From positions 10,044,001 through 10,108,000 of the forward strand of contig NC_091967.1 of the NCBI RefSeq assembly GCF_036711975.1: a DNA stretch of 64,000 bases, written 5' to 3'. Made by a program: the position numbers and the translations under genes. Source of the stretch: Onthophagus taurus (Eukaryota; Arthropoda; Insecta; Coleoptera; Scarabaeidae). Numbering within the stretch: position 1 is the first letter of the stretch; the number at the start of each line of letters is the position of its first letter. The notes below the pieces were generated by a model. The model ran no database searches and was not told the origin of the DNA. It worked only from the letters and a program-made list of their open reading frames with translations. Positions 1 through 64,000 of the stretch are shown here, piece after piece.

Positions 1-26
1 ACGGCGAAACGTCGTCGAATCCACAC

Positions 27-101
27 TCAGTGAACCGCGCGCTATCGTTCCGTCTGCAATAATCCCCTTCTTCGGCGTTTTCCGGCACCCCACATCCGCT
101 G
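27..101 (+). promoter_or_regulatory. Probable promoter and non-coding first exon of the Ras-like gene
   Basis: An arthropod initiator hexamer TCAGTG lies at 27-32 in an unusually GC-rich stretch for this window. A strong splice donor follows at 101/102 (CCGCTG|GTAAGT). There is no ATG-led reading frame between them, so this would be a 5' untranslated exon. The next good plus-strand acceptor leading to a gene is the pyrimidine tract ending in TTTCAG at 6276, 220 bases before the Ras-like start codon. The link between the two is inferred, and the exon could belong to a transcript not seen here. Confidence 0.45.
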
Positions 102-3100
102 GTAAGTGAACCCCCCAAGATTGATTTTCGTTTCACGATCCTTCGGACAGAGAACGACCGACGCGTAATGAGTTCGTTGACTTGTTTACTTCTTTCGCAC
201 TTTTAAACGAAAACTTTATCAAAAAACTAAATCGTTAAAAATGTTTTATACAAACCTGTTGGGGTAACTTTTTTGGTGATTTTCAGGTAAATTAAAGATT
301 TGTTTGGTTTGGATGTATAATATTATTTATTAAAAATAAATCGAAAAGATGATTCAATAATAATTTGCTTACAACTAAAATATTCACGTGAATTGACCAA
401 CTAAAAACAAATAACGGCAAAGTGGAAGATTATTGTACATTTCCGTAAATTAGAAACGTGCCCTAGAGCTAGACATGTACGGGATTTAGCTATCTCGGCG
501 TTACCTTGAAAACCCTTTAAACCAAACCAAATGGATATATGTATAGTAGTGCTATACCTAGACATGCAATGTTTCGTGTTAGAAATTTAAAAATAAAATT
601 ATGTCATGGAAATTGAATTACTAATTTGGAAACCCATTTAAAAAAATACCATTCAATGAATTGTATACAGTACAAATAGAGTATTCGCCACAGAATGTTA
701 CGAAACATGTTTATATAAACATTAATGAAGGGTTAATAAACCACAGCAAGGTATAAATTTAATACGGTCCAAAATGTAAATTCAACATGTTAATGTCAGA
801 TAGTGTTTTGTGGTTAAAACGATCGATTCTAATTGTAATATTATTCCCAAACTAATTTCAACTTTGCATGTTAGTACGATCCGATATCAAGTTTTTGTTA
901 AAACGACTACTTAGAGTCCAGCAAACCATCTAAGATTTCAGGCAAGTATTCTAGCCCTGGGGGAATTCCAATTTAAACGTTTATTAATGCATAAATTCGT
1001 TTTATTTTGGAATTATCCTGGAATTCAAAGTACTAAGGAAACCACGTATAATTTAAATACAAAGAACCTTCGAACCTCCCCTAAAGTCCACAACCACTAA
1101 AAGAAAACGTAAATATAAGTACATCTTTATTTATTATTCTAGTTTAGCAAACTATAAATTTACCATCAAATGGAAAAATTGATTTCATAACTCCAACCGC
1201 AAAAAAAATTCCCTTTAAAACGCTTAGGGCTAAATTGCATCGTCATCAGTAGCAACAGCGGCAACAGTTATCTGAAAAGTTTGCAAGAGCTTAAATTGCC
1301 AGCTAAAATTAGATTTTCGAAGTCCAATGGGAAGCTCGTAGATATGAAGAGCTTGCTAATCGTCAAACAGAATATCGGATATACGTTGGTTTGAGGGAGC
1401 AAAATAACCTTAAAAAATCGATTTCGTTTGTGCGTAAATATGCACGTGCATTTCGAATAACGAACGGACGTTGCTGTATTAAACAGCGAATAAGCCTTCG
1501 AGTTTCTCCTCATGATGTTACATTTATTATTGATTTAGTAGTCTGTGCCAAATGTGTCTGTTCATACCATGAACACGTTCTCATTGTGCAGTTGGTTTTT
1601 GTATTATACATTAAGATCGATCCACAAACTTGATAATCTCCTCTTGTTTATAAATTAACAAGTTAATAGTAAGAATAATAATATTAACTTTGATATGAAG
1701 ACGAACAAACAAGCGCTTCTACTACGTTATGTATCTATTGCAAATGACTTAAGAATATCAGGACTAATTAAACCTTCATTATCTACTTGACATCAGTGAT
1801 ATGTAGTTCCAACAAGATGCTGCCACTTGTTGTACAGCTGGTTAAACAATTGATCTATTAAAGAGGAAGTTCGGTAACCGTGTAATCTCGAGTAATGGTC
1901 CAGTTACGTTAAGTTGTCTGTTTATACCAACAAGCCAACAACGTTAGAGGAGCTCAGATAGAGCTGATAGTTTTTACATCATATCATAAACTACAAGTTT
2001 TTAGCTAGAATTTAACATTTATATTATACTATGATTCTTAAAAACACAGTCGATACGATTTTTTAAAAATTTCGTGTTATTCTTGATTTATAAATTTTAC
2101 AATTTTGTTATTAATAATTTTTTCCAGGAAATTTTAATGATATTATCTAATAGTTTTTATATCATATCATAAACTAGAATCTTTAAGCTACAATCTAACA
2201 TACATATCATATCACGATTCTGAAAAATATAGGAGATATGATTATTAAAAGTTTCGTATTATTCTTGATTTAAAAATTTAACAATTTCGTTATTAATTTT
2301 CCTGGAAATTTCAATAATATTACTTTATACTTTTTATATCGTATTATAATCTAGAATCTTTAAGCTACAATTTAACATACATATCATACCATGATTTTTA
2401 AAAACACAGTCAATATGATTTTTTGAAAATTTAGTAGTTTTACTTAACTTATAAATTTGACAATTTCGTGTTTAATAATTTTTTCCTGGAAATTTCAATA
2501 ATATTATCTGATAATTCTTATATCATATCATAAACTAGAATCTTTAAGCTACAATTTAACATACATATCATATCATGATTCTGAATAATACAGGAAATAT
2601 GATTTTTTTTAATTTCGTATTAATCTTGATTTAAAAATTTGACAATTTCGTTATTAATAATTTATTCCTGGAAATTTCAATAATATTACCTTATACTTTT
2701 TATATCGTATTATAATCTAGAATCTTTAAGCTACAATTTAACATACATATCATATCATGATTTTTAAAAACACAGTCAATATGATTTTTTGAAAATTTTG
2801 TAATTTTACTTAACTTATAAATTTGACAATTTCGTGTTTAATAATTTTTTCCTGGAAATTTCAATAATATTATCTGATAATTCTTATATCATATCATAAA
2901 CTAGAATCTTTAAGCTACAATTTAACATACATATCATATCATGATTCTGAATAATACAGGAAATATGATTTTTTTTAATTTCGTATTAATCTTGATTTAA
3001 AAATTTGACAATTTCGTTATTAATAATTTATTCCTGGAAATTTTCAATAATATTACCTTATACTTTTTATATCGTATTATAATCTAGAATCTTTAAGCTA

Positions 3101-6100
3101 CAATTTAACATACATATCATATCATGATTTTTAAAAACACAGTCAACATGATTTTTTGAAAATTTAGTAGTTTTACTTAACTTATAAATTTGACAATTTC
3201 GTGTTTAATAATTTTTTCCTAGAAATTTCAATAATATTATCTGATAATTCTTATATCATATCATAAACTAGAATCTTTAAGCTACAATTTAACATACATA
3301 TCATATCATGATTCTGAATAATACAGGAAATATGATTTTTTTTAATTTCGTATTAATCTTGATTTAAAAATTTGACAATTTCGTTATTAATAATTTATTT
3401 CTGAAAATTTCAATAATATTATCTGATAGTTTTTATATCAAATCATAAACTGGAATCTTTAAGCTACAATTTATCATACATATCATATCCTGATTCTTAA
3501 AAACTCAGTAAATATGATTTTTTGAAAATTTCGTATTATTTTTGATTTATAAATTTAACAGTCTCTTTCTACTATATTTTCGAATCCCATAGTCAAACCG
3601 TAAACAAACATTTTGATCTCTTTGTATTCTTGTTCTGTGGACTCTATTAATACACCCAAAGTTCCATAACATGATATCTAAACACGCTCTCCTTCAATTC
3701 AATTTACCTTTACTAATTTTATCGTATCAGGGTAAGTTTTATGCGAGAAATTTAACTTAATAATGCTAACAACGTTCACCACACAGCTAATACTTGTTTG
3801 GACCTGAATGTGCCTAAGGTAACCAAGACCGTTAATTTAAATTTCAAGAGTATTGAATAGTTTTCGTACTATTGGTATTTTCACAACATAACAAAATGAT
3901 TAAGACATGATTAAAATTAACTTAAGTTCTAAAGAAGAATTTTCAATTTTATTAGTTTTAAATTGCCAAAGTTAAAGTGAAATTAAAAATTTCTTATTGA
4001 TTTTTTTTCGTCGTTCATGGTTGTAGGATTAATGAAGAGAGAGATAAAATTTTAAATTTAAGGTTTATTATTTGTAGCGTAAAAAAATTAATAATAAAGT
4101 TCATCCAAATGGAAATTTGTTCATTCCGTAAGTAATTTCCAATAAACTATAAAATATAAATTCAGGATATAAAGACCGGAGAATATAAAACCAATATATT
4201 GCATAAAACACTATAACCATATCTAATCACCTCTATTCTAGTATACATTTCACAGTTTACGAGCCATGAAAAACCGAAAATCCAATAAACAAATGACAGT
4301 TTGGGTTGAAAACATTCATCAACATCCATTTCATCGTTCTTTGTCACAATAACAACAGTAGTATATCTAGATATTTGTATTATATCCCAAGAGCATTTCA
4401 AATACACAATCTATACATTTATTTACTAAGAGAAACTACACTGTTATTTATTTAGGATTGATTGTTTATGTCGATTTCTATTTAGACTTGAACATCATAA
4501 TTATTTTGATTTTCCTTTATTCTTATTAAACGAAAAGTATAAGTCGACATTCAATATTGTATATCTTTTCTTGGTAGTTCTCATAAATGTCGGTAATGAC
4601 GTCGCAGCAGGTTCGCATTCGAAGCAATGTTTGGCCGTAGGAGGTAGAGTTAAATAAGGAAACCCAGCCGTGCGAAATACTGCCAGAATGAGATTAAGGT
4701 TTGAAGGGGGGAATGACTTATAGAACCTGTCAGTATCACAAAATCCTTTTTCGATAGCAGCATTATTACTTATTTCTTACACAAATCGGCTTTTCTAATG
4801 GAGTATTTTTATTACCTTAAGGATTAGTATGTAAAAGCTTTTAGAACAAATTAATTTAACCTCAAAAAGTAAATCTAAATTTCAACAAAAAATCTTTCAC
4901 AAACGATTATATTTTATTGCACTTTTATTCGACCAATGAACCAATTAAAGTTAAGGGCCTTTTCTAAAGATGTTTACTCAAAGTTGATCGTGTTAGCTTG
5001 CAACTACCCTCGTTTACTTTAAAGCATCACCGCACTCGGTTCCGCCAAAAGAAACTTTCGAGAAACCTATTATCCAACGGAAAACTTGTCGTCCTACAGG
5101 AAACAACCGAAATAGAGTTTAGATTTTACGCTGTTGGATATTTTTTTATAAATCATACTTCAAGATTAAATAAGTTAGTTGTTATACAATATAATTAGCG
5201 AAATTGAATAAACAGTTTAAGTAGAATAATTCATTAATACTAATATCAACTTATTCATTAAACTAAACTGATTATATGGTTAGTTGTATAATAGGAAAGT
5301 TTTATCAAAATCGATTAGTTTGTAAACATATGTATGTGTCAGTTAAATTAATGAACTCATTTTCAGTTTAATCCTGAGTTGACTTTGCTTCTATTTAGAA
5401 TTTATGTGGAAAATTTATTTTATACACATAGTAGACTAAAACGGTTTTTGTAGCACTTAATACAAAAATTTCCTTTTATTTTGAAAAGTTTAAAACATCG
5501 TACTAAATAATACATTTCACAAGACATATTTTCCGAGTAGCATAAGATGGGAAAATGCCTTTACATTATAAGAGAAAATTACATGGGCTTTGTGCCGTAA
5601 AGCGCAGACGTCTTTTATGGTTTCTTGCTAACCATGTCCGTAAAACTAGATTCCGTAACACGTCCTGCACTTTTTTGTTGCGAAAATGTATCAAATTGAA
5701 CTACGTTTTAACCGTAATGATATTTACTTTGTAAAAGATATCCTGGAAATAACAAAGGCATATTTTAATCTGATAATAAAATTATGTAGTAATTATAACA
5801 GTTTTAGTTGATAAAAGGGTAAAATAATAATACACAGAGAAATAAAAAAGAGAACAATTTGTGTCCTCATATCCGTGAGTGCTTTACGGAGGTATAATTA
5901 ATATTTAATTGAAAAATAATGAAAAACGACATTATTTGGACCATGTAGTGAAGTTTTATAACGAGAAATTGACGCTGAACTTAATGGATTTTGTTGGCAA
6001 AGCAGTAAAGCAGACCGTCATGAATATTAACATTTACTAATTGGAGAATTCCATCTCTGAAAGAACACATCGTTTGAAACAATGTTCTATTTTGAATTGC

Positions 6101-6276
6101 ATTGAAATTTATGAATTCCCTGTATCAAAAAATGAGAATATAATGGGTACAGTAGAAAATATTTTCAGAGCAATTAAATTTATATTGGATACAGATACAT
6201 TATGTTGTCTTTAGTTGCTGCATACATTGACATTATTGCAAATATAATACTATAATTATAACATTCTTTTTTTCAG
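102..6276 (+). other. Long first intron of the Ras-like gene (inferred)
   Basis: AT-rich, stop-dense DNA runs from the donor at 102 to the acceptor at 6276. It contains the 366-bp satellite array at about 1966-3562. The open frames seen elsewhere here (for example near 1391-1633 and 4998-5198) are short, have no recognisable domain and look like chance. No other gene, tRNA or mobile-element coding remnant was recognised. Confidence 0.4.
1966..3562. repeat. Satellite array: about 183-bp monomers in a 366-bp higher-order unit
   Basis: About nine head-to-tail monomers, each containing the core GAATCTTTAAGCTACAATTT followed by ACATACATATCATATCATGA. Two monomer types alternate. Type A has CTGAATAATACAGGAAATAT and type B has TTTTTAAAAACACAGTCAAT. 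Type A cores start near 2538, 2904 and 3270 (366, 366) and type B cores near 2354, 2720 and 3087 (366, 367). Neighbouring monomers are therefore more different than alternate ones, which defines a higher-order dimer. The outer copies, near 1980 and 3440, are the most diverged. Confidence 0.9.
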
Positions 6277-6495
6277 ATTCTGATTTTCAAATATAAAACT
6301 GTTATAATGAAAGGATGACCACATCAAATATTCGCCTATCTCTACCATTTTGAAAGACTCCGTGGATGATTTGTTATTAACTTCTTTATTGGATGTTTAC
6401 AAAACCGATTCATAACCCATCTATACATCAAGACATCACCAGGACTGCATAATTATATCAAAGTTTGATTTAAATTATTTCTCCTCCCACAACTA

Positions 6496-7710
6496 ATGAA
6501 CAACAATAACACGACAATGTCGGATTATGAAAGAATCCGAATAGCGACTTTAGGAGGTGCTGGAGTTGGAAAGAGTTGTATAGTGAAGAGGTTTTTGATG
6601 AATACCTATAGCGATCGTTACAAGAGTACCGTTGAGGACCTTTATAACAGAGAGTATGATCTGGGTCATATGACGCTCAAAGTGGATATATTGGACACGG
6701 CCGGTGATATGCAATTTCCTGCAATGAGAAGATTATGTATAGCGACCGCACATGCGTTTTTATTGGTTTATGCGGTTACGTCGTCGCCTTCTTTTGAAAG
6801 TGTTAAACAGTGCTTTGCTGAGATACGAGAGCAAAGGGCCGATTATCAAGAAATTCCAATTGTTATTGCTGGAAATAAGTTGGATCTTACTTCTACGCAT
6901 CGAGAAGTTAGGATAGAAGACGTTTCTGAATGGGTTTATTGTGAACTTCCAAAACTTAGGTAAAACATTTTTTTTTAATTTTAATCTAAAATAAACATTT
7001 TATATGTAGAATAGCAAATTGTTTCCTTTTCAAACAGTACTTAAAGTCTTCTCACATTCAAGTTAGAAAGTGTTATTTAATTTAAACAAATGTGCAGATC
7101 ACGCAACAACTAAAAAGCATCACTTTGCAACACCACTCGTCTTTATTTCCCTCAGGTGTAATCGTTTGCTATAAACTTTGGGGTTGGATTTTACTTACAA
7201 CGATTTAACTTATAATCCGAAGAGATTGCTTGTAATAGTAGAACATTTATTTTATGTCAGCCCAGAATTTATGAGTTTAATTAAGGTGTAAGTAGTTATA
7301 TTTTGAGTGTCAAAAGTAAAAAAGATCTATAAATCAAAGTTTGTTCTAATTTGAATTTTTTTTTGTGGTTTATTCATAGGGTGAAAGTAATCGAATGTTC
7401 AGCAAAAGATGATATCAACATCAAAGAGATATTTCGCAATTTCCTGAACCTGTCCAGAATTATGCTGAAAGATACCGACGAATCAGGTTTGAAACGAAGA
7501 TCGAGCGCCTACGTTTCGGCTAGCAAAGGGGCCAGAAGACCGGGAAGTCCCGCAATCGAAAAGGATAAAAAGGTAGGCGAGAGCTCTGGCAGTTCGGAAG
7601 CCCCGAAGGCGAAACCTCGTTCGAGGTCGCTGATAAGGCGCGCCAGTAGAAAGACCAAACAGCAAATAAGGGATGCTCAAAGCACCGGCGACGAGTGTAC
7701 TGTTTCGTAA
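6496..7710 (+). CDS. Ras-family small GTPase, RASD/Rhes-like, two coding exons
   Basis: The coding exons are 6496-6959 and 7380-7710 (CTTAG|GTAAAA to TTCATAG|G, phase 2). They join in frame to 264 residues. All five G boxes are present: P-loop GGAGVGKS (about residues 19-26), the switch I threonine in STVED, DTAG, NKLD and ECSAKD. FPAMRRL after DTAG resembles the RASD (Dexras/Rhes) group. The C-terminal 75 residues are basic and Ser-rich and end in CTVS, a CAAX box, so farnesylation and membrane attachment are expected. The Ras Gly12 position is Ala and the Gln61 position is Asp. In Ras these changes slow GTP hydrolysis; RASD proteins also lack the usual residues. The acceptor at 6276 puts 219 bases of 5' UTR before this ATG, and a second in-frame ATG lies seven codons on. 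The exact subfamily is uncertain. Confidence 0.88.
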
Positions 7711-7788
7711 GTCGATCTCGTTCTTTGTAAAAAATCTCGATCAAGGGTCGGTGAATTTTTTATATTATGAGATTTCATATAAGGTGAT

Positions 7789-7794
7789 AATAAA
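7789..7794 (+). terminator. Poly(A) signal of the Ras-like gene
   Basis: AATAAA lies about 80 bases after the Ras-like stop codon in an AT-rich 3' region. This is a usual distance for an insect transcript with a short 3' UTR. Confidence 0.5.
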
Positions 7795-7799
7795 ATACG

Positions 7800-9620
7800 C
7801 TTGCCATACCCAGAGATAGGTATAGAAAAATTGTACGTTAAAAAAGTATGTTGTAAAATTTACAGATAAATGAAAATGTGTTTATATTTGTAAATTTTAA
7901 TTTATTACGATATTTATTCATGAGGCTTAATTTTATTCGGCAAAAAGGAAATATAATTTTTTTAGAGAAGAGCGCTAAATCATCTACAAAATTAAATTTA
8001 ATAAATAATATTAATTTTTTTCAAAAAACGTGTTTCAAAGGTAGTGTATTGAAGTTGACCTATAAATATTTGCAATTATTTTTTGTTATTTCAAATCCCA
8101 TATCAATTTATTTCCCAAATAATTCTTTTCATAAATTTGTTTTTTTCAATATGTAGCTAATTTTTGTTTATTACACTACTTTTAAAATGCTATGTAATAA
8201 GGTGATTCAGAATAAATCCGAAAGACCTAGAGATAAATAAAAATACTTTAACTAAATCAATTTGTATAATATATTTTTTTTAATAAAATTAAACATTTCT
8301 TTTAAAATTATAAAACAAAATAATGAACCAGCTGGTTATTGTTCATAAGATAAAACTAAAGTATTAATACTTAAAGTGTCTAATTATTAAAATTGTATAT
8401 TAACAACAGGGTATCTTGACTGATTCGGACCTTGTACATGAACTTTAAATTGAAAATAAATAAATATTTAAATAAGGATGTCGAGAAACTAATCTTTAAC
8501 ACGATAAATTAAAATAAAATAATTCAAGAGGATTAAAGAAATTAAAATACATAAAATGTTTTAATAAAATTTAATGGTGGAATTTAATAATCAAATTTGA
8601 TTTGATTTTTTTTATAAAAAAAAAGATTGATGATGTTTAATACCGTCCCTACATCGTTTGAATTAGACGAATTAAGAATGAAATAGATTGTGGAGGCCAA
8701 AATTGTCATTAAAATCAAAATAAATTAATTAATAAATTAAGCTAACACTTATTACATACATTAAATTGTATTTTATTTTATTTACTACTTACGAAAGCAA
8801 ATAGTCAGAAATTATTTTATTATTTTGTTTAACAAATTGATTAAAAAAACTGAATCAAAAAGACTGAATGTCTAAATGTGTTCATTATTACCAACAAAAT
8901 ATCATATTGAATCAAAAAGAACAGATTATGAACATATCGGTTTTTTGAATGGGGTGGTTTTTACACATCCTGCTCAATTATGTAAATTTAACTATAAACA
9001 AGTAGATGACGAGACTAAATTTGTTATTAAATCTTCAATGATAATTAATTTTTTTTTTGTCGGATGGTGTTCAAGCAAGAAATTATAACTTAAATGTTAC
9101 TTTTTTAACTAATTGTATATGTATAAAAGTAATAAGTTTATATATTTTTTTAGAATAATGTCCTGTTTAACGACGAGAGCAAATTAAATACTAGAATTCT
9201 AGTTTGGAAAAAATCCAATTCTGCCTCGGACATGTATGTACAACATAACACGATGAAATTTCTATTCTATTTGATGGTACAACCAGATTCCAACGAATCT
9301 CCAAATCTGCTCTCATCGAGCCAGAATAATTCTGCTATTTCCATTGGCTTTAAAGATACTAATAAATCTGCGTCTGGTGTAAATGATTTTGCGTCATCTC
9401 ATCTTTACCGATAAGTTCATATTAATTCTTGTATTTTTTTTGTTTGTTTATTCTTTTTTCTTGTACGACAATTTCTAAAACATTTGATGCCAAACATCTT
9501 GGATTACCATTAATAATCATTGGATAACAAGATATTGCTATGTGAGCCCATACTTAACCCCATTTCTTTTTTAGACACTGCTGGTCATAGGTCTCTTTAA
9601 AATATCTTCATTTATTTCTG
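7800..9620. other. AT-rich intergenic DNA, no gene seen
   Basis: Long A and T runs. The open frames near 7878-8156, 8876-9088 and 9232-9414 are compositionally biased, have no domain and show no matching splice sites. Nothing supportable was found. Confidence 0.5.
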
Positions 9621-9624
9621 TCTT

Positions 9625-9910
9625 TATTGTGCATATTCATTCTTTCCCCGCCACACCCTTCACATCATCGATCCACCTCTTTCGGTTTTCCTGTACCTCT
9701 TCTAATTTTTTGTGGTCTCCAAAAGGTTATTCTTTGTGTCAATTCTTTGTGTTTTCTCTTGCCACATGCTCGATCCATTGCCACTTCAGTCTCATTTCAT
9801 CTGTCACTTGTGTGCTTCTGCGAATTTCGAATCTTATCTCTCGGAGTGATTTCATTGATAGCATTGCTCGTTGCTTCTTGGTGTTACATTAAGTTGTTCT
9901 GCAGTTTTCC
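9625..9910 (-). mobile_element. Decayed LINE fragment, C-terminal tail of a reverse transcriptase
   Basis: On the minus strand one frame reads RAMLSM, then LREIRFEIRRSTQVTDEM, then LKWQWIEHVARE, before a frameshift and WIDDVKGVAGK. This matches the characteristic end of non-LTR reverse-transcriptase ORFs (R-AML...LRD-IR...I-R-T-VTD......LKW-W-GH-AR......RW-DD). The plus-strand open frames over the same stretch are its shadow. It is broken by a stop and at least one frameshift, so it is a dead 5'-truncated copy. Confidence 0.7.
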
Positions 9911-9954
9911 TTGTCAAAACTAAGTTTTCCAATATTTTTTTCCGGGATGATTAA

Positions 9955-11435
9955 CAGGCGGAAACAAAGCTGACCTATCCTAATATTTCTTCACGTTATA
10001 ATTGCGGTTTCTTCATGTTATAATTAGGGTTCAAAAGAAAACCGACATTCCTTCACGCTATAATTGAAGGTTCAAAACAAAACTGACCTATCCTAACATT
10101 TCTTCACGCTATAATTGGGGTACAAAAGAAAACCGACAGTCCTTCACGCTATTATAAGGGTTCAAAAGAAAACCGACATTCCTTCACGCTATAATTGGAG
10201 TTTCAAAACAAAACTGACCTATCCTAACATTTCTTCACGCTATAATTGCGGTTTCTTCACGCTATAATTGGGGTACAAAAGAAAACCGACAGTCCTTCAC
10301 GCTATTATATTGGTTCAAAAGAAAACCGACATTCCTTCACGCTATAATTGGAGTTTCAAAACAAAACTGACCTATCCTAACATTTCTTCATGCTATAATT
10401 GGGGTTCAAAAGAAAACCGACATTCCTTCACGCTATAATTGGAGTTTCAAAACAAAACTGACCTATCCTAACATTTCTTCACGCTATAATTGCGGTTTCT
10501 TCACGCTATAATTGGGGTACAAAAGAAAACCGACACCTCTTCACGCTATAATTGGGGTTCAAAAGAAAACCGACATTCCTTCACGCTATAATTGGGGTTC
10601 AAAAGAAAACCGACATTCCTTCACGCTATAATTGGAGTTTCAAAACAAAACTGACCTATCCTAACATTTCTTCACGCTATAATTGCGGTTTCTTCACGGT
10701 ATGATTAGGGTTCAAAAGAAAACCGACATTCCTTCACGCTATAATTGGGGTTCAAAAGAAAACCGACACTTCTTCACGCTATAATTTTGGTTCAAAAGAA
10801 AACCGACATTCCTTCACGCTATAATTGGGGTTCAAAAGAAAACCGACGTTCCTTCACGCTATAATTGGAGTTTCAAAACAAAACTGACCTATCCTAACAT
10901 TTCTTCACGCTATAATTGGGGTACAAAAGAAAACCGACACTTCTTCACGCTATAATTGGGGTTCAAAAGAAAACCGACACTTCTTCACGCTATAATTTTG
11001 GTTCAAAAGAAAACCGACATTCCTTCACGCTATAATTGGGGTTCAAAAGAAAACCGACATTCCTTTACGCTATAATTGGAGGTTCAAAACAAAACTGACC
11101 TATCCTAATATTTCTTCACGCTATAATTGCGGTTTCTTCACGTTATAATTGGGGTACAAAAGAAAACCGACAGTCCTTCACGCTATTATAGGGGTTCAAA
11201 AGAAAACCGACATTCCTTCACGCTATAATTGGGGTTCAAAAGAAAACCAACATTCCTTCACGCTATAATTGGAGTTTCAAAACAAAACTGATCTATCCTA
11301 ACATTTCTTCACGCTATAATTGGGGTACAAAAGAAAACCGACACTTCTTCACGCTATAATTGGGATTCAAAAGAAAACCGACATCCCTTCACGCTATAAT
11401 TGGAGTTTCAAAACAAAACTGACCTATCCTAACAT
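9955..11435. repeat. Minisatellite with a 40-bp unit
   Basis: About 36 tandem units of TTCACGCTATAATTGGGGTT plus CAAAAGAAAACCGACATTCC. The unit repeats exactly 40 bases apart where conserved (for example 10561 and 10601). A variant carries GGAGTTTCAAAACAAAACTG followed by ACCTATCCTAACATT, and a short variant has GCGGTTTC. The variants recur in blocks, which suggests that multi-unit segments were amplified together. The array ends abruptly after CCTAACATT at 11435. No reading frame survives across it. Confidence 0.92.
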
Positions 11436-13231
11436 TATCAAATACTTTTGTCAGAGTTGATTGACATTTGTAAACAGAACTAAGCTAACTCAACTTCTCT
11501 TTTCTGGAAGTCATTGCTCATTTATTAAATCTTACTATGTTAAAACAGATTCTTTAATATTTTGCTGAAAGTGCGTAAAACAGGCAAAATAAATTATATG
11601 CATCGATTATTATCAGAACTTATACTTATACATTTATTATGAGAAGAAAATAAATTATTTTAGGCCATACTCAACTATCATTTTTTTTTAAATAAAGTTA
11701 CTGATAAAATATGGAAAATAAATCTCTAGAAATCTAGATTTAGATCTCTCGTAGATTCTACCTACGAGACCAAACGAGATCATGACTTCATCATCACTTT
11801 TAGTTTCTTTCTTAAAATGGTGACTAATATTTACAAATTTGGGAATATTATTAAGAAGACTATTTGCTTTCATTGAAATAAAAGTTTATATTAAATTTGA
11901 TCACAATAGTTTCACTACATTTTCTAAAACACAGAATACGATATAATTTGTAGGTGTGACAATAAAGTTTTTGAGTCAAAACAAGAACAGAATTATTCCA
12001 CAAATTATTGTATAGCACAATCATTTTCAACGTACTAATTAATTTATTATCTCATTAAATTTTTACTTTAAAAATCTGTAACTTACTCATAGCTGTATAA
12101 AATAAAACTATAACTGTATTCTTAAAATATCAAAACCAGTATTTACTGTATACATATGTGAAAGTAGACTTTTAATGAAATCCGCTCTATGACCAATACA
12201 ACAAAAATCTGTGTCAATGCAGGGTATTAATGCACTGTATTTAAATTATAATAAAAAAGAGCAAATAAATCTGTATGTCAGCACCACGTTTTACAACTCT
12301 TGAGGTTGTCTTGTACTTACTTGTTGTATAACAAAATATTGTTATTCCATATTTAGATCTATAGATGTTTCCGTGAAATCGTATTTTTAATTTTTAAAGT
12401 ATCGTATCTCTTCTCTCTCTTAGCCTAGGCTTTAAGAATAAATAATTACGCTTATTTTTAACTCGTTAAGAGTTTTACAAATACAACAATTTTTTCTTGC
12501 GATATCGATAGATATCGTAAGAAAAAACTTTTGTACTTTACGTGACGTTTACGTATTATCATAATGATATTGATTGTTGCAAAATTAGAATGTGACTAAA
12601 ATATAAAAAAGAATGTGTTACATGAAAAATTGAGATGTTGGGCGATTTTGTAACAATCCGCGTATAAGTATTTACTTAAGGAATTTTTTGTAATAAATTT
12701 TTTAATGTAAGTACTGTTGTTCACTAAATTTTGAGACCATTTGTGGTCTAAACCGTCAAACCAAGTGATGTGTCGTTGTTTAAAACAAAAAATGTGGAAC
12801 AGTAAAATAAAATAAATACAAAAATCAATTTTGTTGGTTATTTTTATATTACTACATTGCTTTACATACACAAATTCGTATTTTATTTATGGAAGTTACA
12901 ATAAGAGATTCTATACAAAAATTTTTATTACAATTATAACAAATTACAATTGGCAGTTTTATTTTACATTAATACGTCTCTATGTCTATAAAACTCGACC
13001 TAACTATTCAAGGAACGTTATTCAAAATGAATTTTCTAATAAAATCATTTTAAAAATGAGATTTATATTTGTAATTGCAGAAAAATCTTTTTGAATAACC
13101 TCTAGTTCTAAACATTGAACAACATATAGGGTAAGTATCAAAAGTTTTAATAATTTAATATTACCCTGAGACAATAACACATATTATAAGCATACGTTTT
13201 TTTTTCTGCATGTACAAAACCAAAAAAGATT
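11436..13231. other. AT-rich intergenic DNA downstream of the SAXO-like gene
   Basis: No gene recognised. The short open frames at 11688-11873, 12596-12871 and 12831-13094 are low-complexity and unconvincing. The stretch contains the palindrome at 12489-12527. The SAXO-like gene ends at 13232 on the minus strand, and ATTAAA-type poly(A) motifs lie near 13146-13161. Confidence 0.4.
12489..12527. repeat. Short near-perfect palindrome
   Basis: The arms TTTTTTCTTGCGATATC and GATATCGTAAGAAAAAA face each other around a short GAT-containing centre, with one mismatch. It could be a MITE end-to-end relic or a chance AT-rich hairpin. No target-site duplication is obvious. Confidence 0.6.
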
Positions 13232-16200
13232 TTATGTTGGTGTATACCAAGAGGGCATCCATCTTTGTTCCTTATAAAGACCCTCACCTCCAGTACAACA
13301 ACAACTATTATTATGTACCTGTCTATCCAAAACAACGAAAGCCTTATTTTTAGATTTCCTATCGTGCCATAATCGTTTATCAGGACTAACATCTCTTATA
13401 ATCCACGGTAAAGGTGAAGTGATTGGTTGATAAGCTAAATCTTCAACTCTCACTGGACTTGAAAATCTTGAACCAACTCTGCTTCGATGGACAACTTCCG
13501 GAGAAACCATTCTTTGGGATGATTTAGATTTAACCAATTTTGTACTACTTTTTCTTCTTAAATTGGTGGGTTTTCGAGTTGTTGGACTAAGAGATCTTGA
13601 CAACCGCGAGGAAGAAGAATTTGTGCTACTTTTTGGTACCACCAATTTTGGTTTTGGAAGAGGTAATTTACTGGATTTCAAATTCAATTTTGAGGTGATA
13701 CTACTCATTGTACTCGCTGAAGAACGTTTGCGATCATCTGACGATGATGAAGTTGCTGCTGGTTTTTTAACTGATACAGGAATGTATGACTTTGAATCTG
13801 ATGATTTTGAATCACGTTTTGATTTATGAGGTTTATTCCTAAATAATAATAAAAAAAAGTTTTTAATATTTCGTTTTTATGTTATTGTGATGTTACCCAA
13901 AAGTTACTTACTTACAGAGTGTCTTCAATTGGTTTCTTTTCATCTTCTTTTTTCTTTGAAATTATTAAATTGTCTATCGGTCTAGGTTTGCGTTGGACTC
14001 TTTCTCTTATCAAATAATCTCTATAAGCTTTGCGATATTCAGGTTGACACTCAAATCTTCCTTCAAGCTTCAATTCTGGTTCATGTTTGATAAGCTCGGA
14101 TTTATGGAAATCCTTATGTTGTACATAAACGGCTTCTTTTTCTGTTAAATGATGCATCTAAAGCAATAATTACTGTTATAACTAGATAATGCGTTTAAAT
14201 GATTTAAAATAATTTAGAATTACACAATTTTTTTTTGTAATAATAACCTACCAAAAAATTCTACACACACACAAATACTTTTTTCACTAAAAATTCTTAA
14301 CGTACTTCCCCAGAATTTTTCAAGTGGCATTCAGGACGCTTCACGTTCGGTCTTTCCCTTGGAAAGTTTACGAATGAACTGGAATATTCCGGATTAATAT
14401 CCATTTCACCATCGGTTTTCAAGTTTCCTGTTCTTCCATGTATTCGTTTCACCGGCGAACGCCTTCCGGTTTCGTAAAAATCGATGTAGGCATTCTTATA
14501 TTCTGGAGTCATAGCCCTTTTCCCCTCCAACTTTAAGTGTGTCGATCTTCTACGACGCTCTGTTCTCGGTGATCGTTTTTCTACAAATTCTTCTCTTGTT
14601 TCTGTCATCCCTTCCATGGCTCCACGTTGTTTTAAATGACTACTGGGATGATAAGCTGGTGGTCTTTCTGATTTTGGATGTAATACAAATTTTTCTTTGT
14701 ACTCTGGATATTTTATGTCTTTATCATCGCCTAAAAATATAGATTGAAATTGCATTTTAAAAAATATTTCCTATATAATTACTTTACCTAAGATAAATTT
14801 TCGATCACCACCTCTTAAAAAAGGAATTAAAGGATGATGTGACTCTTTAGATTTCGTTTCTGCATTAATATCATATGTTCCATCAATTTTAATATTATGC
14901 GCCGGTAGTAAAGGGGTTTGTTTTTGTACCTTATGTTCCACAAATACGTCCCTATACTCAGGGTGTAAATCTAGGTCGCCTTCCAAATGCAAATTCGTCG
15001 ACATTTTCAATAGGGGTTGTCGCTTTTCCACCTTGAACGGTAAAAACTTGTCATGATTCTCCGTGCTGATTATTCTATCACCCTCCAAATGCAGATTAGT
15101 CGACTTCTTGCACAACGGAGGTCGTTGTTGGTAATCATGCATAACAAATTTTTCCCTATTCTCGGTATTCTTTTCCATCTCACCCTCTAATTTCAACGTA
15201 GTCGGTTTCTTCAAAAGATGTTGTCGTTTAAAAAGTAAGTACTCGATGAATTTTTCAGCTTTTTCGGTAGAAGTCAAAAGATCACCTTCTATTTTTAAAT
15301 TTTCTAATGGTTTTATAAGATTTTGTTTTATGAATCCGTCGTGATTTATATATTTTGAACGAATTTCTGTTGAATATCGCAAACTAAAAAGTAATTTACA
15401 AGCTTTAAATATTAATGTTTCCAAGGCGCTTTAAAAAGTAAACAACTTACTCTATTTGAAATCGACAGTGAAACACAAAAGTTGCCGCAGTAAAAATGCA
15501 AATGCGAAAGGAACACCGAGGCTAACAAACTAACGACTGTGTAGATAGTGAAAGACTAAAAGTTCGTGACTGAAACAGGGTCGACCGAGGTCACCACGCG
15601 GTGTGGTCTTCGATCTGTATACTTCAGGGTGCTTTTGAGAAGGACCCTCCCATGAAAATTGAGGACGAAATATTGGCAACAAATGGAAAATCGATGGCAA
15701 AGTGAAGTGATGATGTAGTATAGCCGTGAGTAATCACCGCAAAACACTTTAACTAATGGACTAGAGAGAACGCTTATCTACTCTAGAAAATCGAAACTTA
15801 GACTACTTACTTCATCACTTTATATAGACCAAGCGTGTGGAATATTTTAAGGCACGTGAAGTTTCAGAGATAAATTAAGTTGACGTCGAGTCCACTTTGA
15901 AGATATAAAGTTTGGTTGTTTGTGGATTTTATAAAATTTATAAACAAGAAGTGGTTATTTTATGATTGAATATTTTAAGTTATAATTTTTCATTAACATT
16001 AAATAACTTAAAACGTTATAGAGGGTGCGGCAAAAAGTGCGTTCGCTCTGGCGGATTATTTGAAATCGAGATAATTGCGATTTGATTGAGTATGATTACA
16101 TTGATTACACTTGAAAGGTATAATTAGTATAGAAATAATCCTAGGAAGCAATAAAATAAGATCTATGATATAACCACAAATATCTATAAACACGTTGTAC

Positions 16201-19200
16201 TTTTCTTTCTTAAAACTTCTAATCTTTGTTTAATAATAATGTCATTTCGTAATATACTGGTGAGCAAAAAATTGCTGGAGTTTGGATGAAAAGGTTCGCA
16301 AAGTGTTTTTTACGAAATTAGCTTCAAGAGGTTAATGAATAACCCAGTAAGTAGAAGATGGCTTCGTGCTGATACATTATCATGTAGACACCACATTTTA
16401 ACAGTACTGTTTGCTCACAATCATTTGGCATGGAGTGATAAGGACTAGAGTAAGGTTTTGTTTTTAAATAAGAAGTTGCTGATGGATGGATCATTATTTG
16501 TTAAAGAGTATGTTTTCATAAAACCTCTCAGATAGATAACAAAGCTTCTGGAACATCATGCTATGCCCATAATTTCAATGCAACTGGAGTTACTACCAAT
16601 CAACAGCTGTAAATATTCAGATCATAAGCCAACTCAAAGTCGAACGCTGTTTTAATTGCTTCAGAGTAATGTCTAAACTGTAAAGTACTGGGTCAAACGA
16701 AAATGAGCCTTAATAACGACCCAAAATGCTTCCTGCGGTATGATCTTAATAACTTGCACTGCGCTAGATGCAGCCAAAACTTTTCTTTTTCGTAACTTGA
16801 GTTAATTTACACTCTAACATTACCACAGCGACGTTTTTTGTCAATCTACAATAAACCTGCTCATTTCCAACAAACAATACAAAGATTAAGAAGAACCGGA
16901 ATCATTTAAACTTGATTATCGTGGATGCTGTTATGAAATCAATATTAAAGAGAACAACAGTGTCTCCCTCTTCTCTTATCCATTCATGGTCAAACGTTTG
17001 AGTTTTGCAATTCGGATAATCATATCAGGAACTTCCGTCTTCTTCTTACATCCTCGTTAGTCACACGGTCGCATAACGAAACACCAAGCATTGACCTTGG
17101 CTTTTTACCTACATGCAATTTAAAGTTTTAGAAGTATTGCGGTCAGTTTAGACAGATTGGTAAGTTACTTTTGAAGAAATTTTTCAATTTTTCATAGGCT
17201 GCCCATGCAAGATTTATTCATATAATACTGAAATATGCATGTAATCTTGCTGTAAACAGGTTTGGCAATAACGTTTCACCTGTTCGTAGTGAACAGAGGG
17301 GGTTCACTTGGACAGGATCCGTGCTTTCATACATTCTCACTGACATGGCCACATTTCTGTATATATATATTAGCTTTCTACATCTACACTTGAAGTGCTT
17401 CCAAGGTGGCTTCAAACTGTATGAATATCCTCAAACGCCATAACAAACGGCCAATTGTACTCGATAGTTTTTTGAAAACGCTTATACTAATTAAGCTGTC
17501 TCAATATTGCCCTTCAGACGTTTCTGCTCCTCATCCATGTCATCAAAGAATCTATCAATAATTACTCAGAAAATTGCTGTCCTCCAAGCAAGAGAAGTCC
17601 AAACAATAATTTAAACAAACTCCAGAGATGCTCACTTTTACACTGCTGAGGAATTACTTTCAATAGTGAAGTAAATAAGGTTCCCTACTCAATCTCTACG
17701 TTTTGTAAGAAATTTGGGTAGTTTGTGACAATTAACTTCGTATGCATATATTGGCACATATAGGAACAATAAGACAATCAGGGCCATTGTGTTTTCTTGG
17801 ATATGATAAAAGAGTTTGATAGGTCAGAGAGAAATGTGGCAACTGATAATTTTTTTAGAAACTTCGATTTTACTAATAAATGAAAAGAGAACTCTTACAC
17901 TGCTTGGTACACTTTGAAAAATAAATTGGTGCTTCTTCAAGATTAGTTATGACGTGGGAGAAGAATGTGAGAAGGATTCAACATTTTGCTACCAAGATAA
18001 TGTACGCTACTATGTTCGCTTCAATTATGTACAATAAGAGTGAAAGAAGCAATTAACCATTCTTATCAATGATTGTGTTACTGGTTGTTCTACCTGGATA
18101 TAGCATATATTTACATAATTTTTCCTCACCTCGCCTTCTAAACTATCAATTAGTAGAAAATACTTTTTTATGCAGTTAATGAATTTTAATAATACACCAA
18201 CACAGATATTGTAAGAAAATATACTGGTTGATTTGCCGTCAACTATGTTTTATGTAAACGTAAATTGTCCTCTATATATGTAAATTTTGAAGATTTAAAA
18301 ATACGATACATACAAAACATGAAAAAAAACTTTATTTATCATCATACTATATCTGACTCCCTGACTCATTATAATGTATTAATCATTTTTTACGGTTTTA
18401 TTTAATTAACGCGTTTCGTGTTCATATCGACCATAAAAGAAGAATTTTATGCATTTTTATAGGTAACATAGTTAAAATGTGTTTCAAGGTTTATGCGACA
18501 AGACCAAGTTCATTACACAATTACCATTTTTATGCGAAACAATTTAAATAACGAAAAAGTGATTATTTTAATACAAAAATAACCTCTACATTGTTGTATT
18601 TACCTTTTATCGAATTCTTCATTCAAATCCATTGTTTCATCAAAAACGGACTTTCGTCCTTTTGATAAACTTTTTTTTAAGAAATAATTACTTTCATATC
18701 TTGCGTAATCAGGTCTCCATGTTTTGCGAGAAGCTACATCCTTAAACAAAAATACTAAAGAATAAAATTTATTAATCCCTCAAAGAATAATCATTGAGTG
18801 AACCTAGTTTGTTTGATTCTATAATGGGATTTGTATAATTGAAAATAATGATCTTATGATGAAACTACTCATGATTTACTTACAGAAGTAGTTAATTTTG
18901 GTAATTTAAGTTCTTGTAAAAATAAATTGTGAAAACTTCTGGTGTATTCAGATACGATTGACTTATAGGAACCTTCACCGAAGTAAAGGTTATCCTCTAG
19001 TTGGATTGCATCTATTAAATTTCGAAGAAAAAACTATTAAAATAGCTTTTTCATACAAACTCAAAAATTTACATTTCTAATCAAGTTAATTTTGAAAATT
19101 TTTTCTTACCTTTCTGCTTTTTCTTTCTGTATCTGTAAAGTTCATCGACGGTTACTCCTGGTGGAAAGCCACTTTCACCAATTTTCTTATAATTCCTTCT

Positions 19201-19688
19201 TGCACTCCCCACTTTGTCTTTTTTCCTACAACAATAACACGTGTTATATGAATATTAATTTTAAAACGTCCAGTTTCAGTTAATAATCATCCTGTTTTGT
19301 ATTCATCTGCAGCAATATACTTAAATTACAATACTAATTTTAAATTTACATTATCGACCCACTTTAAGATACCGAAAGTCTTGTATATTCTTGAGGATAT
19401 TTGTAAATGTGATACGTATATTTAAAGAATGAATTGCGTGTTTAGATGAGCTCGAAACGATACCAGAACGGCATTTCAATTCCGAGTTAAACCGATCTTG
19501 TTCATTAATTATTTAAAATATATCAATCACTGACTTGGATGGACAATGTAATTAATTAGCTTGCAATAAAACAAGTTTTTGCTGTAAACACGAAGGTTAA
19601 TAAAAAATTTAAAAAAATTGGCTTCCTTTCAAATTATTTTCAGAAAATGTGTAACAGGTACTTACATACACTGTCTAACAAAAACCAT
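13232..19688 (-). CDS. SAXO/MAP6-like microtubule-associated repeat protein, eight exons
   Basis: Exons, minus strand: 19688-19666, 19225-19110, 19011-18884, 18740-18604, 15383-14788, 14730-14306, 14157-13916 and 13838-13232. Every junction keeps phase, and the total is exactly 758 codons including the stop (757 residues). The start MVFVRQC is chosen because its donor (AT|GTAAGT) is in phase with the next exon. The middle holds about ten repeats of roughly 38 residues of the form LKLEGD...TE.R.KFV.....KRPPL.KK.TNL. These resemble Mn-type modules of SAXO/FAM154 and MAP6 proteins, which bind and stabilise axonemal or neuronal microtubules. The N-terminus has aromatic motifs (SEYTRSF, WRPDYARYE), and the last 200 residues are Ser/Lys-rich and probably disordered. 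The function comes from repeat resemblance only; an MDM1-like protein is an alternative. A ciliary or sperm-tail role is a guess. Confidence 0.75.
15451..15573 (-). promoter_or_regulatory. Possible internal promoter and alternative first exon of the SAXO-like gene
   Basis: On the minus strand the initiator TTTCAGTCAC (TCAGTC at 15573-15568) is followed by an exon-like stretch richer in GC. A strong donor AATAGA|GTAAGT lies at 15451/15450, only 61-67 bases before the acceptor at 15384. No ATG lies in this stretch, so it would be untranslated. The shorter protein would start at a later Met, or at 15424 (METLIFK) if the small intron is retained. Confidence 0.4.
15574..18603 (-). other. Large intron of the SAXO-like gene
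   Basis: The intron runs from the donor at 18604/18603 (AAAAG|GTAAAT) to the acceptor at 15384, phase 2. It contains the Tc1-like relic near 16255-16760. Between about 16800 and 18600 only broken frames of unknown origin were seen, one with moderately long open stretches near 17480-18000. None was recognised. Confidence 0.55.
16255..16760 (+). mobile_element. Degraded Tc1/mariner-type transposase relic
   Basis: Broken plus-strand frames read FAHNHLAWSDKDxSKVLFLN, then a ...DGSLFVKEYVF segment, and later LNNDPKCFL. These correspond to the FA..H..W...DW..VLFSDES, DG...V and QDNDPKHTA blocks of Tc1-like DDE transposases. The second catalytic Asp block (NDPK) is still readable, but several stops and frameshifts show it is dead. 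Terminal inverted repeats were not found. Confidence 0.55.
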
Positions 19689-22092
19689 AATAAAACAACA
19701 CTATTACCAGGTAACATCGTAACTCCCCGTGGTGAAAAACCATACCGAAAGAAAATCAGCTCCAAACTAAGCGTGTGCGGCTACATAGAGGAAAATAATT
19801 AACAACCGACACAATACCTACCACAGACTGGTACGGTTTTCCCAAAGGGGTTTTCCACTCCCCGTTTTCAACGATGACGTTGCGTTTAACCTAAACGGTT
19901 AACCCATTTTCCCCGTCTCGGGAAACAGAGAACGGATTCAAAAATATCCGTAATACAATTTAACCTTTAACCCACTAACCTATATTTAATACTCCGAACA
20001 AAGTTATTTTCACCACATTTGTGCGTGATCGTCTATTTTAAATCACAAATACCCTACGCCTCCAGGTGAACTTCTTCGTTATAATCCGAGCAGATCTTTT
20101 AGATTTGATCTAATGCAATATAACTTCGTTGAACACGAAAATTTACCTTCAATACTTTATTTTTAGTAGACTACTAGGAAAGGATGTAATTAAATTAATT
20201 AATCTACAAATCTATGGCGAAATTTTTTATATCGTTTCAGAGCGATATTCGCAAAAGTACTTATGGTGAAAGAAAAAAAATTGTGCTAGGTATCGAAAAT
20301 ACGGCTCAATAAGTATTAGATTATTGTGTGAAGCATAACTATGCAGAACTACAGGACATACAATAAATCTTCCTTAGATTTAGATGCTTCTATTAGATAC
20401 TGCTATATCCACATTCGATATGGATGTTATCCACCTGTTCTTCTGTCCTCGTTTAGAGTTTCTGACCGCTTGAGCATGCTGACCACCGAAGTTTCTGTTC
20501 TTTTCTTATATATACCACTTCATCCATAAAAGCAACAAATAGTAATGAGGATAAACATGCTAGAAGTCTTCCCATTAAGACTCACCTCTTCCTTCACTCG
20601 CTGGCGCATGAACCTGATTGCCTGCATCAGCTATGGGAGAGTCTCTTTCTTCTCTAGAGCTCTTCAGACCTCTTGTCTTGGAACCTCATCAAACGCAAAG
20701 TGCATAGCTAGATACACAGCTATAGAAGCATTAGATCAATAATATAAAGAGTTTGTTCTTTTGCCAAGACTTAAACTTCAAACTAATCTAGTCGAGGTTT
20801 TGATGGGACAAAGACTAATAATAATAACCTCTGGTTTATAACCTGTTCTCTTTTTGTTGTAATTAACCATAGGCTCGATATACTATTGCTTACCTTACCT
20901 ACACGTAGCAAAAGTAACTTGTGTAAGTTTTGCCAAATAAAACAATGTTGTGTCCAAACCATTAATGATATTTAACACACACCGAGCTATTCTATAACCT
21001 GGTATCTTTGAAGCACTTTCAAAACAAATCAAAATAGCATTTTCTAATACTTTCATCTTCCAAGTCAATCGATTAGTACCATTTAAACACATCCAAAAGC
21101 TTTTTCAATTTTTTGTTACCTTTAACACACTTTTAAAAGATAACAAAACGTTCATTTTAATTCTTTATTTCTGCGTATATATTACATTCTACTATCTGTG
21201 TCAAAAGTCAAGGCCCCTCACTTTAAAGATCAATATCTTCGCGACCGCTCGATGAAAAAAATTGCGGAAAGTTTGTTGTAATTACTGAACATTTCTACGT
21301 AACATGTGAAGCAATGCGGGGAGAGGGGGGTTTGTCCAATAGGAAAAAATTGTGCGTTCCAAACAGGACGTCGCGCCTTTATTTTATTTACACAAAGAAA
21401 TATAGGTGCGCCCTTCTGTCTGGAACACACACCAGGCAGATTGAACAGAACTCTTCTTTTTCATTAAACTCGCGATAAAACGAAAATCAACTTTATGGCA
21501 ATTTGTTTCATCAAGCTGTTGCAACGATTCTCGTTAGGTGGATGTAATAAGATTTATATTTTACATAAGATAATGCGCCATCTAGATATTAGAAACGAAT
21601 ATACATATAATAAGGAAAAAACGACAAATTATGTGATAGATTTTTTTTAAGAATGTTCAGCTTTCTAACAATAGTTAGCGTTGTAACTAAGTTTGCAAAT
21701 TTTAATTTTATTTAAAAAAAATAATTTATTCCAATTAAGTTTAATAGATATGATTTATAAGTCATAAAGTTTTATTAAGAATTTTGATACAAAATCAATA
21801 AAATGTTGAAAAAGACTCGTTGGTTTCGTCCTGATATAGGTTTTCGTACTCTATTGTCTTGAAAATGCTTTATATCTGCTTATTTACAGAGCACCTAGAT
21901 AATGTCTTAATATTTCTTGCACCTAACAAAAATGAAGCAGCTTTAGAATTAGAAAATAAACTTCAAAAAACATGTTTTTAAACAGGTAGCCTTTTATTAG
22001 AATAACAAAAAGTAGTAATTTAACAAACCAGAAAAGTAATTTTTATATTTAAGGCACCATTTCGTAAAAAAGTAATAACTATTTTACAAAAG
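19689..22092. other. Intergenic DNA between the SAXO-like and TOM20-like genes
   Basis: The part from about 19720 to 19940 is relatively GC- and CpG-rich and sits just upstream of the SAXO-like start on the minus strand, so it probably carries that gene's promoter. The stretch near 20340-20760 also has raised GC and open plus-strand frames but no recognisable protein; it may be an old repeat. Nothing else was identified. Confidence 0.4.
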
Positions 22093-22557
22093 CTACCTTA
22101 ATCGATCGTAAAGGGCACTTTCTAGCGGATCGGAGAAATTAATCCTTGAGCATGTATTAATATTACCTTTGATCAAGACATTTAAGAGCATATGATAAAC
22201 CGTAGGATCCAAACAATTTTTCAACGTCCTCAAAAATTTCTCCGGATGAGAACAAACCGAAACGGCGTTTGCGAAATGTTGGGTCGCCTCATCGACATTA
22301 CCCTTCATCATGAGTGCTTCGCCCACTTGCAACTCGTGCAATATGATGACATCCTCCTCCTTTCTAGACTCGGTGACGCCACTGGCTATTCGCACCCTGT
22401 CTAATTCACTTAATTTACGTTCGTATTCTCGTTTTAATCGAAGTTTACGCCGATGATACAAATCCCTTTTCTGTCCACGGTCCAGGTACATCCACGCCAA
22501 GAGAAACCCGAGGCCGCCCATCGTCGCCGCTATACCATATACGTATACTCTGTCCAT
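22093..22557 (-). CDS. Tom20: TOM20-like mitochondrial import receptor subunit, intronless
   Basis: One exon of 154 residues. Residues about 6-24 form a single hydrophobic segment, followed at once by a basic RKLRLKREYERKL stretch, the N-terminal anchor layout of TOM20. A TPR-like region follows (LHELQVGEALMMKGNVDEAT, then HFANAVSVCSHPEKFLRTL and a Pro-containing DPTVYHMLLNVL). In TOM20 this fold binds the amphipathic presequence at the cytosolic face of the mitochondrial outer membrane. The length is close to the animal norm of about 145-170. The lack of introns and fairly diverged sequence would also fit a retro-derived paralogue, as insects can carry a second TOM20 gene. An AATAAA lies near 21993-21998 on the minus strand. 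Confidence 0.85.
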   Translation of the reverse strand: MDRVYVYGIAATMGGLGFLLAWMYLDRGQKRDLYHRRKLRLKREYERKLSELDRVRIASGVTESRKEEDVIILHELQVGEALMMKGNVDEATQHFANAVSVCSHPEKFLRTLKNCLDPTVYHMLLNVLIKGNINTCSRINFSDPLESALYDRLR

Positions 22558-23566
22558 CGTAATCAGATAATTTTGATGATGGTAACGGTCAAAATGAGGT
22601 GCTTTTGATTATGGAAAAGCTTTTTTTACAATTACGAGATTTACATTTCATATCCGAACGATTAAACGTCAATATTAACGACAAATGATAACTAGATAAT
22701 TTTTTTTAATTAAAATTTTTGATTAAGAATTTATCGAGGTGCAAATTTGGTTGCCAAAACGACTCTTTAACATATTCCGTTTCAATTTAATGATGTATTT
22801 TGGACCATCGAGATAAAATTGTACACGTGTTATGATAATTTTTGTGGTCAACCATAACGATGAATGTAAAATTTGAAAATAAAAAAATGGAAAAGTTTGA
22901 GTTGTTTATGTTAAAATAAATGTTAATTCTAAAAAGTGATAAATCAGAATTTTTGCTTGATCAATACGTGAATGACTAATTTTAAAATCAACATCAATAA
23001 TATTAGTTACGTGATGAAAAACAAGTTCATTCTTTATAAAAGAATTATAGTGTTGCAACAATTTTGTTTTTTTTTTATTCATGGAATTGGTTTAGGTATT
23101 TTATTTGTAATATTTCCTACATAAACCATCATATCTCTTCATTCAATTAGGTTATTTAGATTTTAGTTAATTAACAACGACTACAAGATAACTAATTATT
23201 GGATAACATTATGGATAAACATTTACGCATATAATCAAAATTGAGATAAAATATTACAGATTATTATTAAATATTATTATAAATCCTGTAAATCAAGTTC
23301 ATCTCTCGTAAATATTGCGCAGCAAAGAAAATACTTTTATGGTATAATTTATAATTATTATAAAGATATAGATAAACAGTAATTATTATTTTTAATCTTG
23401 TTTTGTCTTATTGAACAAACTTCAAGTGTACTTATTGTCGAAAATTAATTTCCACTAACTAATCTATTTTGAAGTTTATGTGAATTATAAATTATTAATA
23501 CTTATAAACTATAAATAACATAAATTCTACTATGAACATTCCAAAATGTAGAAAAGTCCTCACCAA
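22558..23566. other. AT-rich intergenic DNA
   Basis: Very AT-rich, with no open frame or repeat of note. It holds the upstream region of the TOM20-like gene (minus) and the 5' flank of the tRNA (plus). Confidence 0.5.
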
Positions 23567-23639
23567 GCCCCTGTGGCCTAATGGATAAGGCATCGGCCTC
23601 CTAAGCCGGGGACTGTGGGTTCGAGTCCCACCAGGGGTA
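23567..23639 (+). tRNA. tRNA-Arg (anticodon CCT)
   Basis: A 73-base cloverleaf. The acceptor stem pairs GCCCCTG with CAGGGGT, and the D arm contains GGCCTAATGGATAAGGC. The anticodon stem TCGGC/GCCGG closes the loop CTCCTAA, with anticodon CCT at 23600-23602. The T arm is GTGGG TTCGAGT CCCAC, which carries the B box GGTTCGAGTCC. The A box is TGGCCTAATGG. The discriminator base is A. There is no intron and no encoded CCA. It reads AGG codons. Confidence 0.97.
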
Positions 23640-23864
23640 CGCAAAAATTATCTTTTTACTTTACAATAAATTAAAAATTTTAATTTATTTTTGTTATATT
23701 TTAAACAAAAATTGTTTGTAACATAAATATCTCAATGACTTAAAACTGACTTACTTATTAATTGTTGAAAATTAGTACATTTGTGACAATGTTTAGAATG
23801 ACACTAATTTACAGTGAAGGACAAAAGTCTACATACAACATCAAAATATGACGTTTGCAAAAAT

Positions 23865-24720
23865 AGCACCAGTGTTCAAAAATAACATTGGCCGCAGTAG
23901 AACAAGGCTTTAAGACAGGAACGTCCTGTACAGATGCTGTATTCGTGATGATACAAGTCGTAGAAAAGTCAATAGATTATAATAAACCCGCATTCTTATG
24001 TTTAAAGGATGTCATAAAACTGCTATACTGAACGGCAGAATATCGACAAATATAGTTAAAACATCTATTCAGCATACAAGCACAGATAAATGGAAAACTC
24101 ACTAAAGAAATACCTGTAAATGCTGGCATTCGACAACGGGATATATTGAGTCCCACTACTGTTCAATCTTGTAATGGATGAAACCATAAAAAAAAATAAA
24201 ATGAGCAGGGGCTACAAAATGAATAATCAAGAATTTGTGATCCTCTGCATTAAGAATCCCACAAGCATTTAACAATATAGCGAAACAATTCTGCTCAAAA
24301 AACTAAATGCATGACAACAGCGAAAGAGCCACTTCGATGTACGTGAACCAGAACATAATAGAGCAGGTCATGACATTCAGGTACTTGAACTATCAAGTTG
24401 TAGTAATATTGTAGAGGAAGTATCTCAACAAGTCAGGACAGCTAGTAAAATCGCAGGCTAAATCCGCTTAAACGGTACCTTATGGAGGAACAAGCATCTA
24501 CATATCAACACAAAATCGAGAATATATAAGAGCATCATATACGGCTGAGACTAGACGTGGAGCGTCTAAAACAAAACGGGTATTGGAAACAGTAAATGAA
24601 GATACTTCGCAGAATCACCAGTAAAATTCTATACGACAGGGATAAATCGTTGCTAGGTAAGCGAAGTCTCGGAGGATCAAGGTAAAGATGGAGCGAAAAT
24701 TTGCGTAGGAAATAGAGGCA
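23865..24720 (+). mobile_element. Degraded non-LTR retrotransposon (reverse transcriptase)
   Basis: Plus-strand frames, interrupted by stops, read EQGFKTGTSCTDAVFVMIQV followed by VEKSIDYNKPAFLC, then VNAGIRQGDILSPT. Near the end comes a block matching ...KTKRVLETVEMKILRRITGK with changes (ILRRITSKILYDRDKSLLG). These are the GFR.GRSC.D, ..NKP.Y..F.DL and (V)..GVRQG..LSP..F motifs of LINE reverse transcriptase, and then its C-terminal tail. The catalytic YADD region is not clearly readable. It lies just after the tRNA, which may be coincidence. Confidence 0.75.
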
Positions 24721-25111
24721 TCATTGACGAAGAACAGGTTTTAAGCCTTATTTTAAGCGACAATTTTCAAAATTTTTAGTATTTTGCTGGCTTTGAAGCA
24801 ACCAAGTTTGTTGTTATTTCATTCTATGATTTCATCAATGCAGATTTCAACTTTATGACATCAGTTATTTTACACTACCACATCCTACGCTCCAAAAGTC
24901 CTCAAACAAGTCCAATCGGATTTTAATTCGGACTCTGTGGAGGTCTGATTGTGTTTGACAATGCTTGCTGTATACTTGCAATGTATACAAAGCCTTTTAA
25001 ATTAGATCAGTATTAAGATCCATAATGCACAGCAGTTTTTCCACACCTGATGCTGCTATAGCTCTCCAAACTATGACAATACCCTCGACCAGAAATCCAT
25101 TCTCTTGTCAA

Positions 25112-25455
25112 CATAATAATAATAATTTATTGTTTGCACAAGGTTGCAATTTAAACTACAACACCAATACTTATATAATTCATATCCCTTTCCTCCCCAT
25201 CCATCTCCCTATCCCCCTCCAATCCATATCCTGTTCCCTCAACTCACTACCATCACTACACTCCACCAGCAGATAGTGTAAAGACTCCAAACCCAACCCA
25301 ATCCAACCCTCCCCACATAGTCTGCACCTCCCCCTAAACATCCACATCTAAAGCTGGCTACCAACCTCACCCCCTCCCTTCCCCTTCGCCCTTGCCAACA
25401 TGAAAATAAGCAAACTCGAAGACGGCAATTCTTTTCCGAAATTAGCGGCATTTTT
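25112..25455 (-). mobile_element. LINE 3' end with TAA-type tail
   Basis: On the minus strand a frame reads CRLCGEGWIGLGLESLHYLL followed by VECSDGSELREQ, near an upstream Cys-rich stretch. This resembles the C-terminal zinc-knuckle region of non-LTR elements (C..CG......LHL..EC...LR). A short UTR and a (TAA)n-like tract at about 25112-25128 follow, a typical LINE terminus. The C/G-rich composition contrasts with the flanks. It is 5'-truncated. Confidence 0.55.
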
Positions 25456-26234
25456 CAGGGTGTACTGCTAAAAAGTCCATTATCGCATAGAACTCTTTGA
25501 TAGTTCTTGCATGTATAAACATATGAGATACAATCACGATGACTAATGTTGGTACTAAGGTTTTGTTTTACTTCTTTTAATATAGATAAATTAATTTTTT
25601 TTTTAATTGTCTTTTAGGTAGTTCTTTGGCCGATCTGTACCCACTCAGAAGGAGGATCTTGACTCAATACAATCTTTGGACGTTTTGGCGGTATCTCTTC
25701 TTCAACTACAGTCTTTGCAGTCTTTGGACATATTAATTATAAACGCGCTTTTACGTTTTATGGGAATGTTACAATTGTTTGTCGATATTGTAAATGTTGT
25801 TTACATAACTCCAAAGCAAGGCTATTCAGTAAAACTCTCCAATAGACATATATTAAAGGTTGTTTAAGTTCCTATACTGCAATAGTTTGTGGACGAGGTG
25901 CAAGAACAGGAGTGTTTCGTGACGTAAGTGGCCGCGGATTGCGCGCGCAACCTCAAGGTCATGATTAGTGAGAGTCGAAGTGTCTTCTCTAGTGATAACA
26001 TAAATCAATTACTACTTTAGTTTCCCTCAATTATTTTATGATAATTGAATTTATATCAAAAACTAAGTTGAATTATTTTCCATTTTACTACCGCTGTTAA
26101 TTATATACCACACTAAATATATTAAACTAATTCAATTACATTATTTTAAAAATTTGAATTATTTCCCGGTATTATTTGTAGCCAATGACGTAATGCGCAG
26201 TATGGTTGCGTATAAACCTAGACAACCTCTTATA

Positions 26235-26535
26235 TACAAACTTTGGGTTGAGATAACTTTCGTCTTATTGGCTGTCCGCAAGATGAATTTGGAGATAGGT
26301 TCGATTTTGACAACGTGGTGGATGGTGTAGTTCTTCTGGTATGACGTTCAGTTTCCCCACTACCTCTGCTAGTCGTTGCAGTACAATTCTTTCGGCTATC
26401 TTTCCTAGAACAGAAATCAAGCTGATAGGACGGCAATTTTCTGGTCTGGGATTATCCTGGTTTCAAGAAAACGGTTACGTCTGTGGATTTCCACGTCTTG
26501 GGGAAACACCGCAGCCAAAGATGCTTTAGCGCCCT
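26235..26535 (-). mobile_element. Jockey-like reverse transcriptase fragment
   Basis: Minus-strand frames carry the block (N)PRPENCRPISLISVLGK followed by IAERIVLQRLAEV, recoverable across a frameshift near 26420. PISL.SVLGK..ERI...RL is the hallmark start of the reverse-transcriptase domain in jockey-type LINEs. Upstream AKASLAAVFPQD(V) and later E(E)LHHP belong to the same domain. No long open frame remains. Confidence 0.65.
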
Positions 26536-27286
26536 GAAACATTCAAATTTAAGTTCTAATATTATTGAAGTTATATCTGCTCACACATTGTAAGCTGAGG
26601 TTCCTTAAAGATTTTATGCATATAACCCAGATGCATCTAAAGGCATATAGTCTATTGAAGTAAAATATATCTTAAAAATGAATGTAATTTGGGATGTTGT
26701 TGCAGATTATTTGTTGTTTTACTATCAAAATTTGCAAATTAATAAAAATTAGATTATCAATATTAAATGAATTGTTAATATAAGGAAATACTTACACTCC
26801 TAATAAGCAGGATATTGATTAGAGGTAATCTTATCAGAGTTACTTATATCTGAGAAATAATTATTGTATTTTAAAAAGGATTTTGAATGTAGAACTACAC
26901 TTTGTACATTAACTTTGTGTATTATGAAAAGATTAAATTCTCAAAAGATAATTGAAAATAATTATATAAATATTTCACATTCTTATTACATAATAACAAC
27001 AAAATTGTCATTTTTATAATAATAAAAGAAAATGTGTTATTTAGATTTTTATTTTAAATAAATGTTGTACATAAAAATAAGTTATGTATTATCTAAAAAT
27101 ACTTAAACTACCTTCATCTTTATCAGGCGTTGATGATAACACAGTACAATGAGATAAATAATTTAAAACCTTTGTGAAAAAAGATAAGAAATAGCTTGCA
27201 CTATATTCACAATTATTGCTCAAAATATTACTAGAATACATTAGCAAAATTTACACCAAAATATGCAAGTTAGATATATAACTTTT

Positions 27287-27845
27287 CTAGTTTTTCTTCT
27301 TTAATATATGTTGATCAACCATAGTATAAATTAAACCTAATGTAAGTGCACCCACTGCCACTCCCTGAGCACCGACACGAAGTTGCATTAAAAACAAACT
27401 GGGGCTCATTTTCCCCCGTTTATTAAATTTGTAAACTCCAACTCCTACAGCAGCTACACATGCTGCAATAGCTACAAACATAAAAACAAGTGTTATTACA
27501 AATTTTGAATTTTAAATAAAAAAAAATCTCACCAATTGGAAATACAGGTGTTTCTTTGGATTTTCTAGCCAATTTTTCGGATTGGCTTTCCTCTTCGTAC
27601 ATAAAAATCGGACGGTCACCCATTTTCACGTCTAAACAATAAGATTACATAAAAAATTGAGGTTAAAAACTAAAACGTGAAGGTCAATATCATTAAATAA
27701 CTATCAGATATTCTTAGAAAAGTATGTATCACGAGTTTTTAAAGGAAGCAATGATTAAAATAAACGATTTGGTACGAAATATAAAATGGAAAGTGAAATT
27801 ATGAAATAAATTATGGGAAAAAAATAAAAACTCACTTAAACTCAT
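27287..27845 (-). CDS. HIG1-domain mitochondrial inner-membrane protein (HIGD1 family)
   Basis: Exons, minus strand: 27845-27836 (ATGAGTTTAA|GTGAG), 27631-27533 (ends ATTG|GTGAG) and 27471-27287. They join in phase to 97 residues beginning MSLNVKMGDRP. A Met four codons downstream of the first splice would also serve. The HIG1 domain is clear: EKLARKSKETPVFPI, a first hydrophobic helix (AIAACVAAVGVGVY), a short polar loop, RVGAQGVAVGALTLGLIYTM as the second helix with the family's (M)RVxAQG motif, and a Lys-rich end. Family members sit in the mitochondrial inner membrane as a helical hairpin and modulate cytochrome c oxidase and supercomplex assembly, often under hypoxia. The length matches HIGD1A-type proteins of about 93-100 residues. 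Confidence 0.92.
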
Positions 27846-28759
27846 ATTGAAAATGATTAATGCAAAGACACAACTGGTGATTTTATGGATAACTGTATTA
27901 ATAGTATTGGTTAAAACACCTACAGGACTGATGATAATCTCACAGCGATACCGTATTTATTAAAAAACGAAATCCACTTTTCTGACGTCACCAACCTCAC
28001 CAACGAACTTGAGAGTTCATGAATTGAGGTTAACTGTTGACAGCTGCCACCTTTTGGCAAATATCCAAACTATTAATAATTTTCTATTAAACACCCAAAT
28101 AAGGTTTAAACATTAAATGTTTAAACATTTATTATTTAATTCTAATTTAACGCAATAACATATTAATTAAAACATAATCAAAAAATTAATTGGATAATTT
28201 TGGGATTTATTTTTGGTAATCCCCGCCATCTCTTATTGGTTAGAAGAACCAAATTATCTACAAATAATTTTTAACAATATTAATTTATTAACTAAATAAG
28301 TTTAAGTTTAAATGTTAATACTTCTTTTTAATTCCAAATCATTTTAAGACATTTTTTCTTATTATTTGATACTTAAAAATTCTTGACGTAATGTGGTGTA
28401 ATATGACGCAATATTTATTTTGAAAAGGGAGTTGTAACCGTTCTTCTTGCTGCTTCTTGCATTGGTGACGCAATTGAGTGGATATGACGAAATATACTTT
28501 GTATCTTCTTAATATACCGTATTCTTTTATTAATGATTTGTTGTGAAACAACATTCTTTCCTAGTAATTTACATAATTCATTCACAAAATAAATAAAATG
28601 GGTTAAACGTAATTTATTGGTCAAAACAACATCCTAAAGTTCAACAATTCCTAAATTGGTTAAAAAATAATTAAAATTCTATGTAAACATCACTATTTGT
28701 TGAATATGAAGAGGTTTCGAAAATATACAACAATCTAATTCTGAATAATAACTAAAACT
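27846..28759. other. Intergenic DNA upstream of the HIG1 gene
   Basis: Contains the 5' flank of the HIG1-domain gene (minus). The minus-strand open frames at 28339-28624 are AT-driven and without a domain. No gene was seen. Confidence 0.45.
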
Positions 28760-29145
28760 AGAAGACTAGAACTAACCGTAGACCTAGAACTAGAACCATT
28801 CGGGTTTAGCCACACGTCTCTCAAGACGGCTAAACCCGAATGATTCTAGTTCTATATCATGTGTTAGTTCTAGTGATAGTGTTAGTGTAAAACTAGATCT
28901 AACAGTAAACCTAGAACTAGAATTATTCGGGTTTAGCTGCACGTCTCTCAAGACGGCTAAACCCGAATGATTCTAGTTCTATATCATGTGTTAGTTCTGG
29001 TGATAGTGTTAGTGTAAAACTAGATCTAACACTAGACCTAGAACTAGAATTATTCGAGTTTAGCTGCACGTCTTTCAGGACGGCTAAACCCGAATGATTC
29101 TAGTTCTATATTATGTGTTAGTTCTAGTGTTAGTTCTAGTTTTAG
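28760..29145. repeat. Tandem array of three 127-bp units, each a long hairpin
   Basis: Units start at 28782, 28909 and 29036, exactly 127 bases apart. Each contains CTAGAA..ATTCGGGTTTAGC, then a loop region, then GGCTAAACCCGAATGATTCTAG. The arms pair over about 22 bases with one or two mismatches, and CGTCT/AGACG extends the stem inside toward a 4-base loop (CTCA in units 1 and 2). The linkers are built of GTTAGTTCTAGT-like steps. Unit 3 has a few arm substitutions (CGAGTTTAGC). Confidence 0.9.
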
Positions 29146-29550
29146 TTCAACAATTACTCGCACTATTAATTGATTATAATTAAGAATTAAGAAAGTATTA
29201 AGAGGTAAAAATAACACACAGCAATGACATTAAACTTAGTATTAAGTATTACATAGCATACACACCCTATTCCTATCTGAATAAATAACTCCAATCACTT
29301 TTTCACAAACACAAGTATTAATAAGAAATTTTACTTATACTAGAATAAATATAACGAGTGAGGTAAAGCTATATTGTTTCTTGCCCCACTTTTTTTAATT
29401 TGTAAAATACTTACCGTTGCTACAGGTTTGTTACAAAATAATTAAATGACGTAAGATAACTTTTTATTTACAACACATTTAATAAATTTACAAACTAAAC
29501 AAATAAATACAATTATTAAGTAATTAATAAAAAGAAACTTCTTAATCCAT
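29146..29550. other. Intergenic DNA at the 3' end of the chitinase gene
   Basis: AT-rich. It includes the 3' flank of the chitinase short isoform; that isoform's TAA stop overlaps an AATAAA (GAATAAATG on the minus strand). No other feature was seen. Confidence 0.4.
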
Positions 29551-30245
29551 TTATTCGTCGCATCCTAAGTCAGCGGACCAATTACATAACCCACCGATTG
29601 GATCAAAACTTAAATTTTTAGGACACGTGTATTCCCAACCTAAAACTCTTCCTTCCATTCTCGCGCAAGATATAAATTTTTTGCAAGAAACTGGATGAGG
29701 AAAATTTCCTTGATCCAAACAATGAATAATTCCGTTATCATCAATAAGTACCTTACTATGTTCTGGAATGCTTTTTAAAATTCCACTAAAATTTTCGAAA
29801 TAATCGTATTTTAACGGTTTTATCGTTTTTACCAATTGGGAGGGTGTAACATTTTCAAGCCTAGTTTTCGTTTTAACCGTTGGATTCATTATTTTTGGGG
29901 TTGTTGTTACTACTATAGTTGTTTTTCGCCCTTTATTTCTAGGGATCGTTTCATCTCGAGGAAATAAAGTTAATTTTAACGGACCTTGTTGAGGTTGTTT
30001 ACTCCGATTAACTGCACGATTTACTTCATTTATAGTTAATGGTGGTTCGGTATCTTTATTATTTAATTGTTGATTACTTGAATCGGATGCCTGATCCGTC
30101 ATTCCAACAGTTTCAATAAATCGATTAACACTCGTGGTTGTTATTTGGACTTTTGGTGGTTTTGATCGGTTTCTATTCCGAAAATATTGTTTCCGAATTG
30201 ATTCCGTTGATGTGTATGATTCAGGTTTTAAGCTTGTCATAATTC
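29551..30245 (-). CDS. Cht6: Chitinase last exon with a second CBM14 domain
   Basis: TTTTTTAG|GAATTATG opens the exon in phase 1 and joins the 86-base exon as VQG-IMTSLKPE. It encodes 231 residues: a Thr/Pro/Asn-rich linker, then a peritrophin-A type chitin-binding domain with all six cysteines (HCLDQGNFPHPVSCKKFISC, then YTC, LC and a final GC before the last two residues). A chitin-binding domain at the extreme C-terminus would let the enzyme hold its substrate at both ends. It could instead be the end of a separate gene, but no start codon with a signal peptide is found near it. Confidence 0.75.
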
Positions 30246-33200
30246 CTAAAAAATAAAAATAAAAATAAGATATTTGTTATAAATGAAAAAAAAAAATAAA
30301 TGAGTAATGTAAGTTAAATAAAACTTTTCTTTTTCAATTTTTTTTAATTGTAAATAAAGAGAACGCATTTTAAAAGTTTATTGCCATCACTTTCACTAAA
30401 ACGAAGCGTACAAGAAAAAGTGTTTACTTATAAGTTGTTTATTACCATTTTTGTATGGTGGAAATATTTGAAAGTGTTTTCTATTGTAGGGAATAAGATT
30501 TTATGAAAGTAAGGCGTAAGTAAGGATGATTTGTTGTTATACTAAGTTAATTATTGCAACAAATCGTTAATTTTTGAAGTGTTTGGAACAAGATGATCAA
30601 TACCAACTATTATTTGAGTTAGTTTATCTTGGATCATGGTTGTTTTAAGGCTTATTTATACAAGCACAAGTGTTGTGACAAGATTGATGATGTGGAACAT
30701 ATTTTCTATCATTACCTGAGATGGACCAATGAAAGAGAAGCTTCCCAACATTAGAATGGGATGAAGGATAACGTCGGAGAACAACAGCATGGCGATGATG
30801 CTTGGTAGCAGAGAGGGATGGTGCAACATGGAGACATACATAAGAGTGGTCATCACTACCAAGGAAAAAGAAGAGAGGCTGGGTTTAAAATTCGCAGAAT
30901 AGGAGAATGTAAACAAGTTCTGGCAAGCAGGTTTAAAAATCAGGTGTTAAAACTATGGAAGGTTATTAGCACAAACAATCCCCTAGCTGGATAAGGATCA
31001 TAGGAAGGTAAATAATTAATAAATTTTAATGGATTTATGGTTCTATGGCTGGCTAGTTCTCTGATTAATATGGAACGATGTGGTTGGTGGAAAGTTTGCA
31101 GAGTGGGATGATATCCAGGGACGATAGTAGGAGAAGGAGTGAAATGAGCGAGAGGTTGGTCACGAAAAACGACATCTTTTAGAACCCCTTGATAAGGTTC
31201 TAGAAGGCAGTTTCAGGGAGGGCCATATAGAGGAGGAGTTTTTGCTGGTTAACTTTAGGTTACTAGCAGTCCCACATTCCCGTTCGAACAATGCTCCATA
31301 TATAAAGCGTTTCTGATCACAAAATACATTGCGCGTCAAAGAAAACAGATGTATAGTCATGCTATTAATGTCAATCGGAACGAGATCCGTGTAGCTATCA
31401 AAAGAAATTCTTGCCCAAAACATTACTTAGCCACCCCTAAAAGCAACTCGAGATGATCAAGTACAGGCAGTATAATGATCGCTCGCTCTTCTGTATACCA
31501 GAATTCAGAAGACAAGTTTTGCACTTATCTGTGAGCAATACGTTTTTCAGTAGTCCTTAGTAGATGTTCTCAGGCGAAAACAAGTCTACGTTTTTTGTGA
31601 GCTGCAGTGAGCAAAGATCTTGTAGCTACACTGTAAGTTATTAAACTACTTTTTTTTAACCTTCATCGAACAGTAGAAACGTAGATTGTTGTTCTTTGAG
31701 CTTGCCGAAGGCAGTTTGAAACATTCTAGTGGTTTGGCTTCGATCTTTTAATGCAGAAATAATGGTGCAGGACCAGTACCAAGTCGTTGATGAGAAGAAC
31801 TAGTTATAAGAAACAGTTTTTGCCACATCCCGTGGACTTATTTCATTTTCCAGCAGTATTACTATCTCCACAACTATGAAGGCCCTAAGATGTAGCGCTA
31901 AGATGAGTTTGTAACTTTTTACTCATCTGCGCATAAGCATAAAACTCAAAAATATCGCTTCCAAGAAACGTGTTTAAAGAGTAAATCACAATTTTATGAC
32001 AGCTTGGGCCCGTTTTTTCTTTCACCCATGGTGGATTTTAAGTCTTTTAGTAAATTTGTGGCATTTCAATTTTTACTAGAACATGTAACATACAAAGGTA
32101 AGGAAAAAAGATGTCTATTCCTCATCGTTGTTCTTAGTAACGTCACTAACTTTAGAAAAAAAATTGTGAATTTAGATTATCGAAAAGGTGATCTGGGGGA
32201 AACCTTGGTGATGCTGTCAACTTTAGGGGTGCGTTCAGAACTTTTTCTTTCACCTTGTTATTTTAAATCGAGTTTAGCTTCTTAAACGCATTAAATCCCA
32301 CCCATATTTTCACAAATTTCTAAGACGTTCACTTAGTAGTGACATTGAAAGTGGTAATTGAGAAAATTCCAATACCTAAACGACAACGACGACAACTCTC
32401 ACTTTCGTCTTTATTTATTTAGTTTATTTTTGAGTTTAACGTCACCTTATCCAATCGGTTTATTCGCCTTTTTAGAATTGTGTAGACCGGTTTCATTCGC
32501 AGTCGTCGTGAGTAAAACAATTAAAAAAAAAGTGAACAGCTCACCTTGGACCGTTTGAACGTTGCCGTCATCTCGGTCTTTTAGAATTGACTCGGTGGTC
32601 GGTCTGTACGTTCTTCTTCTAGAATTACTCCTAAAAATCGTTGTATTTTGGTGCAATCTTTGTGGATTTAAAGTGATCTGAAAACATAGAAGTTTTGTAT
32701 CAAGGTGAATTATTTCTTGTGATGTGTAATTATATTACTTTTTTGAATAAATAATTACGACTTGGGTTGGGCGGTTGTTTTATTTTTTAGTTATAATTAT
32801 GTGGTGAAAATTTTCTTTTTTATAATCATAAATAATAAAATAATCATTTTATTAAGTATGAGTTATTGCAAATAATTAGGTACATCCTGTATATTTACAA
32901 ATATCAGAAGTTGACAGTAACTGTCAAATTTAAATTCGCCATTTTTTTTTAAATATAATTTCTAATATAATAATTTGGCGTTTTTTATTTATAATTTCAT
33001 AATTATTGCATTATAACAAATTACATTTATAAATGAAAACTGTTTTAAGTGTGCTTTATAAATTTATATATTTTATCAATCGAAACAGTATAAATTTAAT
33101 GTTCGATTGAGAAAATATGTAAGTATATGTGAATGTAGGTATAAAAAAGATAAAGTATAAAAGAAAGAAAAGTCTATAAAGATAGAAACTATATTTGAAT

Positions 33201-36200
33201 TAAATTAACATAATTAATGTACAAGATAATAAAATGAAAGTGACTGGCCAAACAGACATAAAAAAGCGACTTAAACTTTATTTAAACAGCCATTTTTAGT
33301 GATTCCGTGATCGTAGTCTTAAAATTTGTAAAGAAAATAGGATTTCGTGCTTTAGGGTTAAAGAAATAGAAAAAAAGAAAATATTATGTACACACACACA
33401 CATCCCTCTATGTATATTATTTATCATCACAAATTACAATAATTGTAAGGTGTAAAAACTTAACAAAAATAATAGTATATTTTTATTACTAAATACTTCG
33501 GTTACTAAAATAAAGATAATATGTACAAATACTGGAATGTTTATAATTTTATTTATCTAACCAAAACCGCTTAAATTAATTTTAAATAAATCAAAACTTG
33601 AGGTAAGATAAATAAAACCATAAAAATTGTTTTTTTTTTCTCTAAAATTCAAGTTTAAATAAAATTCATTCAATTTTTTTTTAATTTGTTTGCTGTATAG
33701 AAACTGAAATCGGTACTATTCTTATTTGTTGATTACTTTCCGATGGAGTTACTTCAATAACATCCGCTTTGACTTCTTCATCTTCGTTATCTTTTAAAAT
33801 CCGAACGGGAATAAATTTCCCATTTGCGATTTTTCTTCTATCGCCCAAACGATTCGTGTCTTGTTGTAAAACCCTCACGTTTACATAATTAGAATTTTCA
33901 CCTTCCAAAAGTTCATTTTGTAAATCGACTTTTTCTTCCGGCGGATGATTCGTTTGGAAAAGTCCCTCCAAAGGAATCGTCGCCGTTTCAACCGAATAAA
34001 AAGGTTTCGGCGTAATCTTTTTCGAAGAAGAAACAGAATCAATTCGTATTTGATTCACCTGAATCCCGTTTTGATTGTTACTAACGGGAATATCAAAATC
34101 ATTTTTTTGATTCGTTTCATATTTTTTATCTTGTCTCGTTATGTTGGTTCCATTTTCACTTTCAACCACTTTTATTTCAACAACCCTCGATACAAGCAAT
34201 CTACTTTTATCAACTTTATCATCACCATCAGTTTTTTCATCGGTTCCATTTTTAACTTTCGACGTAACTTTTACAATTCGATTAATTTCAACGATTTTCT
34301 CAACTTTTTTCTCATCAATTTGGTGTGGGTAACTCTTTGTTGTCATTTCATTTGGATTTTCAGTTTCAGCGAAAATATGATGGAGAGTTGTAACTTTTTC
34401 GGTTGTTGTAGTTGATGATGTTATTTTTTCAGTGATCTCATCTTGTTTTGTTGATGTTAATAAACTTTGTTCTATTGAGTTCGTGGTGTTCGTTTCGTTT
34501 CTAAACGGAATATTTGGGAATGGAGTATTCATTTTTCTTGTTTTATTAAATAAATTACGATTTCTTTGACTAACGACTGTTATGTTTATATCAGGTAAAT
34601 TTTGAGAAACAGGTGCGGGTGTCGTGAACTTTTTATATGTTCTTGTCGATGGTTTTTGGGACGAAACATCTTCATTACTTTCATATTCATCTTCATTATC
34701 CGATGGTTTTAATATAATATAACTAGGTTTATAACCCGGTTTTGAAAACAAACTTGGTTTTTGTTTTTCTTTTTCGTCGACATCATCCAATTCATCAACA
34801 TATTCATCTGATTCATCGATTATTACATCATCTTTCTCTTGATTTTCTGTCGTGGAACTAGAAGAAAATCTCCTTGGCGTTGGTTTATATTTATTAAATC
34901 TGTTAGCTTTAATTCTTTCAGAAGTAAAAGGAGACGATGTTGTTGAAGTTGTTGATAAATCTGATTTAAGTCTTCCTGTAAATTTCGGTCTCAATGCAAT
35001 TGGTCTAAACAATCGACTCGGTTTTCTTGTTGTTGTCGTCGTTGATACATATTCAGTTGAAGTTTCAATTGAAGAAGAATCATCCAAAGCTGTTGTTGTT
35101 ATCAAATCATTAATAGTTGTTATTAAATCTTCTTGATTTGTTGTAATTTCATCATTTTCAGTCGTAAACTCATTTACATCACTTTCAAATTGAACATTTT
35201 CTATGGTTTCTTCTTTTTCCGTGGTTGTTGACAATCTTTCAAGTTCTTTCTTTCGATGTAAAAGTTTACTTAACGGTGACTCAGTTGTTGAGCTTTGACT
35301 TGATTTATCACCACCTAGAAGATTGTTTATACCACCATATTGCTTATTTTTTAAATATAATCGACCTACTCTTGAAAATAATGTTAAATTAGATGATTCC
35401 CCATACCTCGTTGAAGGATGATTTATCGAAGAAGTTACTACTTTTGGTTTAAACGTTGTGTTTAATATTTCTTCTGTCGTTTGTTCATTTTCAAGCGTTT
35501 CTTTAATCTTAGTACTTAAAGTTGTTTCTTCATCATTTAATGTCGTTTTGTTATCAGTTGAAGTTGTTTCATCATCGCTTATTGCCGTTTTATCATCGTA
35601 TAAAGTTGTTTCATCATCCATTATACGATGATCATTTATTATTGTTGTTTTATCATCATCTAATATAGGTTCATCTTCGTTTAAAGTTGTTTTATCCTCA
35701 CTTAACGTTGTTTTATCATCACTTAACGTAGTTTCATCATCACTTAAAGTTGTTTCATCATTCCATAACGAAGTTGTCGAAATAATTTCTTTCAAATCGA
35801 TAGTTGATGTTTCCTTTAAATCTTCTTCTTTAAACATTGTTCTTAAATTATCCAAAATACTTGTTTCTTTCTCAAATTCTGTTGTGGTTTCATAATTTAT
35901 TTTATCTTTTACCTCAACATTTTCCTTTTCTGTACTGATTGTGCTTTCTTCTTCTTCATTTTGATTTAAGTTATAATTATCGGTTGTTGTTGTTGTGCTA
36001 TAAACTGTAAAAGTGGGAATTCTTCGGTTGTACAATGATTTATTTAAACGTAAATCTTCTTGGAGAGGTTTTTGGGTTGATGTAATAAATCTTTGTTCAT
36101 TTTTTTCTAAGTTTGTAATTTTTCTTCTTCTGAATAACGGTCGGTTGGGTTTAAAACTTGTTGGTTTTAAAGGTTTAAAATTATCTTGATTCTCGTCGGG

Positions 36201-39200
36201 TTTAGTTTTAATTTCCGGTTCATCTTCGTCTTCATTCAATTTTTTGGGCAAAGATAATCTTCTAAAACCGTATTTTCTTTTCGGTTCTTTGTTTAGTAAA
36301 GAAATCGTACTCGTTTCGAATTTTTCATTTCCAAAACCAGTGGTTGGTTTTAATCTAGAAATTATTTTTTTAAATTTCGTTTCAGTTTCGGTTGAAGAAC
36401 TTTGAGGAACTTCTGTGGTCGTCAATTTCCTGATTATTTTACGAGTACGAATTGAATAGGGTAACTCAGTCGTAAACTTTCTTTTTTCATCGAAATTGAT
36501 CGATTTAAATGATTTATCTTCTTTCGCAAATATTATACCTTCTTGTAGATTATTTCGAAAATTTTGGCTGCTTTCTCTTACAATTGATTCTGAAAGTTTA
36601 ATATTTTCACCTTCTTCTTCATTATCATCAGCTTCTTCAGATTTATCATCATCACCATCTTCTTTATCAACTAACACTTTTTTCGTTTCTAATATTTCAT
36701 TTCGAAGAGTTATTTTTTCTTTATCATCATCTCCTTTGTTTGTATTTATTGTTGTTTGAGCTTCAGTTGGTAGACTTTCATTTTCAGTTACCAAAGTTTC
36801 TTTTTCCAACCCAACTTTTTCTGATGTTAAAATTTCCTTTTCTGTAACACTAATTGTTGTTGGCTCTGTACTTGTTGTTGTTGATGTTGTACTTGGTGTT
36901 GTTGATGTTGTAGTTGTACTCGTCGTTGTACTTGTTGTATGAGGTTTAATTAACTTTCTCAAAACGATTCTTCTTCTTGTTGGTAAACTTCGTAACGTTG
37001 TCGTTGTTGTAGGACTTGTTATTGATTGATTTGTTGTTGATTGATTTGTTATTGTTTGACTTGTAGTTGATTGACTTGTTGTCGATTGACTTATTGTTGA
37101 ATGAACTTGTTGAGTTTCTTCACTAATATTGAAATTTTTTCTGAATCGATTAGGATTTTTAAACGCAAGCGGTCTACCAAATTTCTTAATCACAACTTTT
37201 TCAGTAACATCCTTCCCATTCTCATCATCTTTACTTTCTCCAACCAATCCAACTTTACTTGTACTAGTTGTTGTACTTGTTGTTGTAGATCTAAATCGAT
37301 TTGATCTACCAAATTGAGCTCCATTTAACAATTTTCTAGCTAACGGAATCGTTCTTGATCCAGTTTTTTCAATTTCATTTGGTTCTGAAGTAGTTGTAGT
37401 GGTAGATGTTGTGGTAGTTGTTGGACGTCTTCTCCTACCATTATTTCTTCCAGAATTTAAATCTTTTAAGTCAACTGCTAACAACGATGATAAATCTGAT
37501 ATTTCTGCCACAATATCCGGACGATATTTACGATTATATTCGATTATTTCATAATCGCTGTAAGGTTTTTCGGTAACTTTAATAACTGGACGTGGTCTAA
37601 TCGTGGTCGCGACAGTTTGATGACCTGTAAATCTTGATTGGCCTCTTCCGCGAATCCTTTTATTGATTTGATAGTCATCATTGGAAGTTTCCGTTGAAAA
37701 TCGATGTTTTGATGGAAATTTATCGTCGTCTAATACATCATTGTTCCCATCCTCTTGTTGTTGTTGATTAAAATTTTTATTAATACCTACACTCACCTTT
37801 AATCTTTGATTTTCTAAAATGTCTTGAGTTGTTGTTTTTGTTGTTGTTGTTGTCGGCACAGATGGGGTGAATATTGTATGTTTTCTTTGATTATTTAAAG
37901 AAAACGGTCTTGGGTCAGCTAAAACCGGTATTTTCTCGGCTTCCTCTTCTTTTTGACTATTAATAATTTCCCTTATGTTATCAACAACATCGTTCAAACC
38001 ATCCGTTTTATTTATAACATTATTCAATTCAGTTATATTGCTATGTTCATCCGTATTTTCCACCGTATTTTCTTCCACTGAATTTAAATTTTCATCAATT
38101 GATGATTGCGTAGAAGATATTTCAGGTGAATATGATGATGAAGCTTCCGTGGAAGTCGTCGTTCCTCTGCTTCTTAATTCAACGTATCTATAAAAATAAA
38201 AGGAAATATTAAAATAAAGTTTTCTCTAATTTTAAAATCATCCTGAGTGTATTTATAGCGATTAAAACAACTCATTATTATCAGAAATCTCAGTTTTCGT
38301 TTTATATAAACATCACGTTTTAGTTCCTATAAATTCATTTCACATTTCTTTAGATATTGAATTAAAATACCACACAATTGAGAAATACGAAAATTTTATC
38401 ATAACTAAAATTCTTTTTTAATCATTTCGTTTAAAATATTACCTTGGTGTAGTTATATTTTCTTCGATATTCTCATTATTCGCATTTTCTTTAGATTTTT
38501 CTGTTGTAGGTCTAAATCTTCTAATAGTAACATACGGAGACGAGGTTGTAGATCGAGACTTGGACTCATTCTCTTCGTCGTCAGCATAACTTTCTTTGTC
38601 TTCCGTATCATTTATTTCTGTCGTAGTCGTTATTCTTTGTCGTCTAATTGTTACATATTCAGGTTGAGATTTTCTAAATGGCGATGACCGTAAACGAGTT
38701 GTTGGTGGTTCAGAAATTGCATCTTGTTCACTTTGTTCATCATCTTCGACGGGTTTCTTTATTTCTTGTTCGCTAGCTTCAGTCGACGGCCTAAATTGCA
38801 CAATTTGTTATAACTATTTTTATAATTACTTATTAATTTTTACCTGGAACGAATTATTGATGTGTATTGAGGACGACCTCGCGTTTTTGGACTTTCAACG
38901 GATTTTTCGACTTTTTCATTATCTATTCCTTCGTTTTGTGGGCCTCTGCTATTTCTTCCGATTGTATTGTACCTAAAAACGTTTTTTTTTCACGATAAAT
39001 ACAAAAAAAAATCATTTTGTACTTACGTTTTAAAAGATGTCTTCTTTTGTTCATTTAAAGTGGCAGTAGCTCGTCCAAGAACACGTTGATATAACGATTT
39101 ATTTAAACTAGAACGAGTCGTCGCATCTAAATTAGTATTTCCGTTAACATTTCCACCACTACCATCAGATATATTTAATTGCTTCTCCAATTCTTCAATG

Positions 39201-42200
39201 CCCCCAGCTTTTTTGATCAATTCGATTAATTCTTTGATAACCCTTGGATCTTGTTCGGCGTCTTTAGCGCCTCCAAGAATTTCGTCGTCGTATTCTTCAT
39301 CGTATTCGTCTTCAATTTCAGGTTCTTCGGTTGTTGTTACTGTGGTTCGACTAGTTGCTGCTGTAATTTTTGGTGGAGGTTTTCTTGTTGATGAAGGGGA
39401 TGTTGTTGTGGTGGTGGTTGTTGTTGTTGATTTAGATAGCTTTTTGTTGCATAAAACGTTTTGGGAGTAATCACAAGAAGCTGCTGCTTTATTGAAATAT
39501 AAACCTGCGGGGCAAGTAAATTGATGGGCCACGATTCCAAGATCGGAAGGTCCGCTAAGACACCAGAAATATTTTTTGCAGTCTTTGGGGTGTGGGAAAA
39601 ATCCTTCGTCTTCACATTTAAAGTCGCCCCCACCATCCGGGGTGCTTGGAGGAGCTGGGGTGGTATAACTAGGTGTAACTACCAAACTACTAATTGAGCT
39701 AAGCGTCGTTGTTTGTTGCTTCTTTTTACTTCTCCCACTTGCAGGTCGTCTTTTTTGTTTACCATCTTCGGTAACTCTATTGATGTTTTTCCTTCTTGAG
39801 TTGGGTCTTGGGCGAATCGAGGGTGATGTTTCCGTTGTGCTTTCAATTACTTTCGTTGTTCCCCTTGTTTTGGATCTATTTTTGATCGGTTTTTTGGTTG
39901 TCGCTAATAAGCTGGCGTCTGTTAAACCGTAAGCTTTTAATAAAGCTTCTTTAGCGGCTTCGATGATGGGATACGGTCGTTCACCGCATTTCCCTCTAAA
40001 ATCATCGTTATCGATGGACCAAAACATTATTCCACCCAAACCGTTTTTGGCGACATATTCAGCTTTTTTGCTTGCTATTTCTTCATCATCGTAACCCACC
40101 CATTGGTTATTATTGTAAGCGTATGGCCCCATTGCGTCTGGATATGGTGCTTCTATAGTCCAATCTTCCGATTTTAAGTTTTCACAAATCTGTAATCAAA
40201 AATTTTTTGTTTTATAAATAAATTGAAAATGTTAGGTGAAATAGAGACTTCGTAATAAGCAAGATAGCCGTTTTCTCTTGTAGCTTCCCCCATTTCTCCT
40301 GGTCCGTCCGCTGGAGATCCGATTTCGTTTGCATCCGGGTTGTATAAAGTGTATGATCTTCCATAAGTCGGTATTCCAAGGACTAATTTAGATTTATCGG
40401 CCCCCATTTTTACATAGTGTTTAATGGTGTAATCTATATTTAGATCAATGTCGAGACTGTATTCGTTTTCTTCTTCGATGGGATAAAGTGGAGAATGATG
40501 ATTAACCGCTGGTTCATAAGCTGAATGATAATCGTAACTTAAAATGTTCATCCAATCCAAATATCTAAATACAAATAAATATGTCAGAAGAAATTCGCCA
40601 AAAAGAGAAGCCACTTACTCATTTAATTTTGGTATATCATATCCTTTATTGATATATTCGATACCAGCCGGAACAGCCATGGTTAATAACAACCTAGGTC
40701 TTCCGGTTTTTTCCGATTCCCTATCGAATTCTTCACGTAATTCCTGAACTAATTGAGCATAATTGTCACGATCTCTCGCTTTACCGCCATCTCGAAAGCT
40801 TGGGTATTCCCAATCCAAATCTAATCCGTCGAAATGATTTTGACGAAGGAATTTGATCGTGTTTTTAACAAGTTCTTTTCGTCGGTCCGCATTTGCCACC
40901 ATCGGTGAGAACCTCGTCGATCCTTCGTTCCATCCTCCGATAGCCAAGAGTGTCTTTAAGTTTTTATTGTACGTTTTCAAACCAACAAATTTTGCGTAAC
41001 CACCTAAAAATATTAAAATTTTTGATTTAAAATGAAAAAAAAAAATAAATTGGTGTGGATCTGATAATAAATGTTTGCCTTGAACTTTTTTTTTGTTAAT
41101 TCTACAACAAGTTTTCGAATACCATAAATATCAAGGATAAAATTTTAAACTAGTTTCAGTTACTCACCTTTCTCTATATCTTGATATTTATCGAACGGTT
41201 TTAATGTGTTTTCTTTGGTGAATCCTCCAAAGGCGTACACTAAATGCGTGCAAAGGTAAGGATTGATATTTTGAGGATTGAATTTGGCATCTCCTGGTCT
41301 GTACACCGACCAATTTGTGTAATAACAAACTATTCTTACTTCTTTCGCATCTATAAGATAAAATTCAAAATTCATAAGGAAACGTAAATTAAGGCGTTAC
41401 GTATACAATATGGAGTGTAAGAATGAGCCAAGGAAAATACACCATACATAATATACTTCTTACTCTCTTGTATAGTTCAAGGTTGGAAGAACGACATTCT
41501 TTCATAGTGACCTGTACTTTACTCAAAATGTCCACATAAGTATTTAATGTTATTGAAAATATTTGGGTGATTTTTATTGTTTAATTGGGTTATCAATACG
41601 ATTTAACGAAAATATCAAGGTTATCATTTCTTAGCACGTGGACACTTTAATTAATTGTCTCAATATTTTATTTATGAGGGAATGTGAAAGGCCATGAAGA
41701 GAGGAAATGGGAACAAGTTTCAAGTTTTCTGCCAAGTTAATTACCATAGATTAAAAAACAAAAATGTATTAAAAAAAATTATGTGATAAAATTTACAAAT
41801 TAATCATTTAGTGTAGGAAGCTAACTCGTAAAAATAGCCGATGACATTATTTCCTGGGTTATTATAACGGTCATTTTTGTTTGCCAACCACCATGATCCA
41901 TCAAATGTTTTCAAATCAATCATAACTTAATTTTTATTAAACAAAAACAATTTTAAAAGAATTATTTTTATTTAAAATCAAATAATTTTGAAACTCTTTG
42001 TTCGTTTTTTTTTATTTTCTTGTGACGATGTGCCGTCTGTTTAACCGGAAGAGCAATATCCTGCAATCTAAACACGTTTCCTTAGACGGTTTCTTTGAAA
42101 CATTAATAAAATAAATTCTGTGGAATATCCCATGAATTTATTTTATATTAAATTCCATAAACAAAAGAAAATGATTGCATTTAAATTGTTTTAACAAATG

Positions 42201-45200
42201 ATTGTTAATGCACGAGTTATTTCGCAATTCAAAGAAGAAATACTGATTGTAAGTTGTAAACTCAAACAACAAGAAAAAATAAAATAGAACACGAGGTGTT
42301 GTTAATCGATGAAAATGGTACCAACAACGATCATGGAATGTTAATTAATTTAGTAGATCGGGTTGATTTAAATTTATGCGCAACTTTTCGTTCTACTTTC
42401 GGTTTCAGTATCGACTCTTGTAATCGGCATCCAAAATATGTTAACGACTTAACCAATTCGAATTTAAAACGAGTCACAAATTTACCAACTTAGTCATAGA
42501 GAGTATTTATGTTGATTAGAATAAATTCTGGATATTTCTTAATGTTAACCTAGGTTAGGTTTACGTCTGACATTTCGGGATCAACACAAAAAGTCGTTTA
42601 CGTTGTCTGCGGACACAAATTGTATGTAATAAGCGTCAGATTTAAACCAAGTTGTAATCCGAAAATTTATTTTCCGTTCTCTTTTTGTGAGGTAAATAGT
42701 AAAGTAGGTTGTTTAGAATGTGGAAGGAATTGGATTGTGAATTTTGCAATGATCCCGGAAGCGTCGTGATCTCTTAAACGAGTTAATTTCCTTCACGCGA
42801 TTTGTAAATAATATTTTAAAAGGTTACAATGAAAATGAAAACGTCACTTTTACTTACTCAACTCGATAATCCATAGTGTTATGGTGGAAAGTAGTAATAA
42901 AAATCGGTTCCAGTGTGCCTGTAACAAAACAAAACACATTTTGTAATTACAAATAAGTTTTGCAATGTTTTAATAAGAAAAAGTAGGTGAACAATAGAAA
43001 ATTACAAATGATGTTTTATTTTCTTTAAGGAAATATTGTCCTTCAGCATAATATTATGCATAGTTCAAGTTAGACAGAACAGATACAATTTACTATAGGT
43101 AAGGTTGTGGGAAAAATACCGAAACAATTATAGAACAAAACATACATTTTAAGACGTTTTAAGATGTTGTAAGTTGTAATTGTCGCGAAATAAACAACAA
43201 CCGTTTTACCTTACGAATATTTTTGCTATGTCAAACAATATAAGTATTGTTCTTTAATTTAACTAATTTCGAAATTAAGTTGTTTATTTTGAAACAATTC
43301 TAAGTAATTAATATATCTAAGTCTTACGCTATAAAAATCGTTCGATCGTATTTACATTGACCACTCAAAATCTTTTATAAGGAGTTGAGAATATATATTT
43401 GTTGGTAGTAATTGATAGCTTAATCAAGTTCGACCACCATGATATCAGTACAGAAATTAATACGAGATTATTGAAATTCAGGAAGATCAAAAAGTATTTG
43501 ATTTAATGCTAACAAAAACTCAAACAAACAAGAATTAGGTATCCTATTAATTAATAAGTTTCCTGCTAAGTAACTACGTTGATTGTTTTAAAACGCATTT
43601 GTACTAGTAATATCTTTCAACGATTTCTTCAAACATTTCCAGATTTTGAGAAATTGAGGTTGGTAGTTTTTCATCTATAAAATTCAGGTTGGTGGTTTTA
43701 CATGGTCTCGATCTTGATATTTCTGCTTTTTAATAACAAATGAGGACACCTTAAAAGTTATAGGAAGTAATTACATTTTGGAAGAAAAAGATTGGTCTAT
43801 TGATGGAAATGACGTTGGGTGTTTATTAACAGGGAGTTTTTTAATCAGAGATTTAATGATGATGATATAATACAGGACCTAGGGGGATCTAGGTAATTTA
43901 AATCTTCTGGTGTGCACATCAATAAGCCATATAAAGACTTTTATTCGCATTTTCTTCATAGTTCATCAGATACAATTTTGGGTAACTTATCTCCCACAAG
44001 TATTTGGGGTCAAGGTATTAAATTCCGACTAAATAGACTTCATGATTCCACAACTTCTCCATGAGATCATTTGGTTTCCAGCATGCATTAAGTTCCTGGA
44101 GTCCTGTCTCGTACAGATAGCTTGTCTAGAGATATGTCGAAGTTTTCTAGATGTACTAGACCTTACATATGTATAGACCTTACATAGGCAAATAATAGAC
44201 AACACAGCACCTTATCTATTACACCTTAGCAAATCTGTGCAGCATTACGAAAGCCAGATACACAGATAAAGAAATTTGTACAAATCGAAAGTACATGGCC
44301 AATACTACGTAATACCATGTAGTGTTTATCCGATACAGTTTTGGAATTTCAGTATAGTAATCGCCCTTGGGTTTCTTCTTGTAACCATATCGTTGCTGGT
44401 TAAACGTCTTAATCCTTCAACAACTAGTGATGTGTCTTGTATTGCGAGAAGGCATATGTGCTTGTCTTCATTTATCTCCCTTTGACCTTCAGTGTTGTTA
44501 AGTTAACCACCAGCGGACTGCTACAATTCTGGAAACATCAGTCACAATGTGTAACTTTCTACGATTGAACGTTAGTCACGTTGAAATCTGTAACACTACC
44601 TAGTTCTTGCGGTCTAAACTCATCACATTGTTGTATTTTCTACTACAAGGTTAATAATTTACTTGCCTTTCGATATTTATGGATCACAACTGTATATTCG
44701 ACCACCAAAATATTGATTAGCTCAGGACTTTTATTATCAAATTTGTAGATATGATCGTGGTACCAAGAGACCATGAAAACAAACTCGCAGTTAAAATACA
44801 TGTTGTTCTGTATTGCTATTTTTCACTAATTAATCAATTGATTAAAACTATTTGTTACAAAAGTACATCGAAAGAGTGAAAGGTGTTTTTACAAAGATAT
44901 GGAAAATATTGAAGGATGATATGTATTTTGGGATGATGCCATGATGATACTAACGTTATGTAATAAAAGCGCAAAAATTCCAAATAGTGCAACTCAGTTT
45001 AGTTGAAATTGGGTTGAACTCATTCTTGCACTGTTAATGTTTAGGTTGGAGTAAGCCAAAATATTGTTGAGACAGAAAGCTTTGACATTCTTATATCAAA
45101 AACCGGAGAAAATCACCCAAGCCGATATTTAAGTTGTGCAATTGTTGAGATGCTGTAACAGAACTTAATACAAAAATAAGTTTAATTGGATATGCAAGTA

Positions 45201-45761
45201 TATCATTGTACAAAACACAAGCAGAGAACCAACGCAACAAATCATGATTGTGAAATCGTCATTGTTTAAATGACTATGTTGAAACAATTCTGGATCTATA
45301 AGTGAAGGGAGAACTTCTAATTGCAAATTTAAAAGACCATAAGTGCTCGAATGAAAGAATATTCTCTCAATTCTTATTTACCACTATAAATTTACTGTTA
45401 ACTTCCGACCTCATTCGCAATATATAAGAGAAGTTTAAATCCCAACTTTATTAATCATCGATGAATCAGGAACATTTATCAAATTTCGCAATTCTATAAA
45501 TCGAAAATGTAACCACATATCAAATTGCAAACCGCAATCCAACAAAAGTTTCCCGTGGTAAAATTCTTATTTTCATTATTGGCTTTCTAATGCCCTAGTA
45601 TTAAATTTGTTTGATTCTCGGTTTCATTAAACTACTAAATGGTGAAAAATTTTACATTGTTTTTTGTTTAAGTTAATTATTTATTTCAAAGAGACAAATT
45701 CACCTTCAAACCAATCAAGTGCTCCAAATATCTTACATCACAACCTTCTTACGTTAACCAT
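29551..45761 (-). CDS. Cht6: Chitinase, GH18 group VI (Cht6) type, with alternative 3' ends
   Basis: Shared exons, minus strand: 45761-45753 (MVN), 42918-42858, 41350-41168, 41003-40619, 40564-40249, 40189-39027, 38972-38844 and 38790-38443. Then comes either 38187-33681 (stop, 2,366 residues) or 32630-32545 plus 30245-29551 (stop, 1,124 residues). Both sums are whole codons. A signal peptide (MVNAHWNRFLLLLSTITLWI) leads into a GH18 domain. It has GGW, catalytic FDGLDLDWEYP (near residue 143, acid Glu present), MNILSYDYH and GIMFWSIDNDDF. A six-Cys CBM14 chitin-binding domain at about 510-567 follows, then Ser/Thr-rich linkers. It should be a secreted, active endochitinase acting on cuticle or matrix chitin. 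A huge Thr-rich tail is the mark of insect Cht6. The donor GAA|GTCTCT at 40249 is weak but keeps frame and homology. The tiny first coding exon is the least certain part. Confidence 0.85.
30246..32544 (-). other. Cht6: Last intron of the chitinase short isoform
   Basis: Phase-1 intron between the 86-base exon and the chitin-binding exon. It contains the LINE fragment at 30655-30920. Between 31000 and 32540 there are open plus-strand frames (32004-32285, 32358-32558) with no recognisable domain. Confidence 0.5.
30655..30920 (+). mobile_element. LINE C-terminal fragment (zinc-knuckle tail)
   Basis: Plus-strand frames read KHKCCDKIDDVEHIFYHYLR followed by WTNEREAS. After a frameshift comes MAMMLGSREGWCNM followed by ETYIRVVITTKEKEERL. 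This is the C..C...D..EH.......W...R block and the following (A)ML.S...W......Y...I...KE..ER tail of R1/I-type non-LTR elements. It is dead and 5'-truncated, and lies opposite to the host gene. Confidence 0.6.
32545..32630 (-). CDS. Cht6: Chitinase 86-base cassette exon used by the short isoform
   Basis: TTTTTAG|GAGTAATTCT at the 5' side and CAAG|GTGAGC at the 3' side. The exon encodes SNSRRRTYRPTTESILKDRD followed by DGNVQTVQ. It enters in phase 2, as left by the donors at 39027, 38844 and 38443, and leaves in phase 1, exactly as needed by the chitin-binding exon at 30245. The RRTYRPTTE style matches the Arg/Thr-rich linkers of the neighbouring chitinase exons, which supports membership of this gene. 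Confidence 0.65.
32631..33680 (-). other. Cht6: 3' UTR of the long chitinase isoform and intron
   Basis: AT-rich DNA after the mega-exon stop, with the likely poly(A) signal near 33550 on the minus strand. For the short isoform it forms part of the intron running from 38443 to 32630. No coding exon was recognised. Confidence 0.45.
33681..38187 (-). CDS. Cht6: Chitinase mega-exon: Thr/Ser-rich tail with its own stop
   Basis: A single 4,507-base exon, entered from 38443 at AG|A TAC (phase 2), adds about 1,500 residues. It is dominated by Thr/Ser runs (TTTTT, STTST), basic RRR patches and acidic blocks, with Asn-X-Ser/Thr sites, so heavy O-glycosylation and disorder are expected. The stretch encoded at about 35515-35765 is a degenerate octapeptide repeat (DDETTLSD-like, about ten copies). 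The exon ends in QQTN-TAA, and no phase-2 donor compatible with the next downstream exon is present near its end. An AATAAA for this end lies at about 33548-33553 on the minus strand. It therefore looks like an alternative terminal exon. Confidence 0.8.
41351..42857 (-). other. Cht6: Chitinase intron between the signal-peptide and first GH18 exons
   Basis: Phase-1 intron (GAGTTGA|GTAAGT to TTATAG|AT). AT-rich. A plus-strand open frame at 42296-42493 has no recognisable product. Nothing else was seen. Confidence 0.6.
42919..45752 (-). other. Cht6: First coding intron of the chitinase gene (inferred)
   Basis: From GTTAAC|GTAAGA at 45753 to TTGTTACAG|GCACAC at 42918, phase 0. It joins MVN to a leucine-rich signal peptide core. 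No other gene was recognised inside; a 69-codon plus-strand frame at 44276-44485 lacks a domain. Confidence 0.5.
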
Positions 45762-48240
45762 CTGGTCTGGATCTCTCAGGTCTACTTTTGCCACTGGTAT
45801 GTTAGTTTCGTAACGGACGCCGTAAAGACAGCGAAAGTGTTTACAACTCCACTTGCCAGTCCGATGCGTACAAGAAAAAAAAAATTCAACTTGCATTCTT
45901 TTTTTCGAATGAAAGTAGAGATCCATTTCGAAGCTATTTTTGAATTTTTATTATCTCTTAATGAATATTTACGATTTTAGACTTAAGTGACGTAATCAAT
46001 TAACGTAAAACTTTCTACTTAAAAGAAACAGTCCAAATCATAAATATCTTTCGTCCACTTGGTGAGGAACTTATAGAGAAGTCGTTTTCCTTATGAATGG
46101 AGTGAAAGTGGTGCGTTAGTCGAAGAACGATACGAAACGGACTTAGTCAACATGACATGTGTCTCGCGTGTCTTTGCACGCCACTTTTTTTTTACTCCAT
46201 GAAAGGGAGACGATTTTCGAATCGCCTTCCATTTAATTTAATGGTTTGGTGCAGTTTCAGATTTTGTCGTGATGTTATTCACCTTTACGACGTTGAAGTT
46301 ATTTCTTTCGAGTCGAATACCTACGCGAATACCATACTGGTTGAACTGTTTGTCTTGATATTGTGAAGGTTAAACTTGTGTGGGTTGGGTTGATACTTGA
46401 TGCTTTGACAAACTTGGACTGGAAGAAGAGGAAGAAGACTTGTATTCCTATTTTTAAACCTTATTCTTCATGCATGACTCATTTTAAAACATCTTTTTAA
46501 TACTTTATTAATTTTTAATTTCATGACAAAAAGATAATCTAATAGATGATCGAGTGAAAGTTTTTAGCTTTCTCTTTTGTTTTCATATTTATAAACGTAC
46601 TAAGGGTAAATACAACCCAACTAGGTTTATCAAAAATACATTTCTGGGAACAAAAAGAATAATCTTATTCCCATAAAATCAGCTTGTTCTTTAACAAACA
46701 ATAGAGTTCTCTTATTATTTTACATCAAGTGTTGTGAATACTAAATTTAGCTTTGTGAAAGTTATTTTTTGTTTCAATAACATTTTAAAAAAATCTTGGC
46801 CAACAATAAGTAATCAAATTTGTTAATGAAACATACGAAAAAGTAAAATTGGAATTCCACAGTTATTTCGAAAGTAAAAGCTACTTCGTCTTCGGTCAAG
46901 GACACCAATATTCTTATTATCGAGTTATGCGCATCGTAGTAGAATGAGTAATTAACAACGTTCCGTTATGTGATTTCATAAAGATGGTAAACCGCAAGTG
47001 TTTATTAACTAGAAAGAAACTTTTCGAAAAAGAATAAATTAAAAGATCACAAATGTTATTAAGAAACCATTCATTTTTATTATAACTTTATTTACTTTCA
47101 CAATTAATCATCTTTATTTATTTTTCTGGGCAACTTGCAACAAATGTCTTAATAATTGATCAATTACTTTATAAATGTGTGTTATATTAATTTACGACCG
47201 TTTCTTGATAAAGATAACCACTTCATTTACTTTCATTCGATCCAATACACATTTTTGCTGTATTTTGTATTGATTTCACTTTCGAGACGATCCAAATTAA
47301 AATTCGTTTTAATCTCGTATGTTTGTTATTTAGTTTTCAACTCTCGCGGTTTAGTCTTTGAAACTTTCGTTAAAGAAGAAAGTTAAATACGTACGACATT
47401 AGATCGGTTCGTTGGAGATTGAATATACAACGAGTGGCGCGGGAAGGGTTTTTTTAAAGTAAAGATGAAAGTTTGAAGAGGTTATTTTTGTTGGTCGATT
47501 CGAATTTATATCGAATTAACTTGGATTAAGACTTTTATTAAAAAATAACATCTGTAAGTGAAATGTAAATTTTTCCTTTCGCGGTTAAATATCGGGCGCG
47601 CGTGAAGAATTGTGTGTAAATGCTTATATAAGATGAAAATCGGAGTCAAGGAGCGGTACAAGAAACGTGACTTGGGGACCGCTTGTGCAAAGGAATGTTG
47701 GCTGACATTTTATTCAATAAAAAAAGGAAACATTTATTAAGTGCAATAAACAACACGTTTCTTCTTTGTTGTTTTTAAATACAAAAATGATCTCAACTAC
47801 CCAATTGAAATATTAGAGTTTTCATTTTCATCAACCTAACCAACCTAAGCTTTCGTACTTTCGATACTAGTTGCAGGCGGAGGCAATAGATAACTTTCTA
47901 TGCTTTGATGAAAATCTGTACTATTTTCTAACTTTCCTTCGTGTAAAATTTATGCATACGACATTAATGATTTGGTTTCTGTACCAAATCTTTATCAATC
48001 TTTATTACTTAAGTCTTTTCTTAAAAGATGTGAATATGTATTGAAAATTTTATTATTTATAGCGTTAACCTTTTGATTAATGAAGACGTAGTAACCCGGA
48101 ATAAAGCACATGATGTCCTTGACATATTTTAACAAAAACGCCAGAAGAAAAGGTAAGTTAGGTATGCAAAGTCCATTAAATAGTCCATCACAATCCTTTA
48201 ATTTCTCAACTATCTCACTTTTCAATATGTCACTGTTATA
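45762..48240. other. Upstream region of the chitinase gene; possible promoters
   Basis: The minus-strand stretch 45762-46150 is relatively GC-rich and probably holds chitinase 5' UTR and promoter. On the plus strand CTTATATAAG at about 47620-47629 resembles a TATA box and precedes a short 35-codon frame from 47632 and an AATAAA-like motif near 47720; its meaning is unknown. GTAAGTG donors nearby (about 47550) could mark an untranslated plus-strand exon. Nothing is certain here. Confidence 0.3.
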
Positions 48241-48289
48241 TCTTACTGGTTATTGAGGTTAATTTGATGAAACGGCAATTTGCAATATT

Positions 48290-49290
48290 GTAACTCAAGA
48301 ATAAATTGAGGTATTAAGATGAAATAAAAACCATTTTATAGCAAATTTAATCCTGCTTCAATACACCAAAAATATTTCCTTCCTTACTAAAGAACCCGGT
48401 GATATAATTTTTTAAATTCATCTCTGGATAGTAAAATTAATTTGAATCAGTTTCAATTTATAGCATCGTATCTTAAAAACGAATTGAGATATTAAGATGA
48501 AATAAAAATCATTTTATAGCAAATTTAATCTTGTCTCAATACACCAAAAATATCTTCTTTGTTACTAAAGAACCCGGTGATATAATTTTTTAAATTCATC
48601 TCTGGTTAGTAAAATTAATTTGAATCAGTTTCAATTTATAGCATCGTATCTTAAAAACGAATTGAGATATTAAGATGAAATAAAAACCATTTTATAGCAA
48701 ATTTAATCCTGTTTCAATACACCAAAAATATTTTCTTCGTAACTAAAGAACCCGGTGATATAATTTTTTAAATTCACCTCTGTGATTAGTAAGATTAATT
48801 TGAATAACTTTCAGTTAATAGCATCGTATCTTAAGAACGAATTGAGATATTAAGATGAAATAAAAACCATTTTATAGCAAATTTAACTAATATTTAATGA
48901 GGTGAAAATTATTTCTTCAATCCTATAAATTTATACGTTATGATTTTTTAAACACATATCTGCATATCTAGTTATTACAAGTTAGGAGTATAAAGACTGA
49001 TATAATCTTAAAAAAATCTCAATCAAACACTAATTGAGTTCGGAAAATGACTTTAAAATCATTCTGTAGTAAATTTTATCCAATTCTAACATAATAATTT
49101 GCTTTTCTTTCTATAAATTTAGATGTTACGACGTCTTTATTTAATTCTATGGCAATTGAGGTTAATAAATAAAATTATGACATCGAATGTTAAGAATGCA
49201 TGAGATATTATCATGGAAAGTACCTCAATGAGTTATGACATATTATCTAGTCCAATTTTAACATAATGATACTGATGTAAAGGAGCTCTT
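48290..49290. repeat. Satellite-like tandem repeat, about 178-bp unit
   Basis: The core AAATAAAAACCATTTTATAG recurs near 48325, 48503, 48681 and 48861 (spacings 178, 178, 180). It is followed each time by CAAATTTAAtCyTG, a CAATACACCAAAAATAT block and AAAGAACCCGGTGATATAAT. At least two further strongly diverged copies extend to about 49290. The sequence is unrelated to the 183-bp satellite at 1966-3562. Confidence 0.85.
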
Positions 49291-52200
49291 ATCCTTTATA
49301 ACATATATTTAGATTATTTTTAGTGAAAACAATTCATAAAGCGTTGAGTACTAAAGGAGTTCTCATTCGGGTCAGTTAAATGTATCGGCCTAGATTATGT
49401 TTCTTATGATTTGCATTAGGATTTGCAGTATCAGTAACGAGAAGACTTTTATGTTGCATAACCTCTTATGCAGCAAAAGGAAAGGGAATGCTGATATATC
49501 AAGACTACGAATAACTGTTCTGCATAAGTTCTATGCTTGGGAAAACCTGTTTATGATGTTAACAATCCATCTGCTACTATATCATACTCTATATACAGAA
49601 ATGATCTTAAATTATGACCTAATTTATCGTAAAATGTAAAATTGATACTTTCAATTCATTCAAAGACAGGTGAAAGGAGTAAAAATGAATCCCTCTAACT
49701 CAAACTGACCCATACTGTGCCCATGATAATTTCAACGCTAAAGTACGAAGGTAACAAGAGAAACGGAAATCTGTACTTTTTGAAACGAACTTTGAATTTC
49801 AACTTATAGCTTTCCAGAGTATCAAACTCATTATTCTAGTAAGATATACGAAAGGATTTATTTAGTACTACTTGAACTAGAACTTGTTGCGAAAATATAC
49901 CAATTATGGTAAGTATCATTGACTCGGATTACAAAATTAGGAACCTAACCTAATCTTCATCTGTTTATATAAAAAGTTTGGCCATTGAACCGAATGACTT
50001 TGTTCCTTTTTATGCCTTTTCTTGTTGTTTCTGTTTTTGTAATTTCTGCTTTTAATGGAATTTTTACTGCAGGCTTTTGTTGGAGAAAACATTATTCAGA
50101 GACATAATAGAGAGAAACAAGGATGAGTTCGTAGTTATTCCATTGACATTAGTGCCCAAGGATACTTTTAACAAATGAGACTCTACGTCTCTGATCTATA
50201 GAATGGTTCGTAGCTATCTGATCCTCTGCTTTGTGCATAATGTTACAGAAATGTGTGTGTGGTAGATGGTTTCGGTTTATCTATTCCGTCAGAGTTCTTC
50301 GACCAGTGAGGTAATGCGCATCCTGTTTAGGGCTCCTATACGCGTATTGCCCATATAGCTTGGCTCGACTATGACGAAATTCCTAGCCAAATACGCTTTG
50401 ACCCGTCTCTTTAACTACGGGGAATGTATGCATCCGATCTCTTAGCCTCCTTGCATCCGTACTAGATCATAATACAACAATCCTGGATAACTGAAGTAGT
50501 GTGCCACCTGGAAAACGTGGCAAATGGTTTAGAATTGCCAAAGCGCTTTCGGGCGAAGTTGTACTCTGGGAAGTATGTGATAAATCACTGCAAGTGGTTG
50601 GACGAGGATGTAGAGTTATTCTTACCGAAAAAGGTTTATTCTTTATTATTTTATAAAAAATGATTAATTTATATTTCCAAAGTTACGTTATATGTTTGAA
50701 GGCCACCAAGAGCATTTCGTGGAATTATACTAAACAAGTTAAAATTTATTAACATCCTCACAAATATCTCCTTGTTGCATTTACGTGATAAATCAAAACA
50801 GCTATTATCCGTGTAAATGATTAGATCGATTAATTTCTAATCTCTTAGGTTTAAAAAAAGACTTAAAACTCTCACAATCAATAGATAGACTAGATAGAGT
50901 ATGGTTTCCCGGAGAAAGTCGATGATGCAGTTACAAATATGGAATGGAATCTGTTAAGGAAGAAATTTTCACATATTCCACAACATTTTTCGTTTAATAT
51001 CGATTCAAGAAAACAAAAAGAGTTCATCAACCCTAACGAAAGTGTGAATATTACGCTCTATTAAACTTTTTCTTCAATCATTTATTATTACAGCTATCAA
51101 CATGAATACTGTTTATAATAATTATTACGTGCTTATTCTGTATAATTCTGGAAATAATTGGAAATTGAACAACTCCACACTTTAGTTGTATAGATACGAA
51201 AAACGATAAATCGTTTACGCAACGGTTCTTAACGGAATGAGGGGGTAATTAAAAGTAGATTTTGCATTTCTGTGTCAATTACCACCTGCGTGGATAGACT
51301 ATATTAGTTTCTGGAACGCGTTTCCAAACGTTACATAAATCCATTGGGACCACATAATGAGTTGAATCGAATAAGTAATTACTAGTTTGAATGACTTATA
51401 ATTAGTAACTCACCGACATCGTTTCCTTTTAAAAATAATAAGGGCGTTTGAATCCCAATCCAAAATCAAATACACAACATATCAAAAATTTTAAACTTAA
51501 TACTAAGTTGACACGATTTTAATCAACCAAAAAGTTAAATCTCAAAAAGTAACTTTTCTAGATCCTATAGAATCTCGAAACTAAAAAAATGTCTTTTAAA
51601 AAAAACAGAATTCGATTTTATTTAAAACTTTTCAATGACAACTTTCGCGTATGAAACTTCTTGTACGACTGGTCGAATGGTGTTGGTAACGATTTCAACT
51701 TCCACTTGAAAACTATGGGTTGGGTTGGGTAAGGTGAAAGGTAAGGAAAAGAACAAGGCAAGTGGGGAGGTCACAGACGATGACGATGACGACGACGGCG
51801 AAGAAGTATCTACGTACCAATTATGCACCTGAAGTGAATGAAAATTTTGTTATAATTCCAATTCGATTTCGAAATTGTCAACGTTATTTCTTATTCTTAT
51901 TTCTTTGTCTCTAAATCAAGAAAATCCAGTATAAAGAAATTTATTCAAATTCACATGAACTACAAAAACCTTGCACTCTACATAAATAGTTTTCTAAACT
52001 ATTGTTATTTTAGTTAAGTTCAAGAGCTGAATCTTCTCGTTGAGTACAATAAGTATTCATTAAATTAGGACGAGAACCATTCTTGTTGAATCAGATTAAA
52101 TTCATTTACCTATATGAATAAAAAGAAAGAAAATGCAACCTTGAATTTAAATATTCATAATATTTGAATACTATAGTGAGAGTTAGTATTTTTTTACGTG

Positions 52201-52311
52201 AAAGTGATTTTTCAAATAGAAACCGAACAGGTGCTAAGAACTCCTCCATTAACTCACAAAATAAGAAAGTTTATTTGATAAAGCAAATCCAATAGAGTTT
52301 TATTTTCAATT
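49291..52311. other. Gene-poor interval between the 178-bp repeat and the EF-hand gene
   Basis: Mostly anonymous DNA. The section 50080-50640 has raised GC and broken frames that may be an old mobile element, but no motif was readable. The only exon-like piece is the one at 51622-51831, listed separately. Confidence 0.4.
51622..51831 (-). other. Possible terminal exon of an unidentified gene
   Basis: On the minus strand TTCATTCACTTCAG precedes a 69-codon open frame without an ATG at its start (VHNWYVDTSSPSSSSSSS and on to VVQEVSYAKVVIEKF-stop). An AATAAA overlaps the bases just after the stop. GC is higher than in the flanks, partly because of a GTC/ATC simple repeat encoding the Ser run. 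No family was recognised and no partner exon was found, so it may be chance. Confidence 0.25.
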
Positions 52312-52878
52312 TTAAACGTAACCATTCAAAAATATTTTTAAAAAATCTTCGTACTCCAACGAAATAGTCCCAATACATTCAAGATCGCGGACTCTAAAAG
52401 CTTCCGTATATTTCTGGATTTCAACACATGCCATAATAAATTCATCCAAAGTCATTTCATTCGAATTTTCACCAAAAACTTTCATAACCAATTCAACAAA
52501 CTGGTTCGATAGTTTATAACCCATTTGAATCAAAGCATACGAAAATTCTTTAGCGTCGATCGTCCCGGAGTTGTTTAAATCATACATCATAAACACATGT
52601 AACCATCTATTTACGTAAGAGCACAATCGTTTAAACTCATCCAAATTTATAGTTTCGTTTCTGTCTCCATCGAAAAGACTCATCATTAATTTACATGCTT
52701 TTTTTGAAAAGTTTTTATTTTGCGACCAATATAAAGCTTCTTGTAATGATTTTAACGTTAAAAATCCAGTGTTGTTATTGTCTACTTTTTTAAACCATTC
52801 TTCGACTTCTTTTAACGTTTCTAAAGGTTTAGCATTTAATATTGAGGAATTTGAATCGGTTACGGTTTGATTCGACAT
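52312..52878 (-). CDS. Penta-EF-hand calcium-binding protein (ALG-2/sorcin-like), intronless
   Basis: 188 residues in one exon. There are five EF-hand units with the spacing of PEF proteins: (1) DNNNTGFLTLKS, which lacks the usual acidic residue at loop position 12; (2) DGDRNETINLDE; (3) DLNNSGTIDAKE, fully canonical; (4) a degenerate ENSNEMTLDE unit; (5) a degenerate LECIGTISLEYEDF unit. PEF proteins dimerise through EF5 and bind membranes or Pro-rich targets when EF1 and EF3 load calcium. Here EF3 and EF2 look most able to bind. The N-terminus is short and polar, without the long Gly/Pro tail of peflin or sorcin. No introns, so retro-origin is possible. AATAAA motifs lie just after the stop on the minus strand (52299-52304 and 52270-52275). 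Confidence 0.8.
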   Translation of the reverse strand: MSNQTVTDSNSSILNAKPLETLKEVEEWFKKVDNNNTGFLTLKSLQEALYWSQNKNFSKKACKLMMSLFDGDRNETINLDEFKRLCSYVNRWLHVFMMYDLNNSGTIDAKEFSYALIQMGYKLSNQFVELVMKVFGENSNEMTLDEFIMACVEIQKYTEAFRVRDLECIGTISLEYEDFLKIFLNGYV

Positions 52879-53057
52879 TTTTGATAATTATTATAGTGTA
52901 GAGTTTTAAAATATTTTTATCTTCACTGAATAGAAATTTGTGTTTTTGTGACGTTCTAAATTGTGAAAAGTTTGTGACAGATGCAAAGTCATAACTTTGA
53001 TTGATAGATATTGACTTAAATATAAGAGGTACTGATACCTTTGATTATATATAATAT

Positions 53058-53454
53058 GGATTGAGCCAACGAGAGAGATAGCTTGCGCAAGGTGATCGAA
53101 CCGAGATAGACATAGAAGCGTACTGACATATAATGGGCGTGCGTTAATTTATAAGATAAAAAACTATCAATTAGAAGTAACATTTATAATACTTACAGGT
53201 GATGTGAAACTGTATTATCGCGAACTTTGCACACGAGACAATACATTTTTAAACATAACGGTGTGACTAGCTGTGACACAACAAAACGATAAACGTCAAA
53301 TGGAAGAGGTTTGACACTTTTGTGCGCATGCGCCCGTCTGTTTAGTACCGTTTTATGTCTATCTTTGTTACACTTTCACATTATCGCTTTCCATCTGCGT
53401 CTATTCACCTTGAGCCACATTTTTGTTAGTAGATATATTCAGTTAGCTCAATCC
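53058..53454. mobile_element. MITE-like element with long imperfect terminal inverted repeats
   Basis: The ends are GGATTGAGCCAAC and, inverted, GTTAGCTCAATCC. The inverted similarity continues inward over about 110 bases. GAGATAGACATAGAAGCG matches AAGATAGACATAAAACGG from the other side, and GGGCGTGCG matches GGGCGCATGCG. No coding capacity. The target-site duplication was not clear, so the superfamily is unknown. Confidence 0.65.
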
Positions 53455-55100
53455 ACTGATACGCATTTTTTAAAAAGAATTTATCTTATAATACATGAAC
53501 ATAATAGTCAGTCTATAATACAAAGCAACCTAAAGAACGGTTGATTAGGTACAGCAATTTTATATCAGCTTATAGTTCTCCAAGATATGTTAATAAATTG
53601 AAGGATGTCCAAATTTTTTAATATCAATAGAAATTATTTTCTGATAGCAGAACATATGCACGTAAGATCAAGAATTATTAAGAGTAGATAATTATTAAAG
53701 AAGATGCACCAAATGAGTACAACAAAGCATTGTATCAGTTGGATTATGCAATAGTGGACATGAAATACAGCCTCTTGAAAAATCCATAAAATAGTCATTT
53801 GAGCACCATTGAGATTAATATTGTAGCTTCATAGACTTTTGATGAAAACAAGTTTCAATTCGATTTTTACCAAAGATTGGTCAAAATGTGAGATTCATGC
53901 AAATATAGTGAAAGAATTTGTGGTTGCAAGTTTGTATTAATTAATCCGGATCTTTTATCAAATCAGGCGCTACTTTTGCAATCTCTGTTTTAGCGGAATT
54001 AGCTTCTTAGTAACTCTACAAATACCTTTATAGATTTTGAAAACCCGCCTTCAAGGTAATAATGACGAATTGCTATTTTAGAATCCGAAATAGATACTAA
54101 TCAGATACTCCTGTTACGATTGAGAAACCAATTCCATGCCAAAAATAACGTAAAATCTTCGGATGAAGAATTGAGCCTTTTTTAAATTAAGAGAGCGTTA
54201 TTATACAGTTGCTGCGATATCCTTTGAAATATCCTTATCGCTTTAACCTCGCAAAAACAGTACTCACAGCATCTACCAGTATGCAATTTAGAAAAGTGTA
54301 GATAAAGTTATTAGAAAAGAGTAGATTAAGTATGGAGCCTACGATAAGGAATAGCTGCTTACCATATTTATTCAACGTAACAGGAAAAGATTATTTCCTA
54401 GTTGTCAAAAGCCTCTATGTAACCTTTCATTTCGGCATTACATTTAATTGTTTGAATTATTATTAATTTGGAAATCGATTATTTTATTTATTTACCATCA
54501 TAAATTATTTCTGGGTCAAATTTTTTTCATTCACAACGCACCAATAACAGAATGGCATTCTTGTATTTTATTTGTTGTATATAAATATATCATTGTTTAC
54601 CAAGTATTAGTAATTCAATGTAACTTTGATTTAAGTAACTTTATCAGTTCTAGAAACTACTAAAGTAACTTTATAAACAAAGTTTTCCTTTTAATACAAC
54701 AGTATTTAAATTTTAAATTCTTTTATCACCATAACATTACAAGTATTGATTTTACATATTCTCTCACGCCTAAAAAAACGGGTGTGTATTTTCCTAAGTA
54801 TGTCACATTTTTTGAATTATAACCACCTTTTATTGCAATTTGAGCAGAATTTACTTTATTGCCAATCTTCCGTCACTCGTGAAATCGTTACATCTTATCT
54901 TATCCTTGTGTTATGTAAACACTATTACACTTAATTTTATATAGAGAGAAATATTTACGTTCGAAATTAGCTTTAACAAAGCGAAATAGTGTTGTGTTAC
55001 GTATACTATACATAAATATTGACCACGCCGGGTTGGTTTACGCTTAAATATAAACTCAAAGTCAGCGGTTTCTTTTTCAACACGATTGAATTAACTAAGT

Positions 55101-55134
55101 TCAGTTCGGTGCGGTACTCAGCCCAATTCGGTTC
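55101..55134 (+). promoter_or_regulatory. Core promoter (Inr + DPE) of Methuselah-type exon 1
   Basis: TCAGTT initiator at 55101-55106 and GGTTC at 55130-55134. The latter fits the downstream promoter element RGWYV at exactly +28 relative to the initiator A (55103). The start codon lies 67 bases downstream of the initiator A. Confidence 0.5.
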
Positions 55135-55169
55135 TTTAATATCATTCGGTATCTTTATATACATAAGTC

Positions 55170-55716
55170 ATGGGCAAATATTGGGCCTTATTGTGCATGT
55201 TTTTATCGGTTAATGTTGCTACTTTAGCTTCGAGACCGTGTAGTAAAGAACTTTCTATTAACATAAGTGCTGGTGTTTTTGATGATAAAACAAACAAAAT
55301 CATTTTTGATAATTTAACATTTCCGAAAGAATTAACTTATTACGAAGATAATTCGGTTTATGGTTGCGTTTGTGACGTTACAGTTTGCGTGAGAAAATGT
55401 TGTGATGTTGGTAAAGTTATCGTTTCAAACGAAACTGATAGCATGAGTTGTGAAGAAAGTGATGATCCGTTAAATATTAATAACACATTCAAATACATTT
55501 ATTATAAAGATGATACATGTGTATATGAAATAACCGATTTCGAATTAGCATCAAACGGAGAATTGACTGAAAATGATAATGGAGAGAGTGTAGTTCATAA
55601 TTTTTTGGAGTTTTGTATTGATACAAAATATGAGCTTGGAAATCGGAAAACTATCGTCCTCGGTTGTGCTGATATTGAGGTCTTACCAACTGAAAGAAGA
55701 GAACATGTACATGTAG
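55170..55716 (+). CDS. Methuselah-type GPCR ectodomain exon 1
   Basis: 547 bases, 182 codons plus one base, ending GTAG|GTAAGT in phase 1 at a Gly codon (VHVG). A signal peptide (MGKYWALLCMFLSVNVATLA) precedes the mature start RPCSKEL. The Methuselah ectodomain pattern is present: C..........I, then DNLTFPKELTYYEDNSVYGC, then VCDVTVCVRKCCDVG and a later FCIDTKYELG block. Met h-type ectodomains fold into beta-rich subdomains held by five disulfides and bind peptide ligands outside the cell. If the donor is ignored the frame runs to 56006, adding 96 residues with one weak hydrophobic stretch. These do not look like a receptor core and are better read as intron. No transmembrane exon follows in the next 2.5 kb. 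Confidence 0.85.
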
Positions 55717-58261
55717 GTAAGTTGTTCTATAAACAAAAATCGATAATTAAGTCATTTTTAAATTTATATATTAATTTGTTTAAGTCAATAAAAGTAAGTC
55801 TTGAAAAGATATTTTATTACGTTTTATGTCCATTGCTAAGTAGAACACAGCTACCTGGCGAATTACTAGTAATACTGGCACACGTGTGTTTAGGTTTGTT
55901 TTTTTTTGATCTAAATATAACCAGAAAAAAATCGTTTCTAAACTTTGCGATGGTGCGTATAATTCAGTCTTGTAATAAATTATATTGCTTTTGTTATGCT
56001 TTTTAGAATTTTAGAACATTATTAATAGCTTTATAGTCTTGTATACTATTAACTCTATGTATTATTACTTTTCAGGAATTAACATTTTCGGTGGTAACAT
56101 AGTATTTTTTTAAGCATCGCACCGGTCCCCCATATGATTCTAAATTTTGTTTTACAATGTTACGTGTTAACGTTCTTTGAAGTTCTGGATGTAATTTTTA
56201 TCGCGTAAGTTAAGGTGATCTATAAATAAACGCAGCTCTTGTTTAAATTTGCTGCTTATGCAAAATGTCGCTAACAAAAATTCGTAGGTATCATATCCTA
56301 GAAGTCAATCATAGAATCATAGAAGTTTTTAATGGCAAAAGAAAATCCCCAAAATAACGTCATCCCTAATAAAATTAATCAAAATAAGACACATAATTTA
56401 TCACTGGATTCAAACCAGTAGGTTTGGTTTCCACGAAAGTTTATATTATGTTGTACGAAACAATTACAAGATAATATTATTTCACACTCGCTTTATTTAT
56501 TATGTTCTACAGAAATAGAATATGTAGCTTTTTTAGATGAACATGCAAAATCGTTATCAACAACAAAATTATATATAAAATCGAAAATGAAAATGAAAAT
56601 CGAAAAGGAGTTAGGCCGAAAAGCAGATGGTAATCTTACTCTACAAATTACCTACATACCGAACCGTTCAATGTTAAATGAAAGTTTAATCAAGAAACAT
56701 CAAGACAGTCTTAACTAGGTTAATTTGCTAAGTTACTTTTCTTACTTAGTTTTAACACTCTAAATACGCTTAACATACTCCGCTTTCCTTACTCTAGTTA
56801 TAAACTTTTATGAAACCTTCTGCTAAGTGCTAAGTTTTATAATACGAATTTGTAAAAAAATATTACCCGCTACAAAAGAAAATTTCGGCCGTCTTTCCAA
56901 GATATATTGCTGCAGTTCCAATCATATCTGCAATTCCAATGGTTTTGAAAACTTCACAACGCGATGTTTCCTTCATTATTGCCTCCATTATTCCAACTTG
57001 AATACTCCAACATATAATTTTCAATTTCTTACAAAAACTGCTTCGTAAACTAGCTGTTCATCTGATGCTAAAAATCGCACTTAAGCAACTTGTTTCCTCA
57101 CACCCGTAACATTTTTAAATTTGGTATGTTGCTTTGATACAAGAGATCCAATTTTACATTTCGAAGTCAGTTAAATCCCCAATACTGGGCTCAAGAAGAT
57201 ATTTAGCTAACAAAGTAGTAGGATTCAACACATTTAAACCATTTAAGAATTCAGTTCATACATGGTCTTCGCCTAGTCTTAGTCACCTTTGAGACATTGT
57301 GTAACCCATGTTGGAGATCGAAGTAGTATGTTTAATAATTTTTTCATAAAGTTGAGCGAAGTTATTTATCATCATAGTTTTTAAAATCACTATCAGTTAT
57401 CCTTTTTAAAAACAGAACATATTTTATAATTTAAACATATATTTAAGAGAAGCTATAAAGAACTGCAATCTCTCATTACGTGTTGCTCTCTTCAAAAAGT
57501 ATTACACAGCTTATCATTAAGTAGTTACATATGCAAGACAAAAATCAAGCTTTTTGTAATGAACGGCAGAAGTAGGTGCAATATCATCATTGCTATAAGT
57601 TACCACAAAGTGGTAATGAAACTTGTCAATAATTTCAAGTACATTAATACAGCAATTGCTATCATTCGAAAGGAAAAATATTTGCTCGTTTATCATATTA
57701 ATAAAAGTCACACACATTTTGAGTCTGATATTGTTTTCAACAATGGCCAAAGAATCTTGCTGATAATTTTGCAATTCTGCCTTCGAAGAAAATATTTATT
57801 CATAATTAAGTCATCTAATTTTAAACATTGCCAAATAGATTATATAAGCTATAAAAGGCTTATTATTACAATTCTTTTCGTATTTATTATTACATTGTTT
57901 TTCCCTTCAAACTTTCATAATTATAATTATGAATAAACATAAAAGATTAGATTAGACGCTATAATCTTGAGGAAATGATGCACTTTATAAGAACAAAACT
58001 TTTCCTAAACTCATTTGTAAGAATAAGCGGAAAACACACATGATTAATAAACTTTCAACACTTCATAAACCTCAATTTCCAATTTCTATTTTAAAATCGA
58101 ACGTTTCAAGAAAATGAAATTAACGTCGGCAGTGTTTTTTAAATCCAGATCATTGTGGTTTAACATTTTTCCGGTTCAACGCTTAAGCATAAACTTCCCG
58201 TTTTTAATCAGCTTTTCGGTGTTAATTAAATCAGTCCAGTTTTTAAACGGCATTATAAAAA
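55717..58261. other. Spacer between ectodomain exons 1 and 2
   Basis: 2.5 kb searched by eye for transmembrane-core exons in both strands; none was recognised. The open frames near 56827-57048 (both strands) and 57517-57936 (both strands) are without known domains; a mobile-element origin for the latter is possible. Confidence 0.45.
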
Positions 58262-58856
58262 ATGTATAAAATGATTTTAAAAAATTTGTTTGTTTTAATT
58301 TGGTTGATAAATCCAATTTTCGGTGATTACGATTTTTGTCCATCACACTTAATGGTGGATATATCAATTGGGGAACAATATCCAAATGGAACCATAATAA
58401 AAGATGATTTAGTGTTCTTTGAAGAATATTACAAGATTGTAAATAGAACGCGTTGGGGTTGTTTAAGTGAGCATAATAGATACGTGAGGAAATGTTGTCC
58501 AAAATCGCAATTACTCATGAATAATGAGACAATCCATACATGTGGAGATACGAATGAAAAGTTTTCGTTTATTACTTATGATGGTGTTGATTTTGTCGGG
58601 AACGTGGATTTAAATGAAACGGATTTTTATGTTGTTTATAACAAATATTGTGAGTTCAGTGGTTATTTATTGGATCCTTTTCATTATGAAACAGATGTGT
58701 TTTTCTTACAAACTGATGGGACGATTCTATATAATGATACATTCGATTATAGTTCCATTGGCGATTTTTGTGTCGATAATGTGTTAAGAAACGGAACAAT
58801 TTATTTTTCAGCATTAGTTTGCTTTCCTCCACCACCGTTAGATTTGATTTCATATG
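58262..58856 (+). CDS. Methuselah-type GPCR ectodomain exon 2
   Basis: 595 bases, ending TCATATG|GTACGT in phase 1 (ISYG). A TCAGTC initiator-like hexamer lies at 58231-58236, 29 bases from the ATG by its A. The signal peptide MYKMILKNLFVLIWLINPIF is followed by GDYDFCPSHLMVDISIGEQY. The core reads RWGCLSEHNRYVRKCC. Two cysteines present in exons 1, 4, 5 and 6 (the C of VC and the C before VRKCC) are replaced by Ser and Tyr, so one disulfide was probably lost as a pair. The later YLLDPF, FFLQTDGTILYND and FCVDN blocks match exons 4 and 5. Only about 150 bases separate its donor from the start of exon 3. Confidence 0.85.
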
Positions 58857-58974
58857 GTACGTATTTAATTGCTTTTCTTAAAGGTCATTCGAATTTGATT
58901 TGTTTAGTTTAAACAAAACTTAATTAGTTTTTTAAGAAATGTACTCATACGCTATGAATAGACTTGAACCAACT

Positions 58975-59008
58975 TCAGTTCGAATTTATTCATCATTCAG
59001 AAAAGATG
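58975..59008 (+). promoter_or_regulatory. Core promoter (Inr + DPE) of ectodomain exon 3
   Basis: TCAGTT at 58975-58980 (A+1 at 58977) and AGATG at 59004-59008, which fits RGWYV at +28 and overlaps the start codon at 59006. Same spacing as at exon 1. Confidence 0.4.
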
Positions 59009-59396
59009 TTCGTTTTAATCCTTGTAGCAAACATTTTGATACCAACTACTTTTGGTGTTATCATTCAAAAGTGTTGTGGCGTGAATTCAATTTTAAACGA
59101 CGAATTATCCTGTGTTAAATTAAACGATGAAATTAGTTTTAACGTTAACGTATATTATGGAAACGTGCTTTTAGAAAACTTCGATTTTAACATTGAGTAC
59201 GGTTTTAATTGCAATGAGGGTTATTTTAAAACCAATATAAGTGAAAAAATATTCGTGCAATACAACGGCGATTTACATTATAGAAAACTTATCGTTCCTC
59301 TTGGTCGATACTGTCTTGAGTATGATTCAGACGAAGAAAAATTCAATTTAATAGCTTTAATTTGTGGGAAAAGTGAAAAATATTTGCATTTCATTG
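59006..59396 (+). CDS. Methuselah-type ectodomain exon 3, short form
   Basis: 391 bases, ending TTCATTG|GTGAGT in phase 1 (HFIG). The start MFVLILVANILIPTTFG is preferred over an upstream in-frame Met at 58964 because it begins the signal peptide and lies just after the initiator. The mature part starts almost at once with IIQKCCGVNSIL, which corresponds to the KCC..(N)EI region in the middle of the other copies. The whole first half (about 60 residues, including the YGCVC block) is missing. The second half is intact (YNGDLHYRKLIVPLGRYCLE). The splice donor is good and the frame is open, so it may still be used as a mini-ectodomain. Its donor is only 238 bases from exon 4. Confidence 0.75.
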
Positions 59397-59634
59397 GTGA
59401 GTAATAGTAAGTAGTTTTAGAAATAAACCGGAAGCACATGCATAAAAACAATGCACTTGTATTAAATAAATATAAAATATAATCTCGTTTTCTAAAAGAA
59501 AAAATTACCATACTATCGTAATCGGAAAATAACTTTATCTATTGCGGTTTTGGCTTTATAATGACGAAATGTGATGACAAATACAATCGCTGTTATTACA
59601 AGCAAATGTATTAAAAGCTCCCATTCTAGTAAAA

Positions 59635-60253
59635 ATGTTTTGTATTAGTGACACTATTCGTTCTCTAATTCTACTTTATCTCCAAATACATTACACATCA
59701 TCAAAAATAGAAACGCTCTGTGATTTTGAAGATGCCGTCGATATAACTTACAATTCAACTCTACTTCCTACTGGAGAGATATTCCATGAGGGTATCAAAT
59801 ATCCACAATACTACACTTTCGTTGTAGGCGATCGTTTTTACGGTTGCGTTTGCTTTTTAAAAGGTTGCGTGCAAAAGTGTTGTAAAAACGACGAAATATT
59901 CGTAAACAAAACGTGTATGCGCCGTGCAGAATCCGAATCAATTTCGAATTTACAAGTTTTCGATGGAACTAAGGTGGTTGGTGTAGTCGAAAAATCTTTA
60001 TACGTTTTTTATGGTACTCGACGGTGTGCTAAGTCCGAAATAAAATTGGATCCGAATGTGTGTATGGAGGATGAGTATTATCTTCAAAGTAATGGCGATC
60101 TATTTATGCCGTATGCAAGAACTTTATCTTACGGAACTTTTTGTATCGATCGAATCGAAGGTGAAGAAGAATTTACAGTTATCCAATGTGTATACTACGA
60201 TGAAGAAAGATTATTTACAAACGGGAGGTATGATGGATCGGTTGTTTCAACAG
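59635..60253 (+). CDS. Methuselah-type GPCR ectodomain exon 4
   Basis: 619 bases, ending ACAG|GTCAGT in phase 1 (VSTG). Signal peptide MFCISDTIRSLILLYLQIHY, then ...LCDFEDAVDITYNSTLL. Core YGCVCFLKGCVQKCCKNDEI, then LDPNVCMEDEYYLQSNGDLF and a FCIDRIEGEEEF block. N-glycosylation sites include YNST and NKTC. No clear TCAGT initiator was found upstream, unlike exons 1, 2, 3 and 6. Structurally it is among the most complete copies. Confidence 0.85.
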
Positions 60254-60300
60254 GTCAGTAGCAGATCTATAACAAATAAACAATGTTTCAATAATTAAGA

Positions 60301-60406
60301 AATATTATATTGAAAACCGGAAGAGATTACAATAGAGAAACAATTTATATTTCAGCATTAAATTGCAACCCACCACCATCAGATATGAATGTTTTATATT
60401 CATATG
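60301..60406 (+). pseudogene. Relic of the 3' end of an ectodomain exon, donor preserved
   Basis: One frame reads RETIYISALNCNPPPSDMN followed by VLYSYG, then |GTACGT at 60406/60407. It closely matches the end of exon 2 (GTIYFSALVCFPPPLDLISYG|GTACGT), down to the same donor hexamer and the CATATG before it. The upstream part is absent (a stop lies just before), so this is a truncated duplicate of an exon-2-like copy rather than a usable exon. Confidence 0.75.
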
Positions 60407-61759
60407 GTACGTATATTTAATATATTATCTATATATTATTTTTAATTAATATCATGAATCGCAACAAAAAATTCATCAATGATATTACTATTAAATCTTG
60501 ACTTAAATCTTTCAATAATAACTTATTTCATACAAAAATTCCTGATTGACAAGTTTTAGCATTATCCCTTACTTGTTTGTACACTTCATTCTTAAGGTTT
60601 AGAAACAAATCATGAAATTGTCAATCATATTGTGGTGCCTCGGTTTCGACTTTATCAGGTGGAATTATAAGATGTTTTGTCTAATTCAGCCGAGGTTGAT
60701 TGCGGTCCAAGCACAGTGATATTAATATTACATCAACTTGAATCTGATCATCATGTTGTGACAGCTTGGATAGAAACGACCTCAGACTGTAGATCTTTCA
60801 CTAATTAAGCCGAGGTTGCTTGCAGTCGAGAGTTAGTGATTAAAATTATATTAACCTAAAATAGATCATCATATTGTAGCGCCTCGGAAGCAAGCGACCT
60901 TGGTTTTATTATTTGAGGTTGCACATTTTTTATGACTAATTAAGGCGAGATTGCTTACAGCCGAGGTTTAGTGATTAAGATTATATCAACATCAAACTGG
61001 TCATAATATTGTAAAACCGTAATCCGACGTCAACATTATACCAACCTCAAACTGCTCATCGTATTGTGGTGCCTCGGTCGCAAGCAGCCTGAGTTTTATC
61101 AGCTGGAAGTGTAGATTTTTTGACTAATTAAACCGAGATAATTAAGCCTGAGGTTCAATGATTAATTTCATATCTACTTCATTTTTTGACCATCCTGTAT
61201 AATTACGTTGTATTTGTGACGATTTGAAGTGAAATCATACAAATTTTGCTTGAATGTTGAAGTTTTGCAAAAAAAAAAACTGTTAGAAAAAATGAAAATT
61301 AAAATAGCTGGAAAACGAAAAGCTCTAAATATCAATAATCCTAATCAAAGTCAATCAATTTTGTTGTACAGAATTTGGACATGTAATAAAAACCATAACA
61401 TTCCATTTAAAATATCTTTTTGGCGAATACTGTAGATTCTACCAACGTTTCGTGCCTAAACAGGTCTTCAGGCATGACGTTTTATAATATCAATCTGATT
61501 CTGATATATTGCCTATCTTGCCAAATTAATCTTTATAAATATATCTATAACAACAACGTTTTAAACAAACATTTTTCGATAAGTTTACTTAAACAAAAAA
61601 AAAAGAATATTAGATAAGATTCTAAATCATATGACGTTATTTCTTCATTTTCATCGGTTTCTTTATCAATGAACAAAAAACCACACATAACCGAAACCAA
61701 TATGACACATTTTAGATAAAATCAGAGCGGATTCATAATTTAACGTAACTATCGCGGAA
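60407..61759. other. Spacer between ectodomain exons 4 and 5
   Basis: Contains the degenerate GCCTCGG/CCGAGG repeat cluster at about 60600-61200. No transmembrane-core exon was recognised. An open frame at 61229-61435 is low-complexity. Confidence 0.45.
60600..61200. repeat. Degenerate repeat cluster with GCCTCGG ... CCGAGGTTGCTTGC blocks
   Basis: ATTGTGGTGCCTCGG-like blocks near 60629, 60752, 60873, 61011 and 61063 alternate with (T)AATTAAGCCGAGGTTGCTTG-like blocks and GTGATTAAAATTATATCAAC stretches. Direct repeats are about 120-140 bases apart, and the CCTCGG and CCGAGG cores are inverted relative to each other, so each unit can fold. It is probably an old tandem or MITE-derived cluster. 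Confidence 0.6.
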
Positions 61760-62375
61760 ATGGTCGTGTTCGTTATACTATACTGCGTTATTCTCTGTGT
61801 AAAAACGGTGTTTTCAATTCAATTGCCTTGTCCTATCGAGGAAACTGTTATTATCAAGCTGGATAACGACTACGATGACATCATGTCCACCAACTTAACA
61901 AATATATCATATCAGGGATTCACTTATTCCGAAGATAAATATTTTCAACTTGATGATGATAACACAACGATTTATGGATGTGTTTGTCTTGTAAAAACAT
62001 GCGTTAAAAAATGTTGCCCAGAAGGAGAGATGTTTATAAACGATAGTTGTGGATTAAGTGATGATTTAGTGAAAAGTCTAGATCCGGAAATTTATGGAGG
62101 GACTGAAGTGATTAATGTTACGGATACATCCAAACATATAATAACAGTTAATTTTAGTTGTGAAAATAGATATAGATATATGTTGGATCCGATAACTTAT
62201 CCGGAATATGATTCGTTTTATTTACAAGTGGACGGATCTTTATACCTACCTGGCATTCAAGAAAATGTTACTGCCGATTTTTGTTTTGAATTTATAAATG
62301 GTTCTGATGACATTTGGGTAATTAGATGTGGATATGCTGATGAAGAATACCAAAGTTTTAACGAAACTATAATAG
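61760..62375 (+). CDS. Methuselah-type GPCR ectodomain exon 5
   Basis: 616 bases, ending ATAATAG|GTAACT in phase 1 (TIIG). Signal peptide MVVFVILYCVILCVKTVFS, mature IQLPCPIEETVIIKL. Core YGCVCLVKTCVKKCCPEGEM, then a YMLDPITYPEYDSFYLQVDG block and a FCFEFINGSDDI block close to exons 2 and 4. Several Asn-X-Ser/Thr sites (NLTNIS, NDSC, NVTD, NGSD). An AATCAGAG motif at about 61720-61727 is a weaker initiator candidate. Confidence 0.85.
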
Positions 62376-63029
62376 GTAACTAATTTTTTTGAACTCGCTT
62401 TACATAAAATGCTTACAAAAATAGTTATTTACGTAACAAGTTATGAAAAACACAATATTTTATCTAATGCCATTGAAAATGCAATTTTTGTTCAAAACTT
62501 GACTTATTCTATTAATGACAGATGTCAATTTGTAGTTAGGTAATAAAATTCATTACGACACTAGTGATGTAATGAAATCATTACATCACTAGTTATAAAA
62601 AAAGTGACGTTACATAATGTAAAATTTAATATTCATAATGGAATTAGGTAAAGAAATTTTTATTTAGTTAATCTTTTGATATTATAAGGAAATTATTAAT
62701 ATTAATAAAGTACAGGCAACTTTTTTCACTTGTTTAATTGGTTGTCTATATTAAGTTTTAAATCAAATACCGCCTTTTATTTTTGTTGTAAAATTAAATA
62801 GGATTTAACGTAAATAAAACCTTATCTGATTATTTCTGATATCATAAACAAACTTAAGACATAAAATTTCTTTTTAAATTTTTCTATATCTTATCGTTTT
62901 TAAACTTTTTCCTACCGGTATATTTTACTTTGAACCAAAACAAAATTTATGTGTGCTTAAGTTTTATAAACAAACGCTCTAATTCAAAACATCAGTTACT
63001 GGACTACCAACAAACCGCAAGCATCGATA
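62376..63029. other. Spacer between ectodomain exons 5 and 6
   Basis: AT-rich, includes the perfect palindrome at 62560-62593. No transmembrane-core exon. A TCAGTT initiator for exon 6 lies at 62992-62997. Confidence 0.5.
62560..62593. repeat. Perfect 34-bp palindrome
   Basis: ACTAGTGATGTAATGA and TCATTACATCACTAGT are exact reverse complements separated by AA. Weaker inverted similarity continues outward (ATTACGAC / GTGACGTTACATAATG). It may be a MITE remnant or a dyad-symmetric protein-binding site in the spacer upstream of exon 6. Confidence 0.8.
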
Positions 63030-63594
63030 ATGTTTAAAAAAAATTTAATTAAGTTATTTTGTGTCGTTTACGTTGTAAATGCCCTCGAAAATCTATGCGG
63101 CGAAAAGTATAGTGTTGACATAACAGCCAGTGAGCATCTCCTTAATGGAAGTAAAGTATACGATAATATCACATACGAACCGAAGAATTATTTCGAAGAT
63201 GCCAAAAATAAAAGGATTTATGGATGTTTATGTGATTTTAAAAAATGTATAAGAAAATGTTGCGGTTTAAACGAAATTTTTAATGGGACGACGAAAATGT
63301 GTGATTTTAACGATCAACATCCGAACATTTTACAAGCTTTAAATCATTTCGAATTCTTACGAAACGATGTCCACATTATTTCACAAAAATTAATGTGTAA
63401 GAATGGAACAACTAGATATATTGTACGATCGTCTCATGTTGATTTAACAGAAGATATTAAATTTGTTTATAATAATTTGATTATTGGTATTGAAAATTAT
63501 TGTTTGGATTATATTCGATCGCATGATAGACCAGATGCATTAATTTGTGTTGATCTGAACCAATATAAACATAATATTCCTCATGTAGCAATGG
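63030..63594 (+). CDS. Methuselah-type GPCR ectodomain exon 6
   Basis: 565 bases, ending GCAATGG|GTAGGT in phase 1 (VAMG). A TCAGTT initiator at 62992-62997 puts the ATG 36 bases after its A. Signal peptide MFKKNLIKLFCVVYVVNA, then LENLCGEKYSVDITASEHLL. Core YGCLCDFKKCIRKCCGLNEI, later LMCKNGTTRYIV and YCLDYIRSHDRPDALIC. No transmembrane region follows before the window ends at 64000, so the array or its shared downstream exons continue to the right. Confidence 0.85.
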
Positions 63595-64000
63595 GTAGGT
63601 ATTATTAAATTATTTTATTACGACTTATAAAAATTTGTTCTTCATTCAGTGCTAGATTGTTGTATATTAAGCTTAATATGTACACTGCGTTAATTAATTA
63701 TCGTACCCGACGTTATCATGGCAAGTATGCAACCAATATCACAGTATTTTTATTGCAATACGCGATTTACGTATGATGCGTATTGCACTGTCATATTGGT
63801 TGCATACTAGTTTACAAATTTTAATCAATTTTTTCCTCGAAGACTGCGATATTTTTTTTATAACGTAGAATGTTGCGTTGATTCTGAAACTGTCTTCAGT
63901 TTTTCTCCATCACGTCCAGTTTTCGAGATATACCCAAAAATGTGGAAAATCGTAAATTAAGAAACATAGTAACGGTTCATGTTCAGTATATTTTTTATTT
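63595..64000. other. Right edge of the window after exon 6
   Basis: Non-coding, with the hairpin at 63724-63808. No further ectodomain or transmembrane exon begins before the end. Confidence 0.5.
63724..63808. repeat. Inverted repeat / hairpin
   Basis: AGTATGCAACCAATATCACA on the left pairs with TGTCATATTGGTTGCATACT on the right (one mismatch). TGCAATACGC pairs with GCGTATTGCA, with about nine extra bases in the left arm and a loop of about 13 bases. It may be a MITE remnant or a precursor-like fold. Confidence 0.75.

Follow-up and report, generated by a model that had tools for sequence, protein, structure and literature searches.

Results

The array and its layout

The window, by which we mean the whole stretch of Onthophagus taurus DNA that was analysed (64,000 nt; NC_091967.1, positions 10,044,001-10,108,000 of the forward strand), contains at positions 55170-63594 six different exons in tandem, each encoding the outer head of a Methuselah-type receptor, and no membrane part was found behind any of them. 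All six lie on the + strand: E1 (55170..55716; 547 nt, 182 codons plus one base; donor TAG/GTAAGT), E2 (58262..58856; 595 nt, 198 codons plus one; ATG/GTACGT), E3 (59006..59396; 391 nt, 130 codons plus one; TTG/GTGAGT), E4 (59635..60253; 619 nt, 206 codons plus one; CAG/GTCAGT), E5 (61760..62375; 616 nt, 205 codons plus one; TAG/GTAACT, the weakest donor of the six) and E6 (63030..63594; 565 nt, 188 codons plus one; TGG/GTAGGT). Every length is a multiple of three plus one (6/6), and the gaps between consecutive exons, from E1 to E6, measure 2545, 149, 238, 1506 and 654 bases. These coordinates, lengths, donor hexamers and gap sizes all match those of an earlier sequence-only reading of the locus.

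A Methuselah_N ectodomain, which places the array in the Methuselah/Methuselah-like family, was recognized by several routes. E4, E5 and E6 match Methuselah_N (PF06652) above the Pfam cut-off (E = 1.5e-10, 1.5e-7 and 4e-6, respectively) and are the only exons to pass by themselves; E1 (0.001) and E2 (0.0087) fall below it, and E3 has no Pfam match. The membership of these last three rests on the paralogue alignment; E3, which finds nothing in the PDB on its own at E up to 10, is joined to the family through its paralogues only (alignment with E6 at 6e-5). A profile of all six exons retrieves the solved Methuselah ectodomain 1FJR/2PZX at an E-value of about 4.8e-11, and the same structures are matched by E4 (6e-7) and E5 (2e-4) singly. 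When this profile was run against the 2273 ORFs that the whole window contains in six frames (minimum length 18 amino acids), it recovered these six exons only, the next best match having E = 0.29.

Six cysteines are invariant across all six exons in the alignment. The framework of ten is complete in E1, E4 (which has one extra), E5 and E6; E2 retains eight, and E3 six, lacking the first four together with the N-terminal module. If Mth pairs its cysteines as we assume (29-83, 85-90, 94-188, 95-106, 150-209), those lost from E2 and E3 correspond to whole disulfide pairs. Structure prediction from the six-sequence alignment gave no usable model (mean pLDDT 49.7), and this alignment offers no conserved run of sufficient length to search for related loci. 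No relatives of E5 were confirmed among six pattern matches in viral_contigs or 50 in genome_contigs, and none of E4 was found in the phages collection; none of these three holds insect genomes.

Exon starts

It had been proposed that each exon brings its own ATG, signal peptide and ectodomain. The ATG is present in 6/6 exons and the ectodomain homology stands, with the qualification that E3 is truncated N-terminally. The signal peptide is less uniform: judged by hydropathy only, against shuffled sequences, a signal-peptide-like start is clear in E3 (p = 0.012), E5 (0.0025) and E6 (0.037), borderline in E1 (0.053) and E2 (0.086), and weak in E4 (0.22).

Between the upstream in-frame stop and the ATG lie 1, 1, 16, 19, 7 and 20 codons in E1-E6. 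The single codon in E1 and E2 indicates that at least these two are starting exons, and we rejected for them the possibility of internal, mutually exclusive exons; the same rejection is less certain for E3 and E4, where an AG occurs shortly upstream of the ATG. Scores for a TATA box plus initiator, using matrices approximated from the fly consensus, gave p-values of 0.68, 0.44, 0.88, 0.58, 0.09 and 0.005 for E1-E6. Since the six regions jointly reach only 0.16, we do not claim six separate promoters. A candidate TATA box and initiator precede E6 (62965..62999, + strand; initiator A at 62994, 36 nt 5' of the ATG; p = 0.005 taken alone). Several upstream regions looked promoter-like by eye.

Splice donors and the sequence beyond them

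With an approximate scoring matrix, the phase-1 donor is the best-scoring GT between -90 and +60 in all six exons, in competition with 7-11 GTs each. It lies 10-21 residues past the last ectodomain cysteine, and the exon end is presumably close to the expected start of TM1 in Methuselah receptors. An equally strong donor would occur in a random 150-nt intergenic stretch with a probability of about 0.014, 0.10, 0.047, 0.019, 0.245 and 0.10 for E1-E6; multiplied by hand these give about 3e-8 before the shared phase is considered, a product that assumes independence of exons sharing descent. The codon split at each exon end, previously read as glycine, need not encode it: glycine is the read-through codon, and splicing fixes only its first base, G.

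Beyond the donor, the frame soon closes in E3, E4, E5 and E6, with 2, 2, 2 and 4 open codons before the stop when the donor G is taken as the start of the count, whereas the unspliced reading of E1 and E2 runs on for 96 and 18 codons. Among 177 comparable GGT sites in the window (both strands, these six among them), 36 meet a stop as early as this (2-4 codons), so that early stops in 4/6 exons have p ~0.02 by hand, for a pattern noticed post hoc. They favour the main rival to a receptor, namely that the exons encode secreted soluble ectodomains, terminated at an early stop after donor read-through or intronic polyadenylation and serving as ligand-trapping decoys, with the donors rarely or never used. 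The loss of the first module from E3 would also suit such a product. We nevertheless find this improbable, as strong donors of one phase in 6/6 exons would be needless for a purely secreted protein and E1 and E2 have no early stop. The secreted-ectodomain and receptor readings can coexist.

Intact frames and turnover of copies

Random sequence would be expected to place 9.2-14.5 stops in each exon, yet none of the six frames is interrupted; at the flank stop rate of 0.0706, the chance of 130-206 open codons per exon ranges from 2.8e-7 to 7.3e-5. The other five exons share 22-29% identity with E4 in the paralogue alignment, and frames kept intact at this depth of divergence would imply purifying selection on each exon, which argues against dying copies. 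The codon scores of the six exons lie between -0.12 and 0.12; their synonymous codon usage cannot be separated from that of intergenic frames and hence adds nothing.

Copies have nevertheless been gained and lost in the array, as shown by the truncated E3 and by a seventh exon, similar to E2, of which only a 3' stub survives (60295..60406, + strand). The stub has an open frame from 60295 and the donor ATG/GTACGT, and its remainder is gone; it is 82.5% identical to E2 over 40 nt (60339-60378, blastn), and by eye the likeness continues to the donor. The six-exon profile scan of ORFs does not recover it.

Such turnover would agree with a receptor gene whose tandem duplicates have lost their cores and are decaying, and so would the sequence after the E1 donor, which stays open for 96 codons and has a short in-frame hydrophobic stretch. 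By eye, the region at ~55800-55930 is reminiscent of the TM1-TM2 region of Mth. This extension is probably not the relic of a core: searched at E up to 10 it matches no 7TM domain, its one hit being weak and unrelated (0.061); its codon score of -0.413 lies below the range of the six exons and resembles those of four non-coding frames (-0.36 to -0.49; another such frame, at 56422, scores -0.012), and its synonymous score of -0.093 sits at the median of 59 intergenic ORFs (-0.094). Against this view, at least 97 open codons arose in only 0.0015 of 4000 same-composition simulations; runs of at least 90 codons were found at 2.2% of 7317 nearby starts, which are non-independent and include the extension itself. 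Given the open frames and the donors kept in 6/6 exons, we regard decaying duplicates as quite unlikely.

The missing transmembrane core

A six-frame Pfam scan of positions 54000-64000 (E up to 1) found no 7TM core on either strand; it returned only Methuselah_N on the + strand and no domain on the - strand. Ten hand-picked open stretches, seven in the gaps, two left of E1 and one inside E2, matched no 7TM domain when searched at E up to 10. Between 53 and 64 kb, no open stretch of at least 22 codons has more than one strongly hydrophobic segment, except for a spurious frame inside E2. The gaps after E2, E3 and E5 (149, 238 and 654 bases) are too short for a core of ~250 residues. The scan had no positive control and might miss a core divided among small exons, so that the absence from the 2545- and 1506-base gaps is less than proof. 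The earlier observation that no 7TM exon is recognizable between the ectodomain exons is upheld by scans and gap sizes alike: the case against constant exons between the variable ones is strong after E2, E3 and E5 and weaker after E1 and E4.

A compact core would fit into the gaps after E1 and E4, and the scan is not fully sensitive to small split exons, which leaves room for several complete receptor genes with cores in small missed exons, the other ectodomain exons being dead or spliced to these cores. We think this very unlikely, as neither the six-frame scan nor the ten picked stretches produced a 7TM match and diverged repeats together with the exon stub take up about two fifths of the space between E4 and E5.

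Discussion

With a probability of about two in three, we interpret the six exons as a tandem set of alternative first coding exons in one gene for a Methuselah-like GPCR, spliced to a single shared 7TM core downstream. They are homologous, stand in tandem, have their own ATG and share a common donor phase, as in a cluster of alternative first exons. With six splice ends of the same phase and no membrane part found, the heads are most likely interchangeable on one body past 64000. The sequence-only reading had proposed the same arrangement, and the same-phase donors, the lack of a detectable core between the exons and the three gaps too short to hold one all favour it; the joint promoter p of 0.16 does not. 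Each transcript would begin at one exon, the source of its ATG, signal peptide and ectodomain, and the phase-1 donor of that exon would be spliced past any later first exons to a common set of 7TM exons right of 64000. The outcome would be a single signalling body with at least six exchangeable ligand-facing heads, and the array may have originated by the tandem duplication of exons, copies arising and disappearing over time. The model predicts a shared acceptor and core, a separate promoter for each exon, splicing from the heads to the core, and diversity of ligands. It is more likely than not that one gene gives rise in this way to six or more receptors, each with an entire ectodomain of its own (one of them a minimal head without the N-terminal module) on a fixed signalling body. 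Two or more downstream cores for subsets of heads, or splicing between transcripts, seem hardly probable: the window does not distinguish one downstream core from several, yet nothing in it requires them and one core is simpler.

Tandem variable first exons with their own promoters, joined to constant exons, are known from the clustered protocadherin and UGT1A loci, to which this locus had been compared. The comparison is apt for the variable tandem first exons; these loci are not known to be homologous to the array, however, the protocadherin variable exon includes the transmembrane segment, and the chemoreceptor genes of insects (GR and OR) are a closer precedent. The GR/OR family is not known to be homologous to Methuselah receptors, nor are its members known to be GPCRs. 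In these genes, according to excerpts of two papers, tandem long first exons are spliced (as proposed) into shared C-terminal exons, with 30 variants in TcasGr214, up to 17 in AglaGr99 and 13 in BgerGr60a-m (PMC6175461, PMC6720082). Tandem long first exons, with some copies pseudogenic, are common to these genes and the array; their variable exon probably encodes most of the membrane protein, whereas here it encodes the extracellular head only.

Known Methuselah receptors, as described in excerpts of PMC4768249 and PMC3655951, each have a single N-terminal ectodomain ahead of a single 7TM domain. The array resembles Methuselah/Methuselah-like GPCRs (PF06652; 1FJR, 2PZX) in its homologous ectodomains, in their framework of at most ten cysteines and, in most exons, in the hydrophobic signal-like start; it differs in having six ectodomain exons without a core, each ectodomain being contained in one exon. 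Mth genes have 7-11 exons per gene in a moth survey (PMC12653341, in excerpt). Methuselah and alternative first exons are both named in the available part of PMC3426547, but not together; the excerpt of PMC8956072 does not name Methuselah, and that of PMC5083930 mentions neither exons nor splicing. The suggestion that this arrangement has not been described for Methuselah receptors agrees with our literature search, in which no Methuselah gene with alternative or shared exons was among the matches listed, a weak negative as genome annotations and most subscription journals were outside its scope.

To our knowledge, the ligands of Methuselah-type ectodomains outside Drosophila are poorly settled. 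In flies, Methuselah affects lifespan and stress resistance (PMC3655951, in excerpt). If our interpretation is correct, a locus with one body and several heads would amount to a domain swap carried out by nature, showing which of the receptor's properties are seated in the ectodomain. It would also explain how ectodomains can diversify without the copying of whole genes, and would mean that gene counts of the family based on 7TM domains understate the diversity of its receptors.

Results

Six forward-strand exons encode Methuselah-type ectodomains: E1 (55170-55716), E2 (58262-58856), E3 (59006-59396), E4 (59635-60253), E5 (61760-62375) and E6 (63030-63594). The frames, lengths and donors (the phase-1 GT splice site ending each exon) described in the sequence-only reading all agreed on rechecking, and its observation of six ectodomain exons is confirmed, with corrections. 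Pfam scored Methuselah_N above its cut-off in E4, E5 and E6; matches in E1 and E2 fell below that threshold, and E3 was not recognised. Judged by paralogue comparison, all six are related to one another (E-values: E4-E5, 1.5e-20; E2-E4, 1.4e-9; E1-E6, 3.6e-9; E3-E6, 6e-5), with 22-29% identity to E4 in the six-exon alignment. A joint six-exon profile matched the solved Methuselah ectodomain in the PDB at 4.8e-11; when E3, E4 and E5 were searched singly, this structure was matched by E4 (6e-7) and E5 (2e-4) and not by E3. The ectodomain is reported as arthropod-specific in PMC4768249.

Each exon is free of stops, against 9.2-14.5 per exon expected for random sequence at the stop rate of the flanks. 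The phase-1 donor is the best-scoring GT of its neighbourhood in 6/6 exons, the chance values multiplying to ~3e-8 if independence is assumed and the shared phase left out. It follows the last ectodomain cysteine by 10-21 residues; by comparison with Mth, TM1 would be expected to begin soon after this position. An in-frame stop precedes every ATG, separated from it by 1 to 20 codons, and each exon carries 1-9 N-glycosylation sequons.

Ten cysteines form five disulfides in the Methuselah ectodomain as described in PMC3655951. The full set of ten is present in E1, E4, E5 and E6, while two are missing from E2 and four from E3; six are invariant as read from the alignment. Under what we take to be the Mth pairing, E2 is missing a single complete pair (85-90), and E3 is missing two (29-83 and 85-90). 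Loss by complete pairs is what folded proteins, and not decaying ones, would be expected to show, but the two cases, dependent on the presumed pairing, are no more than suggestive. E3 is also without much of its N-terminal portion. PMC3655951 locates a putative ligand-binding region where subdomains D1 and D2D3 meet, so binding by E3 may be altered or absent.

The seven-transmembrane (7TM) core was sought between the exons, where the sequence-only reading had seen none, and none was found. A Pfam scan of 54-64 kb (three frames per strand, stops read as X, E up to 1) gave Methuselah_N alone on the forward strand and nothing on the reverse. None of ten chosen open stretches (seven in gaps, two left of E1, one inside E2) produced a 7TM hit, with E values up to 10 allowed. 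Hydropathy over 53-64 kb showed isolated hydrophobic segments dispersed over both strands; the one place where two occurred together was a spurious frame within E2. The gaps after E2 and E3 are indeed too small for a core, as is that after E5; in those after E1 and E4 its absence is less certain, since the searches included no positive control for a core divided among small exons. No further ectodomain or Pfam match was found in 63595-64000 by Pfam or ORF profile scan. Shortly 3' of E6, a 22-nt inverted repeat (63724-63808; 95% complementary, 41-nt spacer) resembles a small foldback element.

Beyond its donor the E1 frame stays open for 96 codons (55717-56003), a length unlikely by chance (simulation probability 0.0015), and includes one hydrophobic stretch. 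By codon score this extension resembles non-coding frames, and it matched no 7TM model; a retained-intron form could extend E1 into it.

Run against the 2273 six-frame ORFs of 18 aa or longer in the 64 kb, the six-exon profile detected no further array member, so E1 is the leftmost in the window. The nearest Pfam-matching open frame to its left encodes an EF-hand protein on the opposite strand (52312-52887). The AT-rich window (31% GC) also holds a Ras-type GTPase, a MAS20-type import receptor and a chitinase with a chitin-binding domain. Such genes are in keeping with an animal genome, and the arthropod-specific ectodomain narrows it to an arthropod, most likely an insect. Adjoining the chitinase frames (39023-41130) on the same reverse strand is a 1514-codon Thr/Ser/Glu-rich open frame (33681-38225), which Pfam did not match at E values up to 0.01; together they are possibly one gene. 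Near the left end (2196-3308), a 19-24 nt stretch matching part of E5 occurs at five positions spaced about 183 nt (2552, 2734, 2918, 3101 and 3285), which suggests a tandem repeat array.

Discussion

Exons have been gained and lost in this array, as indicated by a 3' stub on the forward strand (60295-60406) with 82.5% identity to the E2 end over 40 nt. Since it keeps the frame, the last cysteine and the donor, a seventh, E2-like exon was probably once present between E4 and E5. The same gap contains diverged repeats (60615-61139; copies about 120-244 nt apart, motif like ACTAATTAAGCCGAGGTT), which probably represent a degenerate element of the mobile or satellite type.

Alternatively, the exons could encode soluble secreted ectodomains. 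One hint favours this main rival: a stop lies within four codons of the donor codon in 4/6 exons, compared with 36/177 comparable sites. Secreted and receptor forms can coexist.

The simplest model to account for the shared donor phase, the lack of cores and the unbroken frames is that E1-E6 are alternative first exons, each of which would be joined to one common core inferred to lie right of 64000. We prefer this plausible reading, at roughly two chances in three. The shared core, its central piece, is a proposal. First exons would each be expected to have a start site. TATA+initiator scores over the 200 nt upstream were significant for E6 only (p = 0.005; E5, 0.09; E1-E4, 0.44-0.88; all six jointly, 0.16), and because many insect promoters lack a TATA box they argue neither for nor against first exons. 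If true, the novelty would lie in finding alternative first exons in a class B GPCR, with the ectodomain alone being exchanged.
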